A stretch of 64,000 bases of DNA from Apostichopus japonicus (Eukaryota > Echinodermata > Holothuroidea > Aspidochirotida > Stichopodidae), in assembly GCF_037975245.1 (NCBI RefSeq), contig NC_092572.1, forward strand, positions 2,331,501-2,395,500, given 5' to 3'. The position numbers and the translations under genes are program-made. Positions within the stretch are counted from its first letter, which is position 1. Each line of letters starts with the position of its first letter. Below, piece by piece: positions 1 to 64,000 of this stretch. The notes under the pieces were generated by a model. The model was given only the letters and a program-made list of their open reading frames with translations, was not told where the DNA came from and did no database searches.

Positions 1-1360
1 CAATCCTCAACGCCAAGTCCCGGAGACGGCTATCTAGTGACTAACAACACACAGACCGCCACACATCTGGAGAGATGGCGGTTTGGCAAGCCGACGGGCA
101 CACAGGAGCGGCATTGAACATAACACAGAGGGGCCGTTCAGCAGAACATCTGGCCCACCCTCCTCTTTGATTCTACGAAGTGAGTCACCAATCTGAGGAT
201 ACACCCTCGAAGGGCGTGTTGCCTTTGGCCGGTTATTGGAAAAGGATCCGGGCCAGTGGTGGCGATAAAGAAACCCACCCCAGTACCTAACAAAAAAAGG
301 CAAAGGGAATCGAAGGATTTCAAAACGCAACGAAAACATTTTTCAAAAGGAGAAAGCGCAGTTTAGATGGTAGGTGGACCAAACCAAGCCCACCGCTCAA
401 GGGGAATGTGACCTTTGATAAAGGCTTGAAGGAGGCGAGGTCCGACACAATACAAGTGACGTCATCAGCACAGTGCACGCTTGTAACTCTAGCCCCACCC
501 AGTACATTGAAGGGTCGAAAACCCAAGCGTCTGTCCAGCGAGGTACTTAGCGTTTCCCTAAAGAGAACATACAACAACGGGGAGAGGGGACAACCCTGAC
601 GGGATGGACTCTCCTTCGAACCTGGAAGGGACCAGAAATTAATCCATTAACAGTGACCATGCTTGTGACGTCCTTATATAGTAACGAGACCCAACGAACA
701 AACACTGAGTTCAATCTGAAGGACTCTACTGTAGGTTCTGAACAGAAAGTCACGACCAACCAAGTCAAAGGCCTTCTCCTGGTCCAAGGAGACTAGTGCA
801 CATGGCAAATCACGAACTTTAACAAACTCGATCAAGTCTCTCATTATCCAGAGGTTATGTTGAATACACTTGCCTTGCGCAGCACAAGTCTGGAGAGGAC
901 CTACAATATCCGGCATCACATCCGCTAAGCGATTTCCTAATGCTTTGGCCAGGATTTTGTAGCCCACATTTAACAGCGTTATTGGACGCCTATAAGGGTC
1001 CAAATGGTCTCCCGACTTTGGGGGGGGGGGGAGAACAATTTATTCAACCCGCTGTGTTTGGCTCATGTTATTTAACTGGAAAGAGGTAGCGAACACGTCT
1101 CTTAAGTCCCCACCGAGAAACTCCCAGGCGGTCTAAGAGAACTCAGCAGGGTGGCCATCGGGACCTAGGGACTTTCCCTTCTTCATCGCTGCTACCGCTA
1201 TCCAGAGCTCACCAACGGAGAGATTCGAACCCAAGCTATCGTTTTTTACTCTGAGGTCTTCCTGGAGATCCTCGCTAACAGCAGCCCTGGAGTACAGGTT
1301 TGAAAAGAACGACCTAAATACCTCGGATGACTAGTGACCTGACTTAGAGTGTTTGGTCGC
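1..1360 (-). pseudogene. Decayed LINE reverse transcriptase (L1/Tx1-like)
   Basis: The minus strand reads as a non-LTR reverse transcriptase in several broken frames. In order from high to low coordinate: an FRSFFSNLYS segment near 1300, the GKSLGPDGHPAEFS finger motif near 1160, RRPITLLNVGYKILAKALGNR near 990, the DQEKAFDLVGRDFL motif-A region near 790, a WVSLLY...VNG block near 650, and an ADD catalytic box (HCADDVTCIV) near 470. In-frame stops occur just after the GPDG block and before the RPITLLN block, and the reading frame shifts around the G run at 1020-1031 and again after motif A. The order and wording of the motifs fit the L1/Tx1 clade. The window edge cuts the element, so its 3' end is not seen. 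It is a dead copy; no endonuclease domain is visible upstream. Confidence 0.85.
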
Positions 1361-1734
1361 ACAATTGATGTGTGTTTATGAAGAGTGCACAATCGACAAT
1401 CGTACAAAATCTCCCAATGAGTCGGTATTCACATCTGGTCGTTTTTCCCTCAAGTTACCCTATTATATTGTTGACTCAATGTAATCAGTCTTACATGACA
1501 CTCGTAACTCCCATAAAATAACTGGTTTTGCGACAGTGTCTATCCACGGTCGATCACACCTCAAAGTTCCCCAATAAGTCCTAAGTGGCTTCCTGAGCCA
1601 AATTGACACAATTAAAATACCAGCCATAACATGTAGCCAGGGTGCTAGCCCGGTTTCATTTACACGTTTGAGGACGGAAGGTTTGATGGTCCCGATCAGT
1701 AAAGGGCACAGGGGGTCTGGGGAATGAATCTATA
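1361..1734. other. Intergenic, nothing recognised
   Basis: No coding exon, RNA gene or clear repeat is seen. It may be the decayed upstream part of the LINE copy, but no motif supports that. Confidence 0.4.
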
Positions 1735-1955
1735 TGAAATTTCCTTTTTTTCCAGGCGGCCATCTTTTATTCTGGCCGCCATCTTGGAAGTGGGCTACCC
1801 AAGCAACATTCCATGATCATCATATGTTTCAGTGACCCCGGTAACACCTTAATTGACCCCTCATTGTTCATCTCCGATTTTTACAGCCAGTTATATGACA
1901 TTTCCTTTTTTTCTGGCGGCCATCTTGGATTTTGGCTCCATCTTGGAAATCGGAG
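1735..1955. repeat. Two direct repeats carrying a GGCGGCCATCTT core
   Basis: A unit of about 55 bp (TTTCCTTTTTTT, then CTGGCGGCCATCTTGG, then a second CCATCTTGGAA) occurs at about 1738-1790 and again at about 1896-1950, roughly 157 bp apart. The CCATCTT core looks like a YY1-type site, but such resemblance is weak evidence of function. Probably part of a dispersed repeat. Confidence 0.6.
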
Positions 1956-2746
1956 CCGATCAAGAGGGTTCCACGGATAAAATCAATAGATAGGTCGAAA
2001 AGAAACTCTATGCCAAATTTGGTACTTTTTTTCCGGCCGGTAACGTTAATCCTAAAAATTGTTGCTAAGCCACCTGAATTCAATGGGCCCATTGTTCAAT
2101 AATGTAAAGCCTCAATGTCTTAAGACAGCACATTTGATAACATTGGAAACACAAACTACGCCTTGGTTATATCATTTTTATTTATGGTTAATTAATGAAG
2201 TGGGTCTTATAGACTGCCATAATGCTATGGCGGATACACCTTAAAAAATAATTCGATATGCTATGTTAAGGTTACTTTACTTCTTAAAATAACAATGAAT
2301 GAGATGATTACGGCTATATATGGTCAGTAATTAAATTTTATAAACCTTATGTATATTTTACTTCATTCTTCGTTATTCTTACAGCCCCGCCCCCTCCCAA
2401 CAAACAGCTTCGAATTCGACACAGGTAAGAGCTAACGTCAACTCAAAAGTACGTGACATGCACGGATTTAGGTTACGACTTAATTATGCATGCATAATGT
2501 TTTAACGATATTCCGCTTATAAGCAGTCATGCAATAAAAACTGATAATTATGGATAATGCATGCAGTAATTATATCAGTTTAGTGAACCACCTTCTCATC
2601 AATTTCGTTTTCATGGAAACCATAGCAAGTTAGCTGTGGATCAAAAATAGAAAATAAAAGTCGATTCAGAGTAGATGAAACTCATTTGGCTAAAGGTTTC
2701 AACAGTTGACACAATAAACATACATATGCAATACTTCATTGTACAT
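1956..2746. other. AT-rich intergenic DNA
   Basis: AT-rich, with short ORFs only and no domain that I recognise. ATGCATGCATAA-like short palindromes occur near 2485-2565. No gene called. Confidence 0.4.
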
Positions 2747-3110
2747 GAAATATTACATTGAATGTGCATGACACAATATGTTAAAGGATACACAAAACCC
2801 AGCTATCATCAATGGTCTATGTGAACGGAAAAATGATAAATTAAATATTACATGGACTGTGCATGACACAATATGTTAAAGGATACTAAAAAATCAAGCT
2901 CTCAATGGTCTATGTGAACGGAAGAATTGTAAATGAAATATTACAATGACTGTGCATGACACAATATGTTAAAGGATACAAAAAACGAGCTATCACCAAT
3001 AGTCTGTGTGAACGGAAGAATTGTAAATGAAATATTACATTGACTCTGCATGACACAATATGTTAAAGGATACAAAAAAAAAGCTATCATCAATGTTCTA
3101 TCATTGTTAT
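2747..3110. repeat. Minisatellite, about 94-bp unit, four copies
   Basis: The core GCATGACACAATATGTTAAA starts at 2766, 2861, 2954 and 3048, giving periods of 95, 93 and 94 bp. Each unit continues with AGCTATCATCAATGGTCTATGTGAACGGAA-like sequence, with small indels between copies. It is non-coding and AT-rich. Confidence 0.9.
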
Positions 3111-3828
3111 TTTCAATTCAAGCAACAAACCCTCACTTTTACTACATATGTCCCTAGCAATTTGTTGCACATGTGTAACCGTGTTGTATATTTCATACCA
3201 TCTTGATAAGATTTTTAGTTATCTCAAAACTGCTAATACACCATTGCTACTGTGCTTAACGCAAACCGTGGGTCAATTATCATACTATTTTTTCAGTTGT
3301 TTTTAAAGACTTTTTAACTTTGGTCAACATGGCACTGTGCAAAAGCATCAACGGGATTGACTATGGGTTGTAGTTTTTTTAAACCGGCAAACGGTGCGGT
3401 TAGCTGTCAATTAACAGTTAAGGGCCCTCTAGGCGGAAAATGCGTTTTACCTTCCCCAAGAAAACAGACTTCGTGCTTTCGTGTCAGAAGGTATTACGTC
3501 ATGAACCAAGCCAAACGTTTTTAATTAAAGTATAATTAATCTGTACTTTGACTTTGTCGAAAGAGGAATAATATTTGGTTATTTCATAAATCAAATGAAA
3601 ACATAATCTTGACAAGTTGAATACAAACTTGCTTTATTCTTTTGAAAGAAAATATTCAAAAATGGAAAAAATTTAAACAGAAAACGTTTAAATTTCTATA
3701 TTGAATTAAATGTATGGGTAAAATCTAAGTATGAATATTACAAAATTAAAGCAATAGAATGATTGTGAACTGACATATTTTTTACTGCAAGAGGTATCAA
3801 AAGGGTATGAAAATCTTTATATTTCTTC
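3111..3828. other. AT-rich intergenic DNA
   Basis: No gene recognised. It lies downstream of the secreted-peptide gene on the minus strand and ends at that gene's poly(A) signal. Confidence 0.4.
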
Positions 3829-3834
3829 TTTATT
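3829..3834 (-). terminator. Poly(A) signal AATAAA for the secreted-peptide gene
   Basis: TTTATT on the plus strand is AATAAA on the minus strand, 105 bases past the TAA stop at 3939-3941. It supports 3939 as the true end of the last exon. Confidence 0.5.
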
Positions 3835-3938
3835 CGAAATAATCTATTGATACAACAACACCTATTATACAACAAACATGGCTCCCCTAGTTTTCTGACG
3901 ACAGAACACAATCAGAAAGAATATTAGTGATTTTTGAC

Positions 3939-6900
3939 TTACTTGCATTTCCAGTAATCCCAGCAACATGCGTCTGATCCGGTACGCGATTTACAGCCAC
4001 GCTCACAACTGCACTGGCTCGATTCACCACAAGGGATGGAGCCACCACATTGAGCTGTGTGAAGGACATTATAATAATACACATGATAGTGATGCGTGAG
4101 GTGATGAACAACTCCCCCCACGTCGGATGTTCCACCAGCAATAAAATATTAACAATTTAGGCGTCAAATGGTGTATTCTGATATGTTTACAATATTAATT
4201 AGATGTTTAAGTCTTTGCTCAATGTCGTGCTAATAAATACTCTGTAAAGTTATTGGGAAAGTGAATGGCTCGTACCTGCTCCCAACTCATTTCGCGCTGC
4301 CCCTTATCCACGGATTCCCGTTTAAGCCAGGAGGAGCGGTCTTATTCTTCTGACCGAATGCATTTTATCCACGGACTAAGCGTATTTCTTACCCCGACTG
4401 ACAATGGACACGGTGGAATGTCTCCCTAGCTGTCACCAACCAACCCCATCCACCTACTCCCTTTTGCGAAGAGATAGGGCGATTCAATAAATACAGAGGG
4501 AGAGGCATAAACTCGACATAATTAGCAGCAAGCAAATATATGTATGTTGACGAATGCCAGCTGCCAAAGCAACCTCGAATGTAAAGCTTTTGAAAAGTAT
4601 CCTGATGACGAAATGGGGAACAAAATGTACAAATGGCTAATATATAGAAACTCTTTTATTCTAACGAGTTAGCAACAAAGCTGGGGTTACACTTGGTATT
4701 CAAAATACAAGATGTGTGTGGGTTTGGGGGTGGAGGGTTGGGACGGAAGGGCTTGATCAAATAGGATATAATTTAATAGTGGAAGCATTTATGTGTATTC
4801 TCATTTCCATACACCCTCTACAAACATATTCTAAACTGTGTCAGATTAATTCAAGACGGGTAGTCGGATATACAAGTTGAACACTGCATTTGCTAACAAT
4901 CGGGTATAGTTGCCGTTTAATTGTGAATGAATACATACCGTCTGCAACTGAACACATCAAGGCCAGGATTAGGCCGATGGTTAAAATGAGCTATAGGGAA
5001 AGAAAGGAGGCAGATTTAACTTTCTAACATTAACGACCATGTATAGAGATGAACTAGTAATAAGTGTGTTTTCCAAAGGTCACCCGCACACATGGATATC
5101 AGATTGATCACATTATCTTAAATTCGAAACTTTTTTCAGGGCGGGGGGGGGGGGCAAAGTTGACATAGCTCAATCCCTAAACAACACATGTTTCTTTGAT
5201 TAGTGTCTTTACATCTTCTTGTTCTTCAAAACAAAATGTAAGGTTAGACGCAAATATCGAAAATATTTGATGATCTTTTATGATTCGTACAAAGTTGAGA
5301 AAAAAATGAAACAAGAAGAAATTGGCAATTTCATGTTTACCATGCGCGAATTAGGTTGGAACTTTGCGACCTATTAATTTTTACCCTCTTTCCATTGTCA
5401 AATCTTATAATAATCACTAATCACTAAATAAGTGCAATTCATTTAATGAAAGCCTACTGTACACACAGGGGTACATGACTATCGCTCAATTCATTATACA
5501 TAGTGCCGACCCTCACATCGGTAAACTGATAAAACGCACTTTTGTAGGCTTAAATATAGCTAACGTCACTTTGTAATGAGGTCAAATATCTGGGAATGCG
5601 CTGTTTTGCTTGAAGTCATTTAAAGGTTTAGCTTATTATACACCCAGGAATATGAAAAACCGCATTGACTAGGATGAAAATTTCCCATTTTTTGTTTGTT
5701 TACATGATTTCAAAGATACCCGCACAGAGTAATATTCTACGTGCATGCTTGTTAATAATTAAAGCAATACTTGGGATAATAATGTGTCAGTGACAGGCCG
5801 AAAGTTTACCAAGCTAAATGAATCATAGCGTGGTTAGTCAAACTATAGTTTCAGTTTAACCCTTTTAATAATGACAGCGATTTATAACGCTCGCAAATCC
5901 ACCGGAAGGGAGCTCAAGGCCCGTGAGAGAAAGAGAAAAAAAGGAGAGCAAAAAATAAAGAAACTTATGTATGGCATATGGACAATTGGTAGAGAATATT
6001 TGGAGAAGACATTGTAACAATATATATATTCTTTATATTAAGTGTCTCGATACCCTCATTCACCATGGTGATCTATTTGTAAATATCTCGTGCCTAGTGC
6101 GCATGACCACGACTCTTCATTCTTCCTGCTAACGTCTAATTCTTTAATTTATACTCTATATTATAGTGTTTGTATTACTAGTTTACGATGTTAGATACAT
6201 TGCATTGAGGACATAATTGAAGGAATGAAAAGGGGTATCATAAATCTGATAATTATATGGATACATTAATTCGATTTTATAGGAGGGTGGGGGAGGTGTG
6301 GATAATTTAAAACTAATGGTAGGATCAAATATTGATATATCACGATTTATATTTGATATGGAGGAATTAAATCAAATGCACAGTTTCTTTTATCAATATA
6401 ATAGATACATTTTGTTTGTTTATATTTCAATTGACTAAATTTGATTAAGAATAGCAATGAATAAGTGAGAGAATACAATATGTTTACTTCAACCCAAGAA
6501 TCATAAATCGGATAAATATATGAATACGTTAATTCGAATTTATAGGAGGGTGGGTATAATTTCCCATCAATGGTAGGATCAAATATTGATAAATCACAAT
6601 TTATATTTGATATGGAGAAATTAACTCGTATATGCTATATGGTATCCTTTATCAATATAATAAACATAACTTGTTTGTTTATATTTTAATTGTCTGTACT
6701 GGATTTAGAATATAAATGAATGATCGAGAGAATACAATACAATATGTTTACTTCAATCCAAGAATCATCAATCGGATAATTATATGAATACGTTAATTCG
6801 ATTTTATAGGAGGGTATAATTTCAAATAATAGGTAGGATCAAATATTGATAAATCACAATTTATATTTGATATGGAGAAATTAACTCCAATATATCAATA

Positions 6901-7351
6901 TAATATACATAACTTGTTTGTGTATATTTTAATTGTCTATATTGGATTTAGAATATAAATGAATGAGTGAGAGAAACAATACAATATGTTAACTTCACTC
7001 CAATTTTTATTAAAATAAAGATTGGTGTAATCTGAATGTATCTAATTCATTCAACTCCCAACACCGAAGTCCTGTGGGTTAATTTTTATTTTAGTAAAAG
7101 TCTACATGAAATGATTTCGTGTGTACATAAACAGCTGCTGTAAACTGAATTTTGCAACCGTGTTGTCAGTTATGAAATCAAATTGACTTCTATTTACTCA
7201 TTCCACCAGCATTTGTTTGTAGCCTCACTTTATTGCCTTGTTTTGGTTTTATTACAGTAACATCTGTATTGGTGAACACATGACTGAATTTTCAAGTCTT
7301 TCGATTCAGGTAAACTAAAAAATAACTTACCATAATAGTCCCGTTGTTCAT
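3939..7351 (-). CDS. Small secreted cysteine-rich peptide, somatomedin-B-like
   Basis: Three exons join in phase: 7351-7331 (MNNGTIM, donor GTAAGT), 4990-4939 (hydrophobic LILTIGLILALMCSVAD, acceptor preceded by a pyrimidine tract ending CCCTATAG, donor GTATGT), and 4054-3939 (acceptor CACACAG, stop TAA). The split codon G|CT gives Ala, so both junctions keep frame. The 62-residue product has a signal peptide (about 1-23) and a mature part of about 38 residues with eight cysteines spaced C-x5-C-x5-C-x-C-x3-C-x8-CC-x5-C, ending CCWDYWKCK. Somatomedin-B domains share the CxC...CC.DY...C core, but the spacing here is not standard, so the family call is tentative. Such peptides are secreted and disulphide-stabilised; target unknown. 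A TATA box (7442-7449) and a poly(A) signal (3829-3834) frame the gene. The last codons CAAGTAAGT could instead be a donor leading to a further exon. Confidence 0.62.
6237..7002. repeat. Tandem repeat, about 263-bp unit, three copies
   Basis: The marker ATCATAAATCGGATAA begins at 6237, 6500 and (as ATCATCAATCGGATAA) 6763, giving a constant 263-bp period. Each unit carries TTATAGGAGGGT, GGTAGGATCAAATATTGAT and ATATTTGATATGGAG blocks. It sits in the first intron of the minus-strand secreted-peptide gene. Copies differ by small deletions; the third is shorter. Confidence 0.85.
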
Positions 7352-7441
7352 CTCGTCAATGAGTTACTGTTATTGGTAAAGTAGAAGTTATGACTTCGTG
7401 CTTATTCGAATCTTGTCTGATTTGGGTGTGGCAAATTGGAG

Positions 7442-7449
7442 TATTTATA
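7442..7449 (-). promoter_or_regulatory. TATA box of the secreted-peptide gene
   Basis: TATAAATA on the minus strand, about 91 bases upstream of the ATG at 7351. A start of transcription about 30 bases downstream would leave a 5' leader of about 60 bases with no upstream ATG. Confidence 0.45.
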
Positions 7450-7451
7450 AG

Positions 7452-8487
7452 TCTCAGAACATGCAAATTAGTCTAGTTGGCAATGCTTATGTAGACGGGG
7501 AATGGCGCCAAGAGGAATTTAATTTATGCTAATGAGAAAGTGTTTGGAACTACATCTGTCCTTGACGACATTTATAGCATATACGCTATGATGATTTACT
7601 GAAGCAAATTTAACCAGCATATTTACTTCTGCTACCCTTAATAACTATAGGAATACATCCAGGGATAATTTCGTGTGCCCTGGCTCTACGGTGTTTTACT
7701 CAACCATAAATTAAATGGCAAGTTCGAATATGATGATACTTGGTAGAACAGACTAACAAACATGTAAAAAATGTTAAAAAGTACAGTAACTTTAAGGCAC
7801 GTGAGTCTGTAAATTACAAATGTCTAGTGTTAACAGTCCAAGGAAATAGATATCTACCTGGCAATATGTTCATAACTAAGAGTAGCTGCAAGGAATGTAT
7901 TCATAACTAAGATTATTACTCCAGCTGCCGATGATCTGCTATCAGTGACGATAAAGCATGGTGGGGTTTAGCAGGGTCCTGGTTTTCAAACCATTTACTT
8001 TGTTCCTCTCTCCACCTCTCTCTTTCTTACCTAACCAACATTCAACTCAAATATCAACAAAACAAGTAAAAAAGCCATAATATCAGCAGCTAGATTCCTA
8101 TTTTCTGTTTGTGTAATTACAGCTTAGTGTTTGTTGCAGTTGTTGCAATCCTGTGACACTGTGACTATGCATCATGTGACACCATGTAGACCTGTTAAAA
8201 GACAAACCTAGTAACATGTAATTTATTGTATAAACAAACCTCGCACCCGAATCATATTTTTAGGCAAACGGTTAACAAATGAAGCATAATTCTATTATTA
8301 GACCAGCTTCATGTATGTTAGAACGTTCTCTGTACAGCATTAAATTGGCAATTATGATTAATAATAACTAAATGATTGTCTAACGTGTTTAGACGCCGTC
8401 TTGCTGGATCTTGTTCATTGATCTTATCAGATAAAAAAGAGGCCCATCGTAATTTCATTAAGTCTTACTATGACTTGTCAACACGTC

Positions 8488-8488
<1 letters not shown>
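7452..8488. other. Intergenic, nothing recognised
   Basis: Upstream flank of the secreted-peptide gene. No coding exon or RNA gene seen. Confidence 0.4.

Positions 8489-8567
<79 letters not shown>
8489..8567. repeat. (TA)n microsatellite
   Basis: Uninterrupted TA dinucleotide run of about 79 bases. The Ile-Tyr ORFs read through it on both strands are artefacts. Confidence 0.98.
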
Positions 8568-9629
8568 CAGCATACTGTGCCAACAACGGTTGTACAAATA
8601 TAGAACTTACGAAGCATTCCGGGGTAGCCATTTATATATCCACTGGTAGGGTGTTTTCTCTGAAGTATATGAGGCATTGTCTGTAATAAACTTTGTTTGA
8701 CTATGTTTTATTTTTACAATTTGAAATAAAAACTCTTGACTTTGGGAGGGGGACTGGGGGGGATGCTCAGTACATAGCAAAATTAATTTAAAAAAACGTT
8801 GTGTGTAATCTGCAGAGTTTCCTCTACACAATTAAATGTGGGTTACCGTTGTGCAGTTACCACAGTTACCGTGAACCGAGCTATGTAAACATGACGCTTG
8901 GTGCGCCATAACTATGAAACGATTAACTATGAACTTACAGGGGTATTGAAATTGTGACAATATTTATTCACACTACACCCAGAATTATAATTGTTCAGGT
9001 TAAGTCATGTGTAGTACAGCACGGGGCCCGTTCATCGCTGTGTGCATGCGTTAGTGTATAGCCTTCTACGTTCAACTTATTATTATAGCGTTAAAGACCG
9101 TTACAAGCTAGAAGTAAGTAAGAAGGAAATGCTCCGTTCTTTAACTACGAACTATCATAGCTGCAGTTAGACTCTCTTGACCCTGCAAAGATACAAGGCG
9201 AATATCATAAGAATCGGAAGTCATCTTAAGTTATTCAACCTCTGGCAAGTATAATGCTATTTGTTTTTTTTAAAGTTGGTTTAAAAGTGTTCTGAATGTT
9301 ATTATATAATTTTTGCTCTCTTTTAGATTCAAATTCTTTTGTTACTTTTTGTTCACATATCGAACATTAAATAAATACAGTAATAAGGTTACAGAATAAC
9401 ATACACTCAGTGTATACCCAAGGCATTTTCGTCTCACGATTTCCAGGCCTATTTAACGAATCATAATCTCACCCACTCATTCTAATAAAGAGGTGAGCAT
9501 ATTTCTGGCACTCATACAGTTAAGAAGCTCTCTGTCTTTTTAGCTCGAGACTCCACTCGAGCTGCAAATGTGGTGATCAGCTGCAATTGTGACAGAAACA
9601 TTCATTATTACTTTCTTTTTCTCTCTCAG
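8568..9629. other. Upstream region of the TRIM gene, with a likely 5'-UTR intron end
   Basis: No coding sequence seen. A strong splice acceptor (CTTTCTTTTTCTCTCTCAG, AG at 9628-9629) lies 25 bases before the TRIM ATG, so the gene probably has a non-coding first exon upstream. A possible donor AGAG|GTGAGC lies near 9493, but this pairing is a guess. Confidence 0.45.
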
Positions 9630-9654
9630 CAGTAATTAAAATAAATCAACCGAA

Positions 9655-11340
9655 ATGGCAGAAAGCATACGAACATCCTGTACGCGTTGCCTGAAGAAAT
9701 ATCCAAGATACCTTCTTTCAATGCAAACGTCGTGTGATCATTTGCTTTGTAGTAAGTGTTCTACAGAAATACTTCACATTAGTTTCAGTTGCCCTAAATG
9801 CCGCCCACTAATTACATTACCAGGGCCTGCAACGGATGGAACCCATCAACCCCTTTGCTTAGATCACAACAGCAATGCAGAATTTTATTGCTATTCGTGT
9901 CAGGCATTCGTTTGTTCAAAGTGCCTTCTAAAGACTCACAAGATACCAGATCATGAGGTAGCAGTGTTAGATGATGATACTACAAGAAAGGTCAAAGCAA
10001 ACCTTTTAGAAACATTAAATCAATTCCAAAGAGAAATCGCAGACATTGCTCAAAGTATTGCACATGCAAAACGTGTTTGCAAAGAAGACAAGGAAAGGCT
10101 TGCGGAAACTATATCAACAAATCAGAAGCAAGCAGCTGCTATCATTCAGTGTTTAAATGAAAATCTCTTAGATGAGCTTCAAAGAAAGTTTCAAGAGACA
10201 TCAGATATATTCACGCTAATTGATCGTCAGTGTAAAAAGGCTGAAGAGGAAACTTCCAATACACTCGAAAGTATCAAGGCTGACAAAAGTGCAGATCTGG
10301 CACAAATCAAATGTAAATTTGAGGATATTAAAGCCAAATGTCACCAATTAAAACAGGTGAAGATTCCGAGTAATCTGAATTTGAAATTTGAAGATGAACT
10401 GCAGGCAATAGCTTTTGGCAACCTTGTACCATCCAGAGCAGATAACGAAGATTCTTCAGGCTATACCCGATTGATGACTCCATTACCAAAATGGATCTTG
10501 AAAGATACAACCGACATAAAGGGTTGTGAACTTGACTTCGCTAACATGATTTGTATCAATGAAGACTGGATTGTCCATCTAAGTAATCTTTACGGTTCAC
10601 TATGCATCTCAGTCAAGCACTTCAGTATTAAACAAGCATCTGAATTTCGACAACCTTTCATACTACCAATGCCAAGTTACAACTGGACTGTCGCTCGAAC
10701 GGCCGGACATGATCGTAGTATACTAATCGCATCCTGCCGTACAGTCACACTCATAAGTTTCCGTAGAGAAGATATGGAAGTTAAACACACTCTCGAAGTT
10801 TCGATTGATGTCGAAGCCATCTCATGGGACGAATACGGTATTGATTGCTACCTGCTAGCAAAGAATCTGCGAGATATTCACTGGTTATCGAGAAATGGGG
10901 AATTGAAGTTCCTTTGTACATTAGGCACTGCTCTGGACTCACCCGGTAGCATGCAAGTCTACAACCAAACGACGCTGGCGTTTCTAGACATATCTTCTCG
11001 AGAGGTTTATAGTCGTGACTTCATCACTAATGTTAAAGGAACCAAAACCCTATTAAAACAACCTCTTCCCAGAGAATGGAAACTGAAGACAGATACTTTT
11101 GTTCCTCGAGCTGTAGTTTGCATGCCAAGTCCAGGCTATCATCTCGTTCTCTTCCATGGCGGAGATTGCGTGGCTGTAGGCCAATATGATGAGAACTTTA
11201 GGTTTTTGGGCTGGATAGTTACTGTGAAATCTCCATCTGAAGAAGATTTCATGGATATTGCGGTACAAGGAGACAAAATATTTCTTCTCTTTGAAACTAA
11301 GCTACTGGTATACGGAAAGCAGCAAAGTACAAGGAAGTAA
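9655..11340 (+). CDS. TRIM protein (RING, B-box 2, coiled coil), TRIM56/TRIM2-like
   Basis: A single uninterrupted 561-codon coding exon. The RING finger has all eight zinc ligands: C9, C12, C27, H29, C32, C35, C46, C49. The B-box type 2 follows with C68, H71, C79, C82, C87, C90, H95, H100. Residues about 105-260 are charged and heptad-like, a coiled coil for dimerisation. Residues about 290-555 contain repeated hydrophobic beta-strand blocks, probably a divergent NHL-like beta-propeller, but no clear NHL motif can be read. TRIM proteins are RING-type E3 ubiquitin ligases, many acting in innate immunity or RNA regulation; the substrate is unknown. The start has a good Kozak context (G at -3, G at +4) and lies just after a splice acceptor at 9629. 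A poly(A) signal lies at 11929-11934. Intact and probably functional. Confidence 0.92.
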   Translation: MAESIRTSCTRCLKKYPRYLLSMQTSCDHLLCSKCSTEILHISFSCPKCRPLITLPGPATDGTHQPLCLDHNSNAEFYCYSCQAFVCSKCLLKTHKIPDHEVAVLDDDTTRKVKANLLETLNQFQREIADIAQSIAHAKRVCKEDKERLAETISTNQKQAAAIIQCLNENLLDELQRKFQETSDIFTLIDRQCKKAEEETSNTLESIKADKSADLAQIKCKFEDIKAKCHQLKQVKIPSNLNLKFEDELQAIAFGNLVPSRADNEDSSGYTRLMTPLPKWILKDTTDIKGCELDFANMICINEDWIVHLSNLYGSLCISVKHFSIKQASEFRQPFILPMPSYNWTVARTAGHDRSILIASCRTVTLISFRREDMEVKHTLEVSIDVEAISWDEYGIDCYLLAKNLRDIHWLSRNGELKFLCTLGTALDSPGSMQVYNQTTLAFLDISSREVYSRDFITNVKGTKTLLKQPLPREWKLKTDTFVPRAVVCMPSPGYHLVLFHGGDCVAVGQYDENFRFLGWIVTVKSPSEEDFMDIAVQGDKIFLLFETKLLVYGKQQSTRK

Positions 11341-11928
11341 ATGCCTGTTATAATGAGTATGTTGACATTATAAAACATGTTTTTAGTTGAAAACTTTATG
11401 ACCAGGTATACTCAACGAGGAAAGCCAGGTCCTGTAGAACAACGAAGCGAACCTTTCAAGTATATGGAAACAAAGAGTTGGTATCTAGAGTGGCCAACAA
11501 GATGAATAATTAAGCATTTGGAGAACTTTGTATAGTTAGAAAGGTTAAATATTTAGAACAGTTATCAATGATATACCTATAAAGGTTTCTAGTAGGAATG
11601 ACGTCACGATGCCCTGATTTCAGACGAAGGGTTTTAAACTTTTCATATGTTGTTTTCATCAAGGTTCATCAAGAGACCAGCCAATCCTCACGTGACATTA
11701 TTTCTCAAGGAAATTGTTTTTAGACAGTTTAATATGTCGAGAAATGTCATCATGCATGATACAGCCCAATGAAAGACGTATATTGTGGACCGGAATACCC
11801 TATGGTTAGGGTTAACGCCTAGAGTAAACCCTAACCCGAGAAATACTGCATCACTTGTAATATTATGCAATACCGTACTTCTTGAGGCAATGGAGCTTGC
11901 CACATTATAACTTGTCTTGAGAGATGAA

Positions 11929-11934
11929 AATAAA
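11929..11934 (+). terminator. Poly(A) signal AATAAA, probable end of the TRIM transcript
   Basis: AATAAA about 590 bases after the TRIM stop codon. No closer AATAAA was seen in the 3' flank. Confidence 0.4.
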
Positions 11935-12084
11935 AAACTTGAAAATGAACTTCAGGTCTTGGTGACGTGTCTTACGCAAACCGCTGACGTTACAGTCAAA
12001 CCTTCGTGACCTGTTTTTTTCCCTTCCTTATATATTTTGACTGTAACCAATATTAAAAGCGAGTGAATAGTGTGTTAAGTGTTC

Positions 12085-12087
<3 letters not shown>

Positions 12088-12152
<65 letters not shown>
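12088..12152. repeat. (TA)n microsatellite
   Basis: About 65 bases of TA repeat. With the next tract it brackets a 211-bp unique segment. Confidence 0.97.
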
Positions 12153-12155
<3 letters not shown>

Positions 12156-12361
12156 CAACAAGCGTTATGCAGCTGAGGAGGAACTTACAGAACTTCGTGG
12201 TTCTGCACTGTCACCACACATTTGGTTCCTTGCTGGGACTATGTAAATATTGACTGTATATCATGTTATGCATTATTTTTAGTTTTGCCAACCTTTATGC
12301 TTAACATCTCCTTGTGCGAAAATGGTTACTGAATGGTACCGTGTTTTGATAAAAACTATTA

Positions 12362-12479
<118 letters not shown>

Positions 12480-14056
12480 ACACATGTATATATTTGTATA
12501 AATACACATGCATTTTCCTGATCCCTGGTTAAATATCGTAGTTTACCAGCAGTGTAACAACCATAACTGGTCTATACCAAGTTAATACAAGATCTAAGGT
12601 CGTTGCAGTCTAACTTTACATGTTGAAAGAATGCAGAACCGAGAGTTACTTAGCAATGTTAATAGTACACAGCCTTAGTTTACAGAATGGTTTCTGTAAT
12701 ATTTTGCATACGACGATAATAACTGTCGTATCATATGGTGATAGTCACGAAGTAGCTTTATGTTTTTACGATACAGACACAAGTCATCTGCTTATCGGAA
12801 ATCCATTAATGACATAATCCTTTCATTATTTTATTCTGATTTATAGGTAATGAAGAATCATGTAAGGTGCATTCTGAAATGATATGATTCCCACAATATA
12901 TGTTAACAGGAATATATTTGCCTGCCATTTGCTGTTGCGGCTGATCCTATGCACAATACAATTAAATATACCCTTACACAATACGAGAAGTCGCAAGCTA
13001 TGTATACGTTTCAAAATATATATCAATGTAAATTTATTTATGGTTCTTTTGTTTGAAATGAAATTAAAACTAGTTTTTCCCTCTGCTGGACATATCGTGC
13101 AAGTTCTTGAATGGAATAGTTGTTCTTGAAATAGTTTTACGATCTATTGTCAATATGATATTTCTCGATAAACGGGAACACAATGCCTAACGATGGCTGT
13201 CTTTGTTCTTCAAGAAATTGAATTCTCTCGTACACATACAATTGTGTTTTGCCCTTGAAATCTGTTCGATTCTATTCAAAGCCATTTGTAATAGTTCCAT
13301 TCATTATCCTTAACTTTATTCGTAGATTCAATAAAGGGCAAGAGAGGTACATCTTTACATTACATGTGTCGTTTCATCTCTTGTTTGGTTTTTCAACAAA
13401 GTGTTGCTTTATTGAATGATTTATTGCCATCAACCTAGCAACACGTAGAACAAGTCATGTACGACGTTTATAACGTACTATTTAAATACATAAATTTTTA
13501 TTTCTGATTAATAGAAACATTTATGAAGTTGAAAAATACTTCATCGAAAGTATCTTAATTAATGACTGAGTTTTGAAGACTTTCCAAATATATCTGCAAT
13601 GTAATGTTTGCGAAACTGACGTGGAAAGGGGATTTGTAGCAAGTACAATACAAACAAACAACGAACAATGAAAGAGTAAGATTCGTGACGGTTTCTTTAA
13701 CCTTCAATCTATTTTGTCCCAATGAATAACAAAATGGTGACTCTTTGTCTTGCTTTAACGAATGTTTACATACCTAATGTACACTAAAACTCAATATGTA
13801 TGCTGTTTACTCTGTGTCGTTGCCACAGGTCAAACAGTTCATTATGTCGTGTGTTGGCTAGAATTCAAATGCTAGCGTAACGATGGTAGTATGTTAAAAT
13901 GTGTAGACACATTCACAAAAAAGTGAGTAACGCTATGTTTCTGTCTGAGAAATGTTGTTCACATTTATTTTCTTTGGTGAACGATGTGGCTGCAAGTTAC
14001 TATGATTTTTTTTTTTATAATACTCAACAATTCTTTGCTCATAGTTTCATGTGTAA
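12480..14056. other. AT-rich intergenic DNA
   Basis: Only short open frames without recognisable domains; no splice-consistent coding exon found. Lies between the TRIM gene and the receptor pseudokinase gene. Confidence 0.4.
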
Positions 14057-14083
14057 AAGGACAGTATACTGACAAGCCACACT

Positions 14084-14152
<69 letters not shown>

Positions 14153-14182
14153 TTTGATGTGGTTTATCAGTATACTGTCCTT
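14057..14182. repeat. Inverted repeat around a (CA)n(TA)n core
   Basis: Arms of 24 bp at 14057-14080 (AAGGACAGTATACTGA...GCCAC) and 14159-14182 are reverse complements with two mismatches. Between them lie (CA)n from 14084 and (TA)n to 14150. It can fold into one long hairpin and may be a MITE-like unit. It is about 0.25 kb upstream of the receptor gene start. Confidence 0.85.
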
Positions 14183-14436
14183 GAAACATAAAACTAACAT
14201 TGTAGCTGTAGAAAGTCTTTCTTCCCTACACAATGAATGTTTCTATGGTTGTGCGCCTAACAATAAAGGAAACCATCCGATAATGAAAATGAAAATGGTC
14301 AGGAATGGTCACAAGATGTCATATCAGCCAATCAGACGTAAGAATGAAAATGAAAGATGAAGGGTTTGCAAACTTGTGGTTGTTGTCTAGTACAATACGC
14401 GTTCATAAAGAGTCATATCATACCTGGACGTCCATC

Positions 14437-17400
14437 ATGAAGCACAACTTCTTATTCCAAAATTTCTTTCTCTCTTACCTTTTGATAATGGTTTCTTTGA
14501 CAAGCCTACTGCGTGTAACGGGTAAGTTAATTTATTTATGATATGGCTGCACGTTTCCTTTGTCTTTCTTTTCAATTTTAGATTTAGAGCTAAATGCCGT
14601 TTGAAACAAACACAGAAGGACAACAAACAGCTTTAGAAAACCCGTTTGCTTCCGAGCCTTTCCTGAAATATAAAACTTGAAGAGAACCTCTGCGACATAT
14701 TTCTTTCCTTTATTATATTATATTATATTATAGTATTGTATTATAGAGTTCATAAAGTTTTTCTATAAACTGTTCTTTTTATTGTAGCGAAGTGTCAACA
14801 TTTCATAATAGATCATATCAATTAAACTTATATTTGGTTTCATAATTGCAAGTACAAATTATGAAAATCACGATCATTTCTTTCAATAAACCTAGACTTG
14901 ATGTATCGTATGTATATCTGTTTTGGAATACTGATAGATTGAAGTTTGACGTAGAACTTTACAAAGTCTTAAATAATGACTAGACATACTGAGCCCATAC
15001 TGCTTACGTTGAGGTTTTATTTCACATGGTTGTATAGATGATATGTTCTGAGTGTTTGTCAAAAAGAAATGTCAATTTTAGACGTCAAAGATATACTCAT
15101 CCGATAGATTAGGTTTATATTTATTCCAAAGCGAAAGATTTTGCTAATAGCTACTTTTCATTTCTGTATAGATGTAGTCGAAAAGTTTAGAACTCCCATC
15201 ATCTCCAGGATTCATACTTGTTGCTCTCACGGTAGACCTGCCACTCTATTTAGCTTGAAGCATGACTTTAGACAGGTGATGAAATGAGAAATTAGAAGGA
15301 TAATTATTTCCATTATTTCTTGGATGCTATTCGAGCACTCTTTTCCACTGTCTTCGTTTTTAAATTCGTCTTTCCCCCATTTCCACTGATTTCAACAGAG
15401 ATTTCAGTAACTACTGTTAATCTTTAAAAAAAGAAATACTACAGTAAAAATTAGATCGTGCTGATAAATATGATATAAATCGGTAGCATGTGCTATAAGG
15501 ATTACAGTAAGAACTGAGAATATCTATAATACCAACAACTGCATCAAGCTGGATTTGTTGGGATTGCACGTGTCCTCATTTTTTACTGTAACCATAATAG
15601 CACATTCTACTGATTTAAGCGCAATCAAGCCAGTTTTTACTCTGGTGCAAATATTTAAAATTTACAGTAGTAACCGTGTTCTCTGTCTGTATCGGGTGTC
15701 GTTTCTTTCTTTTTCACTCCAGCAGTATCGGGAGATCTTAGTGCCTCTCTTGGCGCTACCATCCAGATGCGTTGCACTTGGCGTGATACTCAAAAACCAT
15801 TGATGATAATTTGGCGGCACAATGGTACAGTCATATTAAGTCAATCCATTTCTCGCCTACAAGAAGAGACAGACAGATATCTAGCGACACTGCACGAGAA
15901 CTCGTCCGTTGCCTCTCTTTACATTCATGGTGTAAAGTCTGAGGATAAAGGAGGGTATTCTTGTCATCCCGTAAATTCAGAGTCGGAAAAAGATATCTGC
16001 AATGTTCTGGTGATAGGTACGTTGTATGATACCTGTATATTATAACTTCTATAGCTGATCTCAATAGTAGATAAGCGTATATAAAGCGCTTGAATGGAAC
16101 TCATGTTGTTAAAAATTTTAAATTTCAGATGTATGCATATTGATATTTTATGGCTGCAGTTAGGATTTCCGGGTAACGGAATAGTTACAATATTAGTTCA
16201 TTGTAATATCGATTTTCGTCCACAGAATATCCCCGCGGGAATCCTGATTTTAGCGATACAGACGACCTTGCTACACAGGATGAGTTTGAACCAAAAAGTA
16301 CATCTAGCACACATGTACTTATCAATCAAACGGAGGACTGCGCTGTAGTTGCAAACGTCAATGTATCATTTTTCACCAAATCGTCAGACTTTCCAGGTTA
16401 GTATGAATTATCATATATAATAAAAATACTCGAGTTGTAAAGCTTCGTGGAATTAAGTGATGGCGTTTCAGGGGGACTTCATTTCATATTTTTTTTTCAA
16501 TCTTAAAGAACATATTCAAGTTTTACACACAGTCAAAAGCATTCTATCCTATATAAGGAACACCAATGTGAAAGTCATTTCGAATATAGCACTTCAAACA
16601 GTTAATATTATTTATATACTGAAGTACACACTTGTGAACGAAATATTTAGTTTATACAGAATGATACTTAACTTGAGCTATCTGAAGCATCGATTAACTG
16701 AAACTGAGAAGTAAGAAACTGTCAAGTGTTTACATTTTGTGTATGACGTTAGCTTTGTAGACGATAAATTCATTAGTTCATTCAACGAGTGGTATTCGAC
16801 GAGTTTATACTTTTTAAAGCATTTGAATGAAAGAATTGCAATAGCTCCTGGAGCACATTTTCATTTCTGGTACTGTTATTATTGCAGTGAAAACGACGCA
16901 AGTAACTCCGAAAATGGTCACAGGTAGTCTCGGTTCACATGGATCAACTTCCACACTAAGCCCTAACTCAACCAGTGTACATTGGATCTTTATCGTGATC
17001 ATTCTGTGCATTCTCGCAATCGTGGTTGTTGCTATGATTATAGCAGTCGCACGAAAAATACGTAAGTTTCCAGACAATCTTTAGGGACGGAAAACTGATC
17101 GTATCTCCTTATATCTCTTGAATAAGAGGTTATAATCTCAAGATTTGCAACGTGAACCGCGAAATAACAGCAAATTAGATTTGTTAACACTCCCAAACAA
17201 AGCATTGGGCGACAATGCGAACTCCATTGACACCAAGGTTTTACTTCATCTTCAGTGATATAGTTATGCAAGTCCTCATTTACGTAATGATAATTAATAT
17301 TCCATGGTGATTTAAGGACTTTCATATAAAGAAGTGTATTAAACCATTTTAAGCTTATCATAACATTTCCCATAAATATTCCTGAGTGTTATTGTGTATT

Positions 17401-20400
17401 ATTTAATGTTTCGTCTCAGAGATATGGGTTCCTTCACAATGACCTAATATAAGGCTTTTACATATATGCATGTTCATTGCATGAAAGGTTTAGAAAAAAA
17501 ATGTAGAAACACTCAATTTATTGGTCTGGTGTCATTTAACATCACAAATTTCATTTTCAGTCCTATGTGGATTAAAGTTACTTAAAAGATTAAGCCATAT
17601 AAAGTAATGCTATGTGAGCTTTATCAAATCTCGATAATATTATAACAGGAAAGTACAATACAGAGAAAACAATACACATATGCTGTAAAATATCACATGA
17701 TCCAACTAGTTTGTGTTCATATCCTCAACACAAATGTTTTGATATCCATATGGTGCCATAGTAGTTGGGTAGTATTGGGAAATTAGCTATTAAAAAATAA
17801 CTTAGTAACAATTTCAATCTATCATTTCATCTTAACAGTAGTTTGAGATTATAAGATGTTTAAAAAGAATGGTCTCTTTCATGATGATAGGTAGGAATTA
17901 AGGGTTGATTTTTTGCTATTTGTTCTGTGCAATTATTGTTTATTACCAAACCGGAAAATTGTCCTGACTTAATGACTCATCATTTCATTTTATTTATTTC
18001 AACTGAGCAAATTCGGCATGTTATACAATGAACGAGATATCCCGCATAGTGTGCAAATTTCTACAAACGTCCTTGCTGTATACTCTTCAAACTTACTTAC
18101 GTTCTTACAATTATTTGGGAAATGTTTACTTGATATAGTAATAAACATATATCAGAAAATGATGGTCAAAAGTAACAAGAGATGTTTATCTTTATTTGTG
18201 TTATCGTAGTTATCCATCCCAAATTAGCATAATCATCATGTAAACGCCCATGTCGCAAGACTGACTGCTTCCCACCATAAACATTGGTCATACGTCAGCC
18301 AATCAAAGCAAAGTGAGTTATACTAATTCTGTAGAAAAAACAACGCGGAAATATCATCAGATTATTTTCAATGGTAAATTATTCACAAATTAGACCCTTT
18401 TAAGTTATATTTGAAAACAGGTGTATAGAATTAAGAAGTAATATAATAGAATGTCCTAGGATTACCGCCTTACATAATTTATGTTACACTACTTTCAGAC
18501 TGAAATCACAGCACACATCTATGGTTATGCGAAATGAAGTTATAAATGATGGGGAGAGTGGAAAATGAACACATCAGTTTCGTGAAAGAAAGAAATATGA
18601 AATTGTCCTTTTTAAGACATGTGAAACTGAAAACAATTGAGCAGAAGAGAAATCCTTAGTTTAAATTGCTTTCGTAGACCTGCTGACGTTGTTAAGCATT
18701 ACAATAAGTAATAACTTTATCTTTCACTTTTCCTTTGACAGGCTCTCCTGCGCAGTCACAGTCCTCAAATTTAATCACAATGTCGTAAGAATAAACAGTT
18801 TTCATTCCATTCATGTCCAGTTTTCAATAAGTTAAATCACACAATGGTATGAATAGACGGGACAAAATAGAAATTATTAATAACTTACAAAGGCAAATCA
18901 CAAAAGGAAGGAAAAAGTTATCACATTTGTAATGCACACTCTTCTCTGTTGGTACTTGATGCCTCTAACTTGTCGGGACAATATCAAAACTGTTGTTGGT
19001 GCGTTTCATGGAAATGCGTAAAAGGACACACATATCGTGGCATGAACCTTTTTGAACAGGCTATAGATGGATAAAAAATACATGAATAAGGTTTTGGTTG
19101 AAAGTTCGTTGAATGTGACTCCCATCTACGAATCCTATGTACGTGTGTTTGTGAGTGTTGGTTGGGGCCTTTCCCGAAAAACGAAACAAAGCTAGAGAAT
19201 AAATGGCGTATTCTAATGCAGATTAGACTATAATACAGGACTAAAAAACATCTAAACTCACGCTTTGCTAAAAAATAGTTTTGGATTCTGCAATAAAATC
19301 TTTCGGGCTTTTGCGCACGGAACTAAAAACATCAGCAAATTGCATCTTCGCGTTCGACTAAAACGCTGGTGGAACTCATTGCAATTTATATAACAAAAAC
19401 AAGTTTCTTTGGAAATCAAACAAATACAAACGCTTCATTATGGCACCCTTAGGAATACATGGCTCTGCTGATCATTTAGCCAAATGCACAAACAAATACC
19501 TATTTTCTTTTGTAATTTTGAAGAAACCGTTCGTTGCCCTCTGTCCCGGTCAAACTCATTCGTTCATCAACTTCGCGTTACTCTGGTGACCAAGGTAATG
19601 GCATTTTAAGAAGTTTAAGAAGTTTTGTATAACTTGATTCCCTTTTACTGAGAACCATATCAGAACAAACTACATTTTGTTATGTTACTATGTGCAGTAC
19701 CGTAACGTAAAGCAGTTCTCTCAAAATACTTCAACTATGATTAAAATCCTTTATCAATATCCAAGTTGAGAATCATCATCAGTTTTTTAAGCATTGTTAA
19801 ACTAGATTAGTCGCACTGATCTTGATAATTATGTCATGGTCATTTATGATACTTTAAATAAAGAGATAGAGGAGATACCTAATGTGCTTCAACGACTTAT
19901 ATAAACACACAGTTAAGAAAGCTTTGAAAATCCTCATTAGTTCAAGCAATAATTTTTACTTACTTAATTGGTTTCTTCACAAGCATATGTGAGGTTCTTA
20001 AATTCATATAGAGTTGTTTGTACCTTGCAGGTATTTACAATGCTATCCGAGAAAATGTCAAAAAGAATCACAAGACAACTATATTGGAGATAGCGCTTGA
20101 AGACATAACCTTCGATGTGCAAATCGGGAAAGGAGAAAAAGTTCAGTCTTGGCGAGGAACCTTCACTCACCCTAAGAATGGAGTAGTCACTGCAATGATC
20201 TCGTCAGCAAGTGGTAGCCTATATATTTCATATATTTTGTGTGTTTTGTGTTTATTCTGCTAGACTAACCTATCGAATACTGTATATCATAGTTTCCAAT
20301 GTCCGACATACAATGACATTTTAACATACAACCATACCAAAGGTGAGTTATTTCATTATATTTCAACTGCCACATATTGCTTAACATAGGTCGCGTAACT

Positions 20401-23400
20401 GACTATGCAATCAAAGAGAAACACTGTTGAAAAGATGATCAATTAGTTCACTTTACAGTAAGAAAACACAATCTAGAACTTTAGCGATATTTAAAACCTA
20501 TTGACATAAACATTTATATGGTTAATATAATTCTTATTTGTTAGTTACAACACCAATCTCACATTGGTATATGTTTAATTTCCAATGGAATGGATATGCC
20601 GTCGTCTTCAGTTTTTTGATGAGTTACATTACATTGCCTACATTACAATGTGTTACATTGAGTTACATTACCCTGCATACAGATTCGTCTAGTTTGATAG
20701 GGCACAAATGATGCAAAATGTTGCAAAAATATTGCAAAACTTAAATGCCACCACGCATAGTATTTCTATCATAAATTGGTAAATTTTGAATAACTTTTAT
20801 ATGCTCCTTTGAACTAAATAAACCTTCTAGGACAGAGGGAGGTTGCCCTAAGCAACAATCTATGTTTATCCAATCTCAATATTCCAGATACTAACGAGCT
20901 TCGTCTTTACACCGAGTGGTTCCGTTACGTCAGCAATATCGTTACGATACCTGCAGAGAGCGACAACATTGTGTTGATATACGGATTGTGCCTGGATATA
21001 GGTACGTCTAGAAGGAACGTTTTGATTGGTTTAACGTGGTAAAAGCTGTTTTATGTATTCATAATAAATCATTTTATACATTTACATTTGTTACGATGAG
21101 GTGTGATGAGAAAAGTACTTTACAATACATTTTCATTTCGCGTTTGGATTGGTGTAACAAATAAAACATTTATATTATCAAAGAGGAAGTAAAACCACGG
21201 GAACAAGTCAGCATAGCAGGAGAGTACATGAAGCTGTTGTTGGTTTGTGTCAACATACACTCGTTTAGAAAATTGATTGAAGACGAGACACTTCAGTAAA
21301 AGCATGAGACCGAATCGGGGGGGGAGGGGGTGGGTGGGTGAGGAGGGGGCTAACAACTCATTGTAACCTCGGAACAGAGTAAGAATAAAGTCTGTTAATC
21401 ACTCATATTCAGTACTTCCATTATACCTTTACACCCTTAATTATCTCATCATAAGTTTGCTCCATCCATTAAAAAGAGTTATAAGTTGTCGATACATGGT
21501 GATACGATTGTATGAACTAATTACGTCACATGGTACGACCAATATGAAACAACAATTCAAATTTTTCTTCTCCTTCTCTTTACCTTGAAAAGACAACATT
21601 TTTCTGGTCAAAGAATACTTGAGCTGTGGATCCCTGGCTGATCATCTTAATGCTGATCGCTCAATGAACATGAAATATACCGACTTGATGAAGGAGTCTA
21701 GGAGGTCAAAGTTCATTTCATTTACGATGGATATCATTCGTGGCATGAACTTTCTTAATTCTAACGGGGTGCGTTTTTTGTTGTGTGTTTTTTTTTTGTC
21801 GTTGAAGTATACAAACATAAATCTGGAATCAGTGTTGTAGGACTACAGCTAAATTGAACAATGGTATGAATAATCTGTCACTTATTCACACTTATATGGC
21901 GATAACACAGGACGGTACTAATTACAAATATATTAAATATATTACACTGTTGTTATTTCTCTTTTTTCAACACTGTTGTTCTATTGCGTTTATGTTGAGC
22001 TCATTTGGTTTACCATTGATGCATGTTAAGTGGTTGATGTGCTTCCTCTCAGTGATGTAAACATTACCATAGCACATCACATCAATAAATTATTTTAAGA
22101 ATTGGACACATGAAAAGTGCTGACCAGTACTCTATTTTACAATCGTAAACATCTGCTGCTATTTTAAGGTTTGTTTAACTTACCTTTCCTTCACCAACGT
22201 TTGAATCACCTTGCCATCATGCCTCTTATCATACTTTTTTTTTTTCAGTGGGCTCATCCGGGGCTGTGTTCTTCAAAAATATTATTAAGTGCCGACCAGA
22301 CGTGCAAGCTTTACGATTTTTGTACATTTGATGATGTGAAAACAAAAGTTTCGGCAATAATTGAAAAGGTTTGTACGTTTGAAGTTCTTTACTTTATAAA
22401 CTATAATGTTCAACAATTAAAAAAAAAACTAAAAGCTAAAAACGTAACACCGTAAGTTGTTTATTTGCCGAGAGAGTTGTAGACAAATCGCGCTGGTGTT
22501 GTGTTTGCAGTTTCTGACCCATTCAGGTATAGGTTTCGCATTTCACCGATACTGATTATTTATCATGATTACCAGTAAATGTTAACGCTAAAGGAAGATC
22601 TATATTGAGTAATAATTCTGATAAGCAATATTTAATAACCTTTCATATGAAATCAATTCTTATAACAGAGAGTGACAAAACTTGAGTGGATTGTGCCGCC
22701 GGAGACCTTGTGTTACAGAGAATACAACTACTATAGTGATGTATGGACAGTTGGTACAGTCATTTGGGAGATATTCTCAATGGGTGAATATTTTGAGTTA
22801 CATTAGAATAATAATAGTTCATTATATTAACAACTTGAATCAAAGTATAGATCATTCGTTTATAGACTACACGTTAATGTTCGTTTAGTTCCTTTAGTTC
22901 ACTGACGGGGATCTTCCATCTAAGGGAGGCCTACATTAGCGAATGTCGTTATTTAAAATTTGTTCAACGGTGTATCAGGATCTTACATACACAAACTTGA
23001 TTCTTAACATATAAACATAACCTTTTTGTTACAAATCATAACACAGGAATCCCGCCTGATGAGGTACAGCCTACTCTTTTAAACGCTTCTGCTGAGAAAG
23101 TCCCTTCCCGGATGTCATTTATGGGGAATACAAAAGATTTGCCACCAAAGCCTGCGCAGTGCCCGTATGTAGTGTGAGTATGACAGAATCGTTTTCGGGA
23201 AAGTGTTAACACTTTCACGACACTGAACAAGTTAACATGTGAAAGTTGAATTTGTCAAAAGGTGTTGAAAGGGTGGAGGATGGGTGGGGAATAGGGAAAC
23301 TTGTATATTAGGACATACAATCCGTAGGATAGATGACTTATTGAGAAATCATAGGTTTTCGGACATCTTTTAAGTTGATCTTTACTGTTAAGATTGATTT

Positions 23401-24291
23401 AATTTGATTTTCAAACAGATATAAGGCGATCACCCTTTGTTGGTCACGCGATCCTTTGACTCGTCCTTCCTTTCGAGATTTGACGGAATATCTGGAGAGC
23501 GCTCTATCAGTTCACAACCTAACCACACGTGTTGAAAAGGTAAGGGTTAGTTTACAAGCAAATAGCATACATGTGTAGTCGAGCAATGATCTTTATCAAA
23601 ACAGACAAACTAAAGAGACTGAATTCTTACTTATTCAAGTTTTTAATCATGTGAAGAACAGAATTAAATTCTGATTTTCTTTCCTCATAATATAAAATTA
23701 CATGTGTACAAGGATAATTTAAATGAACGTTAACTATCTCAACTTGGTGCAACAACTATTAACTGTGACAATACTAACGTTTTATCAAGACATAGGAAAT
23801 AACAACAGGCTCAACAAATGTTAATTCCATTATTGTAGATATTGTCACGTAATCATGTCCTGATTTTCCAACATTGTTATGTGGATATTACCAGTCATAT
23901 GTGATACGATTCATCTTTCTTCAGAATGGAGGGTAAACCGTCCATGCATAGAGATATTCATGGAAAAAAAGTCGACTTTCTTTCGTGATTACAACATACT
24001 AACAATTTGGATGAATCTAGAATAACAGAAGCATTTATTCATTTGTTATATTTTCATCGGGCCGAAGTCAATGCTATCAATCTTGATACTTGTAACATAA
24101 TATCACTTCTTATTAATATATTGGCCTACATTGATTTGATTTATCTCTTTTAACCCGGTTTAAATAATTTTCCACAGAAAACAGAAGAAAAATACCTATC
24201 TCCAGACGATCCGGTGTTAATTGACTGTTTGAGGAAAACCGATACAAAGTCTTCTGACGACTGTGCCTTCACAACCATGACAACTGTTTAA
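14437..24291 (+). CDS. Single-Ig receptor tyrosine pseudokinase, 12 coding exons
   Basis: Exons: 14437-14521, 15723-16016, 16226-16396, 16888-17061, 20031-20210 (or 20213), 20888-21001, 21593-21768, 22249-22368, 22669-22783, 23047-23173, 23419-23539, 24178-24291. All junctions are GT-AG and keep frame, giving about 596 aa. Order: signal peptide (about 1-28), Ig domain (C46, W59, DKGGYSC with C109), Ser/Thr-rich stalk, membrane segment (about 216-238), kinase-like domain (about 260-570), short tail. Kinase landmarks are clear: IGKGEKVQSWRG loop, NIVLIYG, LVKEYLSCGSL hinge, GMNFL, PPETL for APE, SDVWTVGTVIWEIFSMG, CW..DP..RPSF. Catalytic residues are lost: the VAIK-type Lys is missing (VVTAMI), HRDLAARN has become HPGLCSSK (401-408), and DFG has become DFC (421-423). 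It should therefore bind and scaffold rather than phosphorylate. Closest by style to FGFR/VEGFR/Tie-like kinases; exact family unsure. Confidence 0.87.
15720..15725 (+). promoter_or_regulatory. NAGNAG tandem splice acceptor before the Ig exon
   Basis: CAGCAG at the start of the receptor's Ig exon. Using the first or second AG adds or drops one codon (Ala-Val versus Val) without changing frame. Confidence 0.55.
18742..18788 (+). other. Possible alternative last exon of the receptor gene
   Basis: After an excellent acceptor (CACTTTTCCTTTGACAG) the sequence reads in the phase required by the membrane exon (17061): RSPAQSQSSNLITMS, then TAA at 18786-18788, with AATAAA at 18790-18795. Use of this exon would give a membrane-anchored Ig protein with no kinase-like domain. 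The poly(A) signal is unusually close to the stop, so it may be chance. Confidence 0.3.
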
Positions 24292-25490
24292 AGTACACTG
24301 CGAAACGCAAAAGACTACTGTTTAACAAAACTGTAATACTTTTCTGATCAATTAGTTTACTAAATATGTAATTTACAATGACTGACCACCATCTGAGTAA
24401 CATGTGCGTGTTTGATGTCTACTAATGGAGCCATCAGTAATTATTGAAATACATGTAGATACATGCATTTCGATGCAGAGGATTGTGTACGCTTTGAAAG
24501 TGATGTAAGTTATGATATAGCGCTGTCTTTACCAATATATGAACGCCCCAAGGATACAACATCGCAAGTGTGAGCACCGATACTCGAAGAACGTTTTACT
24601 ACTTGCACAGAGTTCATGATTTGATGGTCTTAACCGTTACTTTTAATCCATTGTGAAGTCTTTAAATTGAAGTCAGACAAAAGTGGTAATTTTATTTGGA
24701 ATAATTACTTTTTCTTAGCTTATACATAAAAATATCATATTATTTACGTTTGCTTTATCTACTTCTTCTCTTATCTCAAAATGCACATGATATCGTCTTA
24801 ATAATTAAGATTTTGATTTTTTATTCACTTGAAGCAGTCAACAGGCGTTTAGTAATATGCAGAACACACTTTTAAGTATTGTTAATCTTTGCCATCTCTT
24901 TAAAGAGATAACAAAAAATTGAAAATTTGTGTAAAAAGACTAAGTATTCTCACCCTTGAGCTGAAAATCTCCTAATATCAGAAGCTTGAATACAATAGGG
25001 GATTCATTGATTTCATGAAAATGTTTTACATAAAAAGTATTTCTTTAATGGCAAAAATTTATTTCATTCTATGAATAACTGAATTATGACATCATTCACT
25101 CTGCGGTTGCCGAAAACATTTACAAAATTGCAGCAAATTTGAAAAATCATACCAACGTCATACAAAATGCTTAGAGGATGGGAATTGGTGATAAGTAGAC
25201 AGCAAATGTAAACAGCTATCCTTGAAATTTGATCAAGAGCTTCAAACTTGCTCGTGCATTTATTTCTATGATATAAAAGATTTAAAAATTAAGCGAAACT
25301 TCGCTTTCTTGATGATCACAGTTTAAACTTTAACGAAATTAATTCTAGAATTTAAAATATTACAAACGAGTACCTGGTTATCAATATATGATGAAACACT
25401 GATAAGTATGTCGTTCAAATTGATTGCCGCACGCAATAGTTGAGTTCATCCATACAGGAGTCGTATCGAATTTGTATAACAAGCGAGGCT
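24292..25490. other. 3' flank of the receptor gene
   Basis: AT-rich; probably holds the 3' UTR. No canonical AATAAA was found soon after the stop, and no other gene is seen. Confidence 0.4.
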
Positions 25491-26110
25491 TGAGTCAACC
25501 GTTTAGTTACCCAAAAGAAGACATTCTTCAGCCCATTACTTTGCGCGTTAATCTTTGTGGTACACTGTTGACGAGATTAAACATGTAAGTGTCTTCGTCT
25601 ATCTATTTCTACAACAGAGGAAGTTTTCGTCAACACATTAGTGTGTGAGTTAATCTATCGAATTACACAAAAAAACCTAGTATGTCAACCTGTTAGTGTG
25701 TGCATTAACCTTTTTGTGTTACGATGAAATACATCAACCCCGTCAGCAACCTGTTTGCGTCAATCTGGTTGTGTACCACTGAATGCAGTTTTCAACCCAT
25801 TAGTTTGTTCATCCATCCACTTCTACAACAGACGAGGCTATCATAAACCAATTAATGTGTGGATTAACCAGCGTTTTGTTACACTGATGAAAAACATAAA
25901 CCCATAAAGTGTGTGCGTAAATTCATTTGCACTACAGACAACTTTTGCGCAAACCTTTCTGTGAAACAATATAAACATTTTGCTTAAACAACAGAAAGGG
26001 CTTTCATCAACCCATTAGAATGTGCTTCAACCCATTTGTGTTACACTATAAAAAAAAGTATGTAAACCCATTAGTATGTGAGTCCATCTGTTAGTCTTGT
26101 AAGCGAACTT
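25491..26110. repeat. Degenerate tandem repeat (CAACCCATTAGTGTGTG motif)
   Basis: The motif CAACCCATTAGTGTGTG followed by TTTTGTGTTACAC and CTACAACAGACGAGGCT recurs at irregular spacing with heavy divergence. The same family reappears at 29860-30120 (same orientation) and 33780-34420 (mostly inverted), so it brackets the transposon cluster. Confidence 0.6.
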
Positions 26111-26970
26111 GCGCAGTATTTAACCTTTGATATTCGTAACGATATTTGAATTGTGTTAGGCATGTAATAATGTTGCATTTTTTCCCGGGAAGTCCGCGTT
26201 ATCCTCGTTAGTTGTTCACTATGACGTAAGCAATCGCGCACCTAGCCTTTGCTCGAAGGGTTGAGCTTTCCGGTCTCCGGAAGTCTGGTGACCGTAACTA
26301 AAAGCCGGAATTCTTTGAAGTAATATATTCTCCCGCGCGTAAAGTTAGGCCAATGTTCAAGCCAGTACAAAAGAAGCTGATGGTAACGTACAACTGTGTT
26401 ACATTCCTTGACAAAATTTCATACAAGTTGAGATACAAGTCTACGTACGGTACGTTATCTTATCCTTTCTATCAACCAATTGGTATGTTTTTAAGACCAC
26501 TGCGTGCATGTCCAACTGTCCGTAATTGGTATCGTAATTGCTCAGAATATTATTTAATACTTTAACCGAACTTGCGTATTATTTTAACTTTTGAAAGCTA
26601 TTCTTTACGCTATATTAATTGTTTAAGATTGTAATAATGTTGCAATTCTTTGCCGGGAAATCCCCGTTATCCTCCGTAGTTGTTTACTATCGTGCACCTG
26701 GCCTTCTGGTCTCCGGAAGACTGGTGACCGCAACTCAGAGGCGGTATTCTTTGAAGTAGTACATTCTCGTGCGTAAACTTAAGCCAGTGTTCAGGCTAGT
26801 AAAAAGGGAGCCGATGGGAACGTGCAGCGTGACACGCTTTGACAAAAACTCATACACACGAGATAAACAAGAATTACTATTAACCAAGTTGGTATGTTTC
26901 TTATACCACCGCAAGGTGTCTAACTGTTCGTAGATATTGCAAGTGCTCAGAATATTATTTAATACATTAT
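26102..26970. repeat. Tandem duplication of about 400-470 bp
   Basis: Copy 1 (about 26102-26568) and copy 2 (about 26572-26970) share CGGTCTCCGGAAG, TCTGGTGACCG, TTCTTTGAAGTA and GCTCAGAATATTATTTAATAC in the same order. Copy 2 has several deletions. No coding potential is seen in either. Confidence 0.8.
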
Positions 26971-27221
26971 TGAGTTGTATGAATTGTTAGCAAATTGCGC
27001 TATTGAACTAGGGATCTCTAGTTTACTCCCAGTTATTTAGGAGTAACGTACGTTATTGACCGATTGTTATCGTTTACGTCATTTAGTAGCGCTCTGAATT
27101 GCGTGACACTGTATATACTTTAGTAAGGATCAGTGTTCTGCTGCGGATGTATAACATTCAGTTAGTCCGTAATCAGGTGCGTATCCAGGGGGGGGCGTTG
27201 GGGGCGCGCGCCCCCCGGGTA

Positions 27222-27390
27222 AGAAAAAGAGGAGAGAAAAAAAAGAGAAGAAAAAAGGAAAAAAGAAGGGAAAAAAGAGGAGGAGGAGAGGAAGGAAGGG
27301 AAAAGAAAAAGAAGAAAGAGAGAAAAAGGAGAAAAGGAGGGAGTAAAAGAAAAACGCGAAGACACCGGGAAGAGAAAGAGGAACAGTGAC
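27222..27390 (+). repeat. Polypurine (GA-rich) tract
   Basis: About 165 bases of almost pure A/G on the plus strand inside copy A. The lysine/arginine-rich and serine/phenylalanine-rich ORFs read through it are artefacts. A shorter counterpart lies at 47932-48040 in copy B. Confidence 0.9.
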
Positions 27391-28305
27391 ATCATTACAG
27401 CGCTGAAGGGTAGCCAGTGACGGATCAATGATTTCGTAAAAGTGTGACTCACCCTACCCCTTACACCGACAACTCCATTTTTTGACGTTTCCATTTTCCC
27501 ATCTCACTAATGATCTATATATATACTATATATGGTCTATCATAACGCGTGTGTAGAATTGTGCTATGAAACCAACTGTGGCTGGTCTCGAACTCGACCG
27601 TGTCGTCGGGGAACATGACGCATTTTGGGATGGGGGCGACCGCCCGCCCCCCCCCCCATTCAGCATTTTTTTAAATGATATCGCTAAGTAGTTTCAAAAT
27701 AGAAAGTGCTTAGAGGCAACTTACAAGGCCTGGGAAGTGTCATTTCCAGCGATCTGGGAGACATTTTCGGCCAAAATTTGCTTGTATCGCTTCGCGCTAA
27801 CAAATGGTCCTGGCGGGTAGTGCCATTTCCAGCGATCTGGGAGGCATTTTCGGCCAAAATTTTCTTGTACGCTTCGCGCCAACCTATGGTGGCGCTACGC
27901 TTAGATAATTTGCCTACAGGCTTCGCCCCTCCCTTGGCAAATTCCTCGCTACGCGCCTGTTCGAGTTTGTAACGCAAACAGCAGATATCACATCATATCA
28001 GTGAGCATGAAAATGGCGTTCCAGGATGAAAAGCCTCAAAACTGTCCGACTTGCCTGAAAAAATAACTTAATATTTTCGCGCGCGTTCAACGTGTTCATG
28101 TCAATATCATATAAGCAAGCATCGGTTTTTACATCGCATGCCATCATGTACCGTACGGTCCGTTAAAATTGTGCAGTATACTGCGGGATGCTAATGTAAA
28201 CAACGACAGGTCTCATGTAAATGTATAAAAAGCACGGAGGTCCAATTATGTCAAAACTCTCTTTTACATTAGTAATGGCGAATTAGGGGCTGCACCCCCG
28301 CCGCG

Positions 28306-28674
28306 CAGTGGCGGAGCGTCAGGGGGGGGCGGATGCCCCCCTGACGGACTCAAATGGACTGTTGGCGCCTTTTTCAGCTCTTTACCACTTTTTACTTATT
28401 CTAGATTATTGACTTTTTATTGCGCTCTCATCTACTTATTGACATTTGTCACATTTTATTGGTGTAATTTGGCGATGACAACTTATTCTTCGTTTATCTG
28501 TAAATTAGCCAGGCCCGGAAAGGGTCATTTCCGGCGATCTAGGGAGTATCTTCACTCAAAAATTTTCTGTACGCTACGCGCCAACCGGTGGTGGCGCTCC
28601 GCTTAGATAGTGTCTAAAGCGCCCCTACAGACCATTCTCGCCACTCCTGACCAACACCCCTAGCTCCGCCACTG
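28306..28674. mobile_element. Nested hAT-type MITE with 8-bp target duplication
   Basis: Starts CAGTGGCGGAGC and ends GCTCCGCCACTG (perfect 12-bp TIRs). The 8-bp target duplication CCGCCGCG is perfect at 28298-28305 and 28675-28682. TIR sequence and 8-bp duplication together fit hAT. The 369-bp element has no coding sequence and contains the GGTGGCGCTCCGCTTAGATAG module. The corresponding place in copy B (about 49010-49040) lacks it, so it inserted after the two copies parted. Confidence 0.9.
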
Positions 28675-29376
28675 CCGCCGCGCCTCCTACGCCTATGTGT
28701 GTAGCGTTCGGTTTCGGAAATATCTGCTATTTTTTTCATTTCCCTCAACCAAGTTTTATAATAGCCGTTATAAGAGGTTTTAATATTTGTACACCAATAA
28801 ATTAACCGTGTCTGAATTTTCGAACATTTCTGACCAACATTCTGCATCACACTTCCCTCTACTCGTGCAATTTTGACCGGTCTGTTAGGGGTTGAAGGAA
28901 GTTTTTCTATATTGGTTGTCCATAGATGAAATTTAACATTGAACATTATGGGTATGTTTTGAAGTGAGTTTATTCTCGAGAAATGTGAATTTTCAAATTC
29001 TGAACAAATATGGGGCTTAAAACCTTGAAAAGTGGGTCTGACGGGTATTGTGGGCCGCGACGTAGAATCACCTACAAAAGCAAAGACCCACAGGAGATGC
29101 GATCAGGTCGAACATGATGTGTGCCGGGTTGACAATCTTCAAAAAGGTTATGGATGGAAAAAACTAAAAGGAAATACTTGGTTCTCAGGCAAAAAGTGTA
29201 CATCTGGTTGGTCATTTCAAGCCCGAGAAGTGCCGTTTCCGGTGATCTGGGGGGGGGGGGGGGGTTTCAAAACAAGAAATTTTCTTGTACGCTGCGCGCC
29301 AACCGATGGTGGCGCTCCGCTTAGATAGGTATTCGCGCCCCCCGGGTTGGAAAATCCTGGATACGCGCCTGGTAAT

Positions 29377-29859
29377 TCGCAACTTAGTGAAGCCTAGGTC
29401 AGCTACCACATAGATAAACTACTACCATTTAATCCATTTATTGTTTCCTAGTCTATTAAAATCCGCTAACGTTGACATCGTAAAGATAACTCTGTTGCCT
29501 TAGATCTGATTTCATATTTCTACGCTGAGTGTAGCGCCGCGTTGGGGGCTGCGTTTTACGTTGTGTGTAGAGTTCCACGCTGGACGCTGTGTTTAGCGCG
29601 GCGCGTTGTACGCCGTACATTGGAAGCACAATATTTCATGACCCTTGTATTTTAAATGAGGTGTGACTAAACGGTACCACTGTGCCACGAGAACTTGAAT
29701 ATATTTTCCATTGCCATATTTTATCGCGACTCTCTTTCGCCAACACCAGCTATAAAGATTGCCGCGACTGATAGGGAAGTACAGTTACAGTATAACATTC
29801 AAGAATGAAGAACAATTATTATGTGCAAAATTCTTTTTGTTCAAAAGAAAAGGCTTGCG
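29377..29859. other. Intergenic with a GC-rich degenerate patch
   Basis: At about 29520-29630 GTGTAGCGC/GCGTTG-like words repeat imperfectly. No gene seen. Confidence 0.35.
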
Positions 29860-30126
29860 TTAACCTGAAGAAAATTATCGAGTCATTTATGTGTGCGTCC
29901 ATCTACTTTTAAAGCATACGAGGATTGCATAAACTCATTAATGTGAGGGTCCACCCATTAGTGTGAGCGTTAGCCATTTTCTGTTAAGATGATGAAGTAC
30001 GTACGTCAACCAATTAGCATGTGCGTCAACCTTTTTGTGTATCACTGAAAGGAATTTTCCACCCATTAATGTGTGTTTGTCCATCTACTTGTACAACAGA
30101 CGAGGCTGTTGCAAACCCCAAAACGC
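29860..30126. repeat. Second block of the CAACCCATTAGTGTGTG repeat family
   Basis: Same motifs and orientation as 25491-26110, including a nearly identical CTTGTACAACAGACGAGGCT. The 659-bp inverted-repeat element sits directly after it. Confidence 0.55.
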
Positions 30127-30785
30127 ACTGGTTTGGGTATTTACAAACGAGGATACTTACCTGTCTCCTACAACACTAACGCACATTTCCTAGTCTACTT
30201 ACACACCACTGGTATATATTTTAGCACTGCGCCCCGGTGACCTCTCCCTCAGGTCACCATGCACTCTCTCAGCCTTCCGGATTTACCCAATACTGATGCG
30301 GCCAAGATACCGCAGCGGGGAGGTATGAGTCGGATTGGAGACCCAAACTGAGAGGGAGTGTTAAAATCCACGTCGAAGTGCCCGTAGCCTGCCCGAGGGA
30401 TGAACAGTAATGTAAATCGAATTGAAAACAACGAGGAACAAGGCACTACCCTGGTGAAGGTTTGGTTGAGAGCGTAGATGGCGTGGTTCTTTCGGTGTTC
30501 GAACTGAATGGATATGTCCTGGTGGATATGTCCGGATGAGTATGTCCGGGCGGATGTGTCCGGATAAAGTGTCCGGTATATCCCGGCCTATCCGGCTGTG
30601 AGGATAAATACTATTGCCAATCTATGGGAGGATAAGATAAGTGGATCATACCCACAATCTAACAGTATCCATTGAACAGTATATTGACTTGTTGCTGGCG
30701 TTGTGTGGGGCTCGCGAGTCCTGTACGTCAGGTGGGAGGCGGGTGGGACAGGTAAGTATCGTCGTTCGTAAATACCCAAACCAGT
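30127..30785. mobile_element. 659-bp element with 38-bp terminal inverted repeats
   Basis: Arm 30127-30164 (ACTGGTTTGGGTATTTAC...TTACCTGT) and arm 30748-30785 are reverse complements with two mismatches out of 38. The interior holds a short tandem repeat of GTCCGG (about 30510-30590) and no convincing gene. No clean target duplication is visible. It may be an independent MITE, or a terminal/internal complementary region of the adjoining DIRS-like element; both are inference. Confidence 0.7.
30510..30595. repeat. Short GTCCGG minisatellite
   Basis: ATATGTCC(T/G)GG, GTATGTCCGGG, GTGTCCGGATAA, GTGTCCGG repeats at about 14-18 bp spacing inside the inverted-repeat element. Confidence 0.7.
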
Positions 30786-30829
30786 TTTTGTGGTACTAAC
30801 TTCACTCCTGTCTTACCTGTATTCTACAA

Positions 30830-33350
30830 CACTAACACAGAGTGGCACTGGTGGGAGGCCTAACGGGCTTGACCTGCCCGTAGGAAAGCCAAACACTGCG
30901 CGAATGTAGACTTTTAAGCCGGTTTGGTGAGACTGTACTCAGAATTCCAAGGGCAGAAGGTCCCACGTCGCCGCACAAAGCGATCGAGACTTCGTTCCTC
31001 TGTCTGTTGACGAATGCCACTATCGTCGTAATGTCGTGGTGACGGCATGGCCCGTAGGTGATACTCGAAGTAGTGGATGGCTCTGGATAGTACCTCCATC
31101 TCTAGCGCGTTGATATGGACAACCTCGCCCGCGACTCTTACGAAGACCCGCATTGAGGTCGAGAGGCCGGAGTGTAGCGACACGAACTTGTAGTTCCTTC
31201 CTTTGTAGGAGTATGCTAGGAATCGTTGTAACGCGACTTGGACGTACGCGTCTTGTGAGGTCGACGGATGATGCCCACATGCCCTTCGTGAGGTTCGAGA
31301 TGATTATCGCGAGAGTCTCCATGTGAAACCGAGTCGGAAGAAGCCCTTATTCAACGGATTTAGGTTGAGTATTGATCGCCATGACCCGTCCTTTTTTTTT
31401 GGGGGGGGGGGGGGGGGAACGGAGGAAGGACAAACGGAAGAGTAGTCTCTCCCCTTCCGTCGCCTCCACTATAGCCCTCTTTGTCAGTGACGCATGGAGC
31501 GCGTATCTCTGGCACAGGTCGGTGGGTACTGGGTGTCCTTTCCGCCTCCCCCCACCGGAGAAATCCGAAAGAACTCGATGGGGTATCCTCTCGAGATCAC
31601 CCGGGTCTATCTCTTTCCATACGTTCTGGAATAACTGGAGCCTCTCCCTACCGCCGGGTACGCTGTAACCGAGGAAGGGTAGGCACCCCTCGGGCCTGGG
31701 GCCTGAAAGACAACCTTGGTGGCTGGTAGTTCTGACGTGGTCGTGATCTTTCGTTTCGCGAGAGTCGGCCGTACCGATGTCCACGTGGGAGGGTCTTGGC
31801 GACCTGTCGGATCTTCAACCCCTGTAAATCTTGGCGGTGATACCGCTGTTTCGTTTCCAGCAAGCGGGCCGTTGCGCCCTACCCCTCGGTGTTTTCGCTT
31901 GTTCTGGGCGTCGGTAAGGGCGCGATTGCCTATCGGCCTTGCGAGCGTCCGGGCGGGAGAAACCAGATTTTTGCTAGCGTGTTGCGTCGGTCCAGTTCCT
32001 GTCGGACTGTATCGCTTAACTGGTCATTGAATAGGTCCTCTCCCAGAATGGGGAGGGGTGCCAGTCTCTCTTTTGCTTTCCCCGCTGGCCAGCCTACTGC
32101 CGCCAGCAAGTGCTTCGGCGGGATTCCATCGACCGGATTGCGATTCTCGCAAACTGGTGATAGACAAGTCAGGCTAACGGGCCAAGAAGCCACAGTATTT
32201 GTGCGACCTCGTGGTATCTGGTCCGGGTCTTCTGGCAGCTGTTGGTGGTGTCGCACGAGGACTTCCGCTGCTAGAGGTAAGGTCGACGCAAACTTCATTC
32301 CCCACTCGGGATGATTGATCAAGCTCAAATAGTGTGTTATCCAAGCGCTTACGATGTGGATCTTCAAAGATAACACTTGTCAAGCCGTGTTCCGCCTGGA
32401 GACAGTCCGTCGCGTCCCTAGGGATCAGTGGAGGGCGGAAAAGACTCTTCCAAGTATCCTCGGGCATTCGGAGTGCCCTGTCCTGCTTTTCAGGGAGAGC
32501 CGTTCACCTCCGTTGTTTCTGAATCACCTCCACCCGTTCAAACAGAGTGGGTCCACAGGGATGAAGGTGGAATCGTCCTCTGGCGTTTCGTTTGTCGATC
32601 GCAGTTTGGAAGATGACATTGGGGATTAGGTCCCCGCTGGGGAGTCCTTGCGATAGAACCGATGTGAGCTGTGAGAGCAGCAACGCACAATCGGAAGAGA
32701 GAGGTCCCGTAGGCGGAGGCGGTGCCTCCGTTAACATACGGCGTTTGTGTTCCGCCGAAGATTCATCGGGGATCGGTGAAGGACAGCGCACCGGCGAGCG
32801 GCTACGTGCCCCGGTTCCTTTAGAACTGACGCAGACCTGCGTGTCTGTTCCTGAGCAGACCCAAGATTCCGCTCATAAGAGGCAGAGGGAACTTTAGAGG
32901 CTTCAGCAGTGGGAACGGCCCTACTCTTTGAAACCTAACTGGTTTTCGGTGCCTTCCCTTTGGCTCTGTTATAGGTCTTGGACTTGACCTTAGCCTTAGG
33001 GTTCGAACTATTCCCCGTTCTCGGGGCTGTCTCCGGGTCGGTTGTCCGCGGAGTTCGCGGCGTGTAATCTGCAGGTTTGGTTTGGACCGTGGACTGCGGA
33101 GCAAGCTGGGTGGAAGGTGGTCCAGTTGAAGCTTTAACAGTTGACGTTTTGCTTCCAGCTAGGCTTCCGTTTCCTTCAAATTAGCCTGTGTGAAAGTGAC
33201 ACAGGTGGAACACGGTTCCCGTCGAGTGCAAGATCTACACTGCGGGCAAAGTGCGTGCTCGTCCCAAGCGCGCCCGAGCGAAAGAGCAAGCAGGTCGCAC
33301 ACTTAATCGTAACTTTCCCGTCCTAAGACATCCTGATTCCTAAAGGAGGA
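30830..33350 (-). pseudogene. Degenerate DIRS-like retroelement
   Basis: GC-richer than its surroundings. On the minus strand: a cysteine cluster DEHALCPQCRSCTRREPCSTC near 33230 like DIRS gag zinc knuckles; a Pro/Lys/Arg-rich linker (about 33120-32800) with one in-frame stop; then a reverse transcriptase region with GRERLQLFQNVWKEI (about 31620), SPPPPPKKKG (about 31400), METLAIIISNLTKGMWASSVDL (about 31290) followed in another frame by KDAYVQV, and SLHSGLSTSMRVFVRV (about 31170). The LKDAY and GLSTSMRVF blocks correspond to the DIRS RT motifs (usually GLSTAPRVF). Several frameshifts and a long poly-G tract at 31392-31408 break it. No tyrosine recombinase or RNase H is recognisable. The plus-strand ORFs here are shadows. 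Confidence 0.75.
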
Positions 33351-33779
33351 GGATAAGTCGGGAGAAGAAAAACAACACTGAAAAACCGCGAAAAACACGC
33401 GGCTCTAAAAGAATAAGGCCTACACAGTTCTTGAGTGAACAAAACTAGTAGAAGCTTGTTGTGGCCTAATCTCTACAGGAGGAGCTCCCGGGGGGCCAAA
33501 AAGCCCATAAAAACTTCCAATAGAGCCCCAAGAATTATACGAACACGGGAGAGTGAGACCTAAATAAGTATTAATCTGAATTTTTTATAGAACAAAACAA
33601 GGTCTTCACGGTACAACACGTAAGTGAAATGTGCTGCGACTCGCACAAATGATACACGTGTGAGGTACCGTAATACAAAAACGAGGCGATATCCTAATGT
33701 CAAGAAGAAGCAGAAAACTGCTTCAAACAAAAGGATACTTAGCAGAAACTTGATGAATCCTGTTGCAAACTCTGACGGG
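33351..33779. other. Flank of the DIRS-like element
   Basis: No feature recognised; may contain its terminal repeat, which cannot be confirmed without a second copy. Confidence 0.35.
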
Positions 33780-34420
33780 TTAACGCACATCCTCGTCGTA
33801 ACATAGAAAGATTGACGCACACACTAATGGGTTGACACGTTTGTTCTTTTGTGTAGGTCAAATGGGTTGACCCGTTAATAGGTTGAAATATACATCGTCT
33901 ATTGTAAAAATAACTAGACGCGCGCACTTATGTGGTTACGTTCTTCATCAGTGTAATACAAAATAGTAAACGGTCTCACTAATGGGTTGACGCTAGCCTA
34001 TTCTGTTGTACAAGTAGAAGGACTCTAACATTTTGGTTGGTAAACTTCTTCAGTCATACTCAAAAAGGTTTACGCAAGCCTAAAATGATGGGGTGACGTA
34101 CTTTTTTCTTAGTGTTACACAAATGGGCTGATCCACACACTATATGACGCAAGATTCATCTGTTGTTAAAGAATACCTCACTTCTATTAACAAACAGATG
34201 AAAGGCTTTCGTCAACCCTTTAGTGTGTGGTTCAGTTCATTCGCGTTACACGAAAGAATAAGTACGTCACTCCTTTAGAGTTTGCGTTCATCCATTACCA
34301 TCATATTGTAGAACTTCGAACCATTCATGTGCGTCAATATATTTTATCAGCATCTGAGGGTTACGTCAACCTTGTGTATCACCTTGTGTAAGATTGTCGA
34401 CCCATTATGGCGCATTAACA
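33780..34420. repeat. Third block of the CAACCCATTAGTGTGTG family, largely inverted
   Basis: CACACTAATGGGTTGACAC, CACTAATGGGTTGACGC and related words run in the reverse orientation to 25.5-26.1 kb, then a forward GTCAACCCTTTAGTGTGTGG near 34212. Divergent, non-coding. Confidence 0.55.
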
Positions 34421-34690
34421 CGACACGATTTTCCTCAATATTTGTCGTGCACGATAGTCGTGCGCGACAAAATCGTGGCATGTGAATAGACCTGTCGTAG
34501 AAACTGAATCGTGAGCAACTTGGCGCGCAATGTAGAGCGTATTACAAGACGCCCGGAATCGCAGCGTGTAAATGAATTGTCTTGAGTCGAGAACGATTTA
34601 TCACTCACAATTAGAAAGTTATTCCATTTGAACAACTTGTCATTTGCACGACAAGACAGTCGTTTGTGATAAATATGTGTGCCATATAGA
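34421..34690. repeat. GTCGTG/CACGAC-rich palindromic segment
   Basis: Repeated short complementary words (TTGTCGTGCACGA, GTCGTGCGCGACAAAATCGTG, TTGCACGACAAGACAGTCGT) could fold into several hairpins. MITE-like in texture, but no defined ends were found. Confidence 0.35.
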
Positions 34691-37600
34691 CCTAGGCTAG
34701 GCTATACTCATATACATTATGTGCTACACATAAACATTTGTAGGATTAATAGAATCACTTCATTTACCATCCACGCGCAATTTTGTTATTAATTTTTTGG
34801 GGGATATTCAAGTATATAATTTAATTTTGTTATTCTGTTACCTTGGTCACAAGTAGTCTTCATAGTAGTTAAGAAAGCTCTTAACTCCCTTCAGCCTATC
34901 GTTTTTTATCGCACATTGTTTCACGTCCTTAGTTGCTAATTCAGCTATTTTGTTGTCACTGGTCGCTATGGGGTACCTGGTTAAACGCACAAGAATACGA
35001 CTGTAGGTGCATGTGAGGGGTAGCAGACGTTGGTATTAATATTAGTGGGGGATGTGTTACCAAGGACGCCAGTGATATACTGGTCGAAGCTCGCGAACAC
35101 TTTGGGAAGTTGTGTTGGGATTGCACAGAATGGATGAACAAGGTTCACCGGCATTTTACTATTGGACTCGCCGATGCACAGCCGACATGACAATCCAGCC
35201 GTATTGGCTGACTTTGACAGTCTTGATTTCATAGCATTAACGTTATTAATTCATTGGCAGCAACTTACTGTAATCACATCGCATCAAATCACGTCGTGTG
35301 CTTTGTGGCTATATGTCTTCTTATCATTCACCATTCCACATATTTCTAATCAAGAACTTGTAAATCTTTGTTTGACACTCAGCTTACCATTTTCAGGTAA
35401 CCATGCCAAATTGGCCGCTTTCTTGTGTCTTTATATCGGCAGTAAAGTCTAAAATAATAAGGAGGAAATGAAAGAAAACGACAACATGTAAATACAGATG
35501 AACCAGGCTTGCTACCGTAAGCATGCCGTCAATCTTGAAAACAGGTAGGTGTAATAATGATGTCTTGTTTATTGTTCGTCTCAATGCAATTATATATCTG
35601 ACAATTCCAACAAGCCAGTTCAAATTATTAAACTTAAAACTGTCACTCAAATGGAAACATTTTGGCCGTTTGTTGCATTAAACATTGCGCAATACGACAT
35701 TGATATAAAGACAACACATTTGTTTAAATGTGATTAAGATGACAGACAGTAGGCCAATGTGTTATGCATACTTCCATCGCTCTCACATCAATACAATTTG
35801 TACACACTCAAGCACTCGTGGCTATTCCGAATTATTTTCGTTTAGCGTTCAAAGTAAACTACAACAAGCGAGTTTATCGCAGGAATATGTTGACCACCAT
35901 GCTAGTACAACACTATGAATAAACTATAGGTAGATGCAGTAGGAGATCACAGCAAGCTTGCGCATGTCTAATCAGCACGTCTCTTGGAACTAAATCACAG
36001 AGGTAACTCGTTAATTTTTACCGTTAATATGAGAAAATACTTACCTATACCCAAATTCCCACCAACCCCTTTCTCATTATGTCATCTATGCGGGGGAGGA
36101 GAAGGGACAGAATAAGGTTCAAGGTGGCGAGACACAACCTTCGATATGCAGTGGGTCATATGATAAGGACTTGAGTGCATTGCTACAAAAAGTTTCTCGA
36201 AAAAACTTCGACCACTTAAATAGATGCTCTGTGCATTAAATACCACAACTTCCAATGCTGTACTTAAGTTTTAATGAATAACAGACTGAGAACTTTTATT
36301 AAAATTTTCTGAAACTTTAAAGGATATGACACATTTTGAACGTATTTTGATCTACTTGATCTCTATCTCAAAATTATAGTGATGGGAAGACGAGGTGCAC
36401 GTGAACTCCTGCTCCACGGTTCATCCGCTCTGTGTCAATACCATTCCGAATTAACATGCTTTTTATCTCGATAAAATTGCATATGAAATTGATCATGATA
36501 GGGTAATACTCACCACCACATACGTAATGTACAACGTACGTTATGGTAGATCAAACATCAACGTATTCTTTATGAACCCTGCTGATGTAATTCCTTTGTG
36601 TGAATGGGTCTCAGTGGGTTGATTATCTTATTATATTAGAATTCCTTCATTTATTTTAAGTTTTTAAATTTGACAATTATATATCATAGGATAATTATTG
36701 CCAGTGTAAGAAAAATATGAAAGCATAATTCATTCTGTGTTGGTGGCATGATATATTATAAGAGAAAAACAATCTCTAATTAGAGGCCATGGTGAAATAA
36801 GTTTCGAATCAGAAAACTCCCTCTCATTAAGAGTGTTTTTTGAAATTAAAGTCGACAAAGCTCACCTTGATACTTTGTAGACAAATTCCTTGTAACGATA
36901 GTCATTGTCACGAATTCTTTGTAGGGAGCAGTCGACAAGGGTGCAAAGAAGGAAAGAGAGAGTATATGAGTTTTCAAGTGAAATATAATCATAGCAACAA
37001 AAACAAAACTAATTAAAATAGAATCATCTTTGTTTATATATTCTCTCGGCCTTATTAGGTGTCTTCCTTGAGCGTCGGCTTTCGGCCTTAGTATTAACGT
37101 TCTCTTTCTTTCTCGTTCAGCATGTATTTTTCATCCCCTTGCCTCTTTTGTCATGGTTTTCGATACGTTCGGTTTAAGCCCGAGAAAGAAATAGGAAAGA
37201 GCACGTGGCTATGCGGCACTTATGTACTGCTCGTGCCGAATTCCGATGCTCTGTTAACATTAATACATCATTATGTAATGCTTAAGGGTTCACAAAACCA
37301 TGGCTAAATAATCAGCATCCAATTAACTCAACAAGCCAAGCAATCAATACAACACTTTAGAGGGTTTTCTTAGATCGTGTTGTGACAGTTATAAACGAGT
37401 TATTGTCATTGTCGCCAGCGCATTTTTTTTTGCGTATATCGTAACATCAAAATTTAACTTAAAAGTACTTGCACAACCATTCTTCAAAATGTACACACAG
37501 TGGCCGCATAAAGAGTAGTTTATTTATGTAAAATCAGCGAATCAATTCATTTAATTTCTAGACAAACGATTGCATAGGCTATAAGGTCAATTTAATTGTA

Positions 37601-38385
37601 AAAAGATGTTAGATAATAATGAAAATGAACAACTGGCTTGTGGTATTCATTACCTTCCTTCACACTCACAGTTAGTTGTAAGGGTGACCGCATTTCATAT
37701 TAATAGTATCAACTGGTTTGAAACATCTTCTGACGGGGTTGAATTTAGAAACAAGCAACATGGTCATCTTCTACACATTCAATTTCCAACGAAATACAGG
37801 TGAACAAGCTCAAGTTTCCTTCAATATACATCTATTTCTATGCCAGGTGATAATCTTTCCGTTCCTATCTCCAAATGTTGTAATATCAGTTTCTCTGGAA
37901 CATAGAAAATACATGTTAATACATTACTTTACGCATATTACAAGACTTTATATCATATATAACTATTGTAGTCGGAGGAATGTATCGTTGACTCCCTTTT
38001 AGCTGAGTAACAATTTGTCGAAGAGGAAACAAAAACTCACTTTTAATATGATTAAGATCACGGACACTTGTTCTTAACTTAAAAAACAAACGTCTCAGTT
38101 TACGTCAACTCTCAAAATATTCATCGTACTTGCTTCGTGAGTTGGACTAAAATTGGTCATAATTTCCCCTTGAATTTCATGCGCAGTGTAGTCATCAATT
38201 ATCAAAGAAATGGACGTATTGTTTAGTATCAATTTAAACAACAAACAGAGACAACATTGTTATACTCATAAGCCACGTTATCGGTATTTATATTCCGTAG
38301 TTGTCAATTTTTTTGATGCTAGAAAGTAAAAAGAAAGAGAACGAAATGAAAAGAAACATGTCTTTAAAACTGAAATTAATCAATA

Positions 38386-38388
<3 letters not shown>
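34691..38388. other. Long AT-rich stretch without a confident gene
   Basis: No domain-bearing exon. Two minus-strand stretches look exon-like but stay unassigned: 35430-35391 after a strong acceptor (TTTCCTCCTTATTATTTTAG), reading FTADIKTQESGQFGMVT then stop in the phase needed by the Ig exon ending at 40172; and about 36930-36862 before an AAG|GTGAGC donor, reading DCSLQRIRDNDYRYKEF. Either could belong to the minus-strand Ig gene upstream. Confidence 0.35.

Positions 38389-38442
<54 letters not shown>
38389..38442. repeat. (TA)n microsatellite
   Basis: About 54 bases of AT repeat, flanked by CAATATTC and TTCAATATTT, which are themselves partly complementary. Confidence 0.97.
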
Positions 38443-38447
<5 letters not shown>

Positions 38448-39141
38448 ATTTCATACCGCACTTAGCGTTACTTTATTTGATCAATCGAGCAATATAAACC
38501 ATACGTCACGTTACATTATTTAATCAAAAAGAAGAGAATATAAAACAACAGAAAAACGACACATTTCTTTGGAACCAAGTGGATTGCGTTTGTCCAACAA
38601 GATAACATACATGCCTTCATATGCCCCCCCCCCCCAACCCCTCGCCTATTTACTCACACGCACACTATAGTCGGTTGCGGTTTAACAAAACTGAAACATA
38701 CTCCTTTTACGTGCAAATTTCTTCTAATATTTAACAACATGTTCAACCTTGGCAGGACTTAGCCCCTTGGACACACAGTAGATTTGAAATTGCATTCGTA
38801 TATGAAAATTGGTAATTTTACAATGTACTTATGTGGTTTAGTTACGATAGCAACAAGGGAGCTGTCTCATAGCACTGTAGTTTCCGGTTGTAGAATACCT
38901 TGTACAGAAATAAAAAAAGCCCTCTTTCTAACTTTTGGGCTTTAAAATTGCTACTAGAGGACAATAAATACCTCAAAACCAACAAATTCCAGGAACCCTG
39001 AAAAAGACTTTAAAATAATTTCAATGAAAGGTTCTCGTGAGGTGCACTTCATACAGGTGTGCTTCCAAAATGCCCCCCCCCCCCCATCATGTTTGTTTGC
39101 CAATACTCCTTATTGGCACCCATCTTTCCCCCTCACTTTGG
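38443..39141. other. Intergenic, nothing recognised
   Basis: Contains C runs near 38625 and 39073 but no exon or element that I can define. Confidence 0.35.
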
Positions 39142-40219
39142 ACATTTTGGTGCCACCATTGATTGCGCGATAGCAAAAGCATTGTCTGTGTTGATCTCGC
39201 ATAAAACCAACTTAACCAGCCCCGTCAAAACTAGAATGAGAAGGTAATTTACGGTATATTGAAGCAGGAGCAATGTTAACCTTATAGAATATGACAACAA
39301 ATATGCGATTGACTTCCAATTTATATCGGTTGTCGTGTGTACTTCTCATGATGCACTATATGAAGACATTTCGGAGAGTTTTTTCTTGTTTAATGGCCCT
39401 AGTATTCCGTACGCACGCTGCCACTTTCATAGACACATATATGCACGTTTGAAAACAACGTACATACTTAAGAACAAATTAATCGGGCAACACCGACGTC
39501 ATGCTATGGTTGCTGAATTGTGCGCTCTTTCTATAATCCAAGAAATTTCCGTTCAGGACATTTTTTTACGAAACAAATAAACCACCGTGATGACTTGAAC
39601 ATTCTTACAGATTACTGTTACGAGATACTGAGGTTCTGTCGAAACTCCTGACACAGTGCCAGTCACAAATCACCCCCCTTCCCCAACACCCCCGTCGCTT
39701 GGGAACTTTTGGTGCCGCCATTAATTGCGCGATATCGTGAGATCCCGTTTAGAACCAACTCAACCAGCCCCGTCAAAAATAGAACGAGAAGGTAGTATAC
39801 GGAATCGAAGCGGGTGTAATAGTTACCCTTTAGAAGATGGATGGCAAAAAATATATGCGATTGACTTCAATTTAAGAAAGTAAATACATCGGTTGTAATT
39901 TGTAATTTGTAAAGACATTTCGGCGAGTTTTTTCTCGTTTAGTGTAGCCTAGTATCCCGTACTCACGCTGCTACGTTCATCGACACATATATGCACGTTT
40001 GAAAACAACATACATATTTAAAAATGCATTAATCGGGCAACACCGACGTCATGCTATGGCTGCTGAATTGTGCGCTCTTTCGCTATAGGCTTATTACACA
40101 ATATAAGATTTTCTATTCAGGCCGTTTTTTACGAAATAAATAAATCACCGTAATGACTTGAAGGTACTTACATATTACTGTTACGAGATACTGAGGTTCT
40201 TGCAAAACTCCTGATTTAA
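39142..40219. repeat. Segmental duplication, two copies of about 515 bp
   Basis: Copy 1 (39142-39656) and copy 2 (39703-40219) share TTTTGGTGCCGCCATT, TATGCGATTGACTTC, ACACATATATGCACGTTTGAA and TAATCGGGCAACACCGACGTC in order. Copy 2 runs into the 3' end of the Ig exon (40172-40459); copy 1 carries the matching exon end (EPQYLVTVI plus donor GTAAG, about 39608-39655) but not the rest of the exon. Confidence 0.85.
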
Positions 40220-41195
40220 AACATTTATATTCACCGTCGTCGGTACTATCCACGTCTGTTATCGTAAAAATCGTGGTATTTTCGACTGCAGTGACGTTTA
40301 TGGGCTTTGATCTTTTGTTATATTTTGCTGCTCCCTCAATCCCAAAAATAACCTCATTGTTCTTATGTAACTTTATGAAGACAAAGCCATCTTTCTTTAA
40401 AGTAAATATGAGATCAATATTACTGCCTTCCTCAATGACCAGTTTGTTCGCCGCTGCCACTGCAAAAACACAAAAACAAAAATATTAATGATATGAACGC
40501 GAAAAAAAGAGTTTTGAAAATCTTTAGTTATGCTTCCTCGTCACAAATCGATAGACATTGAGAACCCACTCTGGACCACTAACAGTTGGAGTGGTTACGT
40601 TAAGGAATGTTTAAAAGTAGCTATCCTGGTTGCACTATTTGATTACATTTAGTCCGCTGCATAATTGTATAAATATTCTGATATTAAAGAGATATTCTAG
40701 TTGCAGACAATGCTACCTTTGGTCCATAATTATAACAATATCCTAAACACAAAGAGAACTCCATCTCAAATATTGTCCATAACTTAACATATAATTGATG
40801 AAATCAATTATATGTTAAGTAGCCCTAGCCCTTTGATGTTTCCCTGCAAAGTGACTTGTGTTATGATACCAGCGAAAACCGTTAAAAGGCTCTATATTCT
40901 TAATTTTATATTTTGGTTAATTCTATGATTCATTTGGAAGACTTCCATATTTAAAACTTGATCAAAATCTAACTTTTTTTTAGAAATATTGTTTCCCATC
41001 TTCATAGATGCAGAAATATGCAAGCAATGTCTTTTAATAAACACATATAGTGAGAATAAATGCCTGTTAAATTAACTAATGTTACGCAAACTTACCACAA
41101 CAGGGTGTTATCAAGAAGAGCTCAAACAACAGCAACACTCCGACGAAGGCCAATAGTAACTGACTTTGATTCTTACCTGTCTGAGCCGACGCCAT
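40172..41195 (-). CDS. Ig-domain protein, first two exons (partial gene)
   Basis: Exon 1 (41195-41096) encodes MASAQTGKNQSQ and a hydrophobic signal peptide ending LFLITPCC, phase 1, donor GTAAGT. Exon 2 (40459-40172), after acceptor TTTTTGCAG, encodes one Ig-like domain of about 95 residues in phase 1-1, donor GTAAGT. The domain has the DDGEYKC motif of strand F, but the strand-B cysteine is replaced (NIDLIF) and no clear strand-C Trp is seen, so the usual disulphide is missing. Later exons are not identified; a candidate last exon at 35430-35391 would make a secreted protein with a short tail. Same exon architecture as the receptor pseudokinase at 14-24 kb. A truncated copy of the exon end lies at about 39608-39655. 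Confidence 0.6.
40460..41095 (-). other. Intron of the Ig gene, with a palindrome
   Basis: Contains ACTTAACATATAATTGAT immediately followed by its reverse complement (about 40783-40819), a near-perfect hairpin. Otherwise nothing seen. Confidence 0.5.
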
Positions 41196-41484
41196 TAAAC
41201 AATTGAATCGAACCATGTTAACAATGTTAATCGATCGTCTATATAGACTAAAGAGATGATCATGTTAAAGAATTACAAAACCTACAGCTTGAAAACAAAA
41301 ATGATAATGAAACTAAGCTGCTTACGAAACAAACATTAGATTAACTATTACTGTTAAGTTGTTGATGAAGTAAAAGTTATTTGGTGTAGGTTACATCACT
41401 TTCACTGTTAAGAAAACACACAGTACAGGTTTAGATATACAAAGGGGAAAAAAAGGTGACAGAACACACTATCGTATGCACACA

Positions 41485-41487
<3 letters not shown>

Positions 41488-41533
<46 letters not shown>

Positions 41534-41539
41534 GTATAT

Positions 41540-41592
<53 letters not shown>
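41488..41592. repeat. (TA)n microsatellite, interrupted
   Basis: About 105 bases of TA with TTTATATATGTATATACACA in the middle. Directly abuts the 5' end of a Penelope-like fragment. Confidence 0.97.
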
Positions 41593-41593
<1 letters not shown>

Positions 41594-42640
41594 GATTGAC
41601 ACGTCTGTATATTCTAAACCCACTGACCGTCACACATATCTCCACTTTCATAGTTCACTCATCTCATATTAAAGAGTCAATTGTCTTTCAGCAAAATGCT
41701 TTGCTACAAACGCATCTGTTCTGATCCCCTACAGTTTCGTAGTCAATCAACCACCCAAATACGTCACTTCCTTGATTTTATTTATCCCTACAAATTATTG
41801 AAGAGAACCCTGAATAAGGTCTGTAGAATTCCCAGGGAGAATCTGCTTCAATGTCAGCATAGAGAAGTGAAAGAGCACCGTGTTCCATTTGTCGTTTCAC
41901 ACAGTAATCAGGTCGTTCCATTCATTAGGCTGGTAAAAATTAATGGAAGACGTTGAACTTGGGAGACGATATGGGTGACATTTTATCAACCCCCCCCCCC
42001 TGTAGTTGCTAGAAGACAACCTCCCTTCCTATGTAACATCCTTGTTAGGAGTCGTTTACCCTCCAACGACGCTCCCCAACCCAAGGGGAACATTAAATGT
42101 GGTAAATCCCGGTGTAAGGTTTGTCATCACATGATCACTGACCCTGACATTCAGCTCTCTCCTTCAGGGGTGTGTTTACATCCAGGTCCTTACAATTGTG
42201 ACACTCCCTTTGTGATATATCTTATCACTTGTGTTCTCTGTCCTGATATACAATACATTGGCCAAACCCCCACTCCCTTTCGTTTACGCCTTAATAATCA
42301 CAAAAACACATTCAGACTCAATAAAACCAGTTTTCCAGTGACTGAACATTTTAATCTTCCACAACACAATATCTACTGTCTTTAGTTTGCCACAACCCTG
42401 GGTAATTTGTCTGACCATAATAAAAGAAACTTGAAGGAAGTCGAATTGATCCTTAAAGTACGTTCACACTCTCATGGTCTCAATAGCGATATGGCTTTTC
42501 TTTCCGGGTTCAAGCACTTTTAGCAGTCTGGGGCTTACGGTAGACTAACGTGATTTCAATCACTCTTATTGCGCCTGACGAAGGACCAGGGTGTCGAAAA
42601 ATGTGTGTAGCGTGTAGTTATTTCTATTCTATTCAAAATA
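41593..42640 (+). pseudogene. 5'-truncated Penelope-like element with GIY-YIG endonuclease
   Basis: Starting in one frame ([16 protein letters not shown]) and shifting near 41690 to KRICSDPLQFRSQ, then LLVRSRLP-like NILVRSRLPSNDAPQP, a Cys/His cluster CGKSRCKVCHH (about 42100-42130), and a GIY-YIG-type nuclease core VIYLITC...IQYIGQTPTPFRLRLNNHK (about 42210-42305). Reading continues in frame past stops at 41954-41956 and 42383-42385 to FLSGFKHF and stop at 42521. This is the linker and endonuclease end of a Penelope-like retroelement; the reverse transcriptase is missing. It lies between two (TA)n tracts. Confidence 0.8.
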
Positions 42641-42649
42641 TTATGTTGG

Positions 42650-42754
<105 letters not shown>

Positions 42755-42922
42755 AGATGGCATTAATTCCAGGTGAAGGGTGCTCAATAAACCTGGGTAC
42801 AGAGCTGGATAGATATAAATAATGTACACTCGTACAAAGTTTGCGCAATTACTCGAGTTTCATGCTTCTTCGCAATCGTCAGATAGCTAATGATCAGGTT
42901 GTCTGTCTGTAGCGTGGTGCTG

Positions 42923-44610
42923 TTATTTTTCCGCTTTTTTTCTGTGTCGACACTTTGAATAAAGCTCAGTTCTTTTGTTCAGCAGATTTTGGTTTCTCAG
43001 CCGAAGTATTTCCACCTTCTCCTCAATGCAGAGATTACATTGATCCGATGTACGCATTTGTGTATTAGATTCTCGGATTATTTTCCACGTGATGCTAAAA
43101 TCTTTTCTTTGCTTTTTGAGCTCCCAAACGTATTTTGATAGTTCTGTTTCCTTCGCGTGTCTTTCGTGGTTGAGTGATTTTTTTGTGATTGTTGTACCTT
43201 AGTTTGAACGGCCCCCTGATAATCCAACGTAAGTCTTTTGTTCGCCCCCACGATGTTACGTCCGCTCTGTATATTACTGCCTCGGTCAGACATTTACCTT
43301 CGAGGGGGCAGGCCTGCTTGTCCTTGCAGTTGCATTTTCTTTCACTTGCGTCTGGTTTTTCGTTGCTGATAATCTTGCTGTTGCGTGATTTGATGATTGA
43401 TTTTATGTTCTTGGTGCAGCTCTAGCTTATCTTAAGCGTATTTTTATTGAAGATTTTCCGGAGTTTGTGTGTTGGGGGGAAATGCTTCTGTATAAGTCTT
43501 AGAAAAGTTGCTCCTATGTTTGTTCTCACTGCTTTGCTGAAGGGGGGGGGGGGGTTGAACCATATGATATTTCTTCCACGGTTTGGGTTTTTTCCGTGTT
43601 GTTTCGGTCGGTGTGAAATTGATGGGTTCTGAATAGCCGCTTCTTTTCAGGGCATCGCTGTAGAGTGGGGCGGCTTGGTCGAACGTATCTTTGTCTGATG
43701 ATAGTGATGAGATGCGTTTGCTGATGGAAGTGGGTATCTGTTTGGTGATTGAGGGCGGGTGGTTGGATTGCGCATTGATATATGTCGGCTCGTTGTTAGG
43801 CTTTCTGTATGGCTTGTACTTTCCGGTGTTGAGGTTTAGATTGACATGCAGGTAATTTACCGCTTTGAGGTTTGTTTCCACTGTTATTCGTAGGCCAAAA
43901 TTTCCGAAGATTTCTGTAAGCTGCTTCCTTACACGGTCTGCTTGTCTGCCGGAAAGACTTCGTAGCACAGCTAGGCCGTCGTCGCGGTAGAGACCGACAT
44001 TTTCGATGTGTAGTTTGCTTTGCAGGGTTCATAGTATGTACAGGCCAATAAGCGCGCATATTTCGGCCCCGTCATAGGAACCCATTGTGCTATCAAAGGC
44101 GTTGTTGGTGTCCTTTTTCAGCCATGGTCTTCCCGTGTTGTCATAGAGCAGCGATTTTCTGGCGTGTTTGATTTCTTCAAGCTTTGTCTCAGTTATCTTT
44201 GTAAACTGCTTAGCCCACGTGAGGGCTTCGTTTAGCAAAGTCTCGGAGATCGACGGGTAGAAGTCTATGATGTCAAAGGCTATGAAGGTTAGTTCGTGCT
44301 TGTTGGGTAGGTCCTTGAACCACTTAAGTACAGAGGTTGTATTGCGCCATTGGTTGACTTATGTGGCTTGCCTCAAGACCTGATTGATCCTGTCCATCAT
44401 GTGTTTGCTTACTTTCCCCATTTCAGTTTTTGAGGGGTTGATGAGTCGGCATTTGGGGTTATTCTCGAAATTTTCCTTGTGATCTTTCAAAGTGACAAAA
44501 GCAGGAGGTTTCTTTGTTTCGTTTTTCCTCCCACTGATTTTTAATTTCCTGGCGATAGTTTTGTAATTTGATATCAAACCAGTTTGTCTCTTTCGATTTC
44601 TAAGTCTGAT
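42923..44610 (-). pseudogene. Penelope-like retroelement: reverse transcriptase plus GIY-YIG end
   Basis: Minus-strand reading from 44577: PPAFVTLKDHKENF, CRLINPSKTEMGK, FIAFDIIDFYPSI (about 44285-44245), RKSLLYDNTG, FDSTMGSYDGAEICALIGLY, the active-site GLYRDDGLAVLRSL (about 43998-43960), ITVETNLKAVNYLHV, LNTGKYKPYRKPNNEP and SNHPPSITKQIP. After a gap: NCKDKQACPLEGKCLTEAVIY, then TYVGLSGG and, after a frameshift, PFKLRYNNHKK (GIY-YIG), SKYVWELKKQRKDFSITWK and a C-terminal stop at 42923-42925. Catalytic RT residues remain, but frameshifts near 44030 and within the endonuclease, plus stops near 44240 and 44360, make it a pseudogene. The RT upstream of about 44610 is missing or unrecognisable, so it is likely 5'-truncated. 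Confidence 0.85.
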
Positions 44611-45009
44611 GACGGGTTATAGACCATAAATAATATAGCTGCAACGCAGACTTTTCAGGCAGAGCACTTCAAGGTGCGCCTTGAACGAGTGCAGTATTTG
44701 AGGTGTGTATGCTTCAGATTACCAGCGTTTGAGCGAAATCTTAAACGTCAATACACAACCTAAAATTCGTAGACCTAGAGGAATATCGAACTATCGCGCG
44801 TTACCTTCGATTGACTCCTCCATTGACTACAGCCACAGGACTGCAAAATGGTCGGCGCCACTGAAAATGTCTCATGCCTAAGATAACATCTGAAATGTTT
44901 ACTTCAGTAGTTCACAACAAGCCACTCATTTGCTATGATCCCATATTTAAGTTGTGCCCCTTGCAATGCGCTCTCTGCGTAGATAGTAGAGCGCCGAAAG
45001 GGCAATGCA
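44611..45009. other. Intergenic, nothing recognised
   Basis: No gene or defined repeat seen. Confidence 0.35.
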
Positions 45010-45205
45010 TTATGTTGTTTACTTCTGTCTATTATCATGTTGTTGTCTGTTTTGATGTTGTTGTCTCCTTCAACGTTGTTGTCTCCTACAATGTTGTGGT
45101 CTTCTTCCATGCTCTTGTCTCCCCTTGATGTTGTCTCCTTTAACGTTGTTGCCTCTTTTGTTATTGATGTGTCCTTTGATGTTGTCTCCTTTTATGCTGA
45201 CGGCG
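45010..45205. repeat. Minisatellite of GTTGTTGTCTCCTT(T/C)GAT units
   Basis: A unit of about 15-24 bases with GATGTTGT(C/T)TCCTTT and AACGTTGTTGTCTCC variants repeats roughly ten times. The Val/Ser-rich frames through it have no start context or domain and are not called as genes. Confidence 0.75.
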
Positions 45206-45702
45206 CTATTCAATTTTACGACGTCAAAATACGTAAACAAATGTAAAGAATTTAGTGCTTTCAGAGCTAGCCAAAATGTCCGGGAGAGACCGACTAGGCC
45301 ATCTTGAAGGGCTAGGTTATACGAACAAAATGATAGCAGAAATGTTATGAAATGAATCAGCCTCAGTCTAACCCGCTAACCCTTTGGGATGTACTGACAG
45401 TTGATATCGTGAAAAAAGAATTTGTTCAGACCATGCTAGAATCACTGTTCCACTTTCCAGCACCATCCTTCCTGTACACCACAGTTCTCGCCTACCTGTA
45501 ACAGCGTTCCTTTCATCTCACATTGGACACTCCAGTTAGTCCCTTTAAGAAATCGTTGCCGATGATAAAATCAGTTTGAATAGCGAAACACATGCGTAGA
45601 AAGAGTCAGTGCCCATACACGGGTGTAGTGAGTTCTTATCTGACTTACTCGTTTCGCTTTTAAGTTGCTCAAATTCTGTTAAGATCTCGTTTTAAAACAG
45701 AG
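45206..45702. other. Intergenic, nothing recognised
   Basis: No exon or element defined. Confidence 0.35.
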
Positions 45703-46395
45703 CAAGGGCGGCGGAACGGGGGGGGGGGGCACAGGAGGCACGTGCCCCCCACTTTTCCTCAGGTTAAAAATGTGCCCTTTTTCTACATAATGATTTAATG
45801 ATTAATAAAAAAAGAGTTAACAAAGCGAAACCCACGTCGAATGAAATATTTCGGGAATTTTAAATGTTTACTACCACAGACGTAGGAGCCCAATTTGGGG
45901 AGGGGGGGGGGGGCTGTAACGACTTGCCCGAAAAATATTACCAAAATTTTTCGCGCGCTACGCGCGCGTTCAACATGTTAACGTGCATATCATATAGGCA
46001 TGCGTTGGTTATTACATGGCATGCCAATAACAAACAATCATTTCCCGTGTTATAACCCTTCCAAATTGGTTATAATTATTTGGAAAGTCGTTACAATAAT
46101 GATAGTAATAGGGACTTGGACTTTATAATGATTTCACCTCATTTTATCTTTTTTCTTGTTTCCCAAATTTGCACATTAGATATTTCAGTGCTAATATGCA
46201 TTGTTTCCTTGAAGGGGGGGGGGGGGGGGGAGGCGTTGATGGAGTGATGTGTATACGCAAGTAAGATAATACAATAAGTGTTATAAAGGGTACTAAATAT
46301 CAGGCTGCATCAGTCCAATCGAATTTCTGCTAAGTGCCCTTCGACGTTGGTGCCCCCCCCCCCCCCCCAGATTGAAAGTGCTTCCGCCGCCCTTG
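45703..46395. mobile_element. hAT-like MITE, 693 bp
   Basis: Starts CAAGGGCGGCGGAA and ends TTCCGCCGCCCTTG, perfect 14-bp terminal inverted repeats. Flanks AAACAGAG (45695-45702) and GAACAGAG (46396-46403) match at 7 of 8 positions, a slightly decayed 8-bp target duplication. TIR and duplication length fit hAT. The interior has poly-G and poly-C runs near each end and an ACGACTTGCCCGAAAAATAT module (about 45919-45997) also found in both copies of the larger TIR element. No transposase. Confidence 0.85.
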
Positions 46396-46403
46396 GAACA
46401 GAG

Positions 46404-47881
46404 GTAATGAACATCCTTAACAGGCAGCTGGTTTGAACACCTTGTTGATGGTTACTCTCCGTTTATTGCATAGTGTGCATGTTCGTCCCCAACCACCGCC
46501 TTTCCCTCTCTCCCATCTTTTCTTACTATTTAAACGGCAAATACAAAATGGATACCAAACATGCAGAAAAGACATTTTAGGCATTCATAAACAAAAGGTA
46601 AGCAGAATGATTGCACGACAAGGGCTACAATTTACACTATTAGTGTAGCCCTTGGTTCCTTTTACCACACCATTTTAACCTCTAAAATTAACTTTAACAC
46701 CAGTAACTCTAAGATTGATAGGTGAAGTTTACTTTGCAATCAAATCTGAAAGGACACATAGTCAAGAGCTATATCACACATTTCTAGTGATGGGGTTTTG
46801 AACTTATAACAAATTGGATAGTGGTTAAAGAATAAGCTTAGGGTTAGTAAACATATTGAAATCATTTTGACATACCGAAACAGAACTCACATGAAGATGA
46901 AATAAAAATGGTTTAATTTCTATCATGAATGCTAAACCTGCATATGTACAGCCAAACACATTGATGTACAGATATAAGTCACTGACACATTTGTGTATTT
47001 CATTAACACAGTGGTTCAGCTGGTATTCTTTTTAATGAGCTGATGACAGAGATGTTGTCAGTTATGGTGGATATTTTCTGTTACTGAACCTGCTTTCTTC
47101 CCTGGGTCCCAGCTGTAACTGCCTGCATCCATTCAACTTTAGCCTACGCAATCATAGCTCTCCAGATTCGATGCTTCATTCAAATTTAAGCAAAAATTTG
47201 CCTTACTCCATATGTCCCACATTATCAGACTTTTTCCACTTCTTGCATGCAAATGATATTGTCCCTCAGGCAAAGTAAATTTTTCAGGTTGTCTTAAGAT
47301 TATTAAAAATGTCACTCTATTTCAATATATGTAGCGTGTGTATGTGAACTTTTCGGAAGCATAATATCTGATACAGTTAATCATTTTCAACATCCAACAA
47401 AGGTTGAGAGTTGGCTAAAAGCTTCACAGAGACTTGGCGGAAAGAGCTTTTTTAAAACAGTTGCACCTAGTTCTTACACTAACATTAATATAGGATAGTT
47501 ATTTCGTAATATAACAAACTATCTGTAATGTTTGTGTGAAGTTGAAAACGATGTGGAAATTCTACGTTAAAATCATGAAATATTGCTGATTGCATCATAA
47601 AATTGTATTTACCGAGCTACAATACTATAGACCCTATGCCTAGGTAAGAAAGTGAGACAGCAACTTGTTTTAGAACCAGACTACAGTGTAGGCGATACGA
47701 TTGGCTGTAGGATAAGATTGGCTGTAGGTTACTGTATGTTACTAGGCCTAGGTATAATGTCGCTCACCGACATCACATCGTCAACAGCATATTATTCCAG
47801 CTAGTAATAAGGACTTCAATAATTGTAAAGTTAGGCTTTGTTACTAACATAGCCTGGTTTCTCCTGAAATGTGGCTATATA
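46404..47881. other. Intergenic, nothing recognised
   Basis: AT-rich; short ORFs without domains. No repeat structure obvious by eye. Confidence 0.35.
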
Positions 47882-49380
<1,499 letters not shown>

Positions 49381-49385
49381 ATATA

Positions 49386-52300
49386 CCAACTCATCCTACT
49401 TTATGTATTTGGCACATACCAATAAGAGCGTTCGTATAATATTACTTTCGTGCCGTTAAGGGTCTATACCTCACAAGTCACAGTGTTGGACTACATAACA
49501 ACGTATAGGCATGTTTTTCATAACGTTATTAGTCCTACTGCTTATCCTTTCGATCTTCATTCAGCTCTTCCCAATTTCATCTCCAAAGTCTCTCTTCTGT
49601 GCTTGTCACTTGGAAAGCAAATACTTCAGAAAACATGTTCAGTCCCGTCTCTGCACCCCATGCAACGTGTCACGGCATATTCGCTATGTTTGCAACATTT
49701 CTTCAAATTATCAGCAGTTCTCCCTAGTAGTAGCCGACACAAAGCAAATGCGGTTTGCTTAATTACTATAGTCCAGTTAGCCTACATTCGAAAGGAATTA
49801 AAATGGTGACCAGTGAGCGCTGAAATCTCTCGAACAATCAGAAATCGTTACGCAGTTGGCCAAACTATAATACGGCTCTGGAACTCAGCAGCGCCGTATA
49901 TAGAGGGCCATGGAAAGAGAGAGAACAGTTGCGACAAATCAGTTCCCAGCCATCTTGTATCTAATTGGAGATTTCGTGTTTTGCATACAAGTGGTAGTTC
50001 ACTACACTACGCTGGTAAATATACTATTAGCCTACTATAGTCAGTATCTTAACTCTGAAACTGATGAGAAACCGTCATGATGGGTGGCCGAGTATTCGAA
50101 TGACAGTAAATTGGATACTGGGTAGAATACCGTTCGTTGTGAATCAGTGGCGTGAGGGAAATGGGAGGGGGATGCCCACCTCCGATCGTCAGGCGGTAGA
50201 ATATGGTTCAATCGGGGATGTTTGCACTACTAGGAGTGGCCCTTCTCCTTTCTCCTTCACATAGTGTTTGTTAGCAAAAACTTGCTTTTTGGCCTATTTG
50301 AAATATTGTCAAATCATCACTTCAATTGATGTTCAAGATTATTATTGAAGATATATGTATGAGGGGATATTTATGTTCCACAGATTAAAAAACACAAACA
50401 TGCAAGAAGCTTCTTATGCATAAATAAATATAATTGACTGAAGATTCCATGGTCGTTACACCTTTATTTTCATTCAGCTGCAATTGAAAGTGAAGACAAA
50501 GGTATAAGATACAAACAAGTATGCGTGTTGTAAATTGCAAAATTCCCGAAACTAAGTGATAAAGTGTAGAAGATAACAACAACAAACCGTTCACTCTGGT
50601 GACTCTGTTACTGATAATGAGATGTTTCCATTTGTTTTACTTCTGACATTTTCCACATCAGTTTTATCTGATATAAAGTTGTCATTCTGTCTTCATGACA
50701 ATACAAAAATGAGATGTTTTTTTTTCACTTTTCATCATTCAGTTATATACTGGTTTAGAAATCTACATGGAACATATCAATTGAATGTTTGGCACTGTGC
50801 ATATTAAGATTTCAAGCAACTTATCCATACATAATCTATTAATGATATATTAGAAGCCATGCTCACACGTAACATACATTTGACTTACAAATGCTATTCT
50901 GTCTTTAAGCTATTACTGAATTAAAGTGACAGTTCTTACGGGCATGTTGTAATATACCAAACTTAATAAGGACTTGGTTAAACTGAAACTGTCTTTGGTT
51001 TAAGTTTGCTATCATTTGGTGGGGTCAATACATCTTTAAGTTAAGAATTGGAGAACTGAAGATGTATTGCACATATTTTATTTAGTTTTGTGTGGCAAGA
51101 TTGATATCTAACACTGGTAGGTATTTTGTTTACTATTAGAAATACATCTCACATTTATATACCTCTTAAATAAATTTAGGAAACAAGGAAAAGTGGTAAC
51201 TATGAAAACAAATTGGCAATATGCAGAAGAAAAAGTTAAATAAAATAAGATAAAATAAGATAAATAATACAAAAACATGAAGGAGGAACAAACCCAACCA
51301 TAGCGCATTATAAAGTGATGACACAAAAGTAGTTATTGCACAAAATTAAATACAGAAAAGTAATAATGTTTATCAAAGCTAGTGAACGTGAAACAAATGT
51401 GAACAGAAAGACAATGTCAATGAGGGAAACAAAGGCAAGGTAATAAGCACTAGATTGCACATCTTCAGTTAAGAAATGATAACTGATTATAAAAAAAAAT
51501 TAGATTCTTTTGAAAAGAATGAAGTGAAGCGCCCGATCGTACATGAAGAGCTCATATGGGTTGCAATAACTTCCTTTTTGACCTGACATCAACACAAAAA
51601 TGTTTTTATAATATATACCAGTACCACCACTGTCACGGCTTTCTGCAGGGACATGTGGGTTCAGAGATTTCCTTACAAACACTGGGGTGCTTACAATACC
51701 ACACACACAACACACACAATCAACAAATTACAATAACACGCTGTTAAAGTTAATGAACAATTATTGGACGTCTTATTGCACTAATTTTATGATCCAACTA
51801 CTTAACAACAAAATAAATGAATTATCTTATAATTAAATATTGGATATAATTTTGCACGTTACGTTATATTGCATCCTCTATTATATTGCCCCTCTTGTTT
51901 CAGTTTACAATCCTCTGCAACGTTAAACCATAATGTTCATACTATCGGTATGAATATAATATAATAATGTTCTATTTAAGTTTGAAAACTCAAAGAATGT
52001 AAATACATCGCATATGGTTACACCTGGGTCCACCAGTTACATGGGGCCATGTTCAGGTCTGTTCCTGGTAGGTCTTCGGGCCAAGATTACTTCCAATTAA
52101 TAGCAATGCATCACTCCGATTGTAATTGCTTCAGGTGTAATACATTAATATGTTAATATCTTTACTCAATGCATTCCACTACTCCGTTAAAATGTTTCAT
52201 TCACGTCTGTAGGACGGTCATGTAACTACACTTCTAGTAGTATTTCAATATCGGCATAATATCTCAATAACATATAAGTTTTAAATTAAAGAATGAAATC

Positions 52301-54684
52301 TTACCATACAAGATGGCGAACGGCGTCCAGAACACAGGCGTTGGTTTGCTTTCAAGAAAGATGCGTCATCCAAGTTCCAATTACATATAATATACAGGTT
52401 TACCAAAGTTGCAGTATAATTTTAAAAGTTCCTACTGCTTCCCCTATGACAGACGCCATGTGCTCTTATCTATAGCTTTGGAAGGTAGTCAAACTAATAG
52501 TAACATATAATATAATATTATATATATAATATTTCGCACTAGGCGTTATACCCTGCCCGTACCTAATAACACCTTCTACGTACAATTTTGATACCAGTTC
52601 TGGATCTCAAACCCGAATGCTATTGCACAATTCACTTATATACCTAGCACCACAGGTGTATAAACAATACCCTACCAAGTTGGACTTTATTTTACTTGTA
52701 TAACTCACTAGCTGACTCATCCTAACTTGTGACGTTTAGAAGTTCTGGGCATCTTACTTCATTGGCAATGTGCTAATAGGGACTATACCTGTAAAATTTA
52801 CTAACCCAAATGACCTACTAACCATTGGATAGATATATGCTCATTTAGCCTATGAACTAACGAAATATAAGGAAAACAAAATGGACCATTAAGGTTGTGG
52901 CTATTTCTAAATATTAAATGTTTCCTGTAACAACCACATCTGATTGAAGGTCAGACATAATCAAACTGATCATTAGATGTAATAATCTCGACCAGTGCAA
53001 GACATGCATTTATGTCTTTGAGTGGCTTCTAGTCATACAAAGTCTGAAAGCCCTGGTGTCTCTATCATAGAGTTTAATCAAGTTTTTTCATTTATGAAAG
53101 GTATGTACTTAACCTTTACTAGGGAAAAATGGATCACAGCTGGATGATTCATGGATAAGCAGACCTCTGATTTAAGTAAATGGATCAAGCCCCTCTCCAC
53201 ATGATTGTCTTCAAATTTGCGGCTGTAAAGTTTAAGCAGTATGCCAGGTTGCAACAGCCATGGTACACGGACGTAACCTAACTGAACTGATTGCTCATGC
53301 ACTCATCAGTGCACATTTTTTCAGTCTCAGGTCGTAGGTTACTTCCTCTCCAGTATAATCACTGGACTACTACTCTTCATTTGATTGCTCTTGCAACATC
53401 AGCAATCAATTCTCCGGCTTTAGGTCATAGGTCATTTCCACTGCTTTGAATAAGTACTTTTCCTCCACCTTTGAAACATTACCAACTCTCACCATCTTTA
53501 AAACCTGTTGAAAGATTGAGAATGGGAATCAATGTAAAAAACCTTTCACAAAACTTTGAAAAGCTGTTCAAGTTTAACTCAGATATTCAAAACATGTATT
53601 TCAAATCATTTGAATTTGAATTTGACCACCACTGAAACATCTCAATGCCTATTTACAAACATGGTGCCACTATCTGGAATAACTAAGATAATCTCATATA
53701 AAAAAGTAAGGTCAAATAAAGCGTAATCTTTTTTTGTGGCCCTGCTTCCCTTTTGCTTTGCAATTGGTCGGAAAATACTGTTTCAAAAGTGATTTGTACA
53801 TTATCTGAGCGTATCACCTGATAAATAGACGTAAAGACTACGTATAGATAAATACGAATAGACTAATTAACAAGGCAAAGTTCAAAATGCTAGAAACATA
53901 GAATATTTGGACTGCCATGAACACTATGAGAAAATAGAAGGTACTACTGTACTTTCCTTCTTTAAACAAAAAGGTTTGGATCAGCATGTTAGTCTTTAAC
54001 TATACCTAATACTTCACTGTCGTTCAAATGCAAAGTGAAATCGAATTTACTGAACAGCTGTTATCACTAGACTAGTTTCTTTGTTTGTTTCATCCCTTTG
54101 TCTGTTTATGACTTCCTTTTGGTTTTATTCATTCTTCTTTCTTACTAACTATTCATAAGCTTTATTAAGTGTGACGGCTCATTGAAGAAGTCTTGCTTGT
54201 TGGAGCGTTGTTTGAACCCTTTACATACAGTAATTTACCTACAAATGCTTTTTGCAGTAGATGAGCAGTTTGCTAACATTTTTGGTTTTGATGATTAATC
54301 GTGACCTTTGTAGCCATGCAGGCTGATGTGCTCTTGTGCTGATTGGGTGAGTGTGTGTATAACGCCTTGCTTGTAGATAAGCAAGCTTAAAGGTAAACCA
54401 ATATCATAACTGGTGTGTAGAGGTACCACATTGTGTAGAAGAAGCCAATCGTTTATATAGGTCATTGGAGATCACCAGAGGTTAGACTGTGAAAGCCTTG
54501 TCAACACGATATCTCAAGAAGAACTACAAGGTACCAGAGTTACAGATCTGATGTACTTTTACGATTTTCATTCTCAGTAATTCTCCACTTGCTTGACAAG
54601 ACACAGATATCTTGAATAAAGAATATGTACATTCCTTAACAGTTCTACATCTGAAATAAAGAATATTTCTAACTACTTCACTTA
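49386..54684. other. Long stretch without a confident coding exon
   Basis: Short ORFs only. Minor items: (AAATAAGAT)n-like run near 51238-51268; AAGATGGCGAACGGCGTC near 52310; a possible 3'-UTR exon of the minus-strand Ig gene starting at 53504 after acceptor TCTTTCAACAG. The part below about 54.7 kb may hold that gene's 3' UTR. Confidence 0.35.
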
Positions 54685-57600
54685 CTATGCTTTCAAGTCA
54701 TCATATATTTTCTGCAGCAAACAGGCCAAAACAACTGTAATAATCAGAAGCACAACAAGCAGTGTGCAAACTACAATGGACGCAGCAGGTGGCAGACCTG
54801 TTTGACTATCTGTACAAAAACAATTAACAATTGAATGGTTAAGTAGCAGCAGTTCACAATATTATATCAGGAGTGTTGCAGGCGCTGTGTAGAGAATTGG
54901 CCTTTCATGTGAGTATACTGCAGATCTTAAGTCTAGAATTTATTATCACAGCAAGTACAGTAGTCCTGGATACAAAGGTTCACTTGTTAAAGGTAACAAT
55001 TGTTACATCATGGAAGCTACAAAATGTGAAATATGCAAGCTGGGTACAATATTATTGTGCATCAAGGAGAATTTGTTTATCTTAAGTTGAATCCAATATA
55101 TAGCACATTCAATCGACTTAAGATGAGCAGCTCTACAGAATGCAAAGATGGATTGAGACCTTGGCCTACAGAGATATTCTGGTGACATACAATACTTAAT
55201 GAGAAAGATATTCCACATGGTAGTTGAAAACTAAATCTCAATATATTGTTACTAACTTAATTCATGGTTAATTAAATGTAACATTAACCCTACACCTGGC
55301 TTAAACTGTTCCTCCAAAGCTTCACCTGGCCTATCCATAAACTGTGGTACCGTTGGCCTATCCATAAACTGTGGTACGTTTGGAATATACATAAACTGTG
55401 GTACCTTTGGAATATTCATCAACTGTGGTTCTTTGGAATATTGCTTAGCTGTCCATTGTTCTCTGTGTTTCAAATTTTATCAAAATGCAAAGCTTTTACA
55501 TAGAAATAGTTTACAGTATTTATGTTGGATCATCATGATTACATCATTAATTCTCAAAGGATGACTTTTCCTCTTGTCTTACTGAAACTTTGTTGATATT
55601 GCATTCGACATTGTCAGAATATTTCGCATAGGTCTGTTTCAACATTTCAAGTTTCTTTGCAATCTAGCTCCTTTTAATATGCTAATAAAAACTACCTATC
55701 TAACAGAATGAACAAGTGTGAAAGGGAAGAAATATCAAGAAAGCAGCAGAAGCAAAACTTACCATGTTTTGTAACATTCATCTGTAAGTTGATCATCTCT
55801 CCTTCAGAATCAGTACATGAACAGGTAACATACTTGTATTCTTGATATACTAGCACACCAGACAGTGGTGTACAGGATACACTAAGGACACCATCTTCCA
55901 CATCCTTGCAGCATGGTGTGCTGTATGCATGAATTACACCTTTAGGTTCTTCGATGGCAATTGATGAGTATGTCTGACCCTCAAAGAATGGTCTGTTGTT
56001 TATTCCTACAACAATAAGAAAGGACAACATTTTGAATACTTTGCTACAAAGCACACCTGTATCAGTTACAATGCATCAGGAAAATTTCTCTTCAGTTTCA
56101 ACAGTGCTCAGTACTCCATTTTGGCCAGTGGTAGGTTGAGAGAGATGCTTGTTTGCCATGTTCTTAGAGACCTTGTCAACATCAGGAAAAAACATTACTA
56201 TCAAACAAAGTTAAATGATCAACTGAACTCAAATGATCAATGAATCTCTCAGCATGACAATTATGTCCTGCCCCATACCGCCCCCACCCCAACAACACCA
56301 CTTCCCTGAAAGACTTGTTTTGTGTGCCTCTTTTATAGTCTGATTGAATTGCCGATGGTGTATTGTAAAGCAAGAGAAGGGGTTGGTTGTCCACCCTAGA
56401 GAGGAAGTACTGATCTTGACACTCCATTTAAATACTTCCAGTAACTATCTGTATTTTCTTATCCTTATCCTTATCCTTATTGTTTCTTGTCCTTGTCTTA
56501 ATTTGTTTTGTTTTTAATTCAACCTTTTCCACTGGTCACAACCACGTCTTTTCCCAAATCTTATTTGCATGTGTAGAATATTCTGAGTTTAATTTTGAGT
56601 GAATTTATTTCTTTGAGGCCTATTTTCATTAGGAGTACTGGTAATAATATCTTTACATGAACAGCTTAAAATAGCTGCTAACAAAATGGCAAATGAGAAA
56701 GAAATTCAACTTGCTATCATTTCAATCATGTCTACAATTTCTTTGTTCGAGTTTTTAGTAAACAGATGGCGGTGTATATTTTCTATATATAGAAAGTGAG
56801 AAAATTGAAAAGCCAGAAAGTCAGTTGGCTTAGTTTTGCTTTGCCAAATGTTCAACGAGAAAATAAACAGTTAACACCTCAAACAAGATTCTTATGTGTT
56901 GTCCATTACTGACTTCAAGTGATCAAGCCAGATTGTTGGACAATTGTAGATGTACTGTACCTACCGAGTTAGATGTTCATCATCCAGGCTTTACTTGTTT
57001 CTATCATATCTACAAAGGTTTTAAGAATTCAGAATCAGTTCATGTACAGGTACTTATATTGTACAGGGACCTATGTAAAGTGACCTATATTAACCTAGAA
57101 TAAATTTCTAAAAGATATACCCTATTCAGTTATGAGGTGCATGCTTGCAAATGTTTACACACTATAACCTCTTTTGATCTTTAACTTTCAGTTGAGAATA
57201 GGGTTCTTGTAATCACCAACTTGGATCTATATTACAAGTATGAAGTTAATTTTTTTTATAGTTCTTGCATTAACAAAGTTTTCACACAATTATCTCTGTT
57301 GACCTCAAAACACATTTAACCATCACAAGAAATGGTTCTTGTACTCAATATATTGGATCAACATACCAAGTACAGAGTTAATCCACCATAAATTTTTTGA
57401 ATTATTGTGTTTACAAGCAGGTGTCACATACACACACAAACACGTACCCACACCATCTCATAGAATCCTATCACCTCCGACGATTGAATAATGAAGAAAC
57501 ATCAAGATAGCAACAGAAACAAAACTCACCATGTTTTGTTACATTCATCTGAAAGTTGCTCATCTCTCCTTCAGAATCAGTACATGAACAGGTAACATAC

Positions 57601-58828
57601 TTGTATTCTTGATATACTAACACACCAGACAGTGGCGTACAGGATACACTGAGGACACCATCTTCCACATCCTTGCAGCTTGGTGTGATGTATGCATAAA
57701 TTACACCTGTAGGTTCTTCAAAGGCAATTGATGAGTATGTCTGACCCTCAAAGAATGGTCTGTTGTTTATTCCTACAACAATAAGAAAGGACAACATTTT
57801 GAATACTTTGCTACAAAGCACTCCTGTATCAGTTACGATGAATCAGGAAAATTTCTCTTCAGTTTTTAACAGTGCTCAGTACTCTATTTTGGCCAGTGGT
57901 AGATTGAGAGAGATGCTTGTGTGCCACCTTCTTGTCAACATCAGGAAAAAAACTACCATCAAACAAAGTTAAATGATCAACTGAACTACAGTACCCTTGA
58001 ATGTCAAATGATCAATGAATCTCCTAGCGTGACAATCCCTCCCCCCCCCCCCACCACTTTGCTGAAATGGCCTGTTTGAACTGCTTATGGTTCATATTGC
58101 AAGAATTCAGACCTAAATCAACTTAAAGTGAACTTAAAAGGAGATAAATCTTTTAAGTTATAGAGTCCATGCTAACAAATATTCTAACAACTGGTCGTCT
58201 GCCGGACAATCTCCACAGCTGATGTTGGTTGTTTTGGGTGACAGGACCACCACTAAAATTTCGCCCGACAAATCATCCCCATTGCTGACCAACTATATAC
58301 ATAACAGGTGCTGTTGTTAAGAGTAAATCAACAAAGAGACAGTCCCAGCAACACTGGTCAACATAAACTGAGGTGTGAGCTGATAAAAAAGGGTGTTCAT
58401 GTCACTAATTCACCAGCCTTGAGAAAACACCAACTGAATGACTTACCTGATGAAACTGTTAGCAGATGGTCTGAGTAATATTTATATCCAGTTTCGTCAC
58501 CTAGCTGGCAGCGGTAGGTATTGCCACCATCCTCCATGGTAAGGTTCCTCAATGCAATGCTTCCATTAGGATAAAGAGTACAGTCATTGAGCTCTATATT
58601 GCAAAGTATGGTTCCATCAACATTAAATGCCAACTGAGCATCTTGGCCATTTGTTAATACATCCCATTTCAAGTTTCTTCCCCCTTCTGTGGTTTTGACT
58701 CCACAATCCAACGTCACACTCCCTCCTTCCTTTACAGATACTATTTGGACCCCATATGCAGTAATCACATTGCCTGATGATGTACAAAACAAAAACAAAA
58801 GTAGAAAAGATGCACAGATCCAGATCAT
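54685..58828 (-). CDS. Transmembrane Ig-superfamily protein, four exons
   Basis: Exons 58828-58447, 57772-57530, 56005-55763 and 54809-54685 join in phase 1 throughout, giving 330 aa. Exon 1 encodes a hydrophobic leader (MIWICASFLLLFLFCTSS) and a V-set Ig domain (C42, W55, C107 in a GGNTYRC motif). Exons 2 and 3 each encode an 81-residue Ig-like domain with VLSVSC and YVTCSC, nearly identical to each other. The last exon encodes a membrane span (about 299-321) and a nine-residue tail QKIYDDLKA, then TAG. With so short a tail it is likely an adhesion or ligand-type protein or needs a partner to signal; the tail has no ITAM/ITIM. The TAG overlaps a GTAAGT donor, and either reading ends the protein there. 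The leader could instead be an intron pyrimidine tract (acceptor CATCATCAG at 58774), with upstream exons 59172-59035 and one ending at about 59626. Confidence 0.72.
55763..58050. repeat. Tandem duplication (about 1.77-kb offset) of an Ig exon
   Basis: Exons 57530-57772 and 55763-56005 are the same length and differ at few positions; the flanking intron upstream also matches (AAAGGACAACATTTTGAATA, GAAAATTTCTCTTCAGTTT, GGTTGAGAGAGATGCTTG-like words) for some 280 bases. The similarity on the intron shows duplication rather than selection alone. Confidence 0.9.
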
Positions 58829-59034
58829 AAAATTGTGATGATTAAGTGATTTCTTTCATACTTATCAAAGGAGAGATCTTTTGAAACATATTTTCAAATT
58901 TAAATTCAGATTAAATGTTTAAAGCACCTTTAATACTGTTTCTTGAAAGCTCTTCTTTTGTTTCCAGTGAAAGTGCACGAGTTGAACCTTGAACTATATA
59001 ATCACAACGAATGTCTGCAATGCATTTCTTTCAC

Positions 59035-59172
59035 CTGATATGTTAATAGCATCCTTGTAAGCGCCTAAACACGATGCAAGAAATTTCTCACCATCGTTTT
59101 TTATTTTATATTCATTAATCTGCAAGGGGCATGGATTTTGCAAATTAGGAACTATATGACAGTGCTCACCCT
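59035..59172 (-). other. Possible upstream exon of the transmembrane Ig gene
   Basis: Begins after acceptor GTTTCAACAG and ends at donor ATCAG|GTGAAAG, phase 1-1, 46 codons with three cysteines (EGEHCHIVPN...NPCPLQ...LASCLGAYKD). A preceding exon ending LLCLAIG|GTGAGT near 59626 has the matching phase. They would feed into the V-set exon if it begins at 58773. No known domain recognised. Confidence 0.35.
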
Positions 59173-60081
59173 CTGTTGAAACACTGGACAGCATTTTACC
59201 AGTAAAGGGTAGATTATGGGTCTAAATTGAGTGTATTGACTAATTTCTATTACAATGTTTCTCTGAATGCAGAGGAAACTAATGTAGAGGGACAAAACTC
59301 CCAATTCAACTTAAGCAATCTGTGAAATTCTTATATTGGATATTACAAGACTATTCTATTATTAAAACCAATGGGAAGAATGCACAAGTACTTAGTTACA
59401 GATGGGATACTTGCACAAGAGGGACTCAGTACTTAGATATAGGTGGACCTAGAAAGAATGTGAGTCTGTGAGACCAACATACATGTTATGTTTTGAAGTA
59501 GACTCACATACATGTATTAAACCTGTTCTACTAGAATTTAATGGTTTGAATATTATATAGGTTGGAAAAGCAATATGAAACGGGAAGTGTTCTTTTTAGT
59601 AAAACAAATAGTGAAACAACACTCACCGATAGCCAAACAGAGTAGTGTGTATCCTGTACCAATTTGTGATTGCAACCTCCTCCACCTACGAGTTATGAGG
59701 AAATGCAAGCAAGGGTAAGAACCATACATAGAAACAGAAACAGGAAAGATATATGCAAATGTTTGAACCTCATCCAAGCTTTCCTTTCGAGTTACCATGT
59801 TAAGTGTGGTTTCATCATATGGATTAATCTGTTGACCTCACATAACTTTACTTCACATGAGAAACTATTAGTTAGTTAGTGAGTTAAACTCCCTTTTACT
59901 TACCAAGGTGAAACCAAATATAGTATCGTTGCATATCTAATGCATACATCTTCCTGTTCACTAGGAACTTCTCAACCCAAGTCTATTGAATCAAAGCTGG
60001 ATTGCCTCATAAAGTGGGTGAAAATCCAAACCTAAATGAGCAATTGCTGTGGTCATCAGATTTGCATTCAGCCAATAACAC
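59173..60081. other. Intergenic or 5' region of the Ig gene
   Basis: Apart from the possible leader exon ending near 59626, nothing recognised. Confidence 0.35.
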
Positions 60082-60330
60082 CAATATATAGTTTACAATT
60101 ATGGGCTGGCATGACCCCAAAACGTGGCTGAGGTCATGAGCTAAGCCTTCAGCCACTCAAATCAATAGTTTACAATTATGGGCTGGCACGACCCTGAAAC
60201 GTGGCTGAGGTCATGAGCTAAGCCTTCAGCCACTCAAATCAATATAGCTCACAATTATGGGCTGGCATGACCCCCAAACGTGGCTGAGGTCATCAGCTAA
60301 GTCTTCAGCCACTCAAATCAATATAGTTTG
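60082..60330. repeat. Minisatellite, about 78-bp unit, three copies
   Basis: ATGGGCTGGCATGACCC begins at 60101, 60178 and 60257. Each unit continues with AACGTGGCTGAGGTCAT and TTCAGCCACTCAAATCAAT. High identity between copies. Confidence 0.92.
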
Positions 60331-61092
60331 TCTGACTGTGAATTGCAGTACATGCATACCTTAAAGCAGGCAACTGCCTAAGTTCCGCATTGAAACCACC
60401 TAATGCCCTCCCGTGATAACCACACAGCTATTTTCTACTTTCAACTTTGACCCTTAATGATGTCATTTAACTTAAAGGGGAAGCTCACGATAAAAACCAG
60501 ACAATTGTTTAGGGCGATTCCATGGTAACTTGCATTACACTTTTTGCTGTTTTTTTTATAATCCAAGTGCTGTGGCTTGAATATGGGTTAGTGTAACTCC
60601 TCAATTTTCTGTGGTGTTATATCCAACATTCATAGCTACAATATGAAATTATCAAGAATTATATTTATGTTCGCCTTAATGTATGGTGCGCTTCCAAATA
60701 TCGGTAACTCGCATTACGGGAAAAGGACACCTGAAAAATTGACACCGGTACAAAATGGCACCGTGCTCTAACAAAGAATGATTTCTTCAATTGCATACAT
60801 GTACAAGATATCTACCCTACTGATGTTTATATATCAGCAGTAGAAAATATGAAACAACTTCAGATGTGGTATGGAGGGGGAAAAAGTCAGTCATCCATTT
60901 TGCTCTTTATTCATCAAATTCTTTGAAAGAGATATGCTCCAAAGCCATTTTTGAAACACTTGGAAACTCTTAGAAACTGTAAAACTCTTTCCAAAACTTT
61001 TAACAACATTTTAACAACAATTTGCAAAACATCTTGACAATTATATCAATAATAATAATCGAAGCTGATTGAACCAAAAAATCAACTAAAGA
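60331..61092. other. Intergenic, nothing recognised
   Basis: Contains one GGTAACTCGCATTACGG word near 60702 related to the small array at 62456. No gene seen. Confidence 0.35.
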
Positions 61093-61236
61093 ATTGTTGA
61101 CTAACAAGATTGCATTGTACACTATTGAATTATCAATCCATATTTCCAATCAAGCTAATCCAAAATTGTTGACTAACAAGATTGCAATGTACACTCTTGA
61201 ATTATCAATCCAAATTTCCAATCAAGCTAATCCAAG
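61093..61236. repeat. Direct repeat, 72-bp period, two copies
   Basis: ATTGTTGACTAACAAGATTG starts at 61093 and 61165; both copies run through TTCCAATCAAGCTAATCCAA with few differences. An open frame crosses it, but the repeat itself explains the frame. Confidence 0.9.
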
Positions 61237-62455
61237 CAAACTGGTAGCGCTCCTCTTCCATTTTAATGTCTCAAAACATCTACTGAAAGTTAAACAGGTT
61301 CACAGCTTATAGTGAATTACAAGAAAAGTTTCTTTGGCATGTTAAATAGTGATTGGTCCTTTGAAAATTTGTATTTAGGGTTCTTAGGAAAAGCATGAAA
61401 CTAATAAAACAATCCTTGTTCCTAATTATATCAGTATAATAACATCATCGACAATAACACAATAGATGTTTCATTATGCGGTATGAGGGCATGGTGGTAG
61501 GCCATTCTAGATAACCTTGAATGGATGGTGTTTTGTATCAAATTAGAATTTTGATGCAAACTTGAATTGGCCACGACTATTAGCAATCAAAGGCGTTCCC
61601 AACTTCTTTATCATCTGGCTTCGTCGATAGAAAGTTGCTATCCCTGGGGTTCGGCCATTTCCAGTTATCGATCCTTCCCGTGAAATGTCCGGTGGCCTGC
61701 CTTATTTTGTGTAATTTTGGGATTTGAAATGCTTTGGAGTAAAGGTTGATTTTCACGTTGTACAGGTAGTGATAAGACACTCATATTGGGGAGAGGGGTT
61801 TGCACATCATGATATTTGGGGAACACACATTTGAATTGGTAAACCACACCAATCTATTCCAACTGACCAAGCCTCCACAATCCTGCCCCCTCCCCCCCCC
61901 CTAGAGGCCCCAATCCTCCCCTATGCAAACTACCCGTCCGCCCCATCGCCTCTACCCACTACAGTAATTCTGAAGTGCCCACACCCTTGGCAGCATCAGT
62001 TTTCATATCAAGACTAATTTCCATCAAGATGTTGGGAACATTATAATGGTCATGTTTTACAATATTTGCCCATCCTTGAACATACCAGATTACTATGTGA
62101 TAGGCTACAGACTAATATAGCCTAAGCTCTCACAATTTGTCCTAAATATTGTATTAAGCAATTAATATCCCATGAAAATGCTAATGTTAAAATGGAGAAA
62201 GAATATGCTAACTTTACTCATTTGATGATGTCACAGTTCAATGCAACTTGGAAGGTCCATGATTCCACAAAGGTCAGGTGATAAAATCATTAATGTCTGT
62301 TGAAACTGTCCTAAGGGTCACATGTGATGTAATGGAGGTTGCAGTGCATTCTGGGTACAGGAAGTGTACCTACTGTGCACACCTTACATAAGTATATAGT
62401 GCACTGTATTGTTTTGTTGATCAGTAGTACTGCAAGTTAGATTGGAAGAATATAT
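61237..62455. other. Intergenic, nothing recognised
   Basis: No gene or defined repeat; a C run lies near 61890. Confidence 0.35.
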
Positions 62456-62506
62456 GGTAACTCCCATTACAGCGGTAACTCGCAGTACTGGTAACTCGCA
62501 TTACAG
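62456..62506. repeat. GGTAACTCGCATTACAG short tandem array
   Basis: Three copies of an approximately 17-bp word (variants CTCCCATTACAG, CTCGCAGTACT, CTCGCATTACAG); further single copies near 60702 and 62655. Confidence 0.75.
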
Positions 62507-62997
62507 TTTTCAATGGCTCTTTATATCTATATACTAGGTACATTTCTAATTCTTTCAACTATTGTTATACTCTTTACTTTGACTAGAAGCATAATATGGG
62601 ATGGCAGGAAATGATCTGCTCCGGTGAAAAAAAAAGTTAAAAACTTGGTCTCTCGGTAACTCGCATTAGGCTCTCAAATCAGCTCTGTGTCGTTACAGCC
62701 ATATATGCCTACAAACCAAAAATGTTTGGGGAAATTGTGATCAATATTTTAATATATCACTAATGGCACTACCAATACAGTACATATATAACAAATTTAT
62801 TTAGGGTGCTTTCAAATACGGAAATCTGAGACTTTGAAATATCCATACTATTTCCTCAAATATTCCCTCAAAAATCAACATTAGTAAGGTATTCACATTT
62901 TTTGATAGGAGAACATGGTAAAGTTGGAAAAAAAAGTACATAACCCAGACCCTAAATAAATCTAATTTTCTTTTGGATGGAAGGGAATTTCTATGGC
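62507..62997. other. Intergenic, nothing recognised
   Basis: No gene or clear element. Confidence 0.35.
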
Positions 62998-63228
62998 CGT
63001 GGCTATTCTTACGACCAGGAGTAACAATTATTTATAAACTATTCTTACGACATCGGCGAATGCATGCGCAGTAAAGTAAATAAAGCAAATGCGCATGCAG
63101 TAGGGGTAACCCTAACCCTGACCGGAAATTATTGTTACTCCTGGTCGTAAAAATAGCCACGTTAAAGCAACTGCGCATGAGTAACCGGAAATTACTGTTA
63201 CTCCTAGTCGTAAAAATAGCCACTTTGA
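62998..63228. repeat. Inverted-repeat (MITE-like) unit with a third arm copy
   Basis: GTGGCTATTCTTACGACCAG at about 62999 has its reverse complement (CTGGTCGTAAAAATAGCCAC) ending near 63160, about 30 bp of near-perfect arm including GAGTAACAAT. A third copy, direct to the second, ends near 63226. GCGCATGC words occur between. Confidence 0.8.
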
Positions 63229-64000
63229 ATTTCTCTCATACCGTTAATATACATGTATTAACATCATCACCTTTTCTGAGTTTACGTTGGATTAGGCCTC
63301 TATAATATAATGCCAGTGACATACAATTTTGAGCAAACTTGTGCTATACTTTGCTGACAAACAAAATAGTATTGTATCATTAGGCAGACCTAAGCTAGGG
63401 CTCCATAGGACAAACATCATACTATATCCTCCTGTATAGTAGAAAACAAATAGCTACAGCAGGTATAGGATAATAGGAAACAATTACAAGCAGTTACACC
63501 TGGTTACACCAAGTTCCAGTGCGGTTACTTAAATGGCTAGTACTACTACTACTACTACTACTGTAGTCGGCTAGCCTATGCCTACACTGTAGACTAGCGG
63601 TGTTCGTGTCTGGCCGGCAAACGTATGTTTAAAAATGTTTGAATGTTTCTTTGTTACATGTATTACGCTGGATCACTTCGGACTAATCATTTGTATTTTA
63701 TGTTCGTTATTTTGCTTACATGACGTTGAGGTACCTGATCGGGAAGACGATTTGTTCCCCCCCCCCCCCAAACATCCTACTAGATCTAGTGAGCCGCACA
63801 TTCAGCCGTACATTCGAATCGTAATATAACGTAATTAAACCAGATTGGAGTTAGCATGCACGTTCAGCACCGCTGCTGCTGAACGTGTCATCAGGGAATG
63901 CAGCTTTGAACTTCTCTCTACCTCAGGGTAGATAATGAATGACATGTAAATTGGTTGCGCCCACCCAAATAAACTTCTGAGAATCTTAATTGGTGTATCT
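63229..64000. other. Intergenic, with a (TAC)n run and a hairpin
   Basis: (TAC)n at about 63539-63563 and a perfect 10-bp-arm hairpin at 63860-63886 (ACGTTCAGCA / TGCTGAACGT). A C run occurs near 63757. No gene called. Confidence 0.5.

Follow-up and report, generated by a model that had tools for sequence, protein, structure and literature searches.

The gene at 14437-24291 on the + strand of the window, by which we mean the whole 64,000-nucleotide stretch of Apostichopus japonicus DNA analysed here, encodes a predicted receptor tyrosine pseudokinase, classed as such by the loss of the VAIK Lys, the HRD Asp and DFG. Judged by sequence, it belongs to an HPG/CKLYDF[C/W] pseudokinase family with at least 150 loci in this genome.

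Our exon-chain model comprises 14 exons and 635 amino acids and closes with a stop codon whose last base is 24291; all 13 introns are GT-AG and the exons join in frame. An accidental open frame across 636 codons would have a chance of approximately 5e-14, assuming equal codon use. The initial annotation had proposed the same coordinates and strand and a clean exon chain, which the intact frame and splice sites bore out, but it had counted 12 exons instead of 14. Exon 1 (14437..14521), frame-consistent and with a GT donor, carries the start codon and the signal peptide, MKHNFLFQNFFLSYLLIMVSLTSLLRVT, marked by a hydropathy peak at residues 12-30. A single Ig domain occupies exon 2 (15723..16016; phase 1 at both ends), followed by a Ser/Thr-rich stalk in exon 3 (16226..16396; exon model, composition) and by stalk and transmembrane helix in exon 4 (16888..17061; exon model, hydropathy). 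The juxtamembrane region spans exon 5 (18742..18784), which is short and the weakest of the chain, and exon 6 (19524..19594), both with phase-consistent AG/GT borders, and extends into exon 7 (20031..20213), which holds Tyr282 (GIYNAI) and the N-lobe with a degenerate Gly loop. A candidate exon at 20293-20342 was dropped, given that the frame is consistent and alpha-C continuous without it. Alpha-C to beta4 is encoded by exon 8 (20888..21001; exon model, alignment), and beta5 to alpha-E, with a short kinase insert, by exon 9 (21593..21768; exon model, phmmer). Exon 10 (22249..22368; exon model, family comparison) is the dead catalytic exon, WAHPGLCSSKILLSADQTCKLYDFC. Downstream lie exon 11 (22669..22783; exon model, alignment), reading VPPE ... 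SDVW; exon 12 (23047..23173; exon model), the C-lobe past the SDVW helix; exon 13 (23419..23539; exon model, phmmer), with CWSRDPLTRPSF; and exon 14 (24178..24291; exon model), the C-terminal tail with Tyr604 (EEKYLSPDD) and the stop codon.

The encoded protein has the layout of a receptor by Pfam and hydropathy, in the order signal peptide, one Ig domain as the ectodomain, stalk, single transmembrane helix and tyrosine-kinase-like domain. The signal peptide and the transmembrane helix were called from hydropathy and not by a dedicated predictor; the hydropathy maximum of 3.75 at residues 217-235 marks the helix. Pfam recognized one Ig domain (Ig_3, 3.5e-8; V-set, 3.4e-6; I-set, 9.8e-6), and Ser and Thr make up 30% of the stalk (residues 127-212) versus 20% of the whole protein, in agreement with the single-Ig ectodomain and Ser/Thr-rich stalk of the initial annotation. 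That annotation had also proposed a profile search against tyrosine kinases, in which PK_Tyr_Ser-Thr (PF07714) matched residues 306-583 at an E value of 3.6e-38, and the nearest solved kinase domains were those of FGFR1-3 (profile A2 against the PDB, E ~1e-38), alongside one EGFR chain that carries the kinase domain twice. By sequence, the domain is thus predicted to have a tyrosine-kinase fold. NCBIfam yielded weak generic kinase matches alone, far under its cut-off. A phage origin was ruled out, as phages give no match.

Within this fold, the Gly loop reads GKGEKVQSW, with the third Gly gone, and the beta3 Lys column is occupied by Ser337 (20201-20203; alignment A2). HRDxxxxN is replaced by HPGLCSSK, in which the catalytic Asp has become Gly (22261-22263) and the Asn has become Lys (22276-22278), and DFG is replaced by DFC, with Cys at 22321-22323 in place of Gly. 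PPE, SDVW and RPxF are retained. The initial annotation had likewise read the beta3 Lys, the HRD Asp and Asn and the DFG Gly as lost from a domain with a conserved C-lobe, and it had made this reading depend on the lack of an alternative exon encoding HRD/DFG. We sought such an exon in the window sequence and found none: no HRD/HGD/DFG-type reading is present on either strand of 21593-22783, where three canonical catalytic-exon queries matched solely the HPG exon, and in the rest of the window the same queries gave short, chance-level matches (best E 0.73). A gene-prediction artefact, in which a hidden alternative exon would bring back HRD and DFG, therefore has a negligible probability, since the corresponding exon also lacks both motifs in all 69 family loci read.

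Searching the genome with a 40-amino-acid catalytic-exon query identified at least 150 places, all with E <= 8.3e-4; the best 150 of 249 candidate exon matches were scored, and the family count is a lower bound in units of exon loci. An in-frame stop was observed in 1 of the 150 scored matches. The scored loci are concentrated on two chromosomes, with 70 on C12 and 45 on C16, and 98 of the 150 fall in 24 clusters. The pattern CK.[YF..][DN]F[CW] occurred at 159 places versus 22 for the reversed control. The window gene is isolated, lying 328 kb from the nearest other scored locus; no close paralogue of it was found in the genome, and its kinase domain is 29-34% identical to those of four relatives. 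Some of the 150 loci may be pseudogenes or recent copies, and the dead-site reading covers the 69 family loci that were read, not all 150.

We defined the family by HP[GA]L...K...CK[LI][YF]DF[CW] in one exon, with an acceptor two codons before the H and a donor 15 codons past DFx, a definition that window exon 22249-22368 fits. The 69 loci with a read catalytic exon comprise 49 from a regex sample and 20 from a second sample, and their common dead motif is HPGL...K...CKLYDF[C/W]. The catalytic Asp is absent from 68 of the 69, and the metal-binding Asn from 67, with Lys at its site in 66; L031 reads HPD. The DFG Gly is missing from 69 of 69, of which 29 were chosen by a pattern that excludes Gly at this position; the other 40, namely the window gene and loci chosen by their likeness to the dead exon, show Gly in 0/40, and the Asn has given way to Lys in 40/40. 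Moreover, the splice acceptor is at the identical site, two codons before the H, in 47 of the 49 regex-sampled loci, and the first in-frame GT follows exactly 15 codons past DFx in 46. In a tree, the 49 HPG rows all separate, with 100/100 support, from seven catalytic exons of canonical or other type.

Because the regex fixed C, K and F within CKLYDF and demanded either D or N in front of the F, the 49-locus sample gives no independent observation of these columns, for which the 20-locus sample is the fairer one. In the latter, the CKLYDF Cys is present in 15 of 20 loci and the Phe in 17 of 20, less fixed than in the pattern-picked loci, whereas the DFG Asp is present in 19 and all 20 carry Lys in place of the Asn. 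Among 48 distinct proteins, Asn is changed to Lys in 45, and the DFG Asp is kept in 46, the other two having Asn under a search that demanded D or N. Of the short loci, 35 of 40 entered the family count; L041, L047, L053 and L067 resemble chance pattern matches, and L049 (CKVYDFW) was left out as no upstream HP was readable. From L019-L038, 13 of 20 entered, with L020, L022, L023, L026, L027 and L033 out and L038 not counted, being a repeat of the L034 gene; L020 reads CKLYSFC and lies outside the regex sample. With Lys now in the position of the Mg-binding Asn and Cys or Trp in that of the DFG Gly, next to a retained DFG Asp, the active site is, on these alignments, rebuilt and not merely eroded.

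Fuller relatives share further features with the window gene. The kinase intron phases are 1,1,0,0,1 in the window gene, L080 and L081 (5/5), and those of L082 agree at the 4/5 that could be placed, all but the second kinase junction. Profile matches support the kinase fold in L080 (2e-23) and L081 (1.5e-34). The beta3 Lys is lost in four of the six N-lobes read and kept in L081 and L082. Upstream, all four fuller relatives carry Ig-like stretches, three of them over the Pfam cut-off, with one C2-set_2 exon each in L080 (1e-4), L081 (1e-6) and L082 (8e-5); a second Ig-like exon of L080 (0.0038) and three Ig stretches of L039 fall below it. The single-Ig build described in the initial annotation thus holds for the window gene but not for L080, L081 and L039, which have more than one Ig-like stretch. 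A genome search with the window ectodomain returned no significant match besides itself; among its weak matches, 9 of 33 lie 7.1-13.9 kb upstream of a family kinase exon on the same strand.

The same genome contains a second expanded receptor kinase family that looks active, with HGDLAARN ... SDFG/ADFG in the four catalytic exons read (L083-L086) and an intact Gly loop and VAIK in L110, the sole N-lobe of this family read. Its exon layout around the catalytic loop apparently differs from that of the HPG family. Four array exons, read from C17, C18, C19 and C21, were considered as active HPG-family members and rejected, being HGDLAARN kinases with DFG.

For the catalytic exon, dN/dS was 0.188 across 13 disjoint close pairs (bootstrap 0.10-0.29) and 0.34 once more distant pairs were included (22 pairs); over the kinase exons of three near pairs it was 0.28. 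The ectodomain value was 0.57 (two pairs) versus 0.28 for the kinase (three pairs; Fisher p 0.21), L081/L114 being left out of the former because the fetched ectodomains do not overlap; this difference does not amount to the signal of positive selection that immune receptors would be expected to show in their ectodomains. Purifying selection acts on the dead catalytic exon in close relatives. The initial annotation had held that selection keeps a dead kinase here and that the gene is no pseudogene, a claim now supported mostly at the family level by the same motif at the same exon position in 69 loci and by the dN/dS of ~0.19 in close pairs.

These features probably, though by no means certainly, reflect an Ig-type receptor pseudokinase family that has expanded in this lineage and signals without catalysis, the sampled members sharing one dead active site. 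According to this model, the Ig part would bind a ligand, an adjacent cell or another receptor, and binding would lead to receptor clustering. The dead domain, which retains the kinase fold and C-lobe and is not expected to transfer phosphate, would serve as a docking and allosteric module paired with an active tyrosine kinase, and the juxtamembrane and tail tyrosines, Tyr282 (GIYNAI) and Tyr604 (EEKYLSP), would be phosphorylated. The new Lys may pair with the DFG Asp instead of metal, and this Lys-Asp pair could fix a nucleotide-free or nucleotide-trapped shape. We tentatively hypothesized that catalysis was lost once and the new motif fixed before tandem-array expansion to at least 150 non-catalytic recognition receptors, perhaps for pathogens or self.

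A different role would be that of decoy or dominant-negative receptors, dead copies that share the ligand of active receptors and block or titrate those receptors while sending no signal of their own. The presence of expanded, active-looking HGD receptor kinases and the almost complete loss of catalysis among the HPG loci read would suit such a role; we nevertheless regard it as unlikely, as a pure decoy has no need of an intracellular domain, yet the catalytic exon shows a dN/dS of 0.19 in close pairs, the new dead motif is conserved, and the HGD family's catalytic-loop exon layout appears different. Still less probable is that nucleotide binding or unusual catalysis persists through the Lys at its new position together with the retained DFx Asp. 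No catalytic base remains in 68 of 69 loci and no metal-binding Asn in 67, the Gly loop is degenerate and the beta3 Lys is gone in four of six N-lobes, although Asp and Lys are nearly invariant in both samples, two DFW-branch members have the beta3 Lys, L031 has HPD, and the ATP site is described as accessible in some human receptor pseudokinases (PMC13259870). A reading of the window gene as a duplicate decaying into a pseudogene would fit its isolation, the lack of a close copy in the genome and its divergence from relatives, but is very improbable: its 14 exons, every splice site, frame, signal peptide and transmembrane helix are intact, and HPGL, K and CKLYDFC are retained despite divergence to ~30% identity.

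If the family does signal non-catalytically, it points to an invertebrate repertoire of receptors whose signalling needs no enzyme of their own. A 2017 paper, which we take to be that of Zhang et al., presented the A. japonicus genome. It describes clustered, expanded 'tyrosine-protein kinase receptors', and the word 'pseudokinase' is absent from its main text (PMC5638244). The reported expansion probably includes the HPG family, and its count may extend to the HGD receptor kinases that look active (L083-L086, L110). Given that the sampled HPG members are dead, expansion of receptors in A. japonicus cannot be equated with expansion of kinase activity unless members are checked. Echinoderm pseudokinase receptors did not appear in the titles and abstract openings of the literature searched, subscription literature, for example the sea urchin kinome paper cited in PMC8662651, lying outside it. 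To our knowledge, such a family, with its 150 or more loci, would, if true, far exceed in size any other group of receptor tyrosine pseudokinases described. Such a number of loci with, where sampled, a conserved dead site would amount to a natural experiment on the post-catalytic kinase fold, offering a deep alignment of its active site that shows positions gaining new constraint.

Humans have eight receptor tyrosine pseudokinases, which, like the window gene product, are single-pass receptors whose tyrosine-kinase fold is missing catalytic residues (PMC13259870). In contrast to these eight genes, A. japonicus has at least 150 loci, with one dead motif among those sampled, and the window's HPGxxxxK/DFC fits none of the catalytic-site motifs given in Table 2 of that source, where no member has HP for HR, Lys for the HRDxxxxN Asn, or DFC/DFW (PMC13259870). 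Although FGFR1-3 are the nearest solved kinase domains, they keep HRD and DFG in the profile alignments, whereas the window gene has lost both. The FGFR family combines an active HRD/DFG kinase with an Ig ectodomain of three Ig domains and an acid box; an Ig ectodomain is common to both, but the dead motif and one Ig domain place the window gene outside that family. A dead kinase domain that acts on an active one is exemplified by JAK JH2, which is intracellular and in tandem with the active domain. The second phmmer match, with two matched stretches, was chain 7t6f, labelled 'Tyrosine-protein kinase' and presumably a JAK, whose catalytic stretch reads HGNVCTKN versus HPGLCSSK in the window gene.

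The receptor tyrosine pseudokinase proposed at 14437-24291 (+) in the initial annotation was confirmed by a gene model rebuilt from the sequence, by Pfam domains and by hydropathy. A continuous reading frame of 635 residues runs through its 14 exons, and all 13 introns begin with GT and end with AG. In the product, Pfam places a tyrosine kinase domain at 3.6e-38 and an Ig domain at 3.5e-8 (Ig_3). Hydropathy marks the N-terminus as hydrophobic and residues 217-235 as a transmembrane helix; together with a stalk of 30% Ser+Thr, these features predict a type I receptor. All three catalytic losses claimed earlier were borne out: the gene reads HPGLCSSK at HRDxxxxN and DFC at DFG, and in the family alignment Ser337 occupies the beta3 Lys column. 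A replacement exon encoding HRD or DFG, which the initial annotation had named as evidence against a dead kinase, was sought on both strands of 21593-22783 and not found.

Searched against the genome at E <= 10, the kinase part of this gene gave 116 matches; these include the exons of the window itself, and many are exons with HPG and DFC. The DNA pattern CK.[YF..][DN]F[CW] occurred at 159 places, compared with 22 for the reversed pattern. Using the 40-aa catalytic exon of a relative as query, we obtained at least 150 matches; those scored, the best 150 of 249 candidates, had E values no higher than 8.3e-4 and count exon loci rather than proven genes. The window's own catalytic exon was among the matches listed (E 2.7e-4), and an in-frame stop appeared in one of the 150 scored. 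Among those listed, 70 lay on contig C12, which also carries the window (C12:2331501-2395500), 45 on C16 and the remainder on 13 further contigs; 98 of the 150 fell in 24 clusters when gaps of at most 100 kb were allowed.

The HPG family, the loci sharing this catalytic exon, has the dead site as its signature. We read the exon in 49 distinct loci (13 from the kinase-part search, 35 of 40 short fetched loci, and the window gene) and in a further 20 hand-chosen down the list of 150 matches. Under a reading rule that admitted HR, would have missed HG and demanded the C, K and F of CKLYDF, the HRD site of the 49 loci read HPG in 36, HPA in 6, HPC in 2 and HPD, HPV, HPS, HVA and YPG in one each; the metal-binding Asn site held Lys in 46, Asn in 2 and Arg in 1; and the DFG site read DFC in 34, DFW in 12, NFC in 2 and DFA in 1. 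This rule returned one canonical HRD/DFG exon (L089), which served as control. The 20 hand-chosen loci read HPG (14), HPA (2), HPV (1), HPI (1) or SPG (2), with Lys at the Asn site in every one and Cys (18) or Val (2) at the DFG Gly position. Pooled, the samples kept the catalytic Asp in 1/69, the Asn in 2/69 and the DFG Gly in 0/69, where 29 loci had been picked by a pattern that was unable to match Gly in DFG and left HRD untouched, and the other 40, namely the window gene and loci picked for likeness to a dead exon, had no Gly there (0/40) and carried Lys in place of the Asn throughout (40/40). Because the 20 hand-chosen loci, free of the CKLYDF rule, held K in 20, Cys in 15, Asp in 19 and Phe in 17, and the Pro of HP in 20/20, Pro and Lys are the most constant new positions. 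The splice acceptor of the dead exon (22249-22368 in the window gene) fell at the identical place in 47/49 loci, and the first in-frame GT lay exactly 15 codons past the former DFG site in 46/49, the scan having started at 15 codons.

Pooled Nei-Gojobori estimates from disjoint pairs gave the dead exon a dN/dS of 0.188 (bootstrap 0.10-0.29; 13 pairs, pS up to 0.4), 0.187 (14 pairs, pS up to 0.5) and 0.344 (0.24-0.44; 22 pairs, pS up to 0.6), the last mixing saturation with true divergence. For three near pairs, dN/dS was 0.28 across the kinase exons; in two of them the ectodomain gave 0.57, a difference that was not significant (p 0.21). In a tree of 56 catalytic exons (39 columns, unrooted, with many inner forks unsettled, including the window gene's place), a 100/100 split separated 7 canonical or other rows from 49 HPG rows. 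The simplest reading is a single loss of catalysis preceding the expansion.

The kinase-part intron phases of the window gene (1,1,0,0,1) recur in the spliced relatives L080 and L081; in L082, 4/5 agree, the second junction being the one not counted. The beta3 Lys was lost in four of six N-lobes read (window, L080, L039, L034) and retained in L081 and L082, both of the DFW branch. Upstream of the kinase part, Ig-like exons were present in L080 (C2-set_2, 1e-4; a second exon at 0.0038, below cut-off), L081 (C2-set_2, 1e-6) and L082 (C2-set_2, 8e-5); in L039, three Ig-scoring stretches fell short of the cut-off (0.0003 to 0.04) and one more was called by eye only. Searched against the genome, the window ectodomain matched only its own exons at significance; among 33 weak matches (E 0.01 to 8.6), 9 lay on the same strand 7.1-13.9 kb upstream of a family kinase exon, as compared with 52 exon places, a hand-made subset of the kinase-part, pattern and catalytic-exon lists. 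From the Ig exons of the relatives and these upstream matches, the Ig-plus-dead-kinase build looks shared.

The best-fitting mechanism is signalling without catalysis: the Ig receptor would cluster upon ligand, and the dead domain would serve as a docking and allosteric partner for an active kinase. Neither a bare decoy nor decay sits well with the constraint on the dead site. The change of the metal-binding Asn to Lys beside the retained Asp of the former DFG suggests that Lys may take the metal's place. Copy number and Ig ectodomains are the sole hints of a possible immune or self-recognition role.

Except for one EGFR chain, which contains the domain twice, the best matches to a profile of five family kinase domains were FGFR1-3. 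The catalytic-site motif of the HPG family has no counterpart among the eight human receptor pseudokinases listed in Table 2 of PMC13259870. The 2017 A. japonicus genome paper counts 'tyrosine-protein kinase receptor' as one of five families that are expanded and clustered, and relates it to the nervous system and signal recognition; the word 'pseudokinase' is absent from its main text (PMC5638244). In regenerating sea cucumber intestine, a single-cell study places a TIE1-annotated gene among the top genes of a coelomocyte cluster rich in immune genes (PMC11925454).

A second receptor tyrosine kinase family stands in tandem arrays (L083-L086, L110), with rows at C17:13.17-13.61 Mb, C18:8.7-14.3 Mb, C19:8.8-9.1 Mb and C21:13.3-13.5 Mb. 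In the four catalytic exons read, HGDLAARN replaces HRDLAARN and DFG is intact; the Gly loop and VAIK are intact in L110, the sole N-lobe read. Judged by these motifs, the family is active-looking and a candidate partner set for HPG receptors. Between HPG clusters lies an odd receptor kinase (L027, C12:21.96 Mb) with HRNLSASH for HRDLAARN and SGF for DFG. Another kinase (L022/L005, C8:28487592) has a long open frame with HADLAARN and KICTMSASKD, and resembles PTK7/CCK4. The numerous kinase pieces on C4, C9, C14, C19 and C20, matching profile positions 122-180 and 9-85, are a dispersed multi-copy kinase; the one read (L087) carries HRDLAARN ... SDFG.

Rfam gave nothing at gathering score for the window. 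Outside the receptor gene, two further Ig-like open frames lie at 40116-40484 (-; I-set 0.0012, below cut-off) and 58400-58855 (-; V-set 1e-7). A tandem pair of near-identical open frames (MLSFLIVVGINNRPFFEGQTYSSIA...) at 55695-56075 and 57474-57842 (-) had no Pfam match at E <= 0.01. G+C rises to 0.43-0.53 in 2-kb steps at 26000-34000, against about 0.35 around; this island holds long overlapping minus-strand open frames, six of them without a Pfam match. Two pieces probably derive from mobile elements: a reverse transcriptase at 674-1039 (-; RVT_1 6.8e-10) and, at 41957-42382 (+), a weak GIY-YIG match (0.0024, below cut-off). A predicted TRIM-like protein with a B-box (zf-B_box 3.4e-8) is encoded by the single open frame at 9643-11337 (+), whose RING match is weak (0.0017) and below cut-off.
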